This document shows positions 1 through 64,000 of a stretch of DNA of 64,000 nt, one piece after another. A program made the position numbers and the translations under genes. Origin of the DNA: Mesorhizobium shangrilense (GTDB lineage Bacteria > Pseudomonadota > Alphaproteobacteria > Rhizobiales > Rhizobiaceae); assembly GCF_040537815.1 (NCBI RefSeq), contig NZ_JBEWSZ010000002.1, positions 854,760 through 918,759 of the forward strand. Direction: 5' to 3'. The notes beneath the pieces are model-generated. The model saw only the letters and a program-made list of their open reading frames with translations, was not told the origin of the DNA and ran no database searches. How positions within the stretch are numbered: the first letter of the stretch is position 1; each line of letters starts with the position of its first letter.

Positions 1-1862
1 CCACTCGCCGGCGGATTGGAGCCTAGGCTCGGCGACGCCCATCTTCGCACGCTCATCATCATAGGATTTCCTACCGCGACCTTTCCGGGGATCCTCGACG
101 ATCTCAATCAGCTGGCCTTCTCCTACCGCTGGTCGACACGGGCGATCATGCTCGACAAGACGGACGCGACCAGGCTGGTGACGAAGATCCGCCGCCAGTG
201 GTTCGCCAAGCGCAAATCGGTCGCCGCCATCCTCAAGGAGGTGATGACCAATGAGGTGTCAGTCCTCCTCGACACGGACGCTGCCAACAAGGCGGCAGAC
301 GCAGACGCGGCCCTGCAGGACCTCGGCTCCGACCAGATCGGGCAGGCCTATGTCACCGCGACGGTGACGGTATGGGACGCCGATGCCTCGATCGCGGACG
401 AAAAACTGCGTCTGGTCGAAAAGGTCATCCAGGGGCGCGACTTCACTTGCATCGTCGAGAGCGTCAACGCCATCGAGGCATGGCTTGGCAGCATTCCCGG
501 TCACGTCTACGCGAATGTCCGCCAGCCGCCGCTGTCCACTTTGAACCTCTCCCACATGATCCCGCTATCGGCGGTCTGGGCTGGACCGGTTGAGGACGAA
601 CATTTTGGCGCACCGCCACTGTTCTTCGCCAGGACCGAAGGCGCGACACCGTTCCGGTTCAGCCTGCATGTCGGAGATGTTGGTCATACTCTCGTCGTCG
701 GCCCGACCGGCGCCGGCAAGTCGGTGCTGTTGGCGATGATGGCGCTGCAGTTCCGGCGCTACGAGAACAACCAGATTTTTGCATTCGACTTCGGTGGTTC
801 AATCCGCGCGGCCATGCTTGCCATGGCGGGCGACTGGCACAATCTGGGAAGCAATGCCGAGAGCGGCAGGGGCAAGATGACCCACTAGCCCTGCTCACCC
901 TTGCAAATCTGTCGGACGACGTTGCTGTCGTTTCGCTACAGCCGCTTCGCAGCATCCATCATATTCCCGAGCGCGCATGGGCTGCCGACTGGCTGGTCGA
1001 CATTCTTCTGCGGGAAGGCGTCCCTGTCACGCCGGACGTAAAGGAATATCTCTGGTCGGCACTGACGTCTCTGGCCTCTGCTCCGGTTCAGGAACGGACG
1101 CTGACCGGCCTGACGGTTCTGCTGCAATCTTCACCGCTCAAGCAGGCGCTTCGACCCTACTGTATCGGCGGTCCCTACGGGCGGCTGCTCGACGCCGAGC
1201 ACGAACGCTTGGGTGAAGCATCCGTCCAGGCCTTTGAGACTGAAGGCCTTATCGGTACGGGTGCAGCGCCCGCGGTGCTCGCTTATCTCTTTCACCGCGT
1301 CGAGCAGCGTATGGATGGGCGGCCGACGCTGCTGATCATTGATGAAGGCTGGCTGGCGCTCGACGATGGTGGCTTTGCCGATCAACTCCGCGAATGGCTA
1401 AAAACTCTTCGCAAGAAGAACGCTTCCGTCATTTTTGCCACGCAATCGCTCTCCGATATCGACGGCAGCAGGATCGCGCCGGCCATCGTCGAGAGCTGCC
1501 CGACAAGGCTGTTCCTGCCGAACGAGCGGGCCATCGAGCCGCAGATCACCCAGATCTACCGGCGCTTCGGCCTCAACGATCGCCAGATCGAGATCGTCGC
1601 CCGGGCGACACCGAAGCGCGACTATTACTGCCAGTCGCGCCGCGGCAACCGGTTGTTTGAACTCGGCCTTGATCCAATCGCGCTCGCACTCTGCGCGGCA
1701 TCGTCCAAATCCGATCAGGCGGCGATCGACCGGATCATCCGGGAGGGCGGTCGAGAGCATTTCCTCGAGGCCTGGCTAACCGATCGCGGCCTCTCCTGGG
1801 CGGCCGACCTTGTTCCCAATCTCACCAACGTCATCGACCGGTCCACAAAGGAGATTTCGTAA
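1..1862 (+). pseudogene. trbE: Conjugal transfer ATPase TrbE, 5' end off-window, frameshifted
   Basis: TrbE is the VirB4-like ATPase that energises P-type mating-pair formation at the inner membrane. The reading frame is open from base 1, so the gene starts to the left of the window. The first part (frame 1, to the stop at 888) contains Walker A GPTGAGKS, coded at about 700-724, and the FAFDFGGS segment typical of TrbE. The second part continues in another frame from about 885 to 1862, with the expected LQPL...ERAWAADW region and the Walker B-like stretch LLIIDEGW. The two parts join in order, so one frameshift lies at about 850-890, shortly after GDWHNLG. This is either a real inactivating mutation or a sequencing error. 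The stop overlaps the trbJ start (TAATG at 1860-1864). The family assignment is very safe; calling it a pseudogene depends on the base calls. Confidence 0.85.
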
Positions 1863-2611
1863 TGAATTCTGTTCCCAGCAAGCTTCGCGCCCGTGACATG
1901 GCTGCCGCCAGCGTTGTCGCCGTGACAATCGCGCTGTCCTGCGCACCGGCTTCGGCGTTCATCGTCTTTGATCCAAGCAACTACAGTCAGAATCTGCTCA
2001 CGGCAGCACGCTCGCTGGAGCAGATCCAGAACCAGATCACCTCGCTTCAGAACGAAGCGCAGATGCTAATCAACCAGGCGAAGAACCTCACCTCGCTGCC
2101 GACATCGCTGCTTGGCCAGATCGAAGGCAACTTTTCCGAGATGAAGACCATGCTCGGCGAGGCCGACAAGCTCGCCTACAGCGTCCAGGATATCGACAGG
2201 CAGTTCACCTCGACCTACGAAAACTTCGGTTCGAACCTGTCCAGCCAGCAGCTTGTCGATGGCGCGCGCGAGCGCTGGAAGACCTCGGTGTCGGCCTTCG
2301 AACATTCGTTGAAGAGCGGAGCCGTCGCCGTCGACAACATCGAGGGGACACAACAGCAGACCAGCGCGCTGGTCGGCGCCAGCCAGTCGGCCGTCGGCGT
2401 GCTGCAGGCGACGCAGGCCGGCAACCAGCTTCTCGCCGTGCAGGCAAGGCAGGTGGCGGATCTGACAGCGATGATGGCAGCGCAGGGGCGCGCCAGCGCG
2501 CTCGAGCAGGCGAGGAAGGCCGCTGCGCAAGAGCAGGCGCGAGAACAGTTCAGCCGCTTCATGGCGGGTAGCAGCTACAGCCCGTCGACAGTCCGCATGT
2601 TCCACGACTGA
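1862..2611 (+). CDS. trbJ: P-type conjugative transfer protein TrbJ
   Basis: Protein of 249 residues with an N-terminal signal peptide (hydrophobic stretch about 14-30, predicted cleavage after ...APASA near residue 32). The rest is mostly alpha-helical and rich in Gln, Ala and Ser, with the QIQNQITSLQNEAQ-type coiled segment typical of TrbJ/VirB5-like proteins. TrbJ is a periplasmic, pilus-associated component of the mating-pair-formation channel. The start codon overlaps the trbE stop, and the next gene begins 8 bp after its stop, as expected inside a trb operon. Length and position between trbE and trbK/trbL match the standard order. Confidence 0.93.
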   Translation: MNSVPSKLRARDMAAASVVAVTIALSCAPASAFIVFDPSNYSQNLLTAARSLEQIQNQITSLQNEAQMLINQAKNLTSLPTSLLGQIEGNFSEMKTMLGEADKLAYSVQDIDRQFTSTYENFGSNLSSQQLVDGARERWKTSVSAFEHSLKSGAVAVDNIEGTQQQTSALVGASQSAVGVLQATQAGNQLLAVQARQVADLTAMMAAQGRASALEQARKAAAQEQAREQFSRFMAGSSYSPSTVRMFHD

Positions 2612-2619
2612 GGCTGGTC

Positions 2620-2988
2620 ATGAATCTCAAGATCGCCGCCCGGATGACAGCCGTTCTTGCCCTTGGCGCCGCCATGACCGCCGCCTTCATGGCGTTGCGC
2701 GGCGACGGCTCGCAGGAAGCGTCCTCCCCGCGTTCCGCACATCCGGGCGGCGAGCCGGCAAGGGTCGAGCTTGCACGATGCCGGGACATCGGCATGGCCG
2801 CGATTGCTGACAAGGCCTGTAGGAAGATCTGGGCGGAAAACCGCCGGCGTTTTCTTCAGCCGACACAGCATGTTTCACCATATGCGATTCCCTTGGTCGA
2901 CAAGGACCAGAGCCGGCTTCTGCCTGTTCAACCGTCTGCGCCGCCGGGTGCGGAAGACCAACTCCGCCCGAACACGGTGGCGCCATGA
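2620..2988 (+). CDS. trbK: Putative entry exclusion protein, TrbK-like
   Basis: Small protein of 122 residues with one N-terminal hydrophobic segment (about residues 8-25) that would act as a signal anchor or export signal. It is followed by a conserved-looking core with two cysteines, RCRDIGMAAI then KACRKIWAENRRRF, a pattern seen in the TrbK-alt family encoded between trbJ and trbL in rhizobial elements. Such proteins are thought to reduce uptake of a second copy of the element by a cell that already carries it. The stop overlaps the trbL start by 4 bp. The assignment rests mainly on position, size and the Cys-containing motif; the sequence itself is weakly conserved in this family. Confidence 0.75.
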   Translation: MNLKIAARMTAVLALGAAMTAAFMALRGDGSQEASSPRSAHPGGEPARVELARCRDIGMAAIADKACRKIWAENRRRFLQPTQHVSPYAIPLVDKDQSRLLPVQPSAPPGAEDQLRPNTVAP

Positions 2989-4355
2989 ACGACACCGGCG
3001 TCATCGATCGTTTCCTCGAGACTTTTACCCGCTACATCGACTCAGGCTTTGGTCTGCTTGGCGGCGAGGTGGCCTTTCTCACGTCGACGCTGATCGTCGT
3101 TGATATTACGCTCGCCGGCCTGTTCTGGGCCTGGGGTGCGGACGAGGACATGCTCCACCGGCTGGTGAAGAAGACGCTTTACATTGGCTTCTTCGCCTTC
3201 ATCATCGGCAACTTCAATCGTCTCGCCGGCATCATCTTCGAGAGTTTTTCCGGGCTCGGCCTGAAGGCGGGAGGATCGGGATTGTCGGGCTCCGCACTCC
3301 TGCAGCCGGGACGTGTCGCACAGGTCGGCATCGACGCCGGCAATCCGATCCTTGAGGCCGCCAGCCAGTTGATGGGCTACGTCTCGTTCTTCGAGAATTT
3401 TGTGCAGATCGCGGTGCTGATGATCGCGTGGGCGATCGTGCTGATTGCCTTCTTTATCCTCGCTGTCCAGATTTTCGTCACGCTGATCGAGTTCAAGCTG
3501 ACGACGCTTGCCGGCTTCGTGCTGATCCCGTTTGCGCTGTTCAACCGGACCGCTTTCCTTGCCGAAAAAGTGCTCGGCAACATTGTTGCTTCGGGCGTGA
3601 AGATCCTCGTGCTCGCTGTCATTGTCGGCATAGGCTCGGGCCTCTTTGGCGAGTTCACCCAAGGTTTTGGCGGGCAACAGCCCACGATTACGGATGCGTT
3701 GTCGCTTGTGCTGGGCGCCCTGTCGCTGATGGGGCTGTCGATCTTCGGTCCCGGCATCGCTACTGGCCTTGTTTCCGGCGCTCCGCAGCTCGGGGCGGGT
3801 GCTGCTGTCGGAACGAGCCTCGCGGCCATCGGTCTAGGTGCCGCCGGCGCCATGGGCGCCCGTGCCGGATTGAGCGGCGGCGCAAGTGCGCTCAATGCCG
3901 GAGGGCGCATGTCGGCAGCCGCTGCGCGCGGTGGCGCGCATCTTGCCGGCAGCACCTCGACGGCTTACGGCCTCGCCGCTGCCACATCCGGACAGAGCGG
4001 TGCAGGCTCGATTGCCGCCGGCATGGCAGGCGTCGCCAGGGCGGGCGCCGGCGCTGCCGTCCAACCGATAAAGCAGGCAATGTCGCGCGCGGCTTCAGCG
4101 CTGTCTTCCAGTCATCAAGCCGGCCGCTCGGCGGCATGGAACGCGACCGGCGGCGAGCCGCCGGGGGGGACTGCTTTCCCAGCTACCGCTCCAAACACAC
4201 AATCCGGCCCCGGATCGCCGCCAGCATGGGCCAACCGCATGAAGCGCGGCCAGACCATGAGCCATGGCGCGAGTATGGCCGCGCATTCAGTCCGCTCCGG
4301 CGACCACGGCGGCGGCTCGATGAATGTTTCCCTCAATCAGGACGACCGCCGATGA
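2985..4355 (+). CDS. trbL: P-type conjugative transfer protein TrbL
   Basis: Polytopic inner-membrane protein of 456 residues, equivalent to VirB6. The first ~260 residues contain several hydrophobic helices, including runs around FAFIIGNFN, AVLMIAWAIVLIAFFIL and ILVLAVIVGIGSG. The last ~190 residues form the low-complexity Gly/Ala/Ser-rich tail characteristic of TrbL. In the channel it forms part of the inner-membrane translocation pore. It overlaps trbK by 4 bp and shares an ATGA overlap with trbF at 4352-4355, which indicates translational coupling. No internal damage is visible. Confidence 0.94.
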   Translation: MNDTGVIDRFLETFTRYIDSGFGLLGGEVAFLTSTLIVVDITLAGLFWAWGADEDMLHRLVKKTLYIGFFAFIIGNFNRLAGIIFESFSGLGLKAGGSGLSGSALLQPGRVAQVGIDAGNPILEAASQLMGYVSFFENFVQIAVLMIAWAIVLIAFFILAVQIFVTLIEFKLTTLAGFVLIPFALFNRTAFLAEKVLGNIVASGVKILVLAVIVGIGSGLFGEFTQGFGGQQPTITDALSLVLGALSLMGLSIFGPGIATGLVSGAPQLGAGAAVGTSLAAIGLGAAGAMGARAGLSGGASALNAGGRMSAAAARGGAHLAGSTSTAYGLAAATSGQSGAGSIAAGMAGVARAGAGAAVQPIKQAMSRAASALSSSHQAGRSAAWNATGGEPPGGTAFPATAPNTQSGPGSPPAWANRMKRGQTMSHGASMAAHSVRSGDHGGGSMNVSLNQDDRR

Positions 4356-5038
4356 CCCTCTTCAGACGACCTTCCGTTCGTTACGGAAAGACGCCTCAAC
4401 CGGAGACGCCATATCAGCGCGCCGCTCAGGTCTGGGATGACCGCATCGGCTCGGCTCGTGTGCAGGCGAAAAACTGGCGGCTGATGGCATTCGGGTCGTT
4501 GGTCCTTGCCGGTGGCTTCGCTTCTGCCCTGGTCTGGCAATCGACGCGGGGCACGGTTGTTCCATGGGTCGTGCAGGTCGACAAGCTGGGCGAGGCGCAG
4601 GCGGTTACCCCAGCCGTCGCCGACTATCGGCCGACCGATCCGCAGATTGCTTGGCATCTCGCCCGCTTCATCGAGCAGGTCAGAAGCATCCCGGATGACC
4701 CGATCATTGTCCGCCAGAACTGGTTGCGCGCCTACGACTACACGACTGACCGCGGCGCCATTTCCCTGAACGACTACGCGCGTCTGAACGACCCTTTTGC
4801 CAAGGTCGGCAAAATCCAGATCGCGGTCGAGGTTTCCAGCGTCATCCGGGCTTCGCCGGACTCGTTCCGTGTCGCTTGGATCGAGCGTCGCTACGAGAAC
4901 GGCAGCCTGGCCAGCACCGAGCGTTGGACCGCCATCCTTACCATCGTCACTCAACAACCCCGCGATGCAGATCGGCTGAAGGCCAATCCGCTCGGCGTCT
5001 ACGTCAATGCGATCAACTGGTCGAAGGAGCTTTCATGA
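4352..5038 (+). CDS. trbF: Conjugal transfer protein TrbF
   Basis: Protein of 228 residues of the VirB8/TrbF family. It has a short cytoplasmic N-terminus, one transmembrane helix at about residues 43-63, and a periplasmic NTF2-like domain. Family features include VVPWVVQVDKLGEA near the membrane, the W..RF motif in the helix following, and the terminal INWSKEL. The start chosen is the ATG at 4352, which overlaps the trbL stop as ATGA. The open frame extends much further upstream, but that stretch lies over trbL in another frame and does not resemble TrbF. The stop overlaps the trbG start region. TrbF assembles with TrbG and TrbI as the inner part of the secretion channel. Confidence 0.94.
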   Translation: MTLFRRPSVRYGKTPQPETPYQRAAQVWDDRIGSARVQAKNWRLMAFGSLVLAGGFASALVWQSTRGTVVPWVVQVDKLGEAQAVTPAVADYRPTDPQIAWHLARFIEQVRSIPDDPIIVRQNWLRAYDYTTDRGAISLNDYARLNDPFAKVGKIQIAVEVSSVIRASPDSFRVAWIERRYENGSLASTERWTAILTIVTQQPRDADRLKANPLGVYVNAINWSKELS

Positions 5039-6096
5039 TGGGTGCGGCACCAACACGTAAAACGACAGGACAGTCCGTCCACAGCATCACAACCGTGCGG
5101 CTACTTGCCCTGGCGCTGCTGTCGGCAACGGCGCTCGCCGGCTGTGCCTCGAAAAAATACATCCCACCCGAGATCCAATACGATGATGCCAAGCCGGCCA
5201 TGCTAAAGGCCGATCCGACCGGTCCCGTGAAGGTCGTGGAACTGCCGAAACCGCTTCCGCTTCCCGGCCAGTTGAAGCCTATTGTGACCAGCAAGGCTCA
5301 GGCGGAGCCGGCCGACCCCAAGCAGCGTATCAGCCAGGCAAACGAGGCCGCACGAATGCAGCCCGTCCGCGACGGATTTATCAACGCGATCCAACTCTAT
5401 CCGTGGAGCGAAGGCGCGCTCTACCAGATCTATACCGCGCCGGGCCAGGTCACCGACATCGCCCTGCAGCCTAGCGAGCAGCTCGTCGGCTCTGGTCCCG
5501 TCGCCGCCGGCGATACCGTGCGCTGGATTATCGGTGATACGCAGAGCGGGGCAGGGGACCGTCTCCAGGTCCACATTCTCGTCAAGCCGACGCGGCCAGA
5601 TCTTCAGACCAACCTTGTCATCAACAGCGATCGCCGCACCTATCATCTCGAGCTGCGATCGACCGAAAGCACCTACATGGCCTCTGTATCGTGGCAGTAT
5701 CCGCTGGATCAGTTGATAGCGCTGCGGCGCCAGAACGCGCAGGCTTCCGAAGCCCAGCCGGTCGCTTCCGGCATCGACATCCAGAAACTCAACTTTCGTT
5801 ACCGCATCGAGGGCGACGCGGCACCGTGGAAGCCGCTACGCGTGTTCGATGACGGCTCAAAAGTCTACATAGAATTTCCATCCGGTATCGGTCAGGGTGA
5901 GATGCCGCCGCTCTTCGTCATCGGCCCATCGGGCGGCTCGGAACTGGTCAACTACCGCGCTCGGCAAAACTACTATGTCGTCGACCGCCTCTTCGCCGCG
6001 GCTGAACTGAGGCTCGGCGACAAGACGAGCGGGAAGCGTGTCAGAATCGTGCGCACTGACGGTAGACCGCAGCGCAGCGCGAGGCTGTTCCGATGA
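5035..6096 (+). CDS. trbG: P-type conjugative transfer protein TrbG (VirB9-like)
   Basis: Protein of 353 residues. The N-terminus carries a lipoprotein signal with lipobox LAGC (Cys at about residue 37). The remainder matches VirB9/TrbG, with the N-terminal AIQLYPWSEGALYQIYTAPGQVTDIALQ segment and a C-terminal beta-rich domain that ends with YYVVDRLFAAAELRLG. TrbG forms the outer-membrane ring of the mating channel with TrbI. Two in-phase ATGs (5035, 5038) overlap the trbF stop, and either could be used. The upstream part of the open frame overlaps trbF and was excluded. The stop overlaps the trbI start by 4 bp. Confidence 0.94.
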   Translation: MMGAAPTRKTTGQSVHSITTVRLLALALLSATALAGCASKKYIPPEIQYDDAKPAMLKADPTGPVKVVELPKPLPLPGQLKPIVTSKAQAEPADPKQRISQANEAARMQPVRDGFINAIQLYPWSEGALYQIYTAPGQVTDIALQPSEQLVGSGPVAAGDTVRWIIGDTQSGAGDRLQVHILVKPTRPDLQTNLVINSDRRTYHLELRSTESTYMASVSWQYPLDQLIALRRQNAQASEAQPVASGIDIQKLNFRYRIEGDAAPWKPLRVFDDGSKVYIEFPSGIGQGEMPPLFVIGPSGGSELVNYRARQNYYVVDRLFAAAELRLGDKTSGKRVRIVRTDGRPQRSARLFR

Positions 6097-7307
6097 GCGA
6101 CGTTGCAAATCTCCCGAACCCTGACATCAGGGCCGAACTACGTCTGAGGCCCGCGCCCGCCAGGGTCACGCGCCTTTCGCGCAAGGTGCTGATCGGTCTT
6201 GGTGGAGTGGTCAGTGCTGCGATCCTTGGCACACTGATCTGGGCGCTCGACACCAGGCGGCGCGGCAACGATGAGCCATCCGAACTCTTCACCACTGAAA
6301 ATCGATCGACCGCCGACGGGTTACAAACCCTGCCGAAGGATTATGCCGGCATTCCAAAGCTCGGGCCCCCTTTGCCCGGCGATCTCGGCCGGCCAATCCT
6401 GCGTGCACAGGAGCGCGGCCAGTCGATCGAGGTGCCCAACATCAGTACGCCGCGCGCCGATCCGGACGAGCAGCGTCGCCTGGCCGAGATTGAGGCCGCG
6501 CGTGTCGCGAAGCTCTTTACCGACACCAACGCGCGAGCGAATACCGCGCGGCAGGATACTGGTGCAGGAAACATCGTGGCGAACGCCATGTCCGGCTTGA
6601 CGCCACCGACCGAACAGCCGCCGCTCGATCCTGGCACGGCTCAAAACATGCAGGATCGCAAGCTCGCTTTCGTCAACGCGATACCGGATCGACGCACCGT
6701 AAGTCCTGACCATCTCATCGAGAAGGTCTCGGCCTACATCGTGCAGGCCGGAACGGTCATTCCAGCGGCGCTTGTCACCGGGATCCGGTCCGATCTTCCC
6801 GGCCAGATCACCGCCCAGGTCACCGAGAACGTCTATGATAGTCCGACAGGGTCATACCTGCTGATCCCGCAAGGAGCGAGGCTGATTGGGCAGTACGACA
6901 GCCAGGTCGCGTTCGGCCAGTCGCGCGTGCTGCTGGTTTGGAGCCGGCTCATCATGCCCGATGGCATATCCATTGTGCTGGAGCGTCAGCCGGGCGCCGA
7001 TGCGGCAGGCTTTGCCGGACTGGAGGATGAGGTCGATCACCATTGGGGCCAGATGTTTCGGGCCGCAGCGCTGTCGACGTTATTGGGCGTCGGCTCCAGC
7101 CTCGGTTCCAGCAACAACGAGAGTGATGTCGCCAAGGCCATTCGAGAGAGCGCGCAGAATTCAGTCTCGAATATCGGTCAGCAGATCGTTCGCAACCAGC
7201 TGAACGTCCAGCCGACGCTCACCATTCGGCCCGGCTTCCCGGTTCGCATCATCGTCAACCACGACCTTGTGCTCGCGCCGTATGGCACGCGGAAGGATCC
7301 GTCATGA
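6093..7307 (+). CDS. trbI: Conjugal transfer protein TrbI (VirB10-like)
   Basis: Protein of 404 residues. A transmembrane helix lies at about residues 32-50, followed by a proline-rich linker that spans the periplasm, then the conserved VirB10/TrbI beta-barrel domain with LIEKVSAYIVQAGTVIPA, the YLLIPQGARLIGQYDS segment and the C-terminal LNVQPTLTIRPGFPVRI motif. It links the inner and outer membrane parts of the secretion channel. ATGA overlaps occur on both sides (trbG and the DUF2274 gene). The last ~290 bp (from about 7021) have a second, damaged copy at 44127-44340, which shows that this end has been duplicated or recombined. Confidence 0.95.
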   Translation: MSDVANLPNPDIRAELRLRPAPARVTRLSRKVLIGLGGVVSAAILGTLIWALDTRRRGNDEPSELFTTENRSTADGLQTLPKDYAGIPKLGPPLPGDLGRPILRAQERGQSIEVPNISTPRADPDEQRRLAEIEAARVAKLFTDTNARANTARQDTGAGNIVANAMSGLTPPTEQPPLDPGTAQNMQDRKLAFVNAIPDRRTVSPDHLIEKVSAYIVQAGTVIPAALVTGIRSDLPGQITAQVTENVYDSPTGSYLLIPQGARLIGQYDSQVAFGQSRVLLVWSRLIMPDGISIVLERQPGADAAGFAGLEDEVDHHWGQMFRAAALSTLLGVGSSLGSSNNESDVAKAIRESAQNSVSNIGQQIVRNQLNVQPTLTIRPGFPVRIIVNHDLVLAPYGTRKDPS

Positions 7308-7501
7308 CCAAGCTCAAACTTTCCGCCATCCCTGATGATCGCCCGGTCAAAGTCATATGGATTCCCATGCGTCGAGAGGCGCCGAGGAAACTGCCTTCCT
7401 CGGCGATAACTGCAGTGTTCTCGATATTCGGGAAACGAACCGGCGTTACCCGGGTCAAGCCGCTCAAAGGTGGCAACGACGCAATGATTTCTTCCGCGTG
7501 A
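7304..7501 (+). pseudogene. DUF2274 gene, truncated after 18 codons
   Basis: The first 18 codons (7304-7357) are identical at nucleotide level to the start of the DUF2274 gene at 44338, a small protein usually encoded directly after trbI. At 7358 the sequence switches abruptly to a 49-bp piece that matches the start of a LysR gene on the opposite strand, so the remaining frame to 7501 is chimeric and probably meaningless. The overlap with the trbI stop is intact. The function of DUF2274 proteins in conjugation is not established. Confidence 0.85.
7358..7406 (-). repeat. 49-bp LysR-gene fragment, repeated at 44882-44930
   Basis: These 49 bases are identical to 44882-44930, where they encode part of the N-terminal helix-turn-helix of a LysR protein read on the minus strand (residues EEGSFLGASRRMGIH). 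Here they are joined on the left to a truncated DUF2274 gene and on the right to an asparaginase fragment. Both breakpoints are sharp. At the other copy DUF2274 and LysR are also neighbours, separated by about 490 bp that is missing here. The simplest reading is an internal deletion of an ancestral DUF2274-lysR segment. Confidence 0.9.
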
Positions 7502-7611
7502 AATCTCTTGTCGTTGTTTCCGTAGTCCAAGACATCGAACGGATCCTTGCCGATCGAGGCGATAGTGCCGCCGGCTCCGATGAAAACCACCTCGGGTGTT
7601 GGTTTTACCAT
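7407..7611 (-). pseudogene. L-asparaginase N-terminal fragment
   Basis: The minus-strand frame from ATG 7611 gives about 67 residues that begin MVKPTPEVVFIGAGGTIAS, the N-terminal signature of type I/II L-asparaginases, with the nucleophilic Thr in GGTIAS. It continues with DPFDVLDYG and an ELLA-type helix. The match stops at 7407, where the frame runs into the LysR fragment, so roughly 250 residues of the enzyme, including the second catalytic motif, are absent. It cannot be an active asparaginase. Upstream on the same strand (7612-8000) are further short coding-like pieces that shift frame and that I cannot identify. Confidence 0.75.
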
Positions 7612-8044
7612 GTGCTGCCGTTTCCTCTGTCGGATGGGCCGCCTGCTGCGCCAGTCGGCGATCACGTTTGATAGCGTAAAGGATCGGCCAAAAGCCAGAT
7701 CTCAAAAAAGCTCTGCGGCCTTCCGTCGTGGCAAAAGCGCTGGCAGTCCCCGCTCGGCGGCGAGGTGGGCCACCGATCCGGCCATCGGGTAGTCGAGGAC
7801 CGCAGCGATCGCGGTGGAAAGCGCTCAGCTTCTCGATCATGGTGCCCTCTCGCTCGGCCGCCAACCACCCGGCATCGGCCGCCCGCCCTCAAGACGTTTC
7901 CATCATCATCACCGGGAGTCGTCGCTGCCCGGGGTTTGCACCGGTTATTTGCGAATGGAAACCGCGCGGATTCGTTGCTTCCGACCACAGGCTAGATCGC
8001 CAATGCGGTGGCCCATTGATGATCTCTCGAGATCGCTACGGCAC
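7612..8044. other. Degraded stretch without an intact gene
   Basis: No complete gene is visible. On the minus strand there are short frames with coding-like composition. One, at about 7700-7840, reads STAIAAVLDYPMAGSVAHLA and ends with a stop near 7705; another carries WLAAEREGTMIEKLSAF at about 7815-7875. They lie in different phases, as expected for a frameshifted gene. I do not recognise the family. The stretch lies between the asparaginase remnant and marR, so it probably belongs to the same decayed locus. Confidence 0.4.
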
Positions 8045-8551
8045 TTACAAAGGCTCCGTTTGCTCAACATACGATGGGCGGGACAGGCCGGGATGGACGC
8101 CGAGCCTAAGACCCTGCTGGATGGCAACCCGTTGGAGAAGTCCGGCAAGCTGATCTTGCTCTTCCGTTGACAGGGCTGCGAGCAGTTCGTTTTTATGTTC
8201 TCGCGCCTCTCTAGCGATGATCGCAAGTTCTGCCTCACCGCCGGCGGTTAGAGTAATCCGATGCGACCGGCGATCTTCTTCGTCGCGTACCCGGCAGACG
8301 AGCCCACGACTTTCTAGCTGATCCGCCATAGCGACAAGCCTGCTAGCTGGCATGCCGATGGCGTCGGCGAGCTCCTTTTGAATCGATCCAGGATTGCGAG
8401 CCAAAAATCGCAGGACGCCTACCAACGGGGGCGTGAGATCGATAGCGCGCATCCTCGCGGCAAATTTCGAGGCGGCATGCGCTCCCAACTGAGCCAACAA
8501 AAATGCGGGACCGTCTCTCTCTCGGTCCGCGGGAGCTTTTTCCATATTCAT
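8045..8551 (-). CDS. MarR family transcriptional regulator
   Basis: Protein of 168 residues with a winged helix-turn-helix of the MarR type. Helix alpha1 precedes LTPPLVGVLRFLARNPGSIQ, the recognition region is MPASRLVAMADQLESRGLV, and the wing follows in RVRDEEDRRSHRITLT with its usual DRR. Such dimeric regulators normally repress their own gene and a neighbouring enzyme or pump and release DNA on binding small phenolic-type ligands. A long AT-rich palindrome lies just upstream of the start (8577-8607) and is the likely operator. The gene diverges from the frameshifted SDR gene at 8891, a plausible target. ATGs at 8551 and 8545 are both possible starts. Confidence 0.9.
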   Translation of the reverse strand: MNMEKAPADRERDGPAFLLAQLGAHAASKFAARMRAIDLTPPLVGVLRFLARNPGSIQKELADAIGMPASRLVAMADQLESRGLVCRVRDEEDRRSHRITLTAGGEAELAIIAREAREHKNELLAALSTEEQDQLAGLLQRVAIQQGLRLGVHPGLSRPSYVEQTEPL

Positions 8552-8576
8552 TTACCTTGCATAAAATAATTATATT

Positions 8577-8607
8577 GCGTAATAGTTACATTAAGTAATT
8601 ATTACGC
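8577..8607. promoter_or_regulatory. Palindromic operator candidate for MarR
   Basis: A 31-bp imperfect palindrome with perfect 8-bp outer arms, GCGTAATA and TATTACGC, and an inner TTAC/GTAA pair. It lies 26 bp upstream of the marR start in a conspicuously AT-rich block, which contrasts with the GC-rich surroundings. AT-rich palindromes of this length near marR starts are typical MarR-family operators. The binding protein is inferred from position. Confidence 0.6.
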
Positions 8608-8890
8608 CTTGAATGAATCAATGTCAGAAGCTGCATCGTCTGTCACGCAGCGATCCGTGCAAGCCGCTAATGATGGTCGGGATGGGTTATGCGCTGCTCT
8701 TCAACGTCGGAAGGTTGGCAGTTGGCTCGCTGTTTGCGCCGGTTCATTTCCGGTGTGATCGTCGAGCGCCGAGCAGGCGGGCTGTCCCAATCGCTACCCT
8801 AATGGTTTGCGTTGCTCGGCGTCGCAGCCGCCATCACCGGAGAGTTGTGCTGCCGGGATGGCCCATTTAGAGAAATGAAGGAACAAGACG
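8608..8890 (+). other. Region between marR operator and SDR gene, possible membrane-protein remnant
   Basis: No intact gene is evident. A plus-strand frame from 8613 begins MNQCQKLHRL and contains a hydrophobic piece (VGMGYALLFNVGRLAVGSLFA). A second hydrophobic piece in another phase (WFALLGVAAAITGEL, about 8803-8847) follows. The two could be pieces of one frameshifted small membrane protein, but I cannot name a family. The GAAGGA at about 8877-8882 is the likely ribosome binding site of the SDR gene at 8891. Confidence 0.35.
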
Positions 8891-9720
8891 ATGGACGATC
8901 AGTCTATCGAGCAGGCCCCAGGCTTATTAAGCGAGAAAGTCGCACTTTTGATTGGCGCCAGTCGCGGTATCGGTGCACGAACAGCGAGGGTCCTGGCTCG
9001 GGCCGGCGCGAAGGTGATGCTTGCTGCCCGTGACGAAAAGGCGCTGGAGGCCGTTGTTGGGGTAATCCAAGCCGAGGGCCATGAAGCGCATTTTATGTCC
9101 TTGGATGTGGGCGACGAGCGCTCTGTAGAGTGCTTGGTCGATGCGACGTTGGGTGCATTTGGGCGGCTTGATATTGCTTTAATAACGCATCTGATGGGGG
9201 AGCGCCGCAACCTCTCGCCGACATAAGCGTCGATGATTTCGACCGTGCTATCCGAACCAATGTCAGGGGAACCTTCCTCGGCATGAAGTTCCAAGTTCCG
9301 GCCATGCTTGCCACGGGCGGCGGCTCCATCGTCAACATGGCTTCATTGGCTGGCGTCCAAGGCGTTGCAAATCTCGCGGGCTATGTGACTGGTAAAGCAG
9401 GTATAATAGCGCTGACCAAGGTCGCTGCGCTGGACTATGCGGATCGTGGAGTTCGCGTGAATGTTCTTGCGCCAGGTCCTATCCTTACGCACCATCTGGA
9501 GGCAGCTGGCGAACAAACCCAACGACAAGCGGCGAGCGCGACACCGATGCGGCGTCTTGGAACAGCCGACGAAGTCGCCAAAGCAGTCCTGTGGCCGGGG
9601 TCGGACGAAAGCAGCTTCATCACCGGCGCTACGCTGCCGGTCGACGGAGGGCAGTTGGCAGGCATCAAGCCTGATCGGATGTCCAGGCAGGGTCGGGAGA
9701 TGCCGCGCGCCCGCGATTGA
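8891..9720 (+). pseudogene. SDR family oxidoreductase, single-base frameshift
   Basis: Short-chain dehydrogenase/reductase of the classical type, about 275 residues if repaired. The first part has the NAD(P)-binding glycine motif GASRGIGA at about residues 22-29. The second part, in another phase, has the catalytic Ser in NMASLAG, the YVTGK active-site pair and the C-terminal ITGATLPVDGG. The phase change is at about 9181: adding one A there restores the expected ALNNAS segment, so one base of an A run appears to be lost. The downstream frame is open through to 9720. It is either a recent pseudogene or a sequencing error. It lies divergent to marR across a palindrome and may have been its target. 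Confidence 0.85.
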
Positions 9721-9885
9721 CCCGCACGCCTCGGATGATGACCAGGAAGAAGCTCAAGCGGTAGACGTGAACGATTGCCTGGACGAAATCGACAAGCACG
9801 GATTTCATTTGTAATGCGTGTGCGCTGCCAACCAGGCGGTTGCCAGTATCCATGACACGCCCCTATGGTCGAAAGTCCGAGGGAA

Positions 9886-10929
9886 CTATTCAGTTAGAAT
9901 GACGCAGCGGTCGGCCGGAATTGAAAATCCCAGGGTCGTCCCCGTCGGCACAGCATCGGGCCAATCAAGCCGGACACGCTGTTTGCCGAGTTCAATGACA
10001 AGACGCCAGCATCTGCCCTGAAATGCTTGTGAAACAACGGTTCCCTGCAACCGGGTGGCGGGATGAGACGTGGCGGGTCGGGCGTCCTCGGGCCGGATAA
10101 CCAAGTCTCCGACCCCGGGTCGAGCGCCGGTCGCCTGAAGCGGCTCCGTTTCAACGTCGGCAAGCTTGAACATTCCTTGGTGGACGGTACCCCGCACGAG
10201 CGAGAAACCGCCAATGAAGCCTGCTACAAATGCGTTCGCGGGCTTCTCATAGATCGCCTGCGGCGTGTCGAACTGGGCGATGACGCCGGCACGCATTACG
10301 GCTATGCGATCCGAGACCGCCATAGCCTCTGCCTGGTCATGGGTGACATAGACAACCGTGATCCCCTCGGACCTGACCAAGTCCATCATCTCGACGCGCA
10401 TGTCTTCGCGCAAGGCCGCATCGAGATTGCTGAGCGGCTCGTCGAAAAGCATCAGCGCTGGACGGGCGGCGAGACACCGGGCAATTGCCACCCGCTGCTG
10501 CTGCCCTCCGGACAACTCGACTGGATAACGGCCGCGATAGGCCGCAAGGCGTGTGACCTCGAGTGCGTGATTGAGCCGCTCCGCGACGTCCCTTTGCGAC
10601 AATCGCTGCGACTCAAGGCCGAAGCCGAGGTTCTTTTCGACTGACATGTGCGGCCAAAGGGCATAGTCTTGGAACACCATGCCAATGCCGCGCCGCTCGG
10701 AAGGAACCGCAGCGTTCGGACTCCAGACGGTACGTCCATCGAGTGTGATTTGCCCCTGATCGGGATCGGTAAGACCTGAAATGACGCGCAGCAGGGTGGT
10801 CTTCCCCGAGCCACTCGCCCCAAGGAGCGAGACGACTTCGCCCGCGTTGACGCTCAGGCTCAGATTATCGAGCACAGGACGACCGCCAAGTGACTTCGAA
10901 ATGCCCGAGCACCTAAGGGAGGCGGTCAC
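9886..10929 (-). CDS. ABC importer ATP-binding protein (operon A)
   Basis: Protein of 347 residues of the Fe3+/polyamine/2-aminoethylphosphonate type of import ATPase. Walker A GASGSGKTT is at about 37-45, the Q-loop in FQDYALWPHMS, signature LSGGQQQR, Walker B LMLFDEP and the H-loop in VTHDQAEA. A C-terminal TOBE-like domain of about 110 residues follows. The start is taken as GTG 10929, whose GTGA overlaps the permease stop; the much longer open frame upstream lies over the permease. It is the last gene of operon A. Its paralogue in operon B (17827-18888) has the same architecture. Confidence 0.9.
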   Translation of the reverse strand: MTASLRCSGISKSLGGRPVLDNLSLSVNAGEVVSLLGASGSGKTTLLRVISGLTDPDQGQITLDGRTVWSPNAAVPSERRGIGMVFQDYALWPHMSVEKNLGFGLESQRLSQRDVAERLNHALEVTRLAAYRGRYPVELSGGQQQRVAIARCLAARPALMLFDEPLSNLDAALREDMRVEMMDLVRSEGITVVYVTHDQAEAMAVSDRIAVMRAGVIAQFDTPQAIYEKPANAFVAGFIGGFSLVRGTVHQGMFKLADVETEPLQATGARPGVGDLVIRPEDARPATSHPATRLQGTVVSQAFQGRCWRLVIELGKQRVRLDWPDAVPTGTTLGFSIPADRCVILTE

Positions 10930-12752
10930 GATGAGCTTATCCCGGAAGAGGCAGGTGTTGGCATGACGGCTGATGCAACGCCACGCCGCGTCACAAACCT
11001 CTTGGCAAACAGCCAGATGATCCCGGCGCCACCCCCAGCCACAAGCATGCTCAAGAGCGACAGCGCCGAGCCAAGGCCGTCCTGGTCGTGACTGAAGAGA
11101 TGGGTCACCATTGGCGGTACCGGTGGGCCGTTCACTGGAACCAGCATTTGTGAGATCGGAAGTTCGAACATCGTGCGGATGAAAGTGAACAGGAATGCCG
11201 TCACCACGCTCAGCAGCACCAGCGGCAGTGTGATCCGCAACAGCCGTCGCGTGGCGCCGACACCATGGAGTTTGGCGGCTTCCCCGAGGCTTGGCGACAA
11301 CTGGCCGATTGCTCCCATTATGATGACCAGGCAGTAGGGCAGGGCGGCGGCGATATAACCGGTCACCATCAGCGAAGCGTCGCCATAGTGTGGAAACGGC
11401 CAATTCCGCAAGCCAGGCAGCCGGTTCCACATCAGGATATAACCGAAGCCCAGCACAATGCCGGGGATGGCAACGGCTCCCAACGAAAGGCCGAGCACCA
11501 GCGGTCTCAAGATGCCTCTCGACCGGTCGAGTTCGGCCGCGAGTATCAGCGCACCCCCGCAAGTGATCACCGCGGCAATACCCGCATAGGCGAGGCTGCG
11601 AAGAAGCGCGCCGTCGGTATCGGTGCCGAAGGAAAGCGCGGTCAGCACGTTCGCGGCTGTAAAATTTCCAAACGTCAATCCTGCACCGAGGGTGCGGGAA
11701 AAGGCGCGCGCAGCGATCGCCGCGACCGGGAGGAACAGGGCGAGGGAGGAAATCACCAATGCGGCGATCGCAGCTGGCCAACGCCAGAGGCCGAGATCAT
11801 AGGTGCGCCCATTTTTTGAGCGGCCAGAGATCAGTCGCGGGTCGGCACGGCGCCGCAGCAATCGGTCGACCATCGCGACGCCAACGACGAGCAGCAGCAA
11901 GATCAGGGCCTGCACGCCGGCCATCGGGAAATCAACAGGATAGTCGCTGGCGGCGGCGTAGATGCCATAGGTGAGGACGCCGAAGTTCGAGACCCGCGCG
12001 ATCGTCGAGGCCATGCCGAAATCCGACAGCACCTCGGCAAAGATTGTAATCAGGCTGAGGGCGATGGCCGGCATCAAGAGCGGCCCGTTGATATGAAGCC
12101 ATATCCGCAACGGCCGCACGCCCGCCATGCGCGCGGCGTCCTCGTATTCGCCACCCAGTCCGGCGAGTGCCGCTCCGATGACGAACGTAGCAAGCGGAAA
12201 AAGGTTGAGAGTCTGTACGAAAACGAGACCCGGCAAGGCGAAGAACGTATGGATGAACTGGGTCGACAGAATGCCCCATTGCGCCAGATAGCCGCCGGGC
12301 GAGATCAGCAGCACCCAGGCCAGCGCCTTTAGATAGGAGGGGGTGAGAAAGACCAGCCATGGGACTGCCGAAATGAACCGCCGCGCCGGAATGTTGCAGC
12401 GCCGCGCCAGCAAGGCAAAGGCGCCACCCAGCAGCGTGGCGGTGAACGCGGTCGTTGCCGCCAGTTCCAGCGAATTGACGACAGCATTGCCGACCCGCGA
12501 TGATCCAAACGCCTTTTCCAGCGGACCAAGGCTCAGCGCCATGTCCGGTGCGTTGACGTCGAACAGGCCCGGCATCACGGCCTGCACCAGCACCAACAGC
12601 AACGGCAGTCCGAGTAACATCGCGAAAACGGCGTAGATGATAAGCGGCAGGACGCTGACGCGCCCAATCGCGCTCCTTACGAAGGCAACCATCTGCTTGT
12701 CGCTGGAGCCACGGACAATTCCCGTGGCCCCCAATTGCTGTTCGTGTGCCAT
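10926..12752 (-). CDS. ABC importer fused permease (operon A)
   Basis: Inner-membrane protein of 608 residues with two complete permease modules in one chain, about 12 transmembrane helices. Each half carries an ATPase-contact EAA loop (EYEDAARMAGVRPLRIWL in the first, SLGEAAKLHGVGATRRLL in the second). This fused form is typical of FbpB-like ferric iron permeases and of the PhnU2-type permeases annotated for 2-aminoethylphosphonate. The start chosen is ATG 12752, 16 bp after the binding-protein stop; the upstream open frame overlaps that gene. The GTG start of the ATPase overlaps its stop. Confidence 0.9.
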   Translation of the reverse strand: MAHEQQLGATGIVRGSSDKQMVAFVRSAIGRVSVLPLIIYAVFAMLLGLPLLLVLVQAVMPGLFDVNAPDMALSLGPLEKAFGSSRVGNAVVNSLELAATTAFTATLLGGAFALLARRCNIPARRFISAVPWLVFLTPSYLKALAWVLLISPGGYLAQWGILSTQFIHTFFALPGLVFVQTLNLFPLATFVIGAALAGLGGEYEDAARMAGVRPLRIWLHINGPLLMPAIALSLITIFAEVLSDFGMASTIARVSNFGVLTYGIYAAASDYPVDFPMAGVQALILLLLVVGVAMVDRLLRRRADPRLISGRSKNGRTYDLGLWRWPAAIAALVISSLALFLPVAAIAARAFSRTLGAGLTFGNFTAANVLTALSFGTDTDGALLRSLAYAGIAAVITCGGALILAAELDRSRGILRPLVLGLSLGAVAIPGIVLGFGYILMWNRLPGLRNWPFPHYGDASLMVTGYIAAALPYCLVIIMGAIGQLSPSLGEAAKLHGVGATRRLLRITLPLVLLSVVTAFLFTFIRTMFELPISQMLVPVNGPPVPPMVTHLFSHDQDGLGSALSLLSMLVAGGGAGIIWLFAKRFVTRRGVASAVMPTPASSGISSS

Positions 12753-12768
12753 GCTCAAGCTGACAAGG

Positions 12769-13773
12769 TCATTGGACGAAGGTGTCCTTGTACCAGGTCT
12801 TCCACTCGGTCTCGTGAGCCGAGGCGAGCTTGTCGTCGAGCACGACGAACGGAATGTCGATCTTCCTGCCCGGCTTGGCGCTGACGCCCTGGATGATCGG
12901 GATAAAGAAGAAGTCGGTGTCGTCGCCATTCATCATGGCAGCCTGGCCTTCTGGGCTGGTCATGAAGGCGACGAACTTTTTGATCGCGTCCATGTGCTGG
13001 GTCTTGGCACTGATGCCGATGCTGGCAGGCAGCGCGACAGAGCCCTCGGTCGGGTAGATGGCGACGACCGGTTCGCCGCTCGCTATCTTCGCGAAAATCG
13101 AGCTGTCCTGATTGATGCCAACCTTGGCGTCGCCGGTGAGAACCGACTTGTCGACCGGGCCGCCGCTCGGAAAGCCAGCTAGAGCCTTGTTGGTGAGGAT
13201 CTTGGCCAGCATAGCCTTGCCGGCATCGACGCCCTCGGTCTGGAACACGCCGGCGAGCCACTGATACATGGGCCCCGACATGTTTGGGTCCTTCGAGGCA
13301 ACACTGCCAGCGAACTTTTCGAGATCGGCCCACGACTTCGGTAGCTGGTCGGCCGGGACCTTCTTGGTGTTGACTTCGATTGCCGTCGTGCTGGCGCCCG
13401 TAGGCACAAAGGCATGACTGGCCGGAATGAGCGACTTGCCAAGATCGTTGAACTTGATCGAGTCATAGAACGCGGCCGGGACCGGCTGCAGCACGTGGTT
13501 CTCCATCATGCGTTCCATGACGGCGGAACCGTCCACCCACACGATGTCGAACTGCGGATTGTCGCCTTCAGCTGCGATTTTCCCCAGCGTCTCACCGGTG
13601 CCGCCGGGCTCCACGACATCAACGGTGACGCCCGTTTTAGCGGTGAAGGCCTTCGCCGCCGTGGCTGCGAAATCGAGTGCATCATACATGATCAGATCAG
13701 CGGCCATGACCGATGAGGTCAGTAGCATTGTAGATATACCCAATGTAATTCCGATACTTGCGCAAGATATCAT
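12769..13773 (-). CDS. ABC importer substrate-binding protein (operon A)
   Basis: Periplasmic binding protein of 334 residues with a signal peptide (cleavage near ...TSSVMA, residue 24). The mature part resembles family 1/6 binding proteins: LIMYDALDFAATAAKAFTAKTG at the start, FDIVWVDGSAVM, the STTAIEVNTKKVP hinge segment, and TSPEGQAAMM. The length matches the PhnS2-type 2-aminoethylphosphonate binding proteins as well as the FbpA-like group, and the ligand cannot be told from sequence alone. It lies between the RpiR regulator and the permease. The binding protein of operon B is a clear paralogue with the same segments. Confidence 0.88.
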   Translation of the reverse strand: MISCASIGITLGISTMLLTSSVMAADLIMYDALDFAATAAKAFTAKTGVTVDVVEPGGTGETLGKIAAEGDNPQFDIVWVDGSAVMERMMENHVLQPVPAAFYDSIKFNDLGKSLIPASHAFVPTGASTTAIEVNTKKVPADQLPKSWADLEKFAGSVASKDPNMSGPMYQWLAGVFQTEGVDAGKAMLAKILTNKALAGFPSGGPVDKSVLTGDAKVGINQDSSIFAKIASGEPVVAIYPTEGSVALPASIGISAKTQHMDAIKKFVAFMTSPEGQAAMMNGDDTDFFFIPIIQGVSAKPGRKIDIPFVVLDDKLASAHETEWKTWYKDTFVQ

Positions 13774-13834
13774 GGTTTAACTTCCCATATCTTTGAGGCG
13801 GTAACTGTGATGTAAAATACAGACTATTATCTCT

Positions 13835-14806
13835 TCATGAATTTTCTATGTCAGTATTTGGTTTACTGCGAGATTTACTTTTACGTGTTCCTCGCTTTGT
13901 CCATGATTTGTCAAGTGCGCCGCGCAGGGCGCTGAATCGATCGAGATTGTCGAGCGCCGCCTCGCGGTGCCGACTAGCGAGTCCAATGATCATCGCCTCG
14001 ATCAGCACCATCGTGCCGCCGTGCATGGCGAGGTGATCGGCTTTGCCGCGCGGCACCGGGAGCAATTCGGCGATCTGGTCGGCGACGCGCGCGCCCAGAT
14101 TGTCGCTGATGAGGACCACAGGCACGCCTTGACGCTGCGCTTCCGCCAGGACCACCGTTACCTCACGGTAAAGTGGTGCTTGGGCTATCATAAGGATGGC
14201 GTCGCCCGGCTCGATCCACAGCAACCGATCGGCGAGACCAACCCCGGCGACCGACATCGCGCTGGCGCTCAGCCCGATGCGATTGAACTGGAGCGCGGCG
14301 TAGTCCGCCATGGCGCCGGATGGTCCAATACCGAAGATGTGCCGCCGCCTAGCCTTCGAGAGGATTTCAACGGCATTGCTGAAACGCTGTGACATGTCGG
14401 GGCGCTTGAGGACGTCCAGCACGCTCTCGTGGATGCCGATGACGTGACTGAGCGCGCCCTCGCCGTTGGCACCTGTCGCGTCTAGCGTGTGTTCGAGGCG
14501 CTTTGCGGGAGAGGGCGTTCCCGTCAATTCGGCGAGGAGTTCCTTGCGCAACTTCGACAGGCTGTCGAAACCGAGCGAGCGGGCCGTTCGCACGACCGTC
14601 GCGTCGCTGGCGCTGGCCATCTCCCCGATCTGAGCTGCGGACCCCAGCAAGACGGCGTGCTTTTGCTCGACAAAGAACAGGGCCATGCGTTGCTCGGCCG
14701 GGGTCAGCGTCCCCAGTGTCGACTGTACGTGCTCGTCGAACGTTACCCGTTCGACTGGTCCTGTCGTTCCGCTCAACGCACTCTCCGTGCCATACGCAAG
14801 TAGCAA
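13835..14806 (-). CDS. RpiR family transcriptional regulator (operon A)
   Basis: Regulator of about 323 residues. The N-terminal HTH_6 domain (ASDATVVRTARSLGFDSLSKLRKEL) is followed by a SIS domain (about residues 130-260, with FGIGPSGAMADYAALQFNRIG) that normally binds a phosphosugar or similar phosphorylated ligand. No in-frame ATG exists near the expected N-terminus: a TAG lies two codons before TTG 14806, so TTG is the likely start unless the 5' end was damaged. An IS630-type remnant begins about 70 bp upstream, so the original promoter may have been replaced. It is the first gene of operon A, 61 bp ahead of the binding protein. Confidence 0.88.
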   Translation of the reverse strand: MLLAYGTESALSGTTGPVERVTFDEHVQSTLGTLTPAEQRMALFFVEQKHAVLLGSAAQIGEMASASDATVVRTARSLGFDSLSKLRKELLAELTGTPSPAKRLEHTLDATGANGEGALSHVIGIHESVLDVLKRPDMSQRFSNAVEILSKARRRHIFGIGPSGAMADYAALQFNRIGLSASAMSVAGVGLADRLLWIEPGDAILMIAQAPLYREVTVVLAEAQRQGVPVVLISDNLGARVADQIAELLPVPRGKADHLAMHGGTMVLIEAMIIGLASRHREAALDNLDRFSALRGALDKSWTKRGTRKSKSRSKPNTDIENS

Positions 14807-14879
14807 TCTCTACGGGATTACTATGAGAAGCGTTTGTTACAGAGAGATGACGGGTTTCCACTCGCAATCATGTCAAGGA

Positions 14880-15270
14880 CGGCGAAGTTTTTTATTCTGT
14901 GCCGGAGCGCCGGCGCGCCGTGGATCGTCAACGCGCCGATGAATGGCGCCATCTTCGAACACTACGTCGAAACTCAGCTCGCTCCCGAACTGTCGCCCGA
15001 CGATGTCGTCATTCTCGACAATGTCGGCTTCACAAGACCGAGCGCGCCGCACAACTGGTTCGCCAAAGGGGCGCTTGGCTCCTGTTCCTGCCGCCATACT
15101 CGCCCGATCTCAACCCCATCGAGATGGCCTACTCAAAACTCAAGACGCGGCTGCGAAAGAAGGCCGCCAGAACCTTCGACACACTCTGCCAGGCTCTCGG
15201 CGATACCTGCCTGTTTGAGCCAGCCGAATGCAGAAACTTCTTCAAAGATGCAGGATATGAGGCCGGTTAA
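14880..15270 (+). mobile_element. IS630-type transposase remnant, 3' half, frameshifted
   Basis: The translation shows the C-terminal half of an IS630-family DDE transposase. First APMNGAIFEHYVETQLAPEL and DDVVILDN (second Asp) appear in one frame. Then, in another frame, come HKTERAAQLVRQRGAWLL and the hallmark FLPPYSPDLNPIE, which carries the catalytic Glu, ending in KDAGYEAG. The phase changes at about 15030. The N-terminal half with the first Asp and the DNA-binding region is missing. No inverted repeats or TA duplication could be paired. It sits between the start of the operon A regulator and a methyltransferase gene and is inactive. Confidence 0.85.
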
Positions 15271-15308
15271 TCGCGACGCGCTTTTAGGTGTGGCGCGCAT
15301 ATCCGCAT

Positions 15309-16109
15309 TCACCGCTTGCACAGTCGAGCCACAAGGCCTCGAAAGCCGAATGGCAACCAAACTGGTTGAATATCGATCTGATCCGTCGCAAATGCGCTCC
15401 TACTCAAGAAATCCTCCAGTCCTTTCCGATCAAATGTTTGCCGGGTTTCAGGACCAATGAATTGCAACCCCCTCATAGAAGAGCAATCCGTCGCATAGAT
15501 CGACATTGTTCCGCCGGGGCGTAGAACCCTGTGGGCTTCCGCGAGGGCGGTCCCAATCGGCGAACAGAAGTAGATCACGTTGACAGCTAGAACCTTGTCA
15601 ACCGAGGCGGTTTCCAGTGGAAGCTGCTCGCAGGTGCCCTGGATCAGTTTCAGCTTTCTATGGTGAATTGCTGCTCGATTTCGAGCGTGGGCCTGACGAA
15701 CCATCGTTGGCGACCGATCCACCCCGGTAACCGTGCCGCTCCGCGCAAGTTTGGCCATTTTCTTGAGCGCCCAGCCCGGCCCAAATCCTATTTCGAGCAC
15801 GTCATCCTGTTCGGCGATGTCCAAGAGTTCGATGGCGCGCCTGTTGGGTAGGTGGTTTATCAGGCCCATGACTGCCCCGGTCAAACGCCCGCACATGCCC
15901 TGCGGCATGGAAAACTGCTGCGCGATAAAGTTGTGCAGGCCCAGGGTGCCTTTGCCATCGAGTGTCTCGACGACCGCCGCTTGCGGCGGTGCCAGATGGG
16001 TTTGCCGGCTAAACGCGCCTTGAAAGACGAGGTCATCGTCCCTGCTGCATCCGTCGATCCTCGGAACCAATGCTATTGCCGGCCATTCCCGGGCTTTTTC
16101 ATCTAACAT
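15309..16109 (-). CDS. Class I SAM-dependent methyltransferase
   Basis: The longest frame gives 266 residues. The methyltransferase fold starts at about residue 95: motif I VLEIGFGPG binds S-adenosylmethionine, then VTGVDRSPTMV (acidic loop), LPLETASVDKVLAVNVIYF (motif post II) and EAHRVLRPGG. This pattern is typical of UbiE/MenG-like small-molecule or lipid methyltransferases; the substrate is unknown. The first ~67 residues do not resemble the family, so ATG 15908 (MPQGMCGR, 199 residues) may be the real start. It has no co-directional partner nearby, and its 3' end lies 39 bp from the IS630 remnant. Confidence 0.82.
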   Translation of the reverse strand: MLDEKAREWPAIALVPRIDGCSRDDDLVFQGAFSRQTHLAPPQAAVVETLDGKGTLGLHNFIAQQFSMPQGMCGRLTGAVMGLINHLPNRRAIELLDIAEQDDVLEIGFGPGWALKKMAKLARSGTVTGVDRSPTMVRQAHARNRAAIHHRKLKLIQGTCEQLPLETASVDKVLAVNVIYFCSPIGTALAEAHRVLRPGGTMSIYATDCSSMRGLQFIGPETRQTFDRKGLEDFLSRSAFATDQIDIQPVWLPFGFRGLVARLCKR

Positions 16110-16822
16110 TCATCGTTGCTTTTTATTGCGGTCGATACACAGGGATGCCAGTTCGATATGCGGCGTCCGAAACGCGACCTGCTGAAGTGTGCGACGATAG
16201 CGATCGTTGCAGCGGCAGGCGCGCTCACGCCATTACGACCGATCAACGACCGTGTAGGTCGTTTCGATGGTCGGAGGAACACGGGACCGAGCAGCCGAGC
16301 CATTTCGAGTGGAGGGAGAAACGACATCGCCACAATTGCGTCGCCGGCGAACCCTCTGCATTGCCACAGCGCGGACGCAACCCAGAAGGTTTCAGCGATC
16401 CTGTTCATTGAGATGACTCCGTTTTCCCCGAAGCGATGGGCCATTGATATTTCCCGCGCATTGCCGCTCGAATACATATTCGTAAGGTGCCGTGGTGCCT
16501 TGGCTGGCGCATTGGATAAGTCGCGTTGCGGATAGGGAAGGGGCATTTCTCGCCCGCGCGATGATACTTCTGGATGGCAGCACAAGCGCTCGACGTCCCG
16601 CCTTTCGGGCGGCGGCTCAAAAGACTCGCCTGGCTGCCTTCAATGATATCGCCAATCACCGCGGATAGTGCCGATTCATCCCCGAGAAACTGCCCCAACC
16701 ATGGCGTCAAGCACGCGATCGTGCTCAAGAACGTCGTCGTTAAACGCGAAGTCGGCGTTGGCCGCCAGTATCGAGAAGGCAAGCAGCGTCCTCCTGAACT
16801 GGATGCACGGCTTTGATTTCGG
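16110..16822. other. Gene-poor stretch with a possible frameshifted remnant
   Basis: No confidently identified gene in about 710 bp. On the minus strand at about 16690-16815 a coding-like run reads FRRTLLAFSILAANADFAF...DAMVG. It appears to continue in another phase as QFLGDESALSAVIGDIIEGS (about 16615-16680). Together these look like a frameshifted small protein of unknown family. A second minus-strand frame at 16103-16585 could encode up to 160 residues but shows no recognisable domain. I would treat the whole stretch as decayed. Confidence 0.35.
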
Positions 16823-17035
16823 CTATCGCTGCTTGTGAGCAGCCCTATAGAGGCTCTCGATCAACAGCACTACGCAGCCCAGGAGCAGAGACCCTCCACC
16901 GAGGAGCGGCGAGACAATGCTTGTTTTCACCGCGGCCGTGACCAGCGCGATCAGTATGACGACAAACAGCGCCAGGCTGCCGTCGTCGATGAACAGGCCC
17001 AGGAATTCGGAGATTGCGGTACGGATGACTTTCAT
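16823..17035 (-). CDS. Small membrane protein linked to the COG4280 gene
   Basis: A protein of 70 residues with two hydrophobic segments (about 18-38 and 42-62), acidic residues between helix starts (LFIDDGSLALF) and a basic C-terminus. It overlaps the end of the upstream COG4280 gene by 4 bp (ATGA-type), so the two are probably translated together and may form a complex. I do not recognise a named family. It is the last gene in the operon B run. Confidence 0.7.
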   Translation of the reverse strand: MKVIRTAISEFLGLFIDDGSLALFVVILIALVTAAVKTSIVSPLLGGGSLLLGCVVLLIESLYRAAHKQR

Positions 17036-17790
17036 GGCGTATTGGCCTCAAGTTTGGCGGCATAAGTGCCGCGAAGAATGCGGATGGCGACGAAGGCGAC
17101 CACAGCAAGGATCACCATGATCCCTAGAATCGCCAGATCGGCTCCCGGCCACGCCGCGCCTAGACCTTCGCCGGTCCAGAAGATGCCGAACGAGGTCAGC
17201 ATCAGCCCTACAACGAATTTGAGGGTGTTCTCGGGCACAGTTGACAGCGGGCGGTGGATAACGAGGCCCAACACGATAACCAGGACGCAGGCGGCCGCGG
17301 CGCCAAGGCTGGCATAGCCGAGCAGGCCGTTTCCAGCGCCGACCGCGATCACGATGAAGACGACTTCGACGCCCTCGAGCAGCACAGCCTTGAAGGCCGT
17401 CAGCCCTGCCAGGAAGTCGGCACGACGGTCGGAGGCCTGCCGTTGCAAGGCGTCCGTCTCGGCAGCGAACGCTTTCGCCTCGTCGTGGAGCGCTATGTAT
17501 CCGGAGGCGCGCAGGATCGCCTTGCGTAGCCAGCGTATGCCGAACAGGATCAACAGAACGCCGACGACATATTGCAGGAGCTCGATCGGGATCTGGCCGA
17601 GCAATGGTCCGAGCACGATGATGAGCGCCGCCAGAACTGCAAGCGCCAGCCCTGTTCCGACGAAAGCGGGCCGCCAACTGCGCGACAACCCGACGGCGAG
17701 GATGATGGTGAAGGCTTCAACGACCTCGACGAAGGAGCCGAGGAACGACGCGGTGACTGCCGATGAGATGGTGGTTATGTTCGTCATCAA
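17032..17790 (-). CDS. COG4280-type predicted membrane protein, possible metal/ion transporter
   Basis: Polytopic protein of 252 residues with about seven hydrophobic helices. Two similar acidic motifs occur, one per half: SFVEVVEAF (Glu 22 and 25) and LLEGVEVVF (Glu 139 and 142). This internal repetition of Glu-containing helices recalls FTR1 and GDT1-type transporters, though the motifs differ. Between the halves is a charged cytoplasmic loop (about 100-125). The gene follows the operon B ATPase by 36 bp and is coupled to the small membrane gene. Its role next to an ABC importer is not known; a secondary transport or export function is inference. Confidence 0.75.
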   Translation of the reverse strand: MMTNITTISSAVTASFLGSFVEVVEAFTIILAVGLSRSWRPAFVGTGLALAVLAALIIVLGPLLGQIPIELLQYVVGVLLILFGIRWLRKAILRASGYIALHDEAKAFAAETDALQRQASDRRADFLAGLTAFKAVLLEGVEVVFIVIAVGAGNGLLGYASLGAAAACVLVIVLGLVIHRPLSTVPENTLKFVVGLMLTSFGIFWTGEGLGAAWPGADLAILGIMVILAVVAFVAIRILRGTYAAKLEANTP

Positions 17791-17826
17791 GGTTTTCCCA
17801 CAAAGGTAAAAATGGCCACCAGATGC

Positions 17827-18888
17827 TTAGTTCGAAAGCACGGTGCAACGGTCTGGCGGCAGCGAGAATTCGATCACGGTGCCCAGGTTCTCGCGGGTGG
17901 GCCAGTCCAGGCGGATGATGTCGGTCGAGACCTTGATCATCAGCCGCCAGCAGCGGCCCTGATAGGCGCTGTCGATCACTTCGCCGCAAATCCTGTTTTC
18001 GGGATGGCTGGCCGCGGGCCGGCCATCCTCCGGCCGGACGACAAGCACGCCATCGCCGCTCACGCCAGGCGAGCGATGGCGTAGCTTGAGCGTGCCACCT
18101 TCGGCATGGAAGGCGTCTTTCTCGGTCCATCCCTTGAGCAGGGAGAAACCACCGAGGAACTGTGCCACGAACGCATTGGCCGGTGCCTCGTAGATCTCCT
18201 GCGGCGTTGCAAATTGCGCAATCGTGCCGCGATCCATGACGGCGAGGCGATCCGAGACGGCCATGGCTTCCGCCTGGTCATGTGTGACATAGATGGCGGT
18301 GATGCCCTCGGCACGGATCAGCCGCACCATCTCGGAGCGAAGATCGTCGCGCAGCGCGGCGTCGAGGTTGCTGAGGGGCTCGTCGAGAAGCAGAATCTGC
18401 GGCCGAGCGGCCAGACACCGGGCGATCGCGACGCGCTGCTGTTGTCCACCCGAGAGTTGGCTTGGCCTTCGCCCCCGCAAGGAGCCGAGACGCGTTACAT
18501 CGAGCGCATGATCGACGCGCCGCTTGATCTCATCGCTCTTCATGTGTCGGGCCTCGAGGCCGAAGCTCAAGTTCTGCGCCACCGTCATATGCGGCCACAA
18601 GGCGTAATCCTGGAAGATCAAGCCGATCTGCCTGTGCTCGGCCGGCACGCGGCGGCGCTTCGACCAGACCGGATCGCCCATTAGGTAGATCTCGCCGCTA
18701 TCTGGCGTTACCAGGCCCGCGATGGCCCGCAGCAGTGTGGTCTTGCCTGAACCGCTCGCACCGACGAGCGAGACGACTTCGCCTCGGGCGACCACGAGGT
18801 CCAGGGACGCGAGCACGGTCTTGTCACCAAGCATCTTGACCAGGTTGCAGCATTGGAGGGCAGAAGGCAGCGAAATCGAGGACGTCAT
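17827..18888 (-). CDS. ABC importer ATP-binding protein (operon B)
   Basis: Protein of 353 residues, a paralogue of the operon A ATPase. Walker A GASGSGKT at 43-50, Q-loop FQDYALWPHMT, signature LSGGQQQR, Walker B ILLLDEP, H-loop VTHDQAEA, and a C-terminal TOBE-like regulatory domain. The start is ATG 18888, 3 bp after the permease stop. It belongs to the ferric iron/2-aminoethylphosphonate branch of import ATPases. It energises the permease encoded directly upstream. Confidence 0.92.
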   Translation of the reverse strand: MTSSISLPSALQCCNLVKMLGDKTVLASLDLVVARGEVVSLVGASGSGKTTLLRAIAGLVTPDSGEIYLMGDPVWSKRRRVPAEHRQIGLIFQDYALWPHMTVAQNLSFGLEARHMKSDEIKRRVDHALDVTRLGSLRGRRPSQLSGGQQQRVAIARCLAARPQILLLDEPLSNLDAALRDDLRSEMVRLIRAEGITAIYVTHDQAEAMAVSDRLAVMDRGTIAQFATPQEIYEAPANAFVAQFLGGFSLLKGWTEKDAFHAEGGTLKLRHRSPGVSGDGVLVVRPEDGRPAASHPENRICGEVIDSAYQGRCWRLMIKVSTDIIRLDWPTRENLGTVIEFSLPPDRCTVLSN

Positions 18889-18891
18889 GGC

Positions 18892-20613
18892 CTATGAATC
18901 TCCTTGCGACAAAGCATCGGGTCTCCTGGCAAGGGAGGTGATCGCGCCGATTGCAGCGACGACGCCAAGGGTGGCGATGGCAAGCGCGCACGCGACGGCG
19001 TCGCGGCCTTGGGTGAAATCGTCGACGATGACCACGGGGACAGGCGGACCTGCTTGCGGAAGCAGGAATTGCGACATCGGCAATTCGAAGATCGAGCGGA
19101 TGGTCGTGACGCCGAAAGCAATCAGGATGGCGCTGCCGATAAGCGGCAGCACCACCTTGACCAGATGGCGGCCGGGTGAAGCGCCGGCGAGGCGCGAGGC
19201 TTCATGCAGCGACCCGCCTAGACGCCCCAGTGCCGACCACATCAAGATCAGGCAATAGGGTAGCGCCGTTGCCGCGTAGCCTATGATGAGAAGCAGCCGC
19301 GATCCGTAGAGCGGCACGTCCTTGAAGCCAGGAAGGCGGTCATAGACGAGGATATAGCCGAAGGCGAGCACGATACCCGGCAGCGCCACCGTCGTCAGGG
19401 CGAGGCCCGACGCCACGAGGCGTGTCGTGCGACTGGCGAGCGATATCTGATAGGCGAAGACCAGCCCGAAGGCGACGGCGAGCACGGCGGCGGCAAGACC
19501 GTAGACCACGCTCCAGACAAGGCCCTGGCCGGGTATGCTCGAAACATCAAAGACTGTCCGGACCGCAGCGAGCGAAAAATTGGACCGGGCAAGACCACCG
19601 CCGAGCGAGACGGTGAGCGAGCGCAGGACGATCGCTATCAGGGGGAGTACAGCCGAGCCTATCGTAAAAAGCGCCATCAGGGCCAGCGCCGGCGCCTGCC
19701 AGGGGCCAAGGTGGAAGCGGGCAAGCGAACGATTGCGACCGGTGACGAAAGTCGTCGTGCGATCGCCGCCCATTAGGCCGGCGACCACGATCGAGCCGGC
19801 CACGAGCAGGACGAGAACCAGGGCCTGTGCCCCCGCGGAAGCGAAATCAACGGGATAGTTCGCGGTCGCGGCGTAGATATTGTAGGTGATCAGCCCGAAA
19901 TTCATCGACCGCGCGATTGTCGTCGCAATACCGAAATCGCCGACGACCTCCGCGAAGGTCGTGAGAAGCGCCAAGGCAATGGCCGGCACGAGCATAGGCA
20001 ATACGACCCGCAGCACGATCCGCCACGGTCCAGCCGAAGCGACACGCGCTGCGTCGATGAACTCGCCGCCGAGCCCCTCAAGGCGGGATCCGACGATGAA
20101 GTACGGTATGGGAAACAGTGAAAAAGCCATCACCATCATCAGCCCAGCCGGGCCGAAGAAGGCACTGCCGGTTGCCGGACTGACGAGACCAAGGCCAACG
20201 AAATATCCGCCCGGCGACATCAGGAGCACCCAGGCAAGCCCCTTGAAATAGCTCGGCGTTGCGAACACCACCCAAGGCAGGGCGGAAAAAGCGCTCTTGC
20301 CGCGAATGTCGGTCAATGCGAGCAGGAGCGCCAGTGCCGTGCCGACCACGGTTGAAAGGACCGCGCCGACAACGCCGAGCACCACTGTATCGATGATGCC
20401 CCGCGCCAGACGGGGCGAGGTGACAAGGTGGTTGATGGCATCAAGCGAGGGGACGAAGCTCGGCCCTGCAAGGTCGAACAGCCCCGGCAGGAAAGCCTGC
20501 ACCACAACCAGCCCAAGCGGCAGGCCGATCAGGATGAAGGCGACCGCCCAAAGCGCCGGGGCGGCGACGCCGCTGCCCCAGCGCTCTACGGAGATGTCAA
20601 ACGCACGCGCCAT
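18892..20613 (-). CDS. ABC importer fused permease (operon B)
   Basis: Inner-membrane protein of 573 residues with two fused permease modules. EAA loops are visible as EFIDAARVASAGPWRIVL in the first half and SLHEASRLAGASPGRHLV in the second. Similarity to the operon A permease runs along the whole chain, for example TPSYFKGLAWVLLMSPGGY against the equivalent in A. The size is close to the PhnU2-type permeases annotated for 2-aminoethylphosphonate. It lies 38 bp after the binding protein stop and 3 bp before the ATPase. Confidence 0.92.
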   Translation of the reverse strand: MARAFDISVERWGSGVAAPALWAVAFILIGLPLGLVVVQAFLPGLFDLAGPSFVPSLDAINHLVTSPRLARGIIDTVVLGVVGAVLSTVVGTALALLLALTDIRGKSAFSALPWVVFATPSYFKGLAWVLLMSPGGYFVGLGLVSPATGSAFFGPAGLMMVMAFSLFPIPYFIVGSRLEGLGGEFIDAARVASAGPWRIVLRVVLPMLVPAIALALLTTFAEVVGDFGIATTIARSMNFGLITYNIYAATANYPVDFASAGAQALVLVLLVAGSIVVAGLMGGDRTTTFVTGRNRSLARFHLGPWQAPALALMALFTIGSAVLPLIAIVLRSLTVSLGGGLARSNFSLAAVRTVFDVSSIPGQGLVWSVVYGLAAAVLAVAFGLVFAYQISLASRTTRLVASGLALTTVALPGIVLAFGYILVYDRLPGFKDVPLYGSRLLLIIGYAATALPYCLILMWSALGRLGGSLHEASRLAGASPGRHLVKVVLPLIGSAILIAFGVTTIRSIFELPMSQFLLPQAGPPVPVVIVDDFTQGRDAVACALAIATLGVVAAIGAITSLARRPDALSQGDS

Positions 20614-20651
20614 AAATAGATTGTCCTAAGCCGCAGTTCGAAGCGATTGCC

Positions 20652-21692
20652 TCACGGAACGAACTGGTCGCGGAACCATTGCTTCCAGGCCGCCTCATTC
20701 TTCGCTGCGACATCGTCATCGAGGATTGCCCAGGACGCGGTGTTGTCGACACGCGCACCGTTGCCCTTGATGCCCGTGATCAATGGCGCGAAGTAGCCAT
20801 CGCCGCCGTCGGTCGTCAGCATGGCCTTCTGGCCCTCGGTAGTCAGCAGGAACTGAATGAACGCCTTTGCTGCCTCCTCATGTTTGCTGGCTGTCGCGAT
20901 ACCGGCAGTCGAGGGAAGCGCGGTCACGCCTTCGCTGGGATAGACGACCTTGATTGGCTCGCCCTTGGCTATCAGATCGTAGATCGTGCTGTCCTGCTGG
21001 ATGGCGATCTTCGCATCGCCGGAAATGACGGCGCGATTGACCGTTTCACCACTCTGAAGACCGCTTAGCGCCTTGTTGGTGAGGGTTTTCTCAAGCTGGC
21101 CCTGTCCCTTGTCGACGCCGACCGTCTGAAAGTAGCCGGACAGCCACTGGAAAGCAGGACCCGAGAGGTTCGGATCCTTGGCGGCGACAGAGCCGGCGAA
21201 ATTCTGGAGGTCGGCCCATGATGTCGGTAGAGGCACCGTACCGATCTTCTTGGTATTGACTTCGATTGCCGTCGTCGACACCGAGATCGGGAAAAAGGCC
21301 TCGCTGCCGGGAACAAGTTTTTTGCCAAGCGCGGTATAATCTGCCTTAGTGGTGAGGCCATGTTCCGGCTTCAGGATACCCTGTTGAGCGAGCCGGCTCA
21401 TGACGGCTGAGCCTTCGACCCATAGGATGTCGAATTTGGGATTGTTGCCTTCTGCCGACACCTTGCCGAGAAGCTCGCCGGTGCTCAGAGACACCAGATT
21501 GACGTCGATGCCGGTCTTCTCAGTGAAGGCTTTGGCCGCCGCGTCCGCCGTGTCGAGCGCGGTATAGAGTACGAGGGTCTCGGCCTGGCTTGCCTGCATA
21601 GCGGTGCCCAGCATCAAAGCCGACGACAGTGCGGTAAGAATAATACTCTTCATCATTGTCTCCATACATGTAGTGTTGGATATAATTGGCAT
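20652..21692 (-). CDS. ABC importer substrate-binding protein (operon B)
   Basis: Periplasmic binding protein of 346 residues as drawn. ATG 21656 (MMKSIILTALSS) is a better start because a clean signal peptide begins there, with cleavage after ASQA. The mature protein has LVLYTALDTADAAAKAFTEKTG, FDILWVEGSAVM and STTAIEVNTKK, the same landmarks as the operon A protein. Upstream the DNA is AT-rich (21657-21735), which may hold a promoter or attenuating element between the regulator and this gene. The ligand is unknown; a neighbouring phnM gene suggests a phosphonate or phosphate ester. Confidence 0.9.
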   Translation of the reverse strand: MPIISNTTCMETMMKSIILTALSSALMLGTAMQASQAETLVLYTALDTADAAAKAFTEKTGIDVNLVSLSTGELLGKVSAEGNNPKFDILWVEGSAVMSRLAQQGILKPEHGLTTKADYTALGKKLVPGSEAFFPISVSTTAIEVNTKKIGTVPLPTSWADLQNFAGSVAAKDPNLSGPAFQWLSGYFQTVGVDKGQGQLEKTLTNKALSGLQSGETVNRAVISGDAKIAIQQDSTIYDLIAKGEPIKVVYPSEGVTALPSTAGIATASKHEEAAKAFIQFLLTTEGQKAMLTTDGGDGYFAPLITGIKGNGARVDNTASWAILDDDVAAKNEAAWKQWFRDQFVP

Positions 21693-21743
21693 ATTAACCT
21701 TACATTATATTTATGACAGTACTTTAAAGGAAAAGTCATATTA

Positions 21744-22679
21744 TCAAATCTTGCTTCGGCCTATGCCGCGCTTGAGCCAGGCCTTGTCTATTGTTCCCCG
21801 CAGAACGCCAAGCGACTCGAGGCTGGCGATTGCCTTGGCACGATCGCGCGCCGCTAGGCCGACGATCATCGCCTCGATCAGCACCATCGTGCCGCTATGC
21901 ATGGCCAGATGATCTGCCCGTCCACGCGGCACCGGCAGGACTTCCGCCATGTGTTCGGCGACGAAGGGGCCAAGACTGTCGCTAACAAGGACAATGGGGT
22001 TGCCGAGCTGGCGGGCGCGCTCGATGACGATCTCGATCTCCCGATAGAGGGGGGCATAGGCGATCATCAGAACGGCATCGCCTTCGCCAAGCGCCAGCAG
22101 CCGGTCTGCGAGTGCCACTCCCGAGGCCGAAAGCGCTGTCGAAGCGAGGCCGATGCGGTTGAACTGCAGGCTCGCATAGTCGGCGAGCGCGCCCGACGGG
22201 CCGATCCCGAAAACATGCCGTCTTTTGCCGGCAAAGAGGATATCGATCGATCGTGAGAAGCTGGCCTGAAAGGACGGGGCCTTCATCGCCGCGAGCGCTT
22301 CCTCGTGCATGCCGATCACGTGGTCGAGGACCTGTGCGCTGTTGTCGCCCGCATCTTCGAGCGTGAGGCGAAGCCGGGCGCTCGGCGTCGGGGTGGCAAT
22401 GATGTCGGCAAGCAGCGTCTGCCGCAGATCGGACAGGCCATCGAAGCCAAGAGAGCGAACAGTCCGCACAACGGTTGCATCACTCGTTCCCGCCAATGCC
22501 GCGATTGCAGCCGCCGATCCCAGCAGAGCCGCATCTTTCTGCTCGACCAGACAGCGCGCCACACGCTGCTCGGCGGGTGACAATCGACTAACGGACTCGG
22601 CCACACGATCGGCGAATGGCGCCCGGTCGGGAGCCGGAACAGCAGCCAAAGGCGGTGACGCACCCATTTTGACCCTCAT
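21744..22679 (-). CDS. RpiR family transcriptional regulator (operon B)
   Basis: Regulator of about 311 residues from ATG 22679 (MRVKMGAS); ATG 22668 is also possible, and the frame extends to 22745. The HTH_6 domain contains TSDATVVRTVRSLGFDGLSDLRQTL. The SIS domain follows with FGIGPSGALADYASLQFNRIG, matching operon A closely. SIS domains sense phosphorylated sugars, consistent with control by a phosphorylated intermediate. An exact inverted repeat (22688-22714) lies just before ATG 22679, a strong reason to prefer this start and a candidate autoregulatory site. Confidence 0.9.
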   Translation of the reverse strand: MRVKMGASPPLAAVPAPDRAPFADRVAESVSRLSPAEQRVARCLVEQKDAALLGSAAAIAALAGTSDATVVRTVRSLGFDGLSDLRQTLLADIIATPTPSARLRLTLEDAGDNSAQVLDHVIGMHEEALAAMKAPSFQASFSRSIDILFAGKRRHVFGIGPSGALADYASLQFNRIGLASTALSASGVALADRLLALGEGDAVLMIAYAPLYREIEIVIERARQLGNPIVLVSDSLGPFVAEHMAEVLPVPRGRADHLAMHSGTMVLIEAMIVGLAARDRAKAIASLESLGVLRGTIDKAWLKRGIGRSKI

Positions 22680-22687
22680 GTCGAGAT

Positions 22688-22714
22688 CACTACAGAGCTT
22701 CAGTATCTGTAGTG
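22688..22714. promoter_or_regulatory. Inverted repeat upstream of rpiR B, operator candidate
   Basis: Perfect 8-bp arms CACTACAG and CTGTAGTG separated by 11 bp. It sits 9 bp upstream of the preferred ATG of the RpiR regulator and overlaps the last codons of the small secreted ORF. A half site, CACTACATG, also occurs on the minus strand upstream of the binding protein gene (about 21664-21672). RpiR proteins bind such inverted repeats as dimers; the pairing here is inferred. Confidence 0.55.
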
Positions 22715-22926
22715 AATGTAACGGGATGATGACGGATCCCGACAAAGGGCGCGATGATTGGGATGGGTGCCCCTGGGGGCGCCACCGAGCAACCGAACGA
22801 TGGACCGCCTGCTGACATATCGAAACCCATGTGCCCGGTTGCGACGAACTTCACCGGTTCTGCAGAAACGGGAAGGGCGGAGGCAAGCGCTATGGCGAGT
22901 GCGGTTGCGATAGTGCGGATCTTCAT
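22690..22926 (-). CDS. Small secreted protein of unknown function
   Basis: A frame of 78 residues with a clear Sec signal peptide: basic start MKIRTIA, hydrophobic core, cleavage after LPVSA near residue 22. The mature part, about 56 residues, has one Cys and several Gly/Pro and does not match a family I know. It could be a genuine small periplasmic protein or the stump of a longer binding protein whose body was lost. It ends 10 bp before the preferred rpiR ATG, so it would be the first gene of operon B. Confidence 0.5.
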   Translation of the reverse strand: MKIRTIATALAIALASALPVSAEPVKFVATGHMGFDMSAGGPSFGCSVAPPGAPIPIIAPFVGIRHHPVTFTTDTEAL

Positions 22927-23040
22927 TTTCCCTCTGCTGTATAGACAGGAAACTGTTTCCGGCTTACCCGTCTGCACAGCAGATTTGTTCGTGACACTTG
23001 CCCCGCACCTCCCGGCAGCCTCCACTTTTTGAGGAATACA
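22927..23040. promoter_or_regulatory. Divergent promoter region with three palindromes
   Basis: Between the start of operon B and phnM there are three palindromic elements in about 50 bp. CTGTATAGACAG at 22937-22948 resembles the HutC/PhnF-type GntR consensus (T-G-G-T-A-T-A-G-A-C-C-A). GGAAACTGTTTCC at 22948-22960 is a perfect 13-bp palindrome, and TCTGCACAGCAGA at 22971-22983 has perfect 5-bp arms. The GntR regulator at 24210 is the likely ligand-responsive protein for the first. The phnM ribosome binding site is GAGG at 23031-23034. Confidence 0.6.
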
Positions 23041-24213
23041 ATGAACTGGCACATCCAAGGTGGCCGCGTCCTTACCGATCGGAGACTTGCAACAGGAGAC
23101 CTGAGCGTTACGGGGGGAAACCTGACAGAGGTTCGAGCGGCCCACGCACCCGTGATCGATGCCGATGGCCTATTGGTGCTCCCAGGAATCGTCGATATCC
23201 ACGGCGACGGCTTCGAGCGGCAAATCATGCCACGGACAGGCGTCCGTTTCGACACCGCGCTGGCGCTAAAAGATACCGACCGCCAACTTGTCGGCAATGG
23301 CGTAACCACGGCCTTTCATGGTGTCACGGTATCATGGGAGCCCGGACTTCGTTCCCTCGAGGCCGCCGAGCGACTGATCGGCGTGCTCTGCGACATTCGC
23401 GACACGCTTGCCTGCGATACGCGTTTGCATCTGCGCTGGGAGACCTTCGCGCTTGATCAGATGGCGCAGGTCATCAAGTGGCTCTCGCTCGTCCCGCGAC
23501 CGATCATCGCTCTCAATGATCATACGACCGGCTCGGTATTGAAGGGCGCGAGCGCGCGTAAGATCGGTCAAATGGCGGAGCGGTCGAGCTTGAGCCGGGA
23601 GGAATATATGACGTTGCTCGATCGGGTTTGGTCCCGCCGGGACAACGTGGCGATCGCGATCGAGACGCTGGCTGCGACTGCGCGGGCCAACGGCAATGTG
23701 CTTCTCGCCCATGACGAAGCGTCGCCCGAGGAGCGTGCGCATTTCCGCGCGCTCGGCGCAAAGGCCTCGGAATTTCCACTGACAATCGAAACAGCGAAGG
23801 CCGCACGGCAAATGGGTGAGGATGTGATCCTCGGCGCGCCGAATGTCGTGCGCGGCGGCAGCCACAATGGTGCGCTCGATGCCACCGATGCCGTCAGAGC
23901 CGGGCTCTGTACGGTGCTGACCAGCGACTACCATTATCCTTCGCCGCTACATGCGGCCTTCAGGCTGTCTTCGCCTGGTGCGAGCGATTTCCCCTCGATC
24001 TGGGACCTGGTTTCGGCAAATCCGGCCCGGGTCGCCGGTTTCGCGGATCGCGGATCGCTTGTCGCCGGCCGCCGGGCGGATCTGATTCTCGTCGATGCCC
24101 AAGATCCGGCACATCCGCATGTGGTGGCCACCATGGTTCATGGAAGGATTGTCTATTCCTCCGGACTTCTCCAGCGTAGACTGCCTGTCAGCACGCCGAT
24201 TGCCGCTGAATGA
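23041..24213 (+). CDS. phnM: PhnM-like amidohydrolase (alpha-D-ribose 1-methylphosphonate 5-triphosphate diphosphatase family)
   Basis: Protein of 390 residues of the amidohydrolase superfamily, PhnM/COG3454 branch. Landmarks: LPGIVDIHGDGFERQIMPR near the N-terminus (metal-binding region, HGD in place of the E. coli HTD), LNDHTTGS, AHDEAS, then GAPNVVRGGSHNG and TSDYHYPSPLHAAF, all hallmarks of PhnM. In the C-P lyase pathway PhnM removes pyrophosphate from ribose 1-phosphonate 5-triphosphate. No other C-P lyase genes (phnG-L) are in the window, so this is an orphan copy that may act on a different phosphorylated substrate. ATG 23041 has a good ribosome site. ATGA overlap with the GntR gene. 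Confidence 0.9.
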   Translation: MNWHIQGGRVLTDRRLATGDLSVTGGNLTEVRAAHAPVIDADGLLVLPGIVDIHGDGFERQIMPRTGVRFDTALALKDTDRQLVGNGVTTAFHGVTVSWEPGLRSLEAAERLIGVLCDIRDTLACDTRLHLRWETFALDQMAQVIKWLSLVPRPIIALNDHTTGSVLKGASARKIGQMAERSSLSREEYMTLLDRVWSRRDNVAIAIETLAATARANGNVLLAHDEASPEERAHFRALGAKASEFPLTIETAKAARQMGEDVILGAPNVVRGGSHNGALDATDAVRAGLCTVLTSDYHYPSPLHAAFRLSSPGASDFPSIWDLVSANPARVAGFADRGSLVAGRRADLILVDAQDPAHPHVVATMVHGRIVYSSGLLQRRLPVSTPIAAE

Positions 24214-24992
24214 ACCAGGGCCCGAAAATTCCAACACGATACGAGCGCGGCGGCGATGGCCTTCTGGCATTTGACGGACTGGTCTTCCGCCCACGCCGCG
24301 ACACGCCAATCTGGCAGCAGATCTACGATCACATCTTCGGTCTGATTGAGAACGGTTTTCTTTCGCCGGGTAGCCAGCTTCCCGGCGAAACCCATCTGGC
24401 AGAGAAACTCGCGGTCACCCGCATCACGCTTCGCCGGGCGCTGCAGCAGTTGCAGCATGAGGGTCACCTCACCGCTCGCAAGGGTGTAGGCATCTTCGTG
24501 CGCAACCTACCCTCCACGTTCACGGTTCGCGAAGGCCGGCGATTTCTCGACAATCTCGCAGCCCCCGGCCAGGAAATCGGCACCCAGACACTGCTGATTG
24601 TCTGGGAACCGGCTGGACCGGCCGTGGCGGAACGGCTGCGCCTCGCACCTGATACCGCCATTATCCGGCTATGCCGGATCAGAATCTCCGGTCAGCAACC
24701 GGTTTACGTCAATACCAAGGTCTTTCCGGCCCACCTCTTTCCCGATTTTGAGCAGACATACGACATGTGCCAGTCGGTCACCGATGTTTTTCACGCGCAT
24801 GGGGTCAACTACCGGCGGATCGAGACGCGCATCAGCGGCGGCTTTGCATCCCCCGATGAGGCGGAAATCCTGCGGCTGACGCCCGGAACACCAGTATTCC
24901 GCACCAACTCCGTCAACGAGGACGGCAACGGCATACCAATCGAATGGACCCGCGGTTGCTGGCCGCTGACCTCCGTCGAATTCGTGTTCTGA
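24210..24992 (+). CDS. phnF: GntR family regulator, HutC/PhnF subfamily
   Basis: Protein of 260 residues. A GntR winged helix at about 32-100 (IWQQIYDHIFGLIENGFLSPGSQLP, then RITLRRALQQLQHEG and GVGIFV) is followed by a UTRA ligand-binding domain (about 110-255) ending in VFRTNSVNEDGNGIPIEW. PhnF-type regulators repress phosphonate-uptake genes. The ATGA overlap with phnM means both are made together. The palindrome CTGTATAGACAG upstream of phnM fits its expected operator. The gene symbol is given by subfamily and context, not by proven function. Confidence 0.8.
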   Translation: MNQGPKIPTRYERGGDGLLAFDGLVFRPRRDTPIWQQIYDHIFGLIENGFLSPGSQLPGETHLAEKLAVTRITLRRALQQLQHEGHLTARKGVGIFVRNLPSTFTVREGRRFLDNLAAPGQEIGTQTLLIVWEPAGPAVAERLRLAPDTAIIRLCRIRISGQQPVYVNTKVFPAHLFPDFEQTYDMCQSVTDVFHAHGVNYRRIETRISGGFASPDEAEILRLTPGTPVFRTNSVNEDGNGIPIEWTRGCWPLTSVEFVF

Positions 24993-25314
24993 TTCGGGCG
25001 CATTGGTTTCAACGACATCGTTACAGGCGACAACGGGTGTTTCCGCGTCCGCGTGGGGCTGATCCATGCGCGGGAATCGGAACACTGATCGCGGATAAGT
25101 TGACCGGGCTATTCAAGGCAGCAGGCAAATCCTCATCGGGAACGGAAAGGGTGGCGCGCAGTCGAAGGGTGAGGTCCGAAGAGCACAAACATCACGCGGC
25201 CGGAACAACTTGCTTCCCGGGATAATTCCATCAGTGCCGCGCAAATCAGGTATCGCGCGCGACGCATGCATCAGCCCGATTTATCGCTCGGATCGCCTGC
25301 CAACCTGGCCTCCG
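24993..25314. other. Intergenic region between convergent genes
   Basis: About 320 bp between the end of the GntR gene (+) and the end of the ABC ATPase gene (-). No gene, clear hairpin with a T tract or repeat is seen. Confidence 0.5.
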
Positions 25315-26052
25315 TCATCCAAATCGCGCCCCGGTCAGCAGCCCCACCAACCTGTCTTCAAATGTATCGAGATCGGCGCCGAGATCCTGCGCAGGGCCGG
25401 AGAACACGAGTTTGCCTGTGGCGACGACGCTGATCCGCGTGCACAGAGTGCGAATCTCCTGTGCATCGTGGCTGCTGAGGAAGGTCGTGACGGCCTCGCT
25501 GGAGGCAAGGTCCCGCAGCAGCTTCCATGTCTCGCGCTTGGCCGGCAGGTCCAAGCCACGTGTCGGTTCGTCCAGGAAAAGCACTTTTGGACTCCCCAGC
25601 AGGGCGCGTGCGATTTCAACGCGGCGCTTCATGCCCGTGCTGTAGGTTCCGATCAACTTGCCGCGGAATTGCTCCGCCAATCCCACGCTGGTCAAACACC
25701 GCTCGACCGTGTCGCGGACATCCTCGATACCCCGGATACGGGCGAAGTAAGCAAGGTATTCGCGGGCCGTCCAATCCGATTGGCTCTCACTCGTCTCGTC
25801 GCTGACGAGACCGATGAGTTTGCGAACGGCCAATGGCTCCGACGCGATGTCGTGACCCCATAGTTTCGCGCTACCCCTTGTCGGTGGAAGCAGCGTCGTG
25901 AGCATTCGGATGGTCGTCGTCTTGCCGGCTCCATTGAGGCCGAGAAAACCGTAAAGTTGGCCTTTTTCTACTTTGAGGCTGATCTCATTGACCGCGACAA
26001 GCGAGCCGAAGCTGCGCGTCAAGCCGGTTGTTTCGAGGGCTAGCTCAGTCAT
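25315..26052 (-). CDS. ABC transporter ATP-binding protein (ABC-2 exporter)
   Basis: Protein of 245 residues: Walker A GLNGAGKTTTIRM at about 38-50, Q-loop region LVSDETSESQ, signature STGMKRRVEIARALL, Walker B KVLFLDEPTRGLD and switch His in LSSHDAQEI. This is the DrrA/NatA-like exporter class. The start is ATG 26052, which overlaps the permease stop as ATGA; the open frame extends 13 codons further but overlaps the permease. It is the final gene of the long minus-strand run that starts with dedA. Confidence 0.9.
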   Translation of the reverse strand: MTELALETTGLTRSFGSLVAVNEISLKVEKGQLYGFLGLNGAGKTTTIRMLTTLLPPTRGSAKLWGHDIASEPLAVRKLIGLVSDETSESQSDWTAREYLAYFARIRGIEDVRDTVERCLTSVGLAEQFRGKLIGTYSTGMKRRVEIARALLGSPKVLFLDEPTRGLDLPAKRETWKLLRDLASSEAVTTFLSSHDAQEIRTLCTRISVVATGKLVFSGPAQDLGADLDTFEDRLVGLLTGARFG

Positions 26053-27491
26053 CGCGTTCGTTTCCAGCGCGTAAGCATTGCAAGGAGGCACAAAAGAGGA
26101 AGGACGGCGCCGATGCCCGCCATCTCGGCAAGCGCGTTGGGCACGTGTGCCTCGACTGCTGCCCTGGCATTAATCGTGTTTGTCTGGGGGCTGCCATCGA
26201 CCACGTACGTGGCGCTGACATCAATCGGATAGCGTATGCCGCCTATATCCCATGGCTGGTTCGGAATCAGGCTGATGGGGATGCGGGCGACCCATCCCGT
26301 TTCGACGCGATGTCCAGCCGCATCTGCGGGTCCGATGCCTGGCGGATAGGTTCGCGTCTCGAGATTGTGCAATAACTCGGTGACGGCTCCCGGCGGGACT
26401 TGGACGTCCAGCCCGCTCTGGCCTGTGACCTGGATTTCCAATCGCGTGAGTCGTTGCTTGCTATCGACTGGCAGAAACAGCAGGAGATCCTGGCGGGTCG
26501 CTTGCCCGACCGGCAATGAAGGCCATTGGTCACGGTTGAGAAGCGTATCGCAGCAAGCCGTGGGAGCGGGTCCATTCGGGTTGACGAGCGCAAGCGTGCC
26601 GCCACCCCGCAAGAACAACCCCGGTATGTCCGGGGCATTGTTTTGGGGCGGCGCATCCTTGTTATAGTTGGTATCTCCGAAGAGCGCGGGGACCAGCACC
26701 AACGCAGCCAGCCCCAGCGCAATAACCACGCGCTGACCCGGGGAGGCTTCCCAGGATTCGACGCCCTGTGCCCGCAGGAATATCCACGCAGCCAACCCAA
26801 GTGATCCAACCACGATCAGGCACAGGCAAATCCATGTCATGATTGTCGAAGCGGGAATGGCACTCGTGGCCAGAGTAAACCCCAGTCCATTCTTGAGGAG
26901 CACAAGTGGGCTGATCAGGGCAACGTGACCTGTGGCAGTCGCGCCATACCCTCGCGTGACCAGCAGTTCCTGCAACGGCACCAACACGGCATAGACAAGC
27001 ATGACACCGACGCCCGTGGCGACGGGCGGCGCTACGCTTCGTCCGATGAACAATACGCCAATGAGGGTGCCGACAGCGACGCAGACGAGCAGGATTCCTG
27101 GCGTCCAAACAAGGTAGCGGTTCAACAGGAACGGCATGCCGACATTGGCCACGTAAACGGCAGCCAGGGGCGCGATGGCGAGATAGTATACGCCCGCCAG
27201 CGTCAGGATGACGAGAGTTTTTGCGACAAACCAATCCTGCCGGTCCACCGGCGCGGTAAAGACGCTTTCGACAAAACGGTTGGCACGCGGGCTTGCGATC
27301 ATTCCGGCCGCCAATGGCAAGAAACAAACCGGCGCAAGGAAGTAACCGATAGTGCCGTAACCATCGAGCCAGCTGTCCTGTGTGGCCACGGCAGCAAGGC
27401 CTCCCAAGCCCAGAAGGACAATCGCCACGCCCATCCATGCGAAGCGGCCCCGCATGACGGCCCGCAGTTCTTCCTTATAGAGTGTTAGCAT
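26049..27491 (-). CDS. ABC-2 type permease with large extracytoplasmic domain
   Basis: Protein of 480 residues from ATG 27491 (MLTLYKEEL). The first ~260 residues hold about six hydrophobic helices of an ABC-2 permease, with the usual FVESVFTAPVDRQDWFVAK loop. A further helix (VIALGLAALVLVPALFG) is followed by about 200 polar residues (from TNYNKDAPPQ) and a last helix LPLLCLLAMLT, which places a folded domain outside the membrane. It pairs with the ATPase downstream by ATGA overlap. The substrate is unknown. The neighbouring glycosyltransferases and PAP2 enzyme suggest a lipid-linked or envelope substrate. Confidence 0.85.
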   Translation of the reverse strand: MLTLYKEELRAVMRGRFAWMGVAIVLLGLGGLAAVATQDSWLDGYGTIGYFLAPVCFLPLAAGMIASPRANRFVESVFTAPVDRQDWFVAKTLVILTLAGVYYLAIAPLAAVYVANVGMPFLLNRYLVWTPGILLVCVAVGTLIGVLFIGRSVAPPVATGVGVMLVYAVLVPLQELLVTRGYGATATGHVALISPLVLLKNGLGFTLATSAIPASTIMTWICLCLIVVGSLGLAAWIFLRAQGVESWEASPGQRVVIALGLAALVLVPALFGDTNYNKDAPPQNNAPDIPGLFLRGGGTLALVNPNGPAPTACCDTLLNRDQWPSLPVGQATRQDLLLFLPVDSKQRLTRLEIQVTGQSGLDVQVPPGAVTELLHNLETRTYPPGIGPADAAGHRVETGWVARIPISLIPNQPWDIGGIRYPIDVSATYVVDGSPQTNTINARAAVEAHVPNALAEMAGIGAVLPLLCLLAMLTRWKRTR

Positions 27492-27597
27492 GGCGCTCCT
27501 GTCTCCTTCCATCGCGCGAATGAGGTCCCGCCGGCGGGCTCGCCCCGGAGAAGCGCGTCGAGCGTCTGGCGCAAGGCTGACATTGTTCGATCACCCA

Positions 27598-28893
27598 TTA
27601 TGACGTTGCCGCGGACATGTGACCGTCGGCATGCTTCAATTCTCGAAATTCGACCTCGAAGGAGGTGCCACCGCCAGGCCTTGCGACACAATGAACATCG
27701 CCGTTGTGGCGTCTCGCAATCTGCCTCACAAGGGCAAGCCCGAGGCCGACGCCCCCTTCCTGCTCGCGTGTTCCGGCCGGGCGGTAAAATGGTTCGAAGA
27801 TGCGCTCGCGCTCCTCGGTGGCGACGCCAGGGCCTCGGTCGCATACCGAAAGCTTGATTGCTACACCTCGACGCGCCAACGACACCTCAATGGCGGTGCC
27901 GCCACCATAGCGACGGGCATTGTCGAGCAGGTTGCGGACAAGCCGACGCAGTAGCCGAGGCTCGCCGAAGACCGTGACTGGTTCACCTTCGAGCGAAGCA
28001 TCGGCTGCCGCGCACTCCTCGGCAGTGATCGCCAGCAGATCGACGGGGTGCATTTCGGTGACGATTTCGAGCGTCTCGAGGCGGCTGGCCAGCAGGATCT
28101 CGCCGACAAGTCCGTCGAGTTCGGCAATGTTGCTTTCGAACTCCTGCCTCAGCCATTTATCTGCCTGTGGCTGTAGCAGCTCCGCCCCCATTCGCAGGCG
28201 TGCAAGCGGAGAACGCAATTCATGCGAAGCGTTGGCGAGCAGCGTTTTATGGGCGGACAGCAGTTCGCCGATGCGCTCCGCCATCCGGTTAAAACTGTCG
28301 GAGAGCGCCGCGACTTCGTCATTGCCGGAGACTTCCACGCGCCTCGACAGGTCTCCAGCGCCGAATCCGTCGACCGCTTTCTTCAATCCTTCCACGCGTC
28401 GGGTCAGGCGGCGAGTGATGGGGTAGGCGCCAATTGCTACTGCAACGAGTGTGGCGCCGAGCAACAGGAAAACGCTCGGGATCGGCTCGTCGTAGTCAGT
28501 GGGACGGCGGAGCACCAGCACGCGCCCGTCCGAGAGTGCAAGTGTCCAAACCCAACCGTCGAGCGTAAGCCGTTCCTTGAAGCTCCTGTCTTTCGCATGC
28601 TCCGGCGGAGGAAGTGGTGCGCCCACCGACGCGACGGACACACCGTCTGGCGAAAAGATGGCGATATCGGCCCGCCCCAGCCGCTTCTGGAGTTGAAGCA
28701 GCGTGGCGGCGAGGTCCGAGGGCACGGCCGTGGATGCAGACATGGCGACCTCGGCCAATGCGGTGTCGATCCCGACGCGATTTCCGGTCTGAACCTCTCC
28801 CAGCACATAGCGCCACAGCAATCCGGCGAGCACGGCGAATACGCAAAGGCTCAGCAGCAGGGCGGCATAGATATGCTGGTAAAGGCGTCTCAT
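27598..28893 (-). CDS. Sensor histidine kinase
   Basis: Protein of 431 residues: two transmembrane helices (about 8-30 and 139-160) around a periplasmic sensor region of ~110 residues, a HAMP linker, a HisKA domain with phospho-acceptor His 224 in NASHELRSPL, and a HATPase_c domain with N-box RNLLDNARRYGGG, G1 DRGPGV and G2 GVGLGLALV. The start overlaps the stop of the response-regulator gene. It lies between that gene and the ABC-2 exporter, so it probably controls the same run of genes in response to an envelope signal. Confidence 0.93.
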   Translation of the reverse strand: MRRLYQHIYAALLLSLCVFAVLAGLLWRYVLGEVQTGNRVGIDTALAEVAMSASTAVPSDLAATLLQLQKRLGRADIAIFSPDGVSVASVGAPLPPPEHAKDRSFKERLTLDGWVWTLALSDGRVLVLRRPTDYDEPIPSVFLLLGATLVAVAIGAYPITRRLTRRVEGLKKAVDGFGAGDLSRRVEVSGNDEVAALSDSFNRMAERIGELLSAHKTLLANASHELRSPLARLRMGAELLQPQADKWLRQEFESNIAELDGLVGEILLASRLETLEIVTEMHPVDLLAITAEECAAADASLEGEPVTVFGEPRLLRRLVRNLLDNARRYGGGTAIEVSLARRGVAIKLSVCDRGPGVATEERERIFEPFYRPAGTREQEGGVGLGLALVRQIARRHNGDVHCVARPGGGTSFEVEFRELKHADGHMSAATS

Positions 28894-29597
28894 TCGATCT
28901 TGTCCGGCCGATCATGATGACGGGCGAAGAGATAACCCACTCCCCGAATGGTCAGGATTTGCCGGGGGCGGCGAGGGTCTTTCTCGATTGCCGCACGGAT
29001 GCGAGAGATGTGGACATCGATGCTACGGTCGAATGCCTCAAAAGGTTCGCCCTTGACCATGTCCATGATCTGATCCCTGGACAGGACGCGGCCGGCATGC
29101 CGGGCGAGTGCGACCAGGAGATCGAATTGATAGCTGGTGAGGCTTTGCTCGGCGCCGTTGACGCGCAACTGTCGTGCCGCCGGATCGATTTCAAGCGGGC
29201 CGAAGCAAAGGAGCTCTTGTTGATGCGGACCCGCGTTGCGACGCCGCAAGACAGCGCGGAGGCGCGCCACAAGCTCACGAGGACTGAATGGCTTGGGGAG
29301 ATAGTCATCCGCTCCGAGTTCCAGGCCAACCACACGATCCGTCTCGTCACCCCGCGCAGTCAGCATGAGTATGGCGGCATCCGAAGTCACTCGAACCCGC
29401 CTACAGACTTCGAGGCCGTCGATGCCTGGAAGCATCAGATCCAGGACGATCGCCGACACACCGCCTCGCGCCAGGCGAGCCAGGCCTTCTTCGCCCGTTG
29501 GCATGTGTTCGACGGCAAAGCCGTTCTGGGTCAGAAAATCCAGGACCATTCCGGCCAGCCTGCGGTCGTCTTCAATCAGCAGTATGAGATCGGACAT
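28890..29597 (-). CDS. OmpR family response regulator
   Basis: Protein of 235 residues from ATG 29597. The receiver domain contains acidic pair Glu-Asp at 9-10, phospho-acceptor Asp 53 in VLDLMLPG, Thr in LTARGD and Lys in YLPKPF. The C-terminal winged helix is of the OmpR/PhoB type, with HAGRVLSRDQIMDMV and DVHISRIRAAIE. It pairs with the kinase downstream by a 4-bp overlap and follows the PAP2-type gene by 19 bp. Confidence 0.93.
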   Translation of the reverse strand: MSDLILLIEDDRRLAGMVLDFLTQNGFAVEHMPTGEEGLARLARGGVSAIVLDLMLPGIDGLEVCRRVRVTSDAAILMLTARGDETDRVVGLELGADDYLPKPFSPRELVARLRAVLRRRNAGPHQQELLCFGPLEIDPAARQLRVNGAEQSLTSYQFDLLVALARHAGRVLSRDQIMDMVKGEPFEAFDRSIDVHISRIRAAIEKDPRRPRQILTIRGVGYLFARHHDRPDKIE

Positions 29598-29616
29598 TTT
29601 TTCGCTTGATGCTCCG

Positions 29617-30333
29617 TCATGCCCATCGCCGCGCGAAGCCCAGTCTGGATAGCTGCCTCCTATTCCTCGCGCCATTGGTCGCGTCGAAGAACTCCCAGTC
29701 TCGCCGGAACAGGAACCTCGCGAGGTCATGGACTCCATAGCTGATGAAGAATGCCGCGAAGACATCGATCGAATAGTGGAGATGACCGAGAAGTACCGCG
29801 ACACCGAAGAGTGCCGTGGCCGCCAGGAAGGCAAATCGCAGCCTCGAATCCTTCCAGAACATCAAGGCGAGAAGAAATGGCGCGCCCGTATGGCCCGAGA
29901 AAAAGAGGTCGCCGCCAAATGTGAATGATTGCATGATTGCGTTCAGGTCGAACGTGCTTCTGGTGGGAAAGGGCCCAATGTGGGTCAGAATAATGAACCC
30001 CGACCTCACAAGAATGAAAAGGGCCAGCCCGTTGAAGACGAAAGGAATGCGCTGAGGTCGCGCAAGCAGAAGGACGCCAACGAACATCCACATGAAAAGC
30101 GGCCCGTCGACGAAGATGAAGTCCACATTCACGACCGGGACGTTGTCGAGAATGATGTCAGTCACTGGATTGCTGACATTCGCCGTCGCGAAGGTTCCGG
30201 CGTAGAAATTGGAAACGATGCTCAGTGCCAGCAGGATCATGCTGAAACCGATATCATAGGCAAGGCGCTTGCCGAATTGGCGTGCAAGCCGACGGGGCGG
30301 CCTGGTGCCTTGGGAAGGTTGCGTGGTTGTCAT
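29617..30333 (-). CDS. PAP2-type membrane phosphatase/phosphotransferase (PAP2_C-like)
   Basis: Membrane protein of 238 residues with about six hydrophobic helices. It carries the two motifs of the PAP2 / sphingomyelin-synthase fold: FFSGHTGAPF (first catalytic His) and HYSIDVFAAFF (second His and Asp). Such enzymes act on lipid phosphates or transfer phospho-head groups. It overlaps the glycosyltransferase gene by 4 bp, so a role in making or recycling a glycolipid or lipid carrier is likely but inferred. Confidence 0.8.
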   Translation of the reverse strand: MTTTQPSQGTRPPRRLARQFGKRLAYDIGFSMILLALSIVSNFYAGTFATANVSNPVTDIILDNVPVVNVDFIFVDGPLFMWMFVGVLLLARPQRIPFVFNGLALFILVRSGFIILTHIGPFPTRSTFDLNAIMQSFTFGGDLFFSGHTGAPFLLALMFWKDSRLRFAFLAATALFGVAVLLGHLHYSIDVFAAFFISYGVHDLARFLFRRDWEFFDATNGARNRRQLSRLGFARRWA

Positions 30334-31100
30334 GGCAGCGGCTTTTGCGGCTGGTCGCGAAAGTCCAGCCAGGATTCGGTGAACGGCTTTTTCAGGAATG
30401 TCGCCCAGAAAAAGTTCATCGCGTAACGCAGCCCGATGCGCGCCACGCCTTCGCCGACCAGGCGCCGTCCGGACGACAACGCGGGCAATGAAAACGTGAA
30501 ATCGACGTCCCCGACTTTGGAAAGGCGGCGGGCGAGTTCAGTGTCTTCGCCATAAAATGCAAAGTTCGGATTGAAGCCGCCAATGCGTACCAACGCGTCG
30601 CGTTTCACGACGAAGTTGCCCCCTTGCATCATCGATCCGACACGCAGGATGTAACGGTTGAGAAGATAACAGACATAGCCGCCGCAATAAAACGCGCGTA
30701 CCAGCGCCCGTGTACGCTTTGGCAGATCATAGTAGACAAGCGGCCCGCTCATGGCGGCGAGCTCGGGATTGGCCGCAAACGCTCGCAGGACCTTGTCTAT
30801 CCATCCCTCGGTAAGGATCGTATCGGCGTCGATGTTGGCGATCAGGTCGCCTGTTGCGACGTGAAACCCTGCGGCGCGGGCACGAACGAGGCCTTTGACT
30901 GGCTCGTCGATGACGAAGATCCCGGGATAAGCCTGCGCTGTCTGACGCGTCTTGTCCGTGCTCGCGTTGTTCACGACAATGATTTCGGCGGCGCATTGGG
31001 ATCGCGCGATCTCAGCGACGATGGCTTCCAGCGTTCGCGGAAGACATGCTTCCTCATTATACGCTGGCACGACAAAGCTGATCTTGATGGCTTCTTTCAT
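30330..31100 (-). CDS. Family 2 glycosyltransferase
   Basis: Protein of 256 residues with the GT-A fold of family GT2: N-terminal ISFVVPAYNEEACLP, acceptor loop VVNNASTDKT, metal-binding DxD-type motif NIDADT and the GGFNPNFAFYGEDTELARR segment. It adds a sugar from a nucleotide donor, probably to a membrane lipid. Its start lies inside the end of the upstream glycosyltransferase gene (44 bp overlap). The stop overlaps the PAP2-type gene by 4 bp. Confidence 0.9.
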   Translation of the reverse strand: MKEAIKISFVVPAYNEEACLPRTLEAIVAEIARSQCAAEIIVVNNASTDKTRQTAQAYPGIFVIDEPVKGLVRARAAGFHVATGDLIANIDADTILTEGWIDKVLRAFAANPELAAMSGPLVYYDLPKRTRALVRAFYCGGYVCYLLNRYILRVGSMMQGGNFVVKRDALVRIGGFNPNFAFYGEDTELARRLSKVGDVDFTFSLPALSSGRRLVGEGVARIGLRYAMNFFWATFLKKPFTESWLDFRDQPQKPLP

Positions 31101-32280
31101 CGCTTGTTTTCCGTTCGATCAAGAGTTGATAGTGATGCTCCCATTGGTCCGCGATCCGTTCCGTGGCGAATTGCTTCACGTAGGAAGCTCCGCCCCGCCC
31201 GAGCCGTGACCGCAAATCCGAATGGCCGAGCAAATCCGCAAGACGATCCGCAAGCGAGGCGACATCGGATGCCTCCACCAGGAAGCCGCGGTCGTTTGCG
31301 ATGAATTCAGGCAGGGCTCTCGCATTCGCGCCGATCACAGGGATGCCGCACGCCATTGCCTGAAGCAGAGCGATCCCCTGGGTCTCGGAGGTGCTCATGG
31401 TCACGAAGACGTCGGACGCCTGGAACAGTTCAGCGAGGTCCGATTTCGGCAGCGTCCCAACGAACCGCACGCTCGGCTGGAGGCAGAGCCGTTGCACGAG
31501 GGCGCGAAGGTGACGCTCCTGACTGCCATGGCCGGCAATGACCAGCTCCGCCGACGGTACCCGCTGCTTCAGCAGCGCGAGCGCATGAAGGATGGGATCG
31601 ATATTCTTCTCTGAACCCAGCCTGCCGGCATAGACGATCGTCGGGCCATGGAGGTGCAGTGCCGTTCTGAGCTTGCGCTTCATCGCCGGGGAGACCGGTC
31701 GGAAGATGTCCGTAGCGATCGGGTTGGAAACGACTTCCAGCGGGCGGCGCAGCCTGTCCTGGCCAAGCTCGTTGAAAACCGACAGCGACGGCGCGGTGAC
31801 AAAATCGCAGCGGTTGTAGTACCAAAGAACGTAGGCCGCTGCGGCATCCATCCCGAATGGCAGATACGAACCGAACGCCTTGATGGCGGTGTGATTTGTT
31901 CCCGCAACAGGAATTCCCAGTCGCCTTCCCGCTAGAAGCGCGCTCAATCCGGCTCCAAAGAAGGTCTGGGTGTGGATGACGTCCGGTCGCGCCGCCGGGG
32001 GCAGACGGAGCCACGAAGCGGGCAGGGGAAAAACCGCTCGCGATTGCTTTGTCGAGGATGGAAACGGCACCGAGTGCAAGCGATGAACGCGGATGCGAGG
32101 CCCCAAATTCAACTCAACGGGTGCTGCGTTGATGCGTTCGAATTCACGACGACCGTAGTGCGGTACGTAGAAGTCGATAGCATGCCCTCGCTGTCCAAGC
32201 GCCTTCGCCAATGCTTCGATCGAGTCCTGGATCCCGCCGATCTCGGGATGGAAATTGTCGGAAAAGATGGCGATGCGCAT
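31057..32280 (-). CDS. Family 4-like glycosyltransferase
   Basis: Protein of 407 residues of the GT-B fold. The N-terminal domain begins MRIAIFSDNFHPEIGGIQDSI, typical of GT4 enzymes, and has an IHTQTFFGAG segment. The C-terminal domain has VYAGRLGSEKNIDPIL and the donor-binding ACGIPVIGANARALPEFI region, with the MSTSETQGI acidic site. The closest named groups are diacylglycerol or phosphatidylinositol glycosyltransferases. The gene is 19 bp after dedA and overlaps the next gene. Confidence 0.9.
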   Translation of the reverse strand: MRIAIFSDNFHPEIGGIQDSIEALAKALGQRGHAIDFYVPHYGRREFERINAAPVELNLGPRIRVHRLHSVPFPSSTKQSRAVFPLPASWLRLPPAARPDVIHTQTFFGAGLSALLAGRRLGIPVAGTNHTAIKAFGSYLPFGMDAAAAYVLWYYNRCDFVTAPSLSVFNELGQDRLRRPLEVVSNPIATDIFRPVSPAMKRKLRTALHLHGPTIVYAGRLGSEKNIDPILHALALLKQRVPSAELVIAGHGSQERHLRALVQRLCLQPSVRFVGTLPKSDLAELFQASDVFVTMSTSETQGIALLQAMACGIPVIGANARALPEFIANDRGFLVEASDVASLADRLADLLGHSDLRSRLGRGGASYVKQFATERIADQWEHHYQLLIERKTSDERSHQDQLCRASV

Positions 32281-32299
32281 GGTGTCTTCTTGCAGCTGG

Positions 32300-32902
32300 T
32301 TATCTGGACAGGAGGAGATAGAGCAGGATCAGACCCGCGATCAGCAAAACAATGATGTAGTAAGTCATATTTTGACCGATGGCAGCGTATCCCGAGTGAA
32401 ACGCGTAGCCGATACAAAGAAGAACAAGGGATTTTGGCAGAGTGGCTAGAGAGTTTACTGTAAAGAACCGCCAAAATGGCATCCGCACCATGCCTGCGGC
32501 AACCAGGACCGGCGCACCGACTGCATGCGTGAGCTTTCCCGTAACGAGAACTTGGTCCGCCTTGCGGCGAAACTGGTCCTGAAGGTCGGTTGCCCGCTTG
32601 ATCGTGCGCTGACTCGCCCACTTTGTGACCATTCGAATTCCTCCCCATCGCCCAAGCGCGTAAAGAGCCGAATCTCCCACCAAATCCCCAGCCACGACGA
32701 TCGCAAGCACAGGCCAGAACCTGAGTTGGCTGTTGGCAATCAAGACCCCGCCGGCGATGGTCACGAGCGGTCCTTCAGCTATCGCCAGCGGTAGAAGCAC
32801 CGCATATGGATGGGCTGACAGGAGGCCGAGAATATTGCTTGGGCTGAACACCATCGTCAGATACTGCCGCCACCTTGCTGGCGCGCGGATTCCTACAGGC
32901 AT
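32300..32902 (-). CDS. DedA family membrane protein
   Basis: Protein of 200 residues, first gene of the co-directional run. It has the DedA/SNARE-associated core: an N-terminal helical hairpin (PLAIAEGPLVTIAGGVLI), GDLVGDSALYALGRWGG, and a second half with a helical hairpin and a C-terminal helix (YYIIVLLIAGLILLYLLL). DedA proteins are flippase-like, and some recycle undecaprenyl phosphate or phosphatidylethanolamine. ATG 32854 (MVFSPSN) is an alternative start that removes 16 residues with little hydrophobicity. Confidence 0.85.
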   Translation of the reverse strand: MPVGIRAPARWRQYLTMVFSPSNILGLLSAHPYAVLLPLAIAEGPLVTIAGGVLIANSQLRFWPVLAIVVAGDLVGDSALYALGRWGGIRMVTKWASQRTIKRATDLQDQFRRKADQVLVTGKLTHAVGAPVLVAAGMVRMPFWRFFTVNSLATLPKSLVLLCIGYAFHSGYAAIGQNMTYYIIVLLIAGLILLYLLLSR

Positions 32903-33532
32903 CGACGACGTCGCCTGTGGCGTTTCGCGCTTCGATCTCGCTTCGATCTCAAGCTAGATCGCGGCTGTTTCCGGCTTTCCGTAGATGCGTAAAGTTTTGT
33001 AAAGTCTGCGCCGTAGCTTTGTGAGCTGCCGTTGAGTCAGTTTTGTTGCAGAACCATCCGGAAGGATACGGGAAGATTTCTGAAACAGACCCCCGAAAAG
33101 GCCGATGAAATCAACGATGATGGTGCATAATGGCCCGCATTTCTTTCGCATTGAAAGTAGGTTGCTTGGCTTATCTCGGCTTTCCGACAGATATCTCTCA
33201 CCGATACGTCAGGGCGGGGGATTGCGGAGTATCATCGTTCCGAGGCGCTCTTGGGCGGCCGAGCACATCGCAAACTTATTTCCGCACAGGGCAACCTTGA
33301 ACCAAGGCCGTCAGCAAGCGCGCTAGATCGAGCTCGAAATCAGGCTGCATTGCCGGCAGCTCGGGATGGGAAGGCGCCTCGAATAGGGGCGTTGAGTGGG
33401 CTGTTGCGAAGCCTCGTGGATTGACACGCACGGCTAGAGGATACAAACGTCAGGTAGGGGGTCATCCGCGACGACCCCGTGAGGCGTTAGCCAAATGTTC
33501 GCGTCCAGGCTCTCTTTTTTGAGGTGGACGCC
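32903..33532. other. Intergenic region between divergent dedA and MFS genes
   Basis: About 630 bp with no gene that I can support. It probably contains the promoter of the long minus-strand run and that of the MFS gene. A short hairpin, GGGGTC/GACCCC, is at 33458-33478. Base composition is lower in GC than the flanking genes around 33050-33180. GAGGTGG at 33521-33527 is the likely ribosome site for the MFS gene. Confidence 0.5.
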
Positions 33533-34807
33533 ATGCCATCATCCCTTGCTGCCAAGAAAACGACGGATATCCGAGATCCGAAACGAAGATTTGCGCTGCT
33601 GCCTTCCGGCGCCGGGCCGGCGGCTTCCTACCTGCTGGCCTCAAGGGGACTGCGGGCGTTTGGCGATGGACTCGTCAGTCTTTTGCTTCCCGCCTATCTG
33701 GCGGCGCTCGGCTTCAACGCCTTCGAGATCGGGATCTTCGCCACGGCCACGCTTTCGGGATCGGCCGCGCTCACGCTGGGTGTCGGGGCCGTCGCACACC
33801 GTTTCTCGCCCCGCTCCCTGCTCATCGCGGCAGCAGGCCTGATGGTTCTCACCGGACTTGCCTTCACGCTCATCCAGGATTTCTGGCCGCTGCTCCTGGT
33901 CGCATTCGTCGGGACGCTGAACCCATCCTCCGGCGATGTAAGCGTGTTTCTGCCACTGGAACATGCGCAGCTCGCGCACAATGTCACAGATCGGGACCGT
34001 ACCGCGCTATATGCCCGCTACAGCGTCGTCGGTTCCCTCATTGGGGCTGTCGGCGCTCTGGCGGCCGGCGCACCCGACATCCTCCGACAGCTTGTCGGCC
34101 TGGAGATCAAGCAGGCCCTCCAGCTCGCATTCCTGCTCTATGCCTTCCTTGGGTTCGGATCGCTGCTCCTGTATAGGAGGCTGCCAGATGAATCGATCGA
34201 CGAAAGTGCGGCGCCGGCGGAGCCCTTGCACAAGTCTCGAACCATCGTCCTCACGCTGGCCGCACTCTTCAGCCTGGACGCATTTGCCGGCGGCCTTGTG
34301 GTTCAGTCCTTGCTGGCACTGTGGCTTTATCAAACCTTTGGCCTTTCGCTCGCCACCACGGGCGCAATTTTCTTCTGCACGGGCGTGCTTTCAGCCGTGT
34401 CATATTTGGTGGCTGTTCAAATCTCCAAGCGGATCGGGCTGGTGAACACGATGGTGTTCACCCACCTGCCGTCGAGCCTTTGCCTGTTGCTCATTCCCTT
34501 CATGCACAGCCTCGGTCCGGTGATCGTTCTTCTGCTGATCCGGAGCGCATTATCGCAGATGGACGTCCCGACCCGCACCTCCTACGTGATGGCGGTGGTT
34601 ACGCCCGGTGAGCGCGCCGCAGCTGCGAGCGTCACTGCAGTTCCGCGCAGTCTCGCATCAGCGGCCAGTCCGATGCTCGCCGGCTCTCTGCTTGCCGTTT
34701 CGGGTTTCGGCTGGCCGCTGCTCATCGCGGGCGCCTTGAAGATCGTCTATGACATCCTTCTGCTCGCGACGTTCCGCAAGATTCGGCCGCCGGAGGAACG
34801 TGAATGA
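33533..34807 (+). CDS. MFS transporter
   Basis: Protein of 424 residues with about 12 hydrophobic helices in two halves separated by a charged loop (RRLPDESIDESAAPAEP). The first cytoplasmic loop lies near LGFNAFEIGIFATATL. The fold is major facilitator; the substrate is unknown. ATG 33533 is preferred over GTG 33524 because a GAGGTGG ribosome site precedes it by a normal distance. It converges with the sensor kinase gene at 34920. A perfect 14-bp palindrome overlaps its stop (34804-34817). Confidence 0.88.
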   Translation: MPSSLAAKKTTDIRDPKRRFALLPSGAGPAASYLLASRGLRAFGDGLVSLLLPAYLAALGFNAFEIGIFATATLSGSAALTLGVGAVAHRFSPRSLLIAAAGLMVLTGLAFTLIQDFWPLLLVAFVGTLNPSSGDVSVFLPLEHAQLAHNVTDRDRTALYARYSVVGSLIGAVGALAAGAPDILRQLVGLEIKQALQLAFLLYAFLGFGSLLLYRRLPDESIDESAAPAEPLHKSRTIVLTLAALFSLDAFAGGLVVQSLLALWLYQTFGLSLATTGAIFFCTGVLSAVSYLVAVQISKRIGLVNTMVFTHLPSSLCLLLIPFMHSLGPVIVLLLIRSALSQMDVPTRTSYVMAVVTPGERAAAASVTAVPRSLASAASPMLAGSLLAVSGFGWPLLIAGALKIVYDILLLATFRKIRPPEERE

Positions 34808-34817
34808 GCGCGCTCAT
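34804..34817. repeat. 14-bp perfect palindrome at the end of the MFS gene
   Basis: ATGAGCGCGCTCAT, a perfect palindrome that overlaps the MFS stop codon, between two convergent genes. No T tract follows, so a terminator role is weak; it may be coincidental. Confidence 0.4.
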
Positions 34818-34919
34818 GCGCAGGGTGAGCAAACGGCAAGCCGTTCGTGGAAACCCTGTGCGATGCCAGGAAGCCGTTTGTCGACAGTGGAATCTGGCTC
34901 CGAAAAAAGAGACAAGGGG

Positions 34920-36302
34920 TTAAAAATCGCAGATCTCTACGGGCGACGCCTTCTCGGATCGATTGCGGGTCAGGACTATCCGGCAACCGGGTGGTCCTTC
35001 GATGACCATATCCATGTCGTGTAAGCGCGCGATCGCCGCCACCAGACTGAGGCCAAGGCCGTTGCCGGGTTCGTGACGGCTTGGCTCCGCGCGGTAGAAG
35101 CGCTTCAGAACCATGATTCTGTCAGCTTCGGAAATGCCCGGACCGCTGTCGCTGACAGAGACGACGTCGGCCGAGCCGCTGCGGACAAGCCGGACCTCGA
35201 CGGAGCCGCCTGCCGGCGTGAATTTGATCGCGTTGTCGATCAGGTTGGCGAAGGCCTCGAAAAGCAGGCTCGGGTCACCACGCGAGGAGCTTGCCGTCTC
35301 ACCCTCGAAGAGGGCACTGATCGTGATGTTCCTGTCGTCCGCCAGCGGCTCGTAGAATTCGACGGCATCGGTGACGATGGCGCCAAGGTCGACGTCGATG
35401 AAGCCGGCCCGCCGCGCGCCATCCTCGATTTCGGAAATACGCAACAGCGCGCCGAAAGTCTTCAATATGCCTTGCGTTTCGGCAATCGCCTCGTCGACGC
35501 TTTCGGCATAGTCGGCAGTGGATGACGACCGCCTTCGCGAACGGTCGAGACCAGCCAGCAGGCGGGTCAGCGGCGTGCGCATTTCATGGGCGATGTTGTC
35601 GCAGACGCCTTTCACTTCGTTCATCAACCGCTGCAGTTCGTCCAGCATCTCGTTGACGACGGCGACAAGCCGCCCGACGTCTCCGCTGCCCCGCATCGGC
35701 AGGCGGCCGGAGAGGTCGCCCTTGACGATGGTGCGGGTCGCCTTGGTGATGTCGTCCAGTTGCCGGACGGCACCCGCGCCGATCAGGATCGCTCCAACCA
35801 ACCCCAGAACCGTCGTCACGCCGCCGGCGAGCAACATTGCGCCGAGCAGGACGTCGCCGAATTCGTTCAACTCGTCGACGCTTTGCGCAACAAGCAGGGT
35901 TTGACCGGTCGGCAATCGCCAGGTCAGCCCGCGAAAGGGCGCCATGGGAAGATGGCTTCCGTGGCCGAACTCGAACGGGGCGGTGGCACTGTCATGTCCG
36001 GCGGGGAAGGGCACCGGGCTGCCGGCGAGGACCTTGCCGGCCGGATCGTAAAGGGTGATCGGCCGCTCGGTGGTGGCGTCGTCGCGCTGGCGGTTGTCCA
36101 GCCTCTGCGCCAGCGCGGTCGCATCGAGACGCGATAGCACCTTCCCCTCACGCTGCACCCACTCGTCGACCCTGTTCGAGAGAAAGCCTTTCACTTCCCA
36201 TGAAATGAAAGCGAAAAGTGTCAGCGACGCCAGGCCGAACAAAGCCAGGAACGCGATCGCCAGCCTGAAGCTGGTTGTCTTGGAGAGGTCAGCCAGCCGC
36301 AT
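34920..36302 (-). CDS. Sensor histidine kinase
   Basis: Protein of 460 residues from ATG 36302 (MRLADLSKT). There are transmembrane helices at about 14-36 and 155-180, a periplasmic sensor region of ~115 residues, HAMP, a HisKA domain with NIAHEMRTPLTRL, and HATPase_c with ANLIDNAIKFTPAGG, SDSGPGIS and NGLGLSLV. The start overlaps the end of its partner response-regulator gene by 14 bp. The longer open frame upstream is read over that gene and was rejected. It is close to the QseC/TctE class; the signal is unknown. Confidence 0.93.
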   Translation of the reverse strand: MRLADLSKTTSFRLAIAFLALFGLASLTLFAFISWEVKGFLSNRVDEWVQREGKVLSRLDATALAQRLDNRQRDDATTERPITLYDPAGKVLAGSPVPFPAGHDSATAPFEFGHGSHLPMAPFRGLTWRLPTGQTLLVAQSVDELNEFGDVLLGAMLLAGGVTTVLGLVGAILIGAGAVRQLDDITKATRTIVKGDLSGRLPMRGSGDVGRLVAVVNEMLDELQRLMNEVKGVCDNIAHEMRTPLTRLLAGLDRSRRRSSSTADYAESVDEAIAETQGILKTFGALLRISEIEDGARRAGFIDVDLGAIVTDAVEFYEPLADDRNITISALFEGETASSSRGDPSLLFEAFANLIDNAIKFTPAGGSVEVRLVRSGSADVVSVSDSGPGISEADRIMVLKRFYRAEPSRHEPGNGLGLSLVAAIARLHDMDMVIEGPPGCRIVLTRNRSEKASPVEICDF

Positions 36303-36972
36303 TGAGGACGTAACCCGAGCCGCGCACCGTCTGGATGACCGACGGCTCGCCGGCCGTGTCGATCTTGCGCCGCAGCTTGCTGACATGCACATCGATGAGA
36401 TTGGTCGGCTCGTCGTAGCGGTAGTGCCAGATCTCCTCGAACAACATGGTGCGCGTCACCACCTGTCCGGCATTGCGGACAAGATATTCCAGGAGCCGGT
36501 ATTCCCTCGGCAACAGGTCGACGAGCTGCCCGTGACGTCGAACGGTGTGCGTCAGAAGGTCCACCTCCAGCGGGCCGGCCCGCAGCACGGATTCGGTTAT
36601 CGGTGCATTGCGCCGGCGAAGCAGGACATCCAGCCTCGCCGTCAGCTCAAGGAAATCGAAAGGCTTGGTCAAATAGTCATCGCCGCCGGCCTTCAGCCCG
36701 CGAACGCGTTCGTCGACGGCCGTCAAGGCGCTGAGGATCAGCACCGGCGCATGGATGCCGGCTGCACGCAGCGCCGCCAGCACGCCCAGTCCGTCGAGGT
36801 CGCCTGGCAGCATGCGATCGAGAACGATGGCATCGTAGGGATCGCTGATCGCTTTCACGAGACCATCACGACCCGTGAAGGCAGTCCGCGTCTCATATCC
36901 ATAGTCGACAAGCGCCGCCTCGATTTCGCGCGAGGTCTGCACATCGTCCTCTATCACCAGTATGGTTGTCAC
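36289..36972 (-). CDS. OmpR family response regulator
   Basis: Protein of 227 residues. Receiver: Glu-Asp-Asp at 8-10, phospho-acceptor Asp 52 in VLDRMLPGDLDG, and Lys in YLTKPFDF. The C-terminal OmpR-type winged helix includes PREYRLLEYLVRNAGQVVTR and DVHVSKLRRKID. It precedes and overlaps the kinase gene, a standard two-component arrangement. It diverges from a third response regulator at 37337, so the 364-bp region between probably holds promoters for both. Confidence 0.93.
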   Translation of the reverse strand: MTTILVIEDDVQTSREIEAALVDYGYETRTAFTGRDGLVKAISDPYDAIVLDRMLPGDLDGLGVLAALRAAGIHAPVLILSALTAVDERVRGLKAGGDDYLTKPFDFLELTARLDVLLRRRNAPITESVLRAGPLEVDLLTHTVRRHGQLVDLLPREYRLLEYLVRNAGQVVTRTMLFEEIWHYRYDEPTNLIDVHVSKLRRKIDTAGEPSVIQTVRGSGYVLNAAG

Positions 36973-37336
36973 ACTGCACTCCGACGGCGGGCAAGATCAT
37001 GCCGCTGCTTGCGTATGGTATTCCTTATAGACGCATCATAGACGCATCCGACCTAGATCAGTTTCGCGCCAACATTAAATCGGATTCATGTTTGATTCCG
37101 GAAAGCCCATGCGGAAGCTCCACAGCGGCTGCGAACTGGCGGGCTTGGCGAGACTGAGAAAATCTGGTCATGGTCGCCTCCCGCGCCTATGTTTTGCGGG
37201 AGATGCAAATCCGGTCGGTGCGTTTGGCGTCAGCCTGATCCCGGGAAGCTCGGTTTCTCCTTCCAGATCCTCTGATCCGGCAATTTCGCCATATCATGGG
37301 AGCGGTTCATCTTCCGGCGGCGAGAATGGCGGTCCG
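36973..37336. promoter_or_regulatory. Divergent promoter region between two response regulators
   Basis: About 360 bp between the two-component operon (-) and the response regulator of the efflux operon (+). The open frame from 37088 that leads into the efflux regulator has no receiver-domain sequence before 37337 and is read as upstream DNA. No unambiguous palindrome was found. This is the likely control region for both units. Confidence 0.45.
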
Positions 37337-38017
37337 ATGCGTATCCTGATTGTCGAAGACGATGAAAAGACGGCGAGTTACCTGAAGCGCGGGCTTTCGG
37401 AAGCCGGCCATGTCGTCGACCGCGCCCGCGACGGCGCGACGGGTCTGGCCATGGCGCTGGAAGACATCTACGACGTTCTGGTCCTCGACAGGATGCTTCC
37501 GCAGATGGACGGCATCGAATTGGTCAAAGGCATCCGCGCCCATGGCAACCAGGTGCCGGTGTTGATGTTGAGCGCCCGTGCCAGCACGCAAGACAGGATC
37601 GAAGGCCTGCAGGCGGGATGCGACGACTACATCGCCAAGCCCTATGCCTTCTCGGAGATCCTGGCGCGGCTCGACGCGCTGGCAAGGCGCGTCCAGCCGA
37701 CAAGGCGGCAGGCGGTACTGAAGGTCGGCGATCTGGAGCTTGATCTGCTTGGCCGGCGCGCGGTGCGCGGCGCACGCCACATCGATCTCCAGTACCGGGA
37801 GTTCCTGTTGCTGGAGCTGCTGATGCGCCACGCCGGCCAGATCGTGACGCGTTCGATGCTGCTCGAAACGGCATGGCCCTATGATTTCGAACCGCGCGGC
37901 AACGTCATCGACATGCATATCCACCGCTTGCGCGGCAAGGTGGATGAGGGGTTCGCCGCCCCGCTGATCCACACGGTGCAGGGCTCGGGCTACGTTCTCA
38001 GTCCGCAGCGGCCCTAG
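37337..38017 (+). CDS. OmpR family response regulator upstream of RND pump
   Basis: Protein of 226 residues from ATG 37337. Receiver: VEDDE at 6-10, phospho-acceptor Asp 51 in VLDRMLPQMDG, and Lys in YIAKPYAFSE. The winged helix includes YREFLLLELLMRHAGQIVTR and DMHIHRLRGKVD. This is the CopR/CzcR-like branch that usually precedes a sensor kinase gene, but here the next gene is an RND adaptor, so no cognate kinase is adjacent. The kinase at 34920 or another in the genome may serve it. Confidence 0.93.
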   Translation: MRILIVEDDEKTASYLKRGLSEAGHVVDRARDGATGLAMALEDIYDVLVLDRMLPQMDGIELVKGIRAHGNQVPVLMLSARASTQDRIEGLQAGCDDYIAKPYAFSEILARLDALARRVQPTRRQAVLKVGDLELDLLGRRAVRGARHIDLQYREFLLLELLMRHAGQIVTRSMLLETAWPYDFEPRGNVIDMHIHRLRGKVDEGFAAPLIHTVQGSGYVLSPQRP

Positions 38018-38207
38018 CGTTTTTTCCTACCTGAACGATATTTCATGTTCGGGCGAACGGCCCGACATGAACGGGACCCCATGGTGATTGTGCAATGCAA
38101 CATTTGCACTGCGCTGCCTGTCGAGAAGCGGGACGCCGGCCCGACAATTCTCTCCAATTTGAAGGGATGCCCGCACATTTGATGCGGCACGCCGTCGAAG
38201 CAGAGAA
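38018..38207. promoter_or_regulatory. Leader region of the RND operon with two inverted repeats
   Basis: A hairpin with 10-bp arms and one bulged base lies at 38044-38069 (CATGTTCGGGC / GCCCGACATG). A second inverted repeat, GTGCAA / TTGCAC, is at 38090-38109. Either may bind the response regulator or act in the transcript leader. No T tract follows the first hairpin, so simple termination after the regulator gene is not supported. Confidence 0.45.
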
Positions 38208-39485
38208 ATGCCAGCCGTCCCTTTCGCCGCAACGACAGTCGAACCGATGGAGACCCCTGTGCGCGACGACCCCGAAAACCAAGACAACCAGACAGATGCC
38301 GGCCAGCCGACAGACAATCAGGGGCCCGCTTCCCGTACGGTACGGTGGCTGGCGCTCGGCGCGATCCTTGTCGTGGCGGCAGGTGCTGGAGCACTGACGC
38401 TACGCCAGGGGGACACCGCGCCGCTTGCCAAGATCGCCGCCGCACCTATCCCGGTCACGGCGGCCCTTGCCACTGTACGCGACCTGCCGATCGCGCGAAC
38501 CGGGCTCGGCACCGTGCTTCCGCTGAACCAGGTCGACGTCAAGGCTAGGGTGGACGGCCAGATACAGCGCATCTTCTTCAGCGAAGGACAGGAGGTGAAG
38601 GCCGGCGACGTCCTTGCGCAGATCGATCCGCGCGCCTATGCCGCGCAACTGGCGCAGGCGCAGGCCACCTTGCACAAGGATGCGGCGCAGCTTGCCAATG
38701 CGCGCGCCGATGAAGCACGGGCGACGAAGCTCACCCAGTCCGGCGCCGGCACCACGCAGGCAGCCGACACGGCCCGCGCCCAGGTTGCGGTCATGCAGGC
38801 GACGGTTGACGGCGACCAGGCCGCGGTCGATACCGCCAAGCTCAATCTCGACTATGCGACGATCACCGCGCCGATCTCCGGGCGCGTGGGCCTTAAGCAG
38901 GCCAATGAAGGTACGCTGGTGCATGCCAATGACGCCACCGGCATCGTCACCATCACGCAGATGCAACCGATCTCCGTGCAGTTCTCGCTGCCCCAGGACC
39001 AGTTGCCCGACCTTCAGTCCGGTCAGTCCGCCGGCTCGCTTCCGGTTGCCGCCGACGCCAGGGACGGCTCGAGGAAGATCGCCGACGGCAAGCTGACGGC
39101 CATCGACAGCCAGATCGACACGACGACCGGCATGGTCAAGCTGAAAGCCGAATTCGACAACAGCGACAAGGTGTTATGGCCGGGAGCGCTGGTGACGGTC
39201 CAGGTCGGCGTGCGCACCGAGCACAACGCTGTCGTGCTGCCTTCAGCCGCGGTACAGAACGGCCAGGCCGGGCCTTTCGTCTTCGTCGTCAAGCCGGACA
39301 ACACTGTTACCATCGCCAAGGTGACCACAGGCGACGTAGTCGGCGACCTCACCACGCTGACCTCCGGCGCGGCCGCCGGCGACAACATCGTGGTGTCGGG
39401 ACAATCTCGCCTGACCGAAGGGACGAGCGTGAAGGTGACGCAGGCTGATGAACCGTCCCAGAAGGTGGCGCTGGAGACGAAATGA
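38208..39485 (+). CDS. RND efflux periplasmic adaptor subunit (MdtA-like)
   Basis: Protein of up to 425 residues; ATG 38247 (METPVRDD) is an alternative start. A signal anchor lies at about 47-65 (WLALGAILVVAAGAG). The membrane-fusion fold follows: lipoyl half VDVKARVDGQIQRIFFSEGQEVKAGD, an alpha-helical hairpin (about 145-215), the second lipoyl half TAPISGRVGLKQANEG, and beta-barrel and membrane-proximal domains. It bridges the RND pump and an outer-membrane channel. The stop overlaps the pump gene by 4 bp. No outer-membrane factor gene is in the operon. Confidence 0.92.
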   Translation: MPAVPFAATTVEPMETPVRDDPENQDNQTDAGQPTDNQGPASRTVRWLALGAILVVAAGAGALTLRQGDTAPLAKIAAAPIPVTAALATVRDLPIARTGLGTVLPLNQVDVKARVDGQIQRIFFSEGQEVKAGDVLAQIDPRAYAAQLAQAQATLHKDAAQLANARADEARATKLTQSGAGTTQAADTARAQVAVMQATVDGDQAAVDTAKLNLDYATITAPISGRVGLKQANEGTLVHANDATGIVTITQMQPISVQFSLPQDQLPDLQSGQSAGSLPVAADARDGSRKIADGKLTAIDSQIDTTTGMVKLKAEFDNSDKVLWPGALVTVQVGVRTEHNAVVLPSAAVQNGQAGPFVFVVKPDNTVTIAKVTTGDVVGDLTTLTSGAAAGDNIVVSGQSRLTEGTSVKVTQADEPSQKVALETK

Positions 39486-42400
39486 TGAGCATCTCGGAAC
39501 TCTTCATCCGGCGCCGCGTCGGCAGCTGCCTGCTGGCGCTCGGCGTCCTGATGTTGGGCGCGGTGGCTTATTTCAGCCTGCCGGTGGCGCCGTTGCCGCA
39601 GATCGACTTCCCGACGATCGAGGTTGAGGCGCAAGTTCCCGGCGCCAGTGCTGACACGATGGCGAACACGGTTGCGACACCGCTGGAAAACTCGCTGTCG
39701 AGCGTTTCCGGCGTCACCCAGATGACGTCGTCCAGCTCGTCGGGACGCACCACGATCGTCATGCAGTTCGACCTGTCGCGCGACATCAATGCTGCCGCGC
39801 AGGATGTGCAGGCGGCGATCTCGGCGACCAGCGGATCATTGCCCAAGAGCATGACCAGCCCGCCGACATACCACAAGGTCAATCCGGCGGAAGCGACGCT
39901 GCTGACGCTCTCGCTGAGCTCCGACGTCATGGCGACGACCGAGCTCGACCACTATGCAGAGGACGTCATCGCCCAGCAGCTGTCGCAGATGACGGGCGTT
40001 GGCCTCGTCGATTTTCACGGGCCGCAACGCCCATCGGTGCGCATCCGGCTCGATCCCGACAAGGTTGCCGCGCGGGGCCTCACGCTGGAGGACGTGCGCA
40101 CCGTCATCGGCCAGCAGACGGTCAATGCGCCCAAAGGCTCGCTCAGTGGCGATGGGCGCACCGTCGTGCTCGACGCCACCGATCAGCTTGTCGATGTGCC
40201 GGCCTATCAGGGAATGGTGGTGGCCTATCGCAACGGCGCGCCGATCTTGCTTGGCGACCTCGGCACGGTTCTCACCGCGCCCGAGGACACGCACCAGGCG
40301 GCCTGGCTGCAGGGCACGCGCTCGGTGATGATCGATATCCACAAGCAGGCCGGCTTCAACGTGCTGAGCACCATCCAGTCGATCAAGGACCGACTGCCGG
40401 CGCTGTCACAAAGCCTGCCGGCATCGATCAAGCTGACGGTGGTGGGCGACCGCACCCAGATCATCCAGGCATCCGTCACCGATGTGCAATACACGATGCT
40501 GATCACCATAGCGCTGGTGGTCGGCGTGATCTTCGTGTTCCTGCGCAATTTCTGGGCGACGGTGATTCCGAGCATCACGATTCCGCTGTCGCTGTTTGGC
40601 ACGTTCTGCGTGATGTATCTGCTCGGCTACAGTCTGGATAACCTCTCGTTGATGGGCCTGGTCATCGCGGTGGGTTTCGTCGTCGACGACGCGATCGTCG
40701 TCATCGAGAACATCACCCGCCATCTCGAAATGGGCAAGTCGAAGATCAAGGCGGCGATAGACGGCGCGCGCGAGGTCACCTTCACAATCATCTCGATGAC
40801 CATCTCGCTGATTGCTGTCTTCATCCCCATCCTGTTGATGGGCGGTGTGGTCGGCCGCCTGTTCCGCGAATTCGCGGTGACGGTGAGTATCGCCATCCTG
40901 ATATCGGGCCTGGTTTCGTTGACCGTGACGCCGATGCTGTGCGCCTGGCTGATCAAGCCTGACCACGACCGGCAGCATGGACGGTTCTATCGATGGTCGG
41001 AACGGGGATTCCAGGCCGTAACCAACGGCTATGTGCGCTGCCTGGACGTCGTGCTGGCGCATCGCACACTGATGCTGCTGGTTACAGTGGGCACGCTGGC
41101 ACTGACGCTGTGGCTCTACACGATCACGCCGAAGGGGTTCCTGCCAGAGCAGGATACCGGATACATCCAGGGGCAGGCACAGGCGGCCACCGACATTTCC
41201 TTCGAGGCGATGTCGACGAAGATGCAACAGCTCGGCGCCATCGTGCAGAAGGATCCCGATGTCGACAACGTCGGCTTCTGGATCAACCCCAGCCCGTCGG
41301 TCAGCGTCGGACAGATCCAGGTCAATCTCAAGCCTTTTGGACAGCGCAAGGCCAGCGCCAGGCAGGTGATGGCTCGACTGAAGTCGGCAGCGGCCAACAT
41401 CGAGGGCCTGACTCTGAACATGCGGATCCGCCAGGACATTCAGATCGGTGGGCGCCAGGGCGCGGCACAATACCAATATACGCTGCAAAGCGGCGATACC
41501 GCCGAACTCGACAAATGGGCGACGACCATGAAAAAGGCGATCACGGCGCTGCCTGGCCTGCTCGACGTGTCTTCGGACGCGCAGCCGGCGGCGACCAGCG
41601 CGACGCTCGATATCGACCGCCCGACGGCGGCGCGGCTCGGCGTCAGCGTGCAGGCGATCGACGACGTCCTCTACGACGCCTTCGGCCAGCGGCAGGTCGC
41701 TACCTTGTTCACGCAGGTCAGCCAGTACCATGTGGTGCTGGAGCTCGATCCGAGCTTCCAGCTAAACACGGACGCTCTGACCCGCCTGTATGTCCGCTCC
41801 TCGACGACGCAGAAGCTGATTCCCTTGAGTATGCTGGCGAGCGTAAAGAACGGCGTCCTGCCGGTAACGATCAACCACCAGGGCTCACTGCCGGCGACGA
41901 CGCTGTCGTTCAACCTGGCACCCGGCGTGTCGCTCAGTGACGCGGTGACAACAATCCACGCCGCGGAAATCAATGCCGGAATGCCGGTCAGTGTCACCGG
42001 CTCTTTCCAGGGCACGGCGCAGGCCTTCCAGGATTCACTGGCGAGCCAGCCCTGGTTGATCCTGGCGGCCGTCATCGCGGTCTATATCGTGCTCGGCGTC
42101 CTCTACGAGAGCGCGATCCACCCGTTGACCATCATTTCGACGCTGCCGTCGGCGGGGCTCGGTGCGCTGCTGGCGCTGTTGCTGTTTGGGCAGGACCTGT
42201 CGATCATGGGCATGATCGGGATCATCCTGTTGATTGGCATCGTCAAGAAGAATGCGATCATGATGATCGACTTCGCGCTGGAGGCGGAGCGTGAACAAGG
42301 GCTCAGTCCGACCGAATCGATCCGGCAGGCATGCCTGATGCGTTTCCGGCCGATCATGATGACGACACTGGCCGCGCTGCTTGGCGCCTTGCCGCTGGCA

Positions 42401-42610
42401 CTTGGCCATGGCCCCGGCGCGGAACTTCGCGTGCCTTTGGGAATAGCGATTGTCGGCGGACTCGTGATCTCGCAGATACTGACCCTGTTCACGACGCCGG
42501 TCATCTATCTGACCTTCGACCGGTTCGCCGGTCGGCGAGGAAAGCCGGCGGCGAAGGCTGCACCCGCCCTCCCCGAGGTAGCGGGCTTTGGGTCAAAGCC
42601 GACTGGATGA
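39482..42610 (+). CDS. RND efflux pump permease (MdtB/MdtC-like)
   Basis: Protein of 1042 residues of the AcrB/MdtB superfamily (HAE1 group). It has an N-terminal helix (SCLLALGVLMLGAVAYF), a large periplasmic loop, the helix 4 proton-relay motif GFVVDDAIVVIEN, a second periplasmic loop and the C-terminal repeat GIVKKNAIMMIDFALE. The length is normal. It exports drugs or other amphiphiles with the adaptor encoded just upstream. The short insertion-free loops and the MdtC-like N-terminus suggest a multidrug rather than a heavy-metal pump. Confidence 0.94.
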   Translation: MMSISELFIRRRVGSCLLALGVLMLGAVAYFSLPVAPLPQIDFPTIEVEAQVPGASADTMANTVATPLENSLSSVSGVTQMTSSSSSGRTTIVMQFDLSRDINAAAQDVQAAISATSGSLPKSMTSPPTYHKVNPAEATLLTLSLSSDVMATTELDHYAEDVIAQQLSQMTGVGLVDFHGPQRPSVRIRLDPDKVAARGLTLEDVRTVIGQQTVNAPKGSLSGDGRTVVLDATDQLVDVPAYQGMVVAYRNGAPILLGDLGTVLTAPEDTHQAAWLQGTRSVMIDIHKQAGFNVLSTIQSIKDRLPALSQSLPASIKLTVVGDRTQIIQASVTDVQYTMLITIALVVGVIFVFLRNFWATVIPSITIPLSLFGTFCVMYLLGYSLDNLSLMGLVIAVGFVVDDAIVVIENITRHLEMGKSKIKAAIDGAREVTFTIISMTISLIAVFIPILLMGGVVGRLFREFAVTVSIAILISGLVSLTVTPMLCAWLIKPDHDRQHGRFYRWSERGFQAVTNGYVRCLDVVLAHRTLMLLVTVGTLALTLWLYTITPKGFLPEQDTGYIQGQAQAATDISFEAMSTKMQQLGAIVQKDPDVDNVGFWINPSPSVSVGQIQVNLKPFGQRKASARQVMARLKSAAANIEGLTLNMRIRQDIQIGGRQGAAQYQYTLQSGDTAELDKWATTMKKAITALPGLLDVSSDAQPAATSATLDIDRPTAARLGVSVQAIDDVLYDAFGQRQVATLFTQVSQYHVVLELDPSFQLNTDALTRLYVRSSTTQKLIPLSMLASVKNGVLPVTINHQGSLPATTLSFNLAPGVSLSDAVTTIHAAEINAGMPVSVTGSFQGTAQAFQDSLASQPWLILAAVIAVYIVLGVLYESAIHPLTIISTLPSAGLGALLALLLFGQDLSIMGMIGIILLIGIVKKNAIMMIDFALEAEREQGLSPTESIRQACLMRFRPIMMTTLAALLGALPLALGHGPGAELRVPLGIAIVGGLVISQILTLFTTPVIYLTFDRFAGRRGKPAAKAAPALPEVAGFGSKPTG

Positions 42611-43036
42611 TCCGCTTCAGAGTTCCGTCGCCGTCGATGTTGGCAGCGGCGACCTCCAGCAGTGAGCTGATGCGCCGCCAACCCCAACGCTGCCTGCGGC
42701 GACGCATCGATCGAACCCTGCAGAAGAAGCAGATTTTCAGCGCCGATCTTGCTGACCAAGGCTTCCGCTTGTGGTTTGATTTCTGCAGGCAAATCTTGAA
42801 CGGCAACGATCACTACGTTGGTGAAATTCTAAGCAGACAATGGGGCGGTCCGCAAAATGCCTGTAGTCTGGCCGTTATCGATTTTTGCGAACGGTGCACG
42901 CGATAGGCCAGGCGACCAGCCCGAGCGCGAAAGCTTACCAAATTGTATGGTCGAAGAGATTAGCTGGAAAGGCGTGACGCACCATATCTAGGCTTTGCGC
43001 AAGGCGGATAACCGAGACCTATCGAAGGATTTTCAG
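42611..43036. other. Intergenic region after the RND gene
   Basis: About 430 bp. A minus-strand frame that starts at 42813 (MIVAVQDLPAEIKPQ) looks coding for about 50 residues. It then appears to continue in another phase with LLEVAAANIDGDGTLKRII, again hinting at a frameshifted small gene; the family is unknown. The last 40 bp contain the leader of the Tim44-domain gene, with GAAGGA at 43024-43029 as ribosome site. Confidence 0.4.
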
Positions 43037-44002
43037 ATGCCTAAGTTACGGCTGATCCAAGTAGCGTCGATATTGTTGATACTGTCGACGGCACTTGGGA
43101 GCATATCGCTCAACCCGGCAGAAGCACGCAGCGGCGGCAGTTTCGGCAGTCGCGGCAGCCGGACTTTCCAGGCACCAGCCCCCACGACCACCGCACCGTA
43201 TACCGCGCCGGTAAAGCGCTCGATGACGCCGAACACCGTCCAGCCGGCGTCACCGTCGCCGCCGTCGCTTGCTCAGCCGCGTCCAAGTTTTTGGAGCGGC
43301 TTCGGTGGAGGGTTGGTTGGCGGATTGGTCGGAGGGCTGGTCTTCAATGGCATTTTTGGCATGATGTTCGGCCACGGATTCGGCGGCATCGGTGGCGGCC
43401 TCAGCTTCATAATCCAGTTGTTGCTGATCGGCGGCGTCGCCATGTTGGCAATGCGGTTCTTCAACCGAAACAATATGGCTCCGGCCGATGTGAGAAGTCC
43501 CGGCTTTCCGTTTGGCCAACAGGGTTTTGGAACCAGCGCGCAAGCCTACAGCCCGCCTGCCGCCACCGGCACTGGAGCAGGTGGCGCGGACGAAATCGGG
43601 ATTACCGACGCCGATCGTTCTGCGTTCGAACGCATTCTCGCGGACCTACAGGCCGCGTTCACCCGCGAGGACCACCAGGGGCTACGCCGGCTGACAACAC
43701 CGGAGATGGTCTCCTACCTCTCCGAGGAATTGGCGGATAACGCCACCAAGGGCCTGAAGAACGAAGTATCAAATCTTCAGTTCTTGAATGGTGAAGTTTC
43801 CGAAGCGTGGCGTGAGGGCATGCGCGATTATGCGACGGTCGCAATGCGCTGGTCTGCCATAGATGTGATGCGCAACCGTCAAACGGGTGCCATCGAAAAG
43901 GGAGATCCCAACAATCCTGTCGAAACAACGGAGTTGTGGACCTTCACGCGTGAGACTGGGCAACCATGGCTGCTTTCCGCGATCCAGGAAACGGCCGGTT
44001 GA
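43037..44002 (+). CDS. Tim44-like domain membrane protein
   Basis: Protein of 321 residues from ATG 43037. An export signal (ILLILSTALGSISLNPAEA) is followed by a Ser/Pro/Thr-rich linker, a Gly-rich hydrophobic hairpin with repeated GGLVGGLVGGLV and a second helix (IIQLLLIGGVAMLAMRFF). The C-terminal ~140 residues have the NTF2-like Tim44/MRPL45 fold (FERILADLQAAFTREDHQGLRRLTTPEM ... WTFTRETGQPW). Such proteins are common in Rhizobiales; their function is not known. It stands alone, and its 3' end lies 125 bp from the trbI remnant. Confidence 0.85.
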   Translation: MPKLRLIQVASILLILSTALGSISLNPAEARSGGSFGSRGSRTFQAPAPTTTAPYTAPVKRSMTPNTVQPASPSPPSLAQPRPSFWSGFGGGLVGGLVGGLVFNGIFGMMFGHGFGGIGGGLSFIIQLLLIGGVAMLAMRFFNRNNMAPADVRSPGFPFGQQGFGTSAQAYSPPAATGTGAGGADEIGITDADRSAFERILADLQAAFTREDHQGLRRLTTPEMVSYLSEELADNATKGLKNEVSNLQFLNGEVSEAWREGMRDYATVAMRWSAIDVMRNRQTGAIEKGDPNNPVETTELWTFTRETGQPWLLSAIQETAG

Positions 44003-44126
44003 AGGCAACGACGCCTCTGCAGTCGAAGAGGCAGGATTGCCCTATCGCGTCATGAGCACCATTTCGCGCTCGGCGCGCGGGGTTTCACGGACTAGATGTT
44101 TTGACGGAAGCGTATCCAGCGTTGTT

Positions 44127-44340
44127 GAGGACGAGGTCGATCATCAGTGGGGTCAGTTGTTTCGGGCCGCAGCGCTGTCGACGTTGTTGGGCGTCGGCTC
44201 CAGCCTCGGTTCCAGCAGATCGTTCGCAATCAGCTTAACGTCCAGCCGACGCTCACCATCCGACCGGGTTTCCCGGTCCGCATCATCGTCAACCGCGACC
44301 TTGTGCTCGCGCCGTATGGCACGCGGAAGGATCCGTCATG
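44127..44340 (+). pseudogene. trbI: trbI 3'-end remnant (second copy)
   Basis: Nucleotide match to the end of trbI (7021-7307). Encoded residues DEVDHQWGQLFRAAALSTLLGVGSSLGSS appear first; after a 70-bp deletion relative to the first copy the match resumes with QQIVRNQLNVQPTLTIRPGF to the stop. The deletion lies between two CAGCA repeats in the first copy (7109-7113 and 7179-7183) and changes the phase, so the fragment is non-functional. The match begins abruptly at about 44127; upstream sequence is unrelated. Confidence 0.88.
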
Positions 44341-44772
44341 ACCAAGCTCAAACTTTCCGCCATCCCTGATGATCGCCCGGTCAAAGTCATAGTAGAACTG
44401 CCTGCCGCTGTTCACCGCGATCTTGCGGCATATACCGAGGTGCTCGGTCGCGAGACGGGGCAGACAGTCGCCGACCCGGCGAAGCTCATCGCGCCAATGC
44501 TGGCTCGGTTCATGATGACTGACAGGGCGTTCAGTCGGGCCCGTCGCAATACCAAGCCAGGGCGAGTGTGTCGCCGCGCGCTATGTCTTCGCAAGACGGA
44601 GGATGACATCCGGGCGGCTCCGAATGAAGTCGACAACTATATCCAAAAGCTCGGTTGCATGCACGGAGGCATCGAAGTCGGCTGCCAGGTTGCCGGCTTG
44701 TCCCTTCTTGGCTGTCGCGACCATTGCAAGTGTACCGTCGAGTTCTGCCAGAACGCGACGAAGGTTGCCTAG
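44338..44772 (+). CDS. DUF2274 gene, probably with chimeric 3' end
   Basis: The first ~76 residues match the DUF2274 family found after trbI: MTKLKLSAIPDDRPVKV, the VELPAAVHRDLAAYTEVLGRETG ribbon-helix-helix-like segment and KLIAPMLARFM...DRAFSRARR. Normal family members end near here, but this frame runs on to 44772, antisense to a truncated LysR gene. The 3' end has therefore probably been replaced at about 44565-44585. The 5' overlap with the trbI stop is preserved. It may still give a functional DUF2274 domain. Confidence 0.6.
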   Translation: MTKLKLSAIPDDRPVKVIVELPAAVHRDLAAYTEVLGRETGQTVADPAKLIAPMLARFMMTDRAFSRARRNTKPGRVCRRALCLRKTEDDIRAAPNEVDNYIQKLGCMHGGIEVGCQVAGLSLLGCRDHCKCTVEFCQNATKVA

Positions 44773-44976
44773 AAACTTCGCGCCGAGCAGGGTTGGTCGG
44801 ACACCAGCCGCGTGGCGTTCGAACAGCACCGTTCCAAGCGAGTGCTCAAGGCTACGGACACGCCGGCTCAGAGCGGAATGATGGATTCCCATGCGTCGAG
44901 AGGCGCCGAGGAAACTGCCTTCCTCGGCGACGATGAGTGCGCAATCCAGCGTAATAAGTTGGACGCGTCGCCGCAT
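44581..44976 (-). pseudogene. LysR family regulator, C-terminally truncated
   Basis: N-terminal 131 residues of a LysR protein. The winged helix-turn-helix has VAEEGSFLGASRRMGIHHSALSRRVRSLEHSLGTVLFER and is followed by the linker helix (FLGNLRRVLAELDGTL) and the start of the effector domain. The frame stops at 44581, where the DNA changes into the DUF2274 gene on the other strand; about 170 residues are missing. The 49-bp segment 44882-44930 is repeated at 7358-7406. A truncated DNA-binding half could interfere with other regulators but is more likely inert. Confidence 0.85.
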
Positions 44977-45096
44977 TGCGCTTCCTAAGCTCTGGAGACG
45001 ATCTTAGTCCACCGGCTCACGGTTCGAGCGACGAGGCGCCTCTCCACCTGGTGAAATTCCATGGGCGCTCATCCTTCTGTGACCGGTTTGCAAGCT

Positions 45097-45705
45097 TCAA
45101 CTGTCGCCTGCGCCCGCCTGCACGCTCGCCTTGCGCATTTCGTGCAATCTAGCGAGTGTCCGCGCATCAAAGCTCGCGGTCACGGCAACCGTCTCTTCCC
45201 CGCCGACAATCCGAGGCACGCCGAGCGGCTTTACCATGAAGTGCAGTTGCACAAGCCGCAGGAGCCAGAGCGGGTTCATCTCGATGATTATCGTGTCGAT
45301 CCCTCTGGCAAGACCCCACTCGACGATACCGGCAAGGAGAACGTTGGCGACCGGGCTGAGCATTCTGCCGCGCTCACGATGGCCTGCCGCGACGCAGTAC
45401 CGTGTCCACTCCCAGACATTCGGACCGACCGGCGGCTCAACTTCGCAGAGATCCGACAGGATTTCAGTGAGGAGATGCGGCCTTGTCGATGGAAGCATCC
45501 GTTGGTAGCCAATGACACGGCCGTCCGCGATAAACAGCATGTGGACGGCGTGTTCGTCATCGAAGTGGTCCGTCTCGCGACGGTCCTCACGCGCAAGTTC
45601 GGTCCAGTTCCTTTCTTCGACAAAAACCTTATGGCGGAGTTGAAAGGCTTCATCCAACTCCGCGCGATAGAGGTCAATATTGTCTTTTGTCACAATGTGC
45701 AGCAT
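45097..45705 (-). CDS. Acyl-homoserine-lactone synthase (LuxI/TraI family)
   Basis: Protein of 202 residues with the invariant LuxI residues in place: Arg 24 and Phe 28 in RHKVFVEE, Trp 34, acidic residues 46/49 in DHFDD, Arg 69 in GYQRM, and Glu 99 and Arg 102 in WEWTRY. It makes an N-acyl-homoserine lactone from S-adenosylmethionine and an acyl-ACP. The luxR-type gene lies upstream on the same strand. Location beside trbI/DUF2274 sequences suggests control of conjugative transfer, as TraI does in rhizobial elements, but the trb genes next to it are only remnants. Confidence 0.95.
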   Translation of the reverse strand: MLHIVTKDNIDLYRAELDEAFQLRHKVFVEERNWTELAREDRRETDHFDDEHAVHMLFIADGRVIGYQRMLPSTRPHLLTEILSDLCEVEPPVGPNVWEWTRYCVAAGHRERGRMLSPVANVLLAGIVEWGLARGIDTIIIEMNPLWLLRLVQLHFMVKPLGVPRIVGGEETVAVTASFDARTLARLHEMRKASVQAGAGDS

Positions 45706-45762
45706 CGGTTGTTCTCCATATTCGAGGCCAACCGAGTTTGAAGCTGCTAATAGCGTTTCGGC

Positions 45763-45779
45763 ATCACGTGATCCCGTGA
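45763..45779. promoter_or_regulatory. Candidate lux-type box between luxR and luxI
   Basis: TCACG-TGATCC-CGTGA at 45764-45779 is an inverted repeat with 5-bp arms; a perfect 10-bp palindrome ATCACGTGAT overlaps it at 45763-45772. It lies about 60 bp upstream of the luxI start, a usual distance for a LuxR-type activator site. The match to known tra boxes was not tested. Confidence 0.45.
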
Positions 45780-45784
45780 GATTC

Positions 45785-46474
45785 TCAGCTGATCAGGCCT
45801 AGTCGGAAGGCCTCAGCGACCGCGTGAATGGTGCTCGATACACCCAACCTGTCACGCACCGCGCGCAGATGGGTATCGGCTGTGTTGCTGCTGATGTTCA
45901 GGCGCGCAGCGATCTCGTCGAGGGTGAGGCCTTCTGCCGCCCAGCGAAGCACATCACGCTGCCTTGGTGAGAGGTGGACAGACTTGCGATGGCGCACGCC
46001 TCCAATGAGAGCAGACGCGCAACCGAAAGCGTAGGCCATAATGAGTTGGAGGGCCAACCTATCACACGGATCGGGGTTCAGTTTCTCACCGGCGATCGAA
46101 AAGCCAACCGGATGTCGTTCGATGGTCGAGAACGCTATTGTGAACCCCTCATCCAGGCGAAACTCCTTTGCCTCATCCATGATGCGGCGACCTAACGGGC
46201 AGACCTTGCATAGATCGCCGACCTCGCGCCAGTGAAACGGCGAGCTGGCCTGTCTCACAAGCCGGATCGTCGGATCGCTGGAGAGATAGCCGCTCGAGAA
46301 GTAGCGTTTTGTCCATTCCTCAGGCCAAGAGGCCAGTACCACGTGTGATAGCTGTTCACGGTGAGATGCGCAGAGTGGCGGAATTGCACCAGCAAGAAAG
46401 TTCGTGGCACCAAATCGTCCAACATAGGCCAGCAATAAATTGCAGATCCTCTCCGTATTGCTACATTCCCGCAT
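45785..46474 (-). CDS. LuxR family autoinducer-binding regulator (TraR-like)
   Basis: From ATG 46474 the protein has 229 residues, the normal length of TraR-like proteins; the frame is open further upstream but without family sequence. The N-terminal autoinducer-binding domain has WPEEWTKRYFSSGYLSSDPTIRL with the conserved Trp, Tyr and Asp. The C-terminal GerE-type helix-turn-helix has SPRQRDVLRWAAEGLTLDEIA and NTADTHLRAVRDRLG. It would bind the lactone made by the LuxI protein encoded 80 bp downstream and activate target promoters. Confidence 0.92.
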   Translation of the reverse strand: MRECSNTERICNLLLAYVGRFGATNFLAGAIPPLCASHREQLSHVVLASWPEEWTKRYFSSGYLSSDPTIRLVRQASSPFHWREVGDLCKVCPLGRRIMDEAKEFRLDEGFTIAFSTIERHPVGFSIAGEKLNPDPCDRLALQLIMAYAFGCASALIGGVRHRKSVHLSPRQRDVLRWAAEGLTLDEIAARLNISSNTADTHLRAVRDRLGVSSTIHAVAEAFRLGLIS

Positions 46475-46803
46475 CTCATCGATGATTACGCAAGTTTCGC
46501 CCAATCTCCGGCGCCAATTGCCCGAGACTATTTCTGAACTTACTGAATGGGCTCTCTTTATCACTGCTTTGCACACCAGGCGGCGATGAGGTTCCGCAGA
46601 AAGGACGATTCTGGTGAAACCGATGGCGCCGGAATGGCGCGGGCAACATTGATCCAAGCCCCCGCCCGTCAGAAGAAGTTCAGGTCCGGCTTTTTTGGGC
46701 GTCACGCCCGAACGCCTGTCCGCTCCGAGCGCCCTTTAACTCGACGGCAACCTGCGTTTCATCGTTCTGGATGCGCAGGGCAAGGACCCGTGCCCATCTT
46801 GTG

Positions 46804-47583
46804 TCATCCATCCGCGGTCGGCGTGGCAGCGTCCAGTTCCCTGTTTCGGTCACGTTTGGCCTGTGCCTCCAGACCCAGAATGAGGGTCTCGATCAGGAAG
46901 TTGTAACCGTCCTCAAGCGGGGCGACATTTCCACTTTTCCAGCGCATCACGAACGACCGATTGTACATCTGTGAGAGGTGTCGCTTGACCAACGGAAAAC
47001 GCGCTGCGTCAAGCGCATTGAGACCTGCGTCGAAGGTTTGGACCCATTCCGAGCCTTCGGTAGCGCCATCCGCGGCCAGTTCCATGGTGATATAGCCTTC
47101 CAGCGCACCGACTACAGAGTTGAAGGCATCTATCAGAGCCTGGTCTTCAAATCCGGCTTCGGTTAGCGCAGTCAGGATGATCTCGACCCAAGGTGCATTC
47201 GGCGCGCCGTTTGAGCGGATATGCGGGCCGAGTAGGGGCGCGGCACGAGGGTGCTCGTGAACGCGCGCGCGAAAGCGCCGGAAGAGAAGTCGGATCGTCT
47301 CGCGCCAGTCGTCTGGAAGGTCCGCGGGCGTCATCAGGCTGGCGATGAGCGCGCCAGAGATTTCGGCGAGCAGGTCGGACTTGGCGCCACCGATATGCCA
47401 GTAGAGAGCGGCCGGATAGACATTGAGGCGGCGGGCGAGGGCACGGACTGAAAAACCCACCAGCCCTTCGTCGTCGATCAGGGCGATGGCCGCCTCGACA
47501 ACGCGCTCCCGGGTCAAGCCGATGGCGCCGGCTCGACCGACGGAGCGTTTTTCCGGCGCTGTTTTTTTGGTCAAAGCGGCCAT
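46804..47583 (-). CDS. TetR family transcriptional regulator
   Basis: Protein of 259 residues. The N-terminal helix-turn-helix is in RERVVEAAIALIDDEGLVGFSVRALARRLNVYPAALYWHIGG, close to the TetR/AcrR class with a TetR_C-type ligand domain (WRETIRLLFRRFRARV ... NSVVGALEGYITME). It follows the aminotransferase gene by 9 bp in the same direction, so the two form an operon. A perfect 7-bp-arm palindrome in the divergent promoter at 48898-48918 is the probable operator for this protein. Confidence 0.9.
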   Translation of the reverse strand: MAALTKKTAPEKRSVGRAGAIGLTRERVVEAAIALIDDEGLVGFSVRALARRLNVYPAALYWHIGGAKSDLLAEISGALIASLMTPADLPDDWRETIRLLFRRFRARVHEHPRAAPLLGPHIRSNGAPNAPWVEIILTALTEAGFEDQALIDAFNSVVGALEGYITMELAADGATEGSEWVQTFDAGLNALDAARFPLVKRHLSQMYNRSFVMRWKSGNVAPLEDGYNFLIETLILGLEAQAKRDRNRELDAATPTADG

Positions 47584-47592
47584 CGGTCGACG

Positions 47593-48708
47593 CTAGGCCA
47601 TGCCGAGCGCGCGCCCGAGTTCCCATACAAATCGTTCATTGTCCCCAGCTGTTCCGATGCTAACCCTGAGAAAGTTGGTATAGCTGGCCTCAGTCCATGG
47701 TTTGACGATTATGCCCTTTTGAAGCAAGGCGCTAGCCACGGGCGCCGCTTCGGTTGCTACGTCAATGAACAGGAAGTTCGTCTGCGACGGGACAACGCGG
47801 ACACCCAGCTCGCGCAGGCGGTCGGCAAGAATGGCACGGTCGCGCCGTATCTTCGCGCTGGCCTCACGCGTCCAGCCGTCATCCTGAAGCGCGGCGACGG
47901 CGGCCAACTGTGCGGCGGCATTGATGTTGAACGTGGTCAGGCACGCGCGCATAGCCTGGGCGATGCTGTCGTCCGACGAGATGCCGTAGCCTACGCGCAA
48001 GCCGGCCAGACCATAGGCCTTGGAGAAGGTGCGCAGCACGACCCAAGACAGAGCCAGACGCTGGGTCAGTACCTTCAGCCCATCGGGATAGCCTGGGTCG
48101 ATCAATTCGAAATAGGCCTCGTCCAGTACGAACAGTGTCGCGGGCTGCACCGCGTCCAACAGCCGGTTGAGTTCGGGCAACGACAGGGCCTTTCCGGCGG
48201 GATTCGAGGGCGAGGAGATGAAGACGATCTTCGGCCTGCGCGCGAGTTCGCGCACCAACGCATCGACGTCATAGTCGAATGCCGTGGTCATCGGCACCTT
48301 GATCACGTGGGCACCGGCCGCCATGGGCTCGATCTCATGCAGGCCGAAGCAGGGAGAAATGGTCAGGACGGTATCATCCTTTTGCAGATAGGCGCGGCAG
48401 AGTGCGGCGATCAGTTCCTCCGATCCATTGCCGCAGACGATCCGATCGGTGGCAGTACCAAGCTTATCCGAAAGCGCCTGCCGCAGTGCGCCGGAAGCTG
48501 AGTCGCTATAGCGGGATGGCACGAGTGACCGCAGTGCCGTAGCCACGGCCGGCGATGCGCCATAGGGATTTTCGTTGCTCGCCAAAGCCGCGATGTCCTG
48601 TCGTCCGCTGACCTGCTGTGCGGTCGAGGCCGAGATACCCGCATTGTAGATGGGAAGTGCTGTGACTTCCTGGCGCGGGCTGAGGGCGTTCTCCTGAACT
48701 GACTGCAT
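47593..48708 (-). CDS. HisC-like PLP-dependent aminotransferase
   Basis: Protein of 371 residues from ATG 48708, preceded by AAAGG; the frame extends upstream. Fold-type I aminotransferase of the histidinol-phosphate group: N-terminal LASNENPYGASP, CGNGSEELI, ISSPSNPAGKAL, VLDEAYFEL and the PLP lysine in RTFSKAYGLAGLRVGY. It is annotated HisC by family, but location beside a peptide importer and hydrolases suggests that it acts on an imported amino acid, not in histidine synthesis. It diverges from the importer operon. Confidence 0.88.
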   Translation of the reverse strand: MQSVQENALSPRQEVTALPIYNAGISASTAQQVSGRQDIAALASNENPYGASPAVATALRSLVPSRYSDSASGALRQALSDKLGTATDRIVCGNGSEELIAALCRAYLQKDDTVLTISPCFGLHEIEPMAAGAHVIKVPMTTAFDYDVDALVRELARRPKIVFISSPSNPAGKALSLPELNRLLDAVQPATLFVLDEAYFELIDPGYPDGLKVLTQRLALSWVVLRTFSKAYGLAGLRVGYGISSDDSIAQAMRACLTTFNINAAAQLAAVAALQDDGWTREASAKIRRDRAILADRLRELGVRVVPSQTNFLFIDVATEAAPVASALLQKGIIVKPWTEASYTNFLRVSIGTAGDNERFVWELGRALGMA

Positions 48709-49022
48709 GTTCCAACCTTTCATGGGTGCAATTTTTGTTGCGTTTTCGAATGCTTTCGGCGTCTGCCGCGCGTGATCCTGCGGCCCAATGCGCGCTCCAA
48801 TCATGCGCTGCTCATCGTCCGCATAACCCCGCCAACCGACACCTGACACGAACGCAAAAAGCACCATTGACACGGGAAAAGTATATACATAATGTTTTTA
48901 TTGTCCACTGAACAATAACTTAGAAGGGCGGACAAGCGGATCCTCAGTGCCGTCCTTAGGCACAGACGAACTTCGAAGCCGCCCCCGGAGTGAGGAGCTC
49001 CGGCAGCAAGGGAACAGTTCAC
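48709..49022. promoter_or_regulatory. Divergent promoter with TetR-type operator
   Basis: On the plus strand TTGACA (48867-48872) is followed at 15-17 bp by CATAAT/TAATGT, a good sigma-70-like promoter for the importer operon. Directly downstream, at 48898-48918, lies TTATTGT-N7-ACAATAA, a perfect inverted repeat with 7-bp arms. It overlaps the expected transcription start and is a typical place for repression by a TetR protein. The region is AT-rich compared with its surroundings. Confidence 0.65.
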
Positions 49023-50666
49023 ATGATGATGAAAACGATCGCCTTTCGCCCCCGCCGCTGGCTCGCCAGCACTGCCCTGTCAGCGCTGTTCATGGCCACG
49101 GCTCCGGCATTTGCAGTGACGCCGGCCGACACGCTGGTCGAGGGCTTTGCCATCGACGACATCATCACCATGGATCCTGGCGAGGCGTTCGAACTATCCA
49201 CTGCCGAGGTGGATGCGAACATCTATGACCTCTTGGTGCGGTTCGACCTCGCCGACACCTCCAAGGTCAAGGGCGACCTGGCCGAGAGCTGGGCCGTCTC
49301 CGACGACAGGTTGACCTACACGTTCAAGCTGAAACCCAACCTGAAATTCGCCTCCGGCAACCCGATCACCGCGCAAGACGTCGCTTGGTCGTTCGAACGC
49401 CTCATCAAGCTGGACAAGAGCCCCGCCTTCATCATCGGCCAGTTCGGCCTCACCGGCGACAATGTCACGGAGAAGGCCAAGGCCGTTGGCCCCGACACCT
49501 TCGTCTTCACGGTCGACAAGCCCTATGCGCCCAGCTTCGTACTGGATTGCCTGGCGTCGGGGGTGGCCTCCGTAGTGGACAAGAAGCTGGTGCTGGAACA
49601 CGTCAAGCCGGCGACGCCCAGCGACGACTACAAATATGACAATGACTTCGGCAACGACTGGCTGAAGACGCATACGGCTGGCTCGGGTCCATTCCAGCTG
49701 CGGGAATGGCGTGCCAACGAGGCGGTCGTCATGGATCGCAACGACAGCTACTGGGGCGAAAAGGCCAAGCTCACGCGCGTCATCTATCGCCATATGAAGG
49801 AAAGCTCAGCCCAGCGGCTGGCGCTGGAGGCCGGCGACATCGACGTCGCCCGCAACCTCGACCCGAACGATCTCGAATCGGTGGCCAAGAACGGGAACAT
49901 CGCCATCACCAGCGCGCCGAAGGGCACTGTGTACTACATCGGTCTCAACCAGAAGAATGAAAAGCTGGCCAGGCCGGAAGTGAGGCAGGCGTTCAAATAC
50001 CTGATCGACTACGACGCCATCGGCTCGACCTTGATCAAGGGCACTGGCGAGATCCACCAGACCTTCCTGCCGAAGGGCGTGCTGGGCGAGTTGGACGAGA
50101 ACCCTTTCAAGCTCGACGTCGCCAAGGCCAAGGCGCTTCTTGAGAACGCCGGGTTGAAGGATGGGTTCTCCGTGACCATGGACGTGCGCAGCACGCAGCC
50201 GGTGACGGGTATCGCCGAATCCATCCAGCAGACGGCCGGCGAGGCGGGCATCAAGATCGAGATCGTCCCGGGCGACGACAAGCAGACACTGACCAAATAC
50301 CGAGCCCGCAACCATGACATCTATATTGGCCAGTGGGGACAGGATTATTTCGATCCGAACTCCAACGCCCAGACCTTTGCCTCGAACCCCAGCAATTCGG
50401 ATGACAGCAAGAATCAGACGTTGGCCTGGCGCAACGCCTGGGACCTGCCGGAACTGACCAAGGAGACGGAAGCCGCGCTCCTGGAGAAGGATTCCACCAA
50501 GCGCGCCGCGATGTATCGGGATCTTCAGAAGGATGTGCTCGACACCAGCCCGTTCGCCTTCCTCTACCAGCAGATCGAGGTCGCGGGACTACGGAGCATC
50601 GTCAAGGGCCTCAAGCTCGGACCGAGCTTCGACACCAATTTCGTCGGCAATGTCTCGAAGGAATAG
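49023..50666 (+). CDS. Peptide-type ABC transporter substrate-binding protein
   Basis: Protein of 547 residues from ATG 49023 (MMMKTIAF). The signal peptide cleaves after TAPAFA near residue 31. The SBP_bac_5 (DppA/OppA) fold is shown by DLAESWAVSDDRLTYTFKL, ANPITAQDVAWSFERL-type region, GTGPF-like GSGPFQLREW and LRYGD-like NVAPKGTVYYIGLN stretches. It binds a peptide or related amide compound in the periplasm. It is the first gene of the five-gene importer operon. Confidence 0.92.
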   Translation: MMMKTIAFRPRRWLASTALSALFMATAPAFAVTPADTLVEGFAIDDIITMDPGEAFELSTAEVDANIYDLLVRFDLADTSKVKGDLAESWAVSDDRLTYTFKLKPNLKFASGNPITAQDVAWSFERLIKLDKSPAFIIGQFGLTGDNVTEKAKAVGPDTFVFTVDKPYAPSFVLDCLASGVASVVDKKLVLEHVKPATPSDDYKYDNDFGNDWLKTHTAGSGPFQLREWRANEAVVMDRNDSYWGEKAKLTRVIYRHMKESSAQRLALEAGDIDVARNLDPNDLESVAKNGNIAITSAPKGTVYYIGLNQKNEKLARPEVRQAFKYLIDYDAIGSTLIKGTGEIHQTFLPKGVLGELDENPFKLDVAKAKALLENAGLKDGFSVTMDVRSTQPVTGIAESIQQTAGEAGIKIEIVPGDDKQTLTKYRARNHDIYIGQWGQDYFDPNSNAQTFASNPSNSDDSKNQTLAWRNAWDLPELTKETEAALLEKDSTKRAAMYRDLQKDVLDTSPFAFLYQQIEVAGLRSIVKGLKLGPSFDTNFVGNVSKE

Positions 50667-50669
50667 CTG

Positions 50670-51752
50670 GTGGAACCACATCACCCAAGTGTCACTGAAG
50701 CGCAGGCAGTGGCGGACCGAGGTGCAGGCTGGGCCGCTGCGTTTTTTGCATCCGTCGCCCGTTTCCTTGTCATCGCAATCACGACCTATCTGGGCCTCCT
50801 AGTGGTGACTTTCTTCATAGGCAGGGTGATCCCCATCGATCCTGTTCTGGCGGTGCTCGGCGACCGCGCACCAGCAAGCGTCGTCGAGCGCACCCGGCGC
50901 GAGATGGGCCTGGACCTGCCATTGATCGAGCAGTTCTACATCTACCTCAAGGGCACGCTAGCCGGCGATTTCGGCAGGTCCGTGCTGACCACGAACCCGG
51001 TCATGGACGACATACGCCGCTTCTTCCCCGCCACCGTCGAACTGGCGACGCTCGGTACGCTGATCGGTTCGGTTGTCGGCATTCCGCTCGGCGTGCTGGC
51101 TGCGGTCAAACGCGGCAGCGCGGCTGACCAGATCGTGCGTGTCATCGGCCTGATCGGCTATTCGGTGCCAATCTTCTGGCTGGGCCTGCTGTCGCTGGTG
51201 CTGTTCTACGCCAAGCTGCAATGGGCAGCATTCCCCGGCCGCGTCGACATCGCTTACGAATATTCCTTCAGGCCTGTTACAGGCTTCTTCCTGCTGGACT
51301 CTGCCGTGCAAGGGCAGTGGGACGTCTTCCGCGACGTCGTACGTCACATCCTTTTGCCCGCCTCGCTGCTCGGATATCTGTCGATGGCCTATATCAGCCG
51401 CATGACGCGCTCTTTCATGCTGAACGAGCTCGCCCAGGAATATATCGTTGCCGCCCGCGCCAAAGGCGCTTCGGAAACGCGCATCATCTGGGGCCATGCG
51501 CTGCGCAACGCGGCGGTGCCGATGGTGACGGTAATAGCACTTTCCTACGCCGGATTGCTGGAGGGCTCCGTACTGACGGAGACGGTGTTCTCATGGCCGG
51601 GCATCGGCCTCTACATTACCAACTCGCTGCAGAACGCGGACATGAATGCGGTACTCGGCGGCACAGTCGTCATCGGTTCGGTATTCATCGCCATCAACCT
51701 GTTTGCCGACTTGCTCTACCGGCTGCTCGATCCGAGGACGAAAGCGCAATGA
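50670..51752 (+). CDS. Peptide-type ABC transporter permease (DppB-like)
   Basis: Protein of 360 residues with six hydrophobic helices. It has the DppB-type features: ITTYLGLLVVTFFIGRVIPIDP in the first helix, RREMGLDLPLIEQFYIYLKGTLAGDFG, and the EAA loop EYIVAARAKGASETRIIWGHALRNA. The start is GTG 50670, 3 bp after the binding protein stop, with no ATG in a sensible place nearby. It forms the membrane pore with the DppC-like protein. Confidence 0.9.
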   Translation: MEPHHPSVTEAQAVADRGAGWAAAFFASVARFLVIAITTYLGLLVVTFFIGRVIPIDPVLAVLGDRAPASVVERTRREMGLDLPLIEQFYIYLKGTLAGDFGRSVLTTNPVMDDIRRFFPATVELATLGTLIGSVVGIPLGVLAAVKRGSAADQIVRVIGLIGYSVPIFWLGLLSLVLFYAKLQWAAFPGRVDIAYEYSFRPVTGFFLLDSAVQGQWDVFRDVVRHILLPASLLGYLSMAYISRMTRSFMLNELAQEYIVAARAKGASETRIIWGHALRNAAVPMVTVIALSYAGLLEGSVLTETVFSWPGIGLYITNSLQNADMNAVLGGTVVIGSVFIAINLFADLLYRLLDPRTKAQ

Positions 51753-51939
51753 GCTGGCTCATCGCCTGTCTTTCTCCGCACCCATTCCCACAAGGAAGAG
51801 AGCGACGATTGCCGCGCCGGTCCTGCCGTAATCGCCGAAGCCTGATGCAAGGCGCCGGTCACCAGACAGTCGTCATCCCTCTCCCGGTCAGAGGCGAGGC
51901 TGCAGCACTCTTTCACACCAGTCTTCGGAACAATCGACC
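51753..51939. repeat. 187-bp spacer inside the importer operon, repeat-like
   Basis: An unusually long gap between two permease genes that are normally close. It contains CACCCATTCCCACAAGGAAG and CATCCCTCTCCCGGTCAGAG, similar to the C-rich/AGGGAG intergenic repeat elements common in Mesorhizobium genomes. No reading frame of note. It could be a dispersed repeat that inserted without breaking a gene; the repeat family was not confirmed. Confidence 0.4.
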
Positions 51940-52866
51940 ATGAGCGCGGTAGAACAATCGACGATATTCCATCGTGAATGGCTGCTATCGGAGCGGCCGG
52001 CCTCACGATGGCAAGCCAGGCTCGGTCGCGCCTATCTGATGTGGCGGCGCTTGCTGGCCAACAAGCTGGCGACGGTGGGTCTTCTCATCATCGTGGCCCT
52101 CTTGTTCGTCTCGGCCTTCGCCGACCAGCTCGCGACATTTTCGCCGGTGATTGGTGACTTGAAGAATGCACGGCTTTTGCCGCCGTCGTCCCAGCACTGG
52201 TTCGGCACGGACGATCTCGGCCGCGACATCTATTCGCGCATCATCTACGGTTCCCGCTGGACGCTCTATGTGGTGGTGCTCGTCGCCGTCATTGCCGCAC
52301 CGATCGGCCTGCTGGTCGGCACTGTCGCCGGTTATGCCGGCGGCTGGACCGATGCGATCCTGATGCGCATCACCGACATCTTCCTTGCCTTCCCCCAGTT
52401 GATCCTGGCGCTGGCCTTCGTCGCCGCCCTTGGCCCCGGCATCGAGAACTCGGTGCTCGCCATCGCCATCACATCCTGGCCGCCCTATGCCCGCATCGCG
52501 CGGGCCGAGACGCTGACGGTGCGCAATTCCGATTACATCAAGGCGGTGCAACTGATGGGGGCATCGCCGTTCCGCATCGTGCTGCGCCACATCATGCCGA
52601 TCTGCACGTCATCGCTGATCATCAGGGTGACGCTCGACATGGCCGGCATCATCCTGACCGCCGCTGGTCTGGGCTTCATCGGGTTGGGGGCGCAGCCGCC
52701 ATTGCCGGAATGGGGCGCGATGATCGCCTCTGGCCGCCGTTTCATCCTCGACCAGTGGTGGGTGGCGGCCGCGCCAGGCCTGGCCATCCTCATCGTCAGT
52801 CTCGGCTTCAACCTGCTGGGCGATGGGCTGCGCGACGCGTTCGATCCGCGCAGCGCCGACCAATGA
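51940..52866 (+). CDS. Peptide-type ABC transporter permease (DppC-like)
   Basis: Protein of 308 residues with an N-terminal cytoplasmic segment (WRRLLANKLATVG), six helices and the DppC landmark GTDDLGRDIYSRIIYGSRW, followed by an EAA loop DYIKAVQLMGASPFRIVLRHI and the C-terminal NLLGDGLRDAFDPR. It partners with the DppB-like protein. Its stop overlaps the first ATPase gene by 4 bp. Confidence 0.93.
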   Translation: MSAVEQSTIFHREWLLSERPASRWQARLGRAYLMWRRLLANKLATVGLLIIVALLFVSAFADQLATFSPVIGDLKNARLLPPSSQHWFGTDDLGRDIYSRIIYGSRWTLYVVVLVAVIAAPIGLLVGTVAGYAGGWTDAILMRITDIFLAFPQLILALAFVAALGPGIENSVLAIAITSWPPYARIARAETLTVRNSDYIKAVQLMGASPFRIVLRHIMPICTSSLIIRVTLDMAGIILTAAGLGFIGLGAQPPLPEWGAMIASGRRFILDQWWVAAAPGLAILIVSLGFNLLGDGLRDAFDPRSADQ

Positions 52867-53753
52867 ACACGGAGGCAAAGACTATGGGAGTCATGAGCAT
52901 GAGCACAGCCAGAGCAGGGGGCGGCCGTTTGCTCGAAGTGAAGAACTTGCGGGTGACCTTCCCGACACGCACCGGCTTGATCGAGGCGGTGCGCGGCGTC
53001 ACTTTCTCGCTTGGCCGTGAGCGGCTTGGCATCGTCGGCGAATCCGGTTCCGGCAAGTCGCAGACCGGCCGCGCCATCATGGGCCTGACGCCACCACAGG
53101 CACGCATATCGGCGAACAAGCTTGCCTTCGACGGTATCGACCTGCTGGCGGCGTCGCCGCGCGAACGGCGGGCGCTGCGGGGAAAACGCATCGCCATGAT
53201 CCTGCAGGACCCGAAATATTCGCTCGATCCGGTGATGAGCATCGGTCGCCAGATCGTCGAGACGCTGCGCACGCATGAGAAGGTCGGCAAAGCCGAGGCA
53301 CGCGACCGGGCGCTGGCCATGCTGGAAGCGGTGCAGATCCGCGACCCCGGCCGTGTCTTCGACCTGCACCCACACGAAGTATCAGGCGGTATGGGCCAGC
53401 GGGCGATGATCGCCATGATGCTGATCGCCGGGCCGGAAATGATGATCGCCGACGAGCCGACCTCGGCGCTCGACGTCACCGTACAGCTCGATGTGCTCGG
53501 CATCCTCGACAAGCTGGTCAGCGAGCGCGGCATGGGGCTCATCTTCATCTCGCATGACCTGCGCCTGGTCTCGTCCTTCTGCGACCGGGTCATCGTCATG
53601 TATGCCGGCAAGGTGGTGGAGCAACTCGCTGCATCCGACCTCGGCCGCGCCCAGCATCCCTACACGCGCGGCCTGCTCAACTGCATGCCCAGGATCGACG
53701 ACGACCGTCACCCGCTGCCGGTGCTCGACCGCAAGCCGGAGTGGGCGGCATGA
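52863..53753 (+). CDS. Peptide-type ABC transporter ATPase (DppD-like)
   Basis: Protein of 296 residues from ATG 52863 (ATGA overlap). Walker A GESGSGKS, Q-loop LQDPKYSLDPVM, signature VSGGMGQR, Walker B MMIADEPTSALDVT and H-loop ISHDL are all present. An oligopeptide/dipeptide C-terminal extension (HPYTRGLLNCMP) carries the family motif. ATG 52884 could also be used. It energises the peptide-type importer together with the next gene. Confidence 0.92.
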   Translation: MNTEAKTMGVMSMSTARAGGGRLLEVKNLRVTFPTRTGLIEAVRGVTFSLGRERLGIVGESGSGKSQTGRAIMGLTPPQARISANKLAFDGIDLLAASPRERRALRGKRIAMILQDPKYSLDPVMSIGRQIVETLRTHEKVGKAEARDRALAMLEAVQIRDPGRVFDLHPHEVSGGMGQRAMIAMMLIAGPEMMIADEPTSALDVTVQLDVLGILDKLVSERGMGLIFISHDLRLVSSFCDRVIVMYAGKVVEQLAASDLGRAQHPYTRGLLNCMPRIDDDRHPLPVLDRKPEWAA

Positions 53754-54535
53754 GCGCGGCCCTGGTTGTCGACGGGCTGGAAGTGCTCTTCGACCGCTTC
53801 CGCGCGCTGAAAGGCGTCAGCCTTGAGGTCCAGTCGGGAGAATCCTTCGGCCTGGTCGGCGAATCCGGTTCGGGCAAGTCGACGCTTCTGCGAGCCATTG
53901 CCGGTTTGACGCCGGTCGCATCGGGCAGCATTACCGTCAGCGGCAAGCGCCTTGGCGCACGGCGCAACAAGGCCTTTTACCGCGAAGTCCAGATGGTCTT
54001 CCAGGATCCGTATGGCTCGCTGCATCCGCGCCAGACCGTCGACCGCCTGCTGCAGGAGCCGCTTGCCATCCACGGTTTTGCCGACGGCGAAAAGCGCATC
54101 CAGCAGGCGCTGGACGAAGTTGGCCTCGGAAACGGCTTTCGCTTCCGCTATTCGCACCAACTGTCGGGCGGCCAGCGCCAGCGCGTGGCGATCGCGCGCG
54201 CCCTGATCCTCGAACCGTCGATCCTGCTGCTCGACGAGCCGACCTCGGCTCTTGACGCTTCGGTGCAGGCGGAAGTGCTCAACCTGCTGGAAGAGATCCG
54301 CCGGCGGCACAAGCTCACCTTCCTGATCGTCAGCCACGATCTCGGTGTCATCCATCATATGTGCGAGCGCCTGATCGTCATGCAGAACGGCAAGGCTCTG
54401 GAGGAACTCGCGGCGGAAGACCTCGTCGCCGGACACGTCGGCGAGCAATACACACGCAACCTGCTTTGCGCCAGTGAAGGCTTCGCGCGTGCACCGCAAA
54501 CTTCTTTTGATCGGAGCTTTTCTGCGTTGAAATAA
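53750..54535 (+). CDS. Peptide-type ABC transporter ATPase (DppF-like)
   Basis: Protein of 261 residues from ATG 53750 (ATGA overlap with the DppD-like gene). Walker A GESGSGKSTL, Q-loop FQDPYGSLHPRQ, signature LSGGQRQRVAIARAL, Walker B ILLLDEPTSALDAS and H-loop SHDLGVI. The C-terminal oligopeptide extension (YTRNLLCAS) is short, as usual for DppF. It is followed 25 bp later by the porin gene. Confidence 0.92.
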   Translation: MSAALVVDGLEVLFDRFRALKGVSLEVQSGESFGLVGESGSGKSTLLRAIAGLTPVASGSITVSGKRLGARRNKAFYREVQMVFQDPYGSLHPRQTVDRLLQEPLAIHGFADGEKRIQQALDEVGLGNGFRFRYSHQLSGGQRQRVAIARALILEPSILLLDEPTSALDASVQAEVLNLLEEIRRRHKLTFLIVSHDLGVIHHMCERLIVMQNGKALEELAAEDLVAGHVGEQYTRNLLCASEGFARAPQTSFDRSFSALK

Positions 54536-54560
54536 AATCAATAAACGACAGGGGAACAGC

Positions 54561-55619
54561 ATGAAGCAAGGAATAGTCCTGAGGGGCGTGAGTACTCTTC
54601 TGTTTAATGTACCGTACGTTTATGCCGCGAATACAGCGGCACTCGCCGATCCAGAGCCAGATCAATATGTTCGCGTTTGTGACGCAATGGGCGCGGGCTT
54701 TCTCAAGCTTCCCGGAAGTGAAACCTGTTTGAAAATCGGCGGGTATGTCAGTTATGAAGTCACAGCGGGTGCCGACGTCAATTCAGGCGAGCGGAAAAGG
54801 ACTTGGAGCCAGCAAACAAAAGCTGCACTCCGCGCCGATACCCAGTCCCAGACTGAATTGGGAATACTGCGCACATATATCGAGATCGAAGATACCGTCA
54901 CTGACGGTATTGATGAGGGTGCAGCCCTCTCCGAAGGAATGATTGGACTAAATGGGTTGCAGGTTGGCGCTTCAGGTTCGCAATTCGATAGCTGGCTGGG
55001 CTCTGCGGGCAATGTGCCCAGCGACGATGTCGTTGCCTCTGCGGGCGGGATGACCAATCAGATAAACTATACGGCAAGCTTCGGCAGCGGGCTTTCTGCC
55101 ATGTTTGGTGCCGAGCAGGGTGCGAAGGATAAGGGGGACGACGGAGACGGGGAGGATAACGCCCACGACTATACCATCGACAGCTATGTGCCGCACCTCG
55201 TCGGAGGGCTAAAATTCGAGAGGAACTGGGGAGCGATCGCGACAGTCGTTGGCTACGACTCGGTGATTGAGGGCGTCGCGGCAAAGATGCGGCTGGACGT
55301 CCAACTGGGCGATACCTTCTCAGCCTTCATCATGGGTGGCTATCAATCGGATCCTGAAAAGCCAAATTACTTTGGAGCATGGAAAGGTACCTACGCCGCA
55401 TGGGGTGGCATTTCTGTCAGCCCTTCGCCGAAGGTTACATTCAACAGCCAGGCAGCCTACGAAGATTCAGGGACATATGCTTTGGCGCTCAACCTGGACT
55501 ATGAAATTGCTCCAGGGTTCATAATTAGCCCCGGATTGAACTACACATCGTTCGACAGCGACCCGACGAAACCCGACGATGCGTTGTCCGGCATAGTCAG
55601 CATTCAGCGCGATTTCTAA
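54561..55619 (+). CDS. Porin_2 family outer-membrane porin
   Basis: Protein of 352 residues related to Brucella Omp2b and rhizobial porins. The conserved N-terminal block contains DQYVRVCDAMGAGF and LPGSETCLKIGGYVSYE, with its two cysteines, and the C-terminus ends on aromatic Phe (IQRDF), as needed for barrel assembly. GGGG ribosome-site sequence (CAGGGGAAC) precedes the ATG. The N-terminal signal is unusual (SACVLN-like region replaced by TLLFNVPYVYAANTAA). Placed after the importer ATPases, it probably admits the imported compound through the outer membrane. Codon use is visibly less GC-rich than in the ABC genes. Confidence 0.88.
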   Translation: MKQGIVLRGVSTLLFNVPYVYAANTAALADPEPDQYVRVCDAMGAGFLKLPGSETCLKIGGYVSYEVTAGADVNSGERKRTWSQQTKAALRADTQSQTELGILRTYIEIEDTVTDGIDEGAALSEGMIGLNGLQVGASGSQFDSWLGSAGNVPSDDVVASAGGMTNQINYTASFGSGLSAMFGAEQGAKDKGDDGDGEDNAHDYTIDSYVPHLVGGLKFERNWGAIATVVGYDSVIEGVAAKMRLDVQLGDTFSAFIMGGYQSDPEKPNYFGAWKGTYAAWGGISVSPSPKVTFNSQAAYEDSGTYALALNLDYEIAPGFIISPGLNYTSFDSDPTKPDDALSGIVSIQRDF

Positions 55620-55770
55620 CACGGGGGCTGTCATAGCGCACACTGCTGTCAGTTCTTCCGTCATCCACCAATTCGATGATGCATGACTCATGCAGACCTG
55701 GTCGCAGGCGCAATAGATCCCTCATCCAAACTCCAGATTCAATCGGCGGAACGACCGCCAGGCAAGGGAA

Positions 55771-56952
55771 ATGACCATGACCTCAACGCGACGTTCATTG
55801 CTCAAAATGGGATTGGCTGGGCTATTCATCCCCCAGGCATCCTTTGCCTTGGCAAACGAAAAGCAAAGCCAGTCGTTCGAAGCTTGGCGCCGCGAATTCG
55901 AAGCGGGAGTTCCGGCGCGCATGACGGCTGCCAAGGTGGTGGGCGCGTCCGTTGCAATCTGTTCCAGCGGTAGCGCTGTACGCTACGCGTCGTCCTTCGG
56001 CTTTGCCGATCTTAAACAACAGCGACCGCTCACCGTCGACACGCCTATCCATCTGGCGTCGGTCAGCAAATTGTTCACGGCTTCGGCCCTGGTCCAGCTG
56101 TTCGAGCGCCACGGCCTCGATCTGCACGATGACATCAACGGTTTCATCGATTTTCCCGTCAGAAACCCGCACCATCTGGATTTGCCGATCACTCCGCATC
56201 AGCTCCTCACACACACATCCAGTATCTCGGATGAAGGATATGGAGATTACTCCGTCGCGGGAGATCCAACGCAAAGCCTGTCGAGCTTCCTGCGCGATTA
56301 TCTGGTGAAAGGCGGGAGCACCTATTCGCCAAACAAGTCGTTTTTAAAGGCCAAGCCGGGCAAGAAATGGTCCTATTGCAATGTCGCCGTCGCCTTGGCG
56401 GGTTATGTCGTCGAGAGCGTTAGCAAACAGAGCTTCTCCTCCTATGTGGAGGCAAACATATTTGAACCGCTTGGCATTCAAACCGCGCATTGGTATTTGA
56501 AGGAGTTCGCACCAGACGTGCTTGCCAAGCCGTATAGGTTTGAAAAAGGCGCGTTCACCGAACTGCCGCAGGAAGGCTATCCGGACGTCCCCGCCGGCAT
56601 GCTGCGCTGTTCGGTTACCAATCTTGCAAAATCGTTGCATGCCATGCTGGGACGAGAAACCGGCGCGAAGGCAATCTTGTCCCCACATGCGGTCGCGGAA
56701 ATGTTGCGCCGCCAGGTCGATCCGAAGATCGCGTCCTATCAGGGGTTGGGCTGGATTGAAGAGGAAATTAACGGCCACAAGTTCGTCGGCCATTCCGGCA
56801 GCGATAATGGCGCTTCCAACATGGTGATCCTGACGAAGGACCAGACCTATGCCATCGCCGTGCTGATGAACATCGACGGCACACCGAAGACTGAGAAATT
56901 CAGGGCTTCAATGATTGAAGATCTCATAGCCGGGACGAAGCTCTTGGGATGA
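55771..56952 (+). CDS. Serine hydrolase of the beta-lactamase / class C fold
   Basis: Protein of 393 residues. A signal region starts with RRSLLKMGLAGLF and resembles a twin-arginine signal. Active-site motifs of the serine beta-lactamase-like (PF00144) group are present: Ser-x-x-Lys at 97-100 (ASVSKLF), Tyr-x-Asn at 202-204 (SYCN), and a His-Ser-Gly motif in VGHSGSDNG (third motif). Family members include D-aminopeptidases, esterases and penicillin-binding enzymes. Beside a peptide importer it may trim an imported amide, D-peptide or lactone in the periplasm; the substrate is not proven. Confidence 0.88.
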   Translation: MTMTSTRRSLLKMGLAGLFIPQASFALANEKQSQSFEAWRREFEAGVPARMTAAKVVGASVAICSSGSAVRYASSFGFADLKQQRPLTVDTPIHLASVSKLFTASALVQLFERHGLDLHDDINGFIDFPVRNPHHLDLPITPHQLLTHTSSISDEGYGDYSVAGDPTQSLSSFLRDYLVKGGSTYSPNKSFLKAKPGKKWSYCNVAVALAGYVVESVSKQSFSSYVEANIFEPLGIQTAHWYLKEFAPDVLAKPYRFEKGAFTELPQEGYPDVPAGMLRCSVTNLAKSLHAMLGRETGAKAILSPHAVAEMLRRQVDPKIASYQGLGWIEEEINGHKFVGHSGSDNGASNMVILTKDQTYAIAVLMNIDGTPKTEKFRASMIEDLIAGTKLLG

Positions 56953-57304
56953 GCCGTTCAGGGCGAGAGTTCAGCTCGGAGAGCGCTCATTGAACCACAT
57001 ACAGGTTTCCCAGGACAACGGGACGCTGTTGAGAGCTGCCGCGTCCCGCATGGATCGTGAGCTTTCGCAGACAGGAACTGCTGCACGTCGATATTGATCC
57101 CGCCCGAAGAGCGGACGGGATCAGGCTGCCATTCTCTCCTTGTCCACCGGTGACCCGTAGCCGTGACGAGCAGTCGACATGATTTGTAGAAGCCCTCCAC
57201 GCAGGGGAACGGATCGCGGCGTCGGAGGTGAAAATAGCAGCGACAAGTGCGCCCAGTTTGCAGCAATCCGATAATGAAATCGTTTCGTCAAAAGGAAAAG
57301 AACA
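56953..57304. other. Intergenic region between hydrolase and metallopeptidase genes
   Basis: About 350 bp with no gene. An imperfect hairpin with 10-bp arms (one mismatch) is at 57096-57122 (GATCCCGCCC / GGACGGGATC). No T tract follows it. The last 20 bp hold an A-rich leader (AAAAGGAAAAG) with a likely ribosome site before 57305. Confidence 0.5.
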
Positions 57305-58786
57305 ATGGGCTATTGCGTCCTAACAGCTGAGTTCACCCACGAAACAAATACTTTCAACGTCATCAAGACGGATTACGACGCCTTTCTCACCATCGGTATC
57401 AAGGAAGGCGATGTCGCAATCGCGGCGCGGGGTGATGCAAATACTGAACTGGCGGGATTTCTGGATATTGCACGCAAATATGATTGGAACCTGGTGCACA
57501 CAATCAGCGCCGATGCCGAACCCGCGGGGCCTGTAACGCGCCAAGCATTCGACCGTATCACACAAAAAATCATGGATAAGGTGGCGGAACTGGGCGACCG
57601 CCTTGACGGTATTTTGCTTGGCCTTCACGGCGCAATGGTGACTGAGTTTTCGCCGGATGGCGAAGGTGAGTTGCTTGAGCGGTTGCGACGCTTGCAGCAA
57701 CGTCGCATACCTATGGCCGTTACTTTGGACCCGCATGCCAATGTTACCGCCAAGATGTGCGAAAACGCGGACATACTGATATCTTTCAAAACCTATCCGC
57801 ATGTCGATATTCGTGAAACGGCTCACCATGCCGGTGAGCTGCTGCAGCAGGCGATGCAGGGCTTAATCAGACCTAAAACCCTGCTGGTGCGGAGACCAAT
57901 GCTCGAAGAGGCAAATGCCGGCCGCACAGATGTCGGGCCGATGATCGAGTGGATAAAAGAAGCAAGAGAACATGAAAGAACACCGGGCGCGCTTGCTGTC
58001 AGCATCAACGGCGCTTTTGCAGGCGCTGATATTCGGGAAATCGGGCCAACTGTCGTTGTGACGTATGACGGTGACCCGGCCCGACACAAAGCATTTGCGG
58101 AACGTATCGCCGATAGAATTTGGCATAACCGGACCAATGTCCTCAATACCTTTTATTCGCCTCGGGAAGCCGCAGAAATTGCTCTCGGCCATAGAGGCAA
58201 ACGCCCGTTAGTCATCGCGGACTATGCGGATAATCCAGGTGCTGGAGCTTATGGCGACGCTACGGCGCTTTTGGATGCGCTCCTTAAGGGGGGCATCCAG
58301 AATGCATGTTTTGGGCCCATGGTTGACGCCGAGGCCGTCAAACAGCTTTCTTCTGGGCAGATCGGAGAGACGATTTCAATTTCACTAGGCGGCAAAATGG
58401 ACCCGCTTTTTGGCGGGCCACCATTGGAAGTACAGGCCAAGCTTCTGCATCTCAGCGACGGAAAACTTGTCGGCACGGGTGCGCGGTTAGGCGGACTGGA
58501 ATTCAGTTTCGGTCCAACGGCCGTTATTTCTATTGACGGAGTGACGGTTCTTGTCGTGACCGAACGCTCGCAGTTGCTGGATTTGCAGCAGTTCAGAGCG
58601 TTTGGCATCGAGCCTACTACACACAACGTGGTGGTGGTCAAATCCCAACAGCATTTCCGCGCTGACTTTGAATCCATCGCCGGAATGGTCATCGTCTGTG
58701 ATACCGGTGCCCTGTCCACGATGGATTACGCCAAATTGCCCTTCAAGAACGTGCCGCGTCCGATTTATCCGCTCGATGAATTCTAG
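57305..58786 (+). CDS. M81 family metallopeptidase (MlrC-like)
   Basis: Protein of 493 residues of the MlrC/M81 family, named after microcystinase C. Recognisable parts: AEFTHETNTF at the start, LDGILLGLHGAMVTE, VTLDPHANVTAKM, KTYPHVDIRETA, then the C-terminal domain with DYADNPGAGAYGDATALLDALL and the FGPTAVISIDGVTVLV block. It probably hydrolyses a small amide or peptide product in the cytoplasm, finishing the degradation of an imported peptide-like compound. The start is preceded by AAAGGAAAAGAAC. Codon usage is less GC-rich than in the ABC genes. Confidence 0.92.
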   Translation: MGYCVLTAEFTHETNTFNVIKTDYDAFLTIGIKEGDVAIAARGDANTELAGFLDIARKYDWNLVHTISADAEPAGPVTRQAFDRITQKIMDKVAELGDRLDGILLGLHGAMVTEFSPDGEGELLERLRRLQQRRIPMAVTLDPHANVTAKMCENADILISFKTYPHVDIRETAHHAGELLQQAMQGLIRPKTLLVRRPMLEEANAGRTDVGPMIEWIKEAREHERTPGALAVSINGAFAGADIREIGPTVVVTYDGDPARHKAFAERIADRIWHNRTNVLNTFYSPREAAEIALGHRGKRPLVIADYADNPGAGAYGDATALLDALLKGGIQNACFGPMVDAEAVKQLSSGQIGETISISLGGKMDPLFGGPPLEVQAKLLHLSDGKLVGTGARLGGLEFSFGPTAVISIDGVTVLVVTERSQLLDLQQFRAFGIEPTTHNVVVVKSQQHFRADFESIAGMVIVCDTGALSTMDYAKLPFKNVPRPIYPLDEF

Positions 58787-59330
58787 GATGCGTCTGATAA
58801 TAGCTGCCTCCCTCGTTTTGAATAGCCGTCCGGTGAACCCTGCGGGCAATGGTCGACGGATCAACTGCTAGCGTTCGGCTGGGTCTTGTTGACCGTAAGC
58901 GATGTTTCGACCGCACTTTCGGGGATCGGCGTGAAGGACGATGTTCGGAGCCTTTGAAGGCTTCGACTACCGGAAGCGCCCGTTAGAGAGCACCCGCCCA
59001 TATCCTACCTGTGTCCCCTCGGTTCCATACGCGCAGGCTTCTTTCGCCTCAATTAAGTTGTCCTGCAGCTCAATACGATCTGAACCTTCAATTTATAAAA
59101 TCAATCGCTTAACACTATGTTGCATCGCACAGATCGGGGCGCGAAGAGGCAATCGGCCTCCGGCTGATCCACATGATGCGCAAGCGACAGGCGAGGCATG
59201 CTTACAATCCAAACCCGTCCGTCGCCGAGCAGTTTGAGATCATCACGGTGGCAGGAAAAGGGCGCCAGTATCCGGCTTCGATAGCTCAATTCGAGTTTGC
59301 AACAGAGCCTCAAATGCCGGGACTAAAAGC
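58787..59330. other. Gene-poor stretch with a possible transposase C-terminus
   Basis: About 540 bp without an intact gene. At about 59155-59332 a plus-strand frame reads LIHMMRKRQARHAYNPNPSVAEQFEII and ends at a stop just before the epimerase gene end. This basic stretch resembles the C-terminus of a transposase or integrase, but I cannot assign a family. The rest (58790-59150) shows nothing recognisable. Confidence 0.4.
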
Positions 59331-60248
59331 CTAGGATGGACCGGCTATATACTGCCGCCAGTTGTGACGTTCCTTGAAGCCTAGAACCTTCCGGATCTTG
59401 CGATTGGAGAGCGGAGCCTCCGAGGCCTCCAATTCCCGGGAAAGGGGAGTATTTGGCGCCCATTTACGCAGGAGTTCCGCGGTGGGCTCGTATGCGGTGA
59501 TTTCGTCGTTGACGGCATTGAATACCTGAAAGCCCAGACCGTCCCTACGGACGCAAAGATCGACGATCTGACCCAAGTCGCGCGCGTCGATGTAGCTCCA
59601 GGCATTGCGTTTGCGCGATGGTGGATCTGCCAGAAAACCCTTGAAGCGCTGATACTCGTGCGGCTCGATGACGTTGCCGATGCGCAAGGCGTAGATATCG
59701 GCGCCTGAGCGCATGGCAAAGGCGCGGGCGGTCTTCTCGTTGACGACCTTCGACAAGCCGTAGCTGTCCATCGGGTCGACGTCATAGTCTTCCTCGAGCG
59801 GGAAGGTCGTGTAATCCTTATCCCCTTCCGCGAAGCAGACGCCATAGGTGGTTTCGCTCGAGGCGATGATGATCTTGCGGATGCCGAGCTTTGTCGCCGC
59901 CTCGATGACATTGTAGGTCGAAACGACATTGGCCTGAAAGGTGACGTTGTCGGGGCGCAACAACAAGGCGGGGATGGCGGCAAAATGCACGACAGCATCC
60001 ACCGGTGCAGGCCCCTTACCGGTGTTGAGCCCGCTGCTGTCGAAATGCATCGATAGCGCGTTGAAGGCCTGACCGCTGTCGGTGAGGTCGGTGATCAACG
60101 TCCTGACACCGGGGTGGGCGAACGGTACCAGATCGAGGTTGAGCACCTCGTGGCCGCGCTCCAGCAAGAAGGGAATAGCGTGCCGGCCGGCCTTGCCGGT
60201 GCCGCCGGTAAAGATGATGCGCTTGCCTGGGGTATCGGATGCGGACAT
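59331..60248 (-). CDS. NAD(P)-dependent epimerase/dehydratase-type oxidoreductase
   Basis: Extended short-chain dehydrogenase of 305 residues: nucleotide-binding motif FTGGTGKAGRHA at about 13-24, DAVVHFAAIP, catalytic Ser/Thr region IIASSETTYG and active-site Tyr-x-x-x-Lys in YGLSKVV. C-terminal features (VFNAVNDEITAYEPTAELLRKW) are usual for sugar-nucleotide or uronate-type epimerases. It lies upstream, on the same strand, of nothing within 500 bp and follows two aldo/keto reductase genes. A sugar or lactone oxidation role is likely. Confidence 0.88.
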   Translation of the reverse strand: MSASDTPGKRIIFTGGTGKAGRHAIPFLLERGHEVLNLDLVPFAHPGVRTLITDLTDSGQAFNALSMHFDSSGLNTGKGPAPVDAVVHFAAIPALLLRPDNVTFQANVVSTYNVIEAATKLGIRKIIIASSETTYGVCFAEGDKDYTTFPLEEDYDVDPMDSYGLSKVVNEKTARAFAMRSGADIYALRIGNVIEPHEYQRFKGFLADPPSRKRNAWSYIDARDLGQIVDLCVRRDGLGFQVFNAVNDEITAYEPTAELLRKWAPNTPLSRELEASEAPLSNRKIRKVLGFKERHNWRQYIAGPS

Positions 60249-60296
60249 GCAGAGATTCCTTTGATGTTTATCGATGCGGTTCGCGTGCCGCCAAAG

Positions 60297-61328
60297 TCAG
60301 CGGCCACCCTCGATCTTGCGGTGGCGCTGGCTTATGCCGCCCGTTCCATAGGGATATTCCGACATTTCCGGTTTGCTCGCCGCGTTGAGTTTGGCAATGT
60401 TTTCGTCCGTCAGCGTCAGCTTGGCCGCACCGAGATTGTCGGCCAGTTGCTCTCGTGTCCGGGCCCCGAGAATAACCGACGTGACCGCTGGCTGCGCGGC
60501 GACCCATGCCAGCGCGACCTGCGCCATGCTCGCCCCAAGCGCTTTTGCGGTATCCTCCACCGCCCCAATCACGTTCCAGGTGATCAGCTTGGCATTGCGG
60601 GCGTCGAACGCTTCCATGCCGCGCTTGGGATTTTCGCCAAGGCGCGTGGCGCCCGTCGGCATCTGGTCGCGCTTGTATTTGCCTGAGAGCCATCCGCCGC
60701 CCAGCGGCGACCACGGCAGCAGGCCGATACCGGCGTCGAGAGAGGCCGGCACAAGCTCATGCTCGATGTCGCGGACGAGCAGGCTGTACTGTGGTTGCAG
60801 CGTCACGGGTGGCGCGTAGCCATTGGCTTTGGCCAGCCACGCCGCCTTGGTCAGATGCCAAGCCAGGAAGTTCGAGAACCCGTAATAGGCGATCTTGCCG
60901 TTACGGATCTGGTCGTCGAGAAAGCGCAGCGTTTCCTCCAGCGGCGTCAGCGCGTCCCAGGCGTGCATCTGGTAAAGATCAACCTGCTCGACGCCCAGGC
61001 GCTTGAGCGAGGCATCGAGCGCTGCCCCAAGATGCTTGCGCGACAGGCCGAGATCGTTCGGTCCTGCGCCCATGGGGAAACGACCCTTGGTGGCGATCAC
61101 CAGATCCTTGGCGATTCCCGGCTTGCTCTTGAGCCAGCGGCCGATGATGTCCTCTGACACGCCGGCGCTGTAGACGTCGGCCGTATCGATGAAATTGCCG
61201 CCAGCCTCGACATAGTCATCCATAAGCGCGAACGATGTAGCTTCGTCGGACTCGTGTCCAAAAGTCATGGTTCCGAGGCAATAGGCCGAGACGACGGCGC
61301 CACTATTGCCGAGCTTGCGATAGTCCAT
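60297..61328 (-). CDS. Aldo/keto reductase
   Basis: Protein of 343 residues with the TIM-barrel aldo/keto reductase tetrad: Asp 48 and Tyr 53 in FIDTADVY, Lys 81 in ATKG, His 122 in QMHAWD. NADP-binding residues in SVILGARTREQL near the C-terminus match the family. It belongs to the broad AKR group that reduces aldehydes and sugar derivatives. It starts 285 bp before the second AKR gene ends and lies 48 bp upstream of the epimerase gene, so an operon is likely. Confidence 0.9.
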   Translation of the reverse strand: MDYRKLGNSGAVVSAYCLGTMTFGHESDEATSFALMDDYVEAGGNFIDTADVYSAGVSEDIIGRWLKSKPGIAKDLVIATKGRFPMGAGPNDLGLSRKHLGAALDASLKRLGVEQVDLYQMHAWDALTPLEETLRFLDDQIRNGKIAYYGFSNFLAWHLTKAAWLAKANGYAPPVTLQPQYSLLVRDIEHELVPASLDAGIGLLPWSPLGGGWLSGKYKRDQMPTGATRLGENPKRGMEAFDARNAKLITWNVIGAVEDTAKALGASMAQVALAWVAAQPAVTSVILGARTREQLADNLGAAKLTLTDENIAKLNAASKPEMSEYPYGTGGISQRHRKIEGGR

Positions 61329-61613
61329 ATTCTTGCTCCTTCAGGGATCTTAATTGGGCCTATCGCGCCGCGGGCCCGATGCCATCGTCGTGGCCATTGG
61401 TGGCTACCGAGGCATCGCACAAGCGCAGCATTAATTGATGCGGCGGTGATGCGAACTGCCTTGCTGTAGAAATCCGGTATTGCCAATGTTGTTTGTGCAC
61501 GTCGTCATCCTCGCGTAACGCGCTATTTTGTTTGCTTTCGCCTTCGTCCGGACGTTGCCGTCCGTCAACGACCGTCCGGCTCGGCACGAGAACATCGCGC
61601 ACCATCCGACCGT

Positions 61614-62639
61614 TCAGGCTTCCTTTGATTGAGCTCGCCAGAGGTCGACCCCGCCCTCGGTTGCGTACCCGTCGATTTTGCGGAGTTCTTCGGCATTGAA
61701 TTCGAGATTCTCTAAAGCGTCGAGGGAATCATCGAGCTGGGCCACGTTGCGCGCGCCTACCAGCGCGCTCGTTATGCGTGGATCTCGCAAGGTCCAGGCG
61801 ATCGCCATCTGCGCAAGTGTCTGCCCGCGGTCGCTTGCGATCGCGTTCAGTCCGCGGACACGCTCCATGTTTGCATCACTCAGCAACTTTGTGTCGAACG
61901 AGCCGCCACGCGCTGCACGCGCACCGTCTGGGACGCCGTTCAGATACTTTGATGTCAACAACCCCTGAGCCAAAGGCGAAAAAGCGATGCAGCCGGCACC
62001 GAGCTGGTCCAGCGTATCGAGCAATCCGTCCTCAATCCAGCGGTTCAGCATGGAGTAGGAGGGTTGATGGATAAGCAGCGGAATTCCTTCCGCGCGCAGG
62101 ACGCGCTCGGCTTCCCTAGTCCGATCCGGCCCATACGATGAAATGCCGACGTAGAGCGCCTTGCCTTGCCGCACCATCTGCACGAGCGCGCCGATGGTTT
62201 CTTCGAGCGGAACATCTAATGTCGGGCGGTGGGAATAGAAGATATCGACATATTCGACACCCATTCGCTTCAGGCTCTGTTCGAGCGATGCAAGCAGGTG
62301 CTTGCGGGATCCACCCGCCCCATAAGGACCCGGCCACATATCCCAACCGGCTTTCGACGAGATGATCATCTCGTCGCGGTGGCTCGAAAAGTCCTTTTTG
62401 AGGACCAGTCCGAAATTCTCCTCCGCCGACCCGTAGGGCGGGCCATAATTGTTCGCCAGGTCGAAATGAGTGACCCCCCTGTCGAAGGCACGCCGGATCA
62501 CCGATCGGCCGGTCTCGAAGACATCTTGACCACCGAAGTTCTGCCACAGGCCCAACGAAATCGGCGGGAGCTTCAGCCCCCACCGACCACAGCGGCGGTA
62601 GGCAATCGCGCCGTATCTCTTTGCATCTGCAACGTACAT
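61614..62639 (-). CDS. Aldo/keto reductase, YghZ/MgrA-like
   Basis: Protein of 341 residues. The tetrad is present as Asp 60 and Tyr 65 in FDLANNYG, Lys 96 in SSKAGWD and His 137 in FYSHRP. The N-terminus (YRRCGRWGLKLPPISLGLWQNFGG) and the MWPGPYGAGGSRKHLLASLEQSLKRMG block are characteristic of the YghZ/L-glyceraldehyde 3-phosphate reductase subgroup. It is one of three oxidoreductases in this minus-strand group, and the LysR gene lies upstream. Confidence 0.92.
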   Translation of the reverse strand: MYVADAKRYGAIAYRRCGRWGLKLPPISLGLWQNFGGQDVFETGRSVIRRAFDRGVTHFDLANNYGPPYGSAEENFGLVLKKDFSSHRDEMIISSKAGWDMWPGPYGAGGSRKHLLASLEQSLKRMGVEYVDIFYSHRPTLDVPLEETIGALVQMVRQGKALYVGISSYGPDRTREAERVLRAEGIPLLIHQPSYSMLNRWIEDGLLDTLDQLGAGCIAFSPLAQGLLTSKYLNGVPDGARAARGGSFDTKLLSDANMERVRGLNAIASDRGQTLAQMAIAWTLRDPRITSALVGARNVAQLDDSLDALENLEFNAEELRKIDGYATEGGVDLWRAQSKEA

Positions 62640-62812
62640 TCAAGCCTCGTATTTGTATTGCATGCGCCATTTCGGTCCATCGGCCGCGCAGCATCCGACA
62701 GATTGAATACCATCGTCGATTAATGAATCAATGGGTGAGGGCTAATCGGATCAATGAGCTGCATTCATCGATGGCCACTTGATGGTCGCCCATGGTCCGA
62801 CCTCCGCAAAGT

Positions 62813-63718
62813 TCATTTCAGCGGATTGATATCGCGTATCACCTGAATGAGGGCACTGATCCCGAAGGGTAGTTGCCGGCGACTCGAATAGTACATGGAC
62901 AATGGTGGGCCAATTGAAGACCATTGCGGCAGTACCACTTCCAGCCGTCCTGCCGCAAGGTGAGGACTCGCGAGCTTTTCCAGACAATAAAACAGACCAA
63001 TACCGTCGATCGCAGCATTGATGGCGAAGGCCGACTCACATGAGATGAGTGAGCCAGGAACGTCGATCTCGCGCCGATCGTCGCCGTGCTCGAATTCCCA
63101 TTTGTAGATCTGCCCTCGTCCCGTGCGGATGCGGATACATTGATGGGAATGAAGATCGTCAGGCAATTCCGGGCGACCGTGGCGCTCGAAGTAAGCCGGT
63201 GCACCGACGACAACCCACTTGAGTGGCGGCGTCAATGGAATGGCGATCATGTCCTCTGGTATCGTGCCGCCATATCTGAGACCGGCGTCGAAGCCCTCCG
63301 CTGTAACGTCGACGAAGTGATCGTCGACCGCAATCTCCAGTTCGATATTGGGAAAGCGCTGCAGGAAGATCGGCAATGCCGGGCGCAGAAGTAAAGTCGA
63401 CGCGTCGCGCAGTACGTTCAACCGCACACTACCGGCGGTCCCTTCGTGGTGCCCGTGCAGTTCTTGCAAGCCGGAATTGATAAGATCGAGACCAGCGCTC
63501 ACTTTTTCGGCGAGCGCGCTTCCTGCTACGGTTGGAGCAACACTTCGGCTTGTGCGGTTTAGCAGCCTTACACCAAGTCGCTCTTCAAGCGCTTTCACCC
63601 GGTGGCTGAGTGCTGATGCGGTTACGCCAAGATTATCCGCTGCCTTTCTAAAACTGCGATACTGTACGATGAGCAGGAATATCGAAAGGTCGTACACTTC
63701 AGCGCGACTGAGCGACAT
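62813..63718 (-). CDS. LysR family transcriptional regulator
   Basis: Protein of 301 residues from ATG 63718 (MSLSRAEVYD). Winged helix-turn-helix at about 5-65 (FRKAADNLGVTASALSHRVKALEERLGVRLLNR), linker helix and a full substrate-binding-type effector domain (RLNVLRDASTLLLRPALP ... NAAIDGIGLFYC). It belongs to the group that often regulates adjacent dehydrogenases. It is transcribed in the same direction as the AKR and epimerase genes, so it is the first gene of that group or has its own promoter. Confidence 0.92.
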   Translation of the reverse strand: MSLSRAEVYDLSIFLLIVQYRSFRKAADNLGVTASALSHRVKALEERLGVRLLNRTSRSVAPTVAGSALAEKVSAGLDLINSGLQELHGHHEGTAGSVRLNVLRDASTLLLRPALPIFLQRFPNIELEIAVDDHFVDVTAEGFDAGLRYGGTIPEDMIAIPLTPPLKWVVVGAPAYFERHGRPELPDDLHSHQCIRIRTGRGQIYKWEFEHGDDRREIDVPGSLISCESAFAINAAIDGIGLFYCLEKLASPHLAAGRLEVVLPQWSSIGPPLSMYYSSRRQLPFGISALIQVIRDINPLK

Positions 63719-64000
63719 AACAACTCCCAATATCTAGATCGCCACGCAGGGATAAAAACTCACCGGTATGGCATTAAGCAGACAAAATCGAAATCCAACG
63801 CCGCCATCAAGGCTTTTGTCCGGTCCCGACAATGGCGCACTTCGGGTTAGTCAAACTCGACGCACGCAGGCAAAACCCTAAACGTCGTGCCGGGCGAGGC
63901 GGTTCTGGAATTCGAAATCCCCCCGCCGAAATGCCTGCGCTGCAATTGCTCAACATACGATGCCGGCGAATGGCCGCCATCACACGTCTCATTTCGACTT
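63719..64000. other. Right window edge, no intact gene
   Basis: Upstream region of the LysR gene. A short plus-strand frame at about 63862-64000 reads LNVVPGEAVLEFEIPPPKC and contains CLRCNC; it could be a gene fragment running off the window but is not recognised. A 17-bp sequence (63946-63962) also occurs at 8060-8076. Confidence 0.3.

Follow-up and report, generated by a model that had tools for sequence, protein, structure and literature searches.

The phnM-like gene of the window and the GntR gene coupled to it probably form an accessory PhnM module serving the C-P lyase pathway, one whose native importer has been lost and beside which a different importer now stands. The window, the whole stretch of 64,000 nucleotides that was analyzed, lies at one end of contig C2; the genome, taken to be Mesorhizobium, measures 8.35 Mb. 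We suggest that the gene encodes a second, probably substrate-specific PhnM that is controlled by a dedicated PhnF/HutC-type repressor and that a divergently encoded PhnDCE importer would normally supply. Little is known about how bacteria broaden the range of C-P lyase, which handles many phosphonates. In alphaproteobacteria, an additional PhnM equipped with a dedicated importer and repressor would provide an accessory step that is defined and open to test. In the window such an importer has disappeared while the PhnM and operator have been retained, so that the role of the enzyme can be examined in the absence of its usual supply.

The phnM-like gene starts with the ATG at position 23041 and occupies positions 23041..24213 of the plus strand. 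The encoded protein, a PhnM-like metal-dependent hydrolase of 390 amino acids, was classified by profile scores. It scored 431 bits with the NCBIfam PhnM subfamily model NF011987, over the curated cut-off of 253 bits, and 323.1 bits with TIGR02318, the equivalog model of canonical PhnM, under the cut-off of 390.55 bits. The canonical PhnM copy of this genome scored 485.9 bits with TIGR02318 and has ∼30% identity to the window PhnM. The window protein falls in a subfamily that constitutes one side of a tree branch with an SH-aLRT value of 99. The HGD form of the metal motif picked out in the initial annotation of this DNA is present in the window PhnM and is invariant across the 84 aligned rows of the subfamily, which include the gene of Mesorhizobium genome AR07 twice (L110 and L132); we refer to the subfamily as HGD PhnM. 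The triplet was rejected as a mark unique to the subfamily because a third PhnM type also has HGD (three of three rows, one from this genome).

Residues that are conserved and equal in the HGD and canonical types are H54, D56, E59, R65, R132, E134, D160, H161, H224, D225, E244-F-P, N268, S274, and D296. Eight of these (H54, D56, D160, H161, H224, D225, E244, and D296) are candidate metal-site residues, an assignment that we presume by analogy with the amidohydrolases. Eighteen canonical rows share 128 conserved columns, a number overstated because eight of the rows are close relatives. In the 84 HGD rows, 41 of these columns are conserved with the same residue, 12 are conserved with a different one, and 75 are not conserved. 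The differently conserved columns include N159/M, W133/C, Y299/P, and R232/V, and the non-conserved columns include those of the canonical PGxRQF motif, which is absent from HGD PhnM. At position 93 a canonical Asp is replaced by His. The diverged columns point to a substrate other than that of canonical PhnM. A sequence search with the window PhnM as query found no solved PhnM structure. HGD PhnM might be a deacylase-like enzyme, an amide or ester hydrolase that releases the phosphonate part of a conjugate for C-P lyase to act upon afterwards. We consider this unlikely. At the candidate metal site its residues are identical to those of canonical PhnM, and the fold, being common to the whole amidohydrolase superfamily, is one that canonical PhnM is also expected to have.

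Among genome contigs, a scan turned up 84 relatives of the window PhnM, and 80 loci were retained. The usual gene order in these relatives is PhnE-PhnC-PhnD divergent from PhnM-GntR. PhnD was detected in 64 of the 80 loci and GntR in 49, with PhnC in 72 and PhnE in 69 (counts that take in more distant ABC genes); phnJ lay within 14 loci and canonical PhnM within nine. A gene was counted when tblastn matched it (E ≤ 1e-8) at any position in a locus; the loci span 3.7-19 kb, and some are truncated by contig ends. PhnD is missing from 16 loci, and both PhnD and the GntR gene are missing from 13, of which five are inside C-P lyase clusters and the rest have unrelated neighbors or are short.

HGD PhnM was found together with C-P lyase. 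phnJ was present in 50/50 searched genomes carrying HGD PhnM, with no exception seen, a count that is not a probability because the genomes are related; they were hand-picked from the 80, mainly as named isolates, with most metagenome bins omitted. Nine of the remaining 30 genomes have phnJ inside the PhnM locus. The background rate of phnJ is 81/121 in genomes of the family and 53/289 in genomes of the class. The family sample by itself shows a weak contrast (phnJ in 7/7 genomes with HGD PhnM versus 74/114 others); HGD PhnM was called there from a single match of 45% or more, and four genomes with split PhnM matches of 41-45% (G059, G064, G163, and G167) were left unclassed. A separate canonical PhnM (at least 44% identity) accompanied the HGD copy in all 30 genomes searched, a subset of the 50. 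Where searched, HGD PhnM occurred only in genomes with both C-P lyase and canonical PhnM.

The genome under study conforms to this pattern. A phnGHIJKL operon is located at C2:36342-41389, on the contig shared with the window, and these genes at C2:36-41 kb are the ones that the window PhnM would feed. phnJ (C2:37960-38775) was identified by Pfam, and the adjacent PhnG, PhnH, PhnK, and PhnL are over their NCBIfam cut-offs. PhnI and PhnJ of this stretch (L005) had no NCBIfam match at E ≤ 1e-20; PhnI was identified by a tblastn match of 71%. No phnM match was found in the 18-kb stretch around the operon. The canonical phnM is at C1:4428382 (4.428 Mb), between DUF1045 and phnN, and a PhnM of the third type (35%) is at C1:2926656. 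Inside the 64-kb window, there was no match to phnG, phnH, phnI, or phnJ at E ≤ 1e-8. The description of the window gene as an orphan phnM thus holds within the window and fails for the genome, where the window's own contig carries phnGHIJKL and a canonical phnM-phnN pair lies elsewhere. The proposal that the phnM-like gene belongs to a pathway independent of C-P lyase is contradicted by this operon and by the 50/50 occurrence of phnJ.

PhnM is described as releasing pyrophosphate from ribose 1-alkylphosphonate 5-triphosphate (PMC10574752, PMC9947105). A plain isozyme, with HGD PhnM carrying out this canonical reaction and adding capacity under another regulator, would be consistent with the common candidate metal-site residues and with the presence of C-P lyase wherever HGD PhnM was searched for it. 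However, a canonical PhnM already exists in 30/30 searched genomes, and the HGD protein usually has an importer and a regulator of its own. The score of the window PhnM under the equivalog cut-off and the diverged columns (12 conserved differently and 75 not conserved, PGxRQF included) also argue against simple duplication of function. We therefore regard the isozyme as rather unlikely and favor an accessory PhnM, which would act on a phosphonate-type substrate.

The GntR gene (positions 24210..24992, plus strand) overlaps phnM by 4 bp and encodes a PhnF/HutC-type GntR-UTRA regulator of 260 amino acids. The protein passed the TIGR02325 PhnF cut-off narrowly (159.1 versus 156.8 bits), and its GntR and UTRA Pfam domains are both over cut-off, UTRA with 94.1 bits. 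The coupling of phnM to a regulator of this type, claimed in the initial annotation, is thereby borne out. A putative operator, CTGTATAGACAG, is located at positions 22937..22948 between phnM and a PhnD remnant (described below). It contains a HutC-type GTnTAnAC core, which we take to be the HutC/PhnF-type operator consensus. The core is at -102 from the phnM start, and CTGTATAGACAG lies 10 bp before the start codon of the PhnD remnant. Of the loci in which a GntR gene adjoins phnM, 48/49 have a TGTnTAnACA site within the 300 bp preceding the pair, versus 0/31 of the loci that lack the gene; the chance expectation is ∼0.012 per 250 bp. The sole locus with a GntR gene but without the site is L054; in L008 the operator is present and GntR overlaps PhnM. 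We predict CTGTATAGACAG to be the operator of the coupled GntR protein. AR07 and a number of relatives have a second, downstream site, of which the window retains a decayed form (GTCTGCAC). A search of window positions 22600-23100 for a sigma-70-like promoter gave none, so that control in this strain is uncertain.

On the other side of the operator, a gap of 114 bp (22927-23040) separates phnM from an open reading frame of 78 amino acids on the minus strand (22690..22926), in which ∼33 native codons are followed by unrelated codons. Residues 3-36 of its translation share 71% identity with the start of PhnD of M. tianshanense (L009). At the DNA level, the window matches M. tianshanense (L009) at 85% identity from position 22827 rightwards and has no match left of 22827. 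Judged from these alignments, the open reading frame is the truncated start of the native gene for a PhnD-type binding protein. The 114-bp divergent promoter of the initial annotation is accordingly a real gap, although it separates phnM from the PhnD stub; the distance between the RpiR gene of the neighboring importer and phnM is 361 bp.

A full PhnD is encoded in nine of the 11 Mesorhizobium genomes with HGD PhnM (the window genome being counted in the 11). No PhnD orthologue was found in the window genome or in AR07, alone among those 11. The PhnM neighborhood of AR07 is 96% identical to the window and joins the middle of the RpiR gene of importer A, as if window positions 14088-22905 had been removed. 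The AR07 copy of importer A matches parts of the RpiR and ATPase genes only. On the simplest account, PhnDCE would have been lost before the window strain and AR07 split, with AR07 losing more later.

These signs of loss raise the question of whether PhnM and GntR are themselves relics that are decaying after the loss of PhnDCE, with the present importer having landed beside them by chance. The PhnD stub, the junction within the importer A RpiR gene in AR07, the partial AR07 copy of that importer, and the decayed second operator site would all be expected of a relic. However, PhnM and GntR are intact, and their dN/dS values between the window genome and AR07 are 0.13 and 0.16, respectively, so both are still constrained; if the loss of PhnDCE was shared, these values measure selection after it. 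By this measure the window PhnM is still under purifying selection, and a relic seems to us improbable.

The importer now found beside the accessory PhnM module, which we label importer B, is encoded by an operon on the minus strand (16823-22679), divergent from PhnM-GntR. Its genes are those listed in the initial annotation. The RpiR-family regulator (21744..22679, ATG at 22679) has HTH_6 and SIS domains by Pfam and is 95% identical to a copy elsewhere in AR07. The solute-binding protein (20652..21692), the fused two-domain permease (18892..20613), and the ATPase (17827..18888) scored 99 of 392.75 bits with the PhnS2 model, 78 of 593.25 bits with the PhnU2 model, and 325 of 457.7 bits with the PhnT2 model, respectively, all under cut-off. 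These are followed by a COG4280-like membrane protein (17032..17790), for which Pfam OFeT_1 is over cut-off and the COG name is that of the initial annotation, and by a membrane open reading frame of 70 amino acids (16823..17035), recognized from the reading frame alone, that overlaps the end of the COG4280 gene.

Importer B and HGD PhnM are seldom found together. The importer-B cassette (16831..22734) is colinear with a block elsewhere on the AR07 chromosome (L116), with 92.5% identity by blastn; the binding protein of the AR07 importer is 97% identical. Of 146 Mesorhizobium genomes, 19 carry the importer-type binding protein, 11 carry HGD PhnM, and two carry both; among genomes sampled from the order, the binding protein occurs in 4/397. 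Binding proteins resembling that of importer B, at 64-67%, exist in Rhizobium and A. rhizogenes. A plasmid search with the binding protein returned one record, at 55%. Eight of 24 importer places adjoin a canonical DUF1045-phnM-phnN cluster, one of them in the window genome (L007) and two with an intervening gene; L120 and L131 are short importer loci that end before linkage can be judged. In the binding-protein tree the phnN-linked importers need four changes (the starred branches force two), and importer B forms a deep lineage of its own. The linkage to phnN was rejected as proof of a phosphonate cargo, being seen in 8/24 places, all in Mesorhizobium. Another recurrent neighbor of these importers, in 5/23 loci, is a gene that we take to be flavin-monooxygenase-like.

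The initial annotation had treated the RpiR importer, PhnM, and GntR as one stand-alone unit, a compact pathway for a phosphonate or phosphosugar that operates without the full C-P lyase. The genes are adjacent in the window, and importers of the same type stand beside canonical DUF1045-phnM-phnN in the eight places just mentioned. The co-occurrence in only 2/146 congeners, the location of importer B elsewhere in AR07, and phnJ in all 50 searched genomes with HGD PhnM are nevertheless hard to reconcile with such a unit, and comparison of the neighborhoods of PhnM homologues showed this transporter almost never beside them. With phnGHIJKL found in the genome, no phnM in the 18-kb stretch around it, and canonical phnM elsewhere, the stand-alone unit is largely refuted, and we hold it to be very improbable. 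What survives of the proposal is a module connected with phosphonates that has a GntR sensor and stands beside an importer, consistent with the usual PhnDCE of the relatives and the operator at this site.

Two assignments were considered for the cargo of importer B. A role as a 2-aminoethylphosphonate importer was rejected because all three cut-offs were missed. In PDB, the sequences that match the binding protein best are those of iron-binding proteins. In HitA/FbpA-type proteins a Tyr-Tyr pair binds iron. Where HitA has these tyrosines, a pairwise alignment places Ser-Thr in the importer B binding protein. A ferric-iron importer was provisionally set aside, the pair being absent despite the iron-binding matches. 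We infer that importer B may carry a phosphonate.

For the accessory PhnM module in its complete form, we propose that GntR would repress both divergent genes via CTGTATAGACAG until a phosphonate-type inducer appears. PhnDCE would then import a particular phosphonate or phosphonate conjugate, HGD PhnM would hydrolyze the imported compound or its triphosphoribosyl form, and PhnGHIJKL would subsequently break the C-P bond. In the window strain PhnDCE is gone, and importer B lies behind the truncated PhnD start in the same direction, with the operator surviving; the old PhnD promoter and operator may therefore now drive importer B by promoter capture, and importer B may be under GntR control. This wider reading, in which an RpiR-controlled importer captured the PhnD promoter and operator in a natural rewiring of substrate supply, is possible, and we advance it as a tentative one.

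Compared with known systems, the window PhnM resembles canonical PhnM (E. coli K-12; TIGR02318) in the candidate metal-site residues and, where searched, is found in the same genomes. It differs in having HGD where the canonical enzyme has HTD, in the absence of PGxRQF, in its score under the equivalog cut-off, in usually having its own importer and regulator, and in being an extra copy in 30/30 searched genomes. In Mycobacterium smegmatis phnDCE is reportedly under the control of PhnF, a GntR-family repressor. A GntR-family repressor is likewise associated with PhnDCE here, but the regulator is coupled to PhnM, and PhnDCE has been lost in the window. The PhnS2-T2-U2 models of the 2-aminoethylphosphonate importer (TIGR03261, TIGR03265, and TIGR03262) are the best models for the three proteins of importer B, which has the same fused permease, but all three proteins are under the cut-offs. 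FbpABC/HitABC systems provide the best PDB sequence matches of the importer B binding protein, which differs from HitA in having Ser-Thr in place of Tyr-Tyr.

The closest precedent for the enzyme is phnM1. This second phnM-like gene, from a marine alphaproteobacterial C-P lyase cluster on fosmid B3_TF_MPn_2, was already noted in 2013; its role was given as undefined, and the authors suggest the use of particular phosphonates (PMC3840354). A homologue is mentioned for Roseovarius (PMC5649143). Among the literature matches listed, which mostly leave subscription journals outside their scope so that earlier work is possible, nothing beyond the phnM1 remark concerned the HGD PhnM subfamily. The likeness of phnM1 to HGD PhnM is one of description: both are second PhnM-like genes, and phnM1 belongs to an alphaproteobacterial C-P lyase cluster.

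The HGD-subfamily PhnM is also found in the Rhizobium bin RYN_488 (locus L011, 7762-8837), where nothing lies upstream of the gene except a COG4280 gene and a 39-residue end of a PhnE (62%). PhnDCE was perhaps lost at this locus too, independently of its loss in the Mesorhizobium shangrilense strain. A third type of PhnM, with the motif DMHGD, is encoded elsewhere in the M. shangrilense genome (L006, contig C1:2926638-2927804), and follows a sugar-kinase-like gene that we take to be PfkB. In three of the searched genomes (G090, G120 and G128), a low-scoring phnJ and a PhnM copy of 32-35% are no more than 2 kb apart; these PhnM copies are perhaps of this third type.

The 8.2-kb segment immediately 3' of gntR (window 25112-33312) is absent from Mesorhizobium sp. 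AR07, in which its flanks are contiguous. At window 1862-7307 are ORFs, presumably TrbJ/TrbI-like, that resemble conjugation genes, and the surrounding region may therefore be part of a mobile island.

A second RpiR-importer operon, operon A, occupies window 9889-14806. It matches operon B at 56% for RpiR, 49% for the binding protein, 42% for the permease and 59% for the ATPase; matches to its AR07 counterpart are restricted to parts of RpiR and the ATPase. A recurring neighbour of the importer operon is a gene that we presume to be flavin-monooxygenase-like, present in 5 of the 23 loci searched (L118, L119, L123, L127 and L128). The third importer operon of the genome, which includes COG4280, directly follows DUF1045-phnM-phnN (L007, C1:4.420-4.438 Mb), an arrangement like that found in seven congeners.
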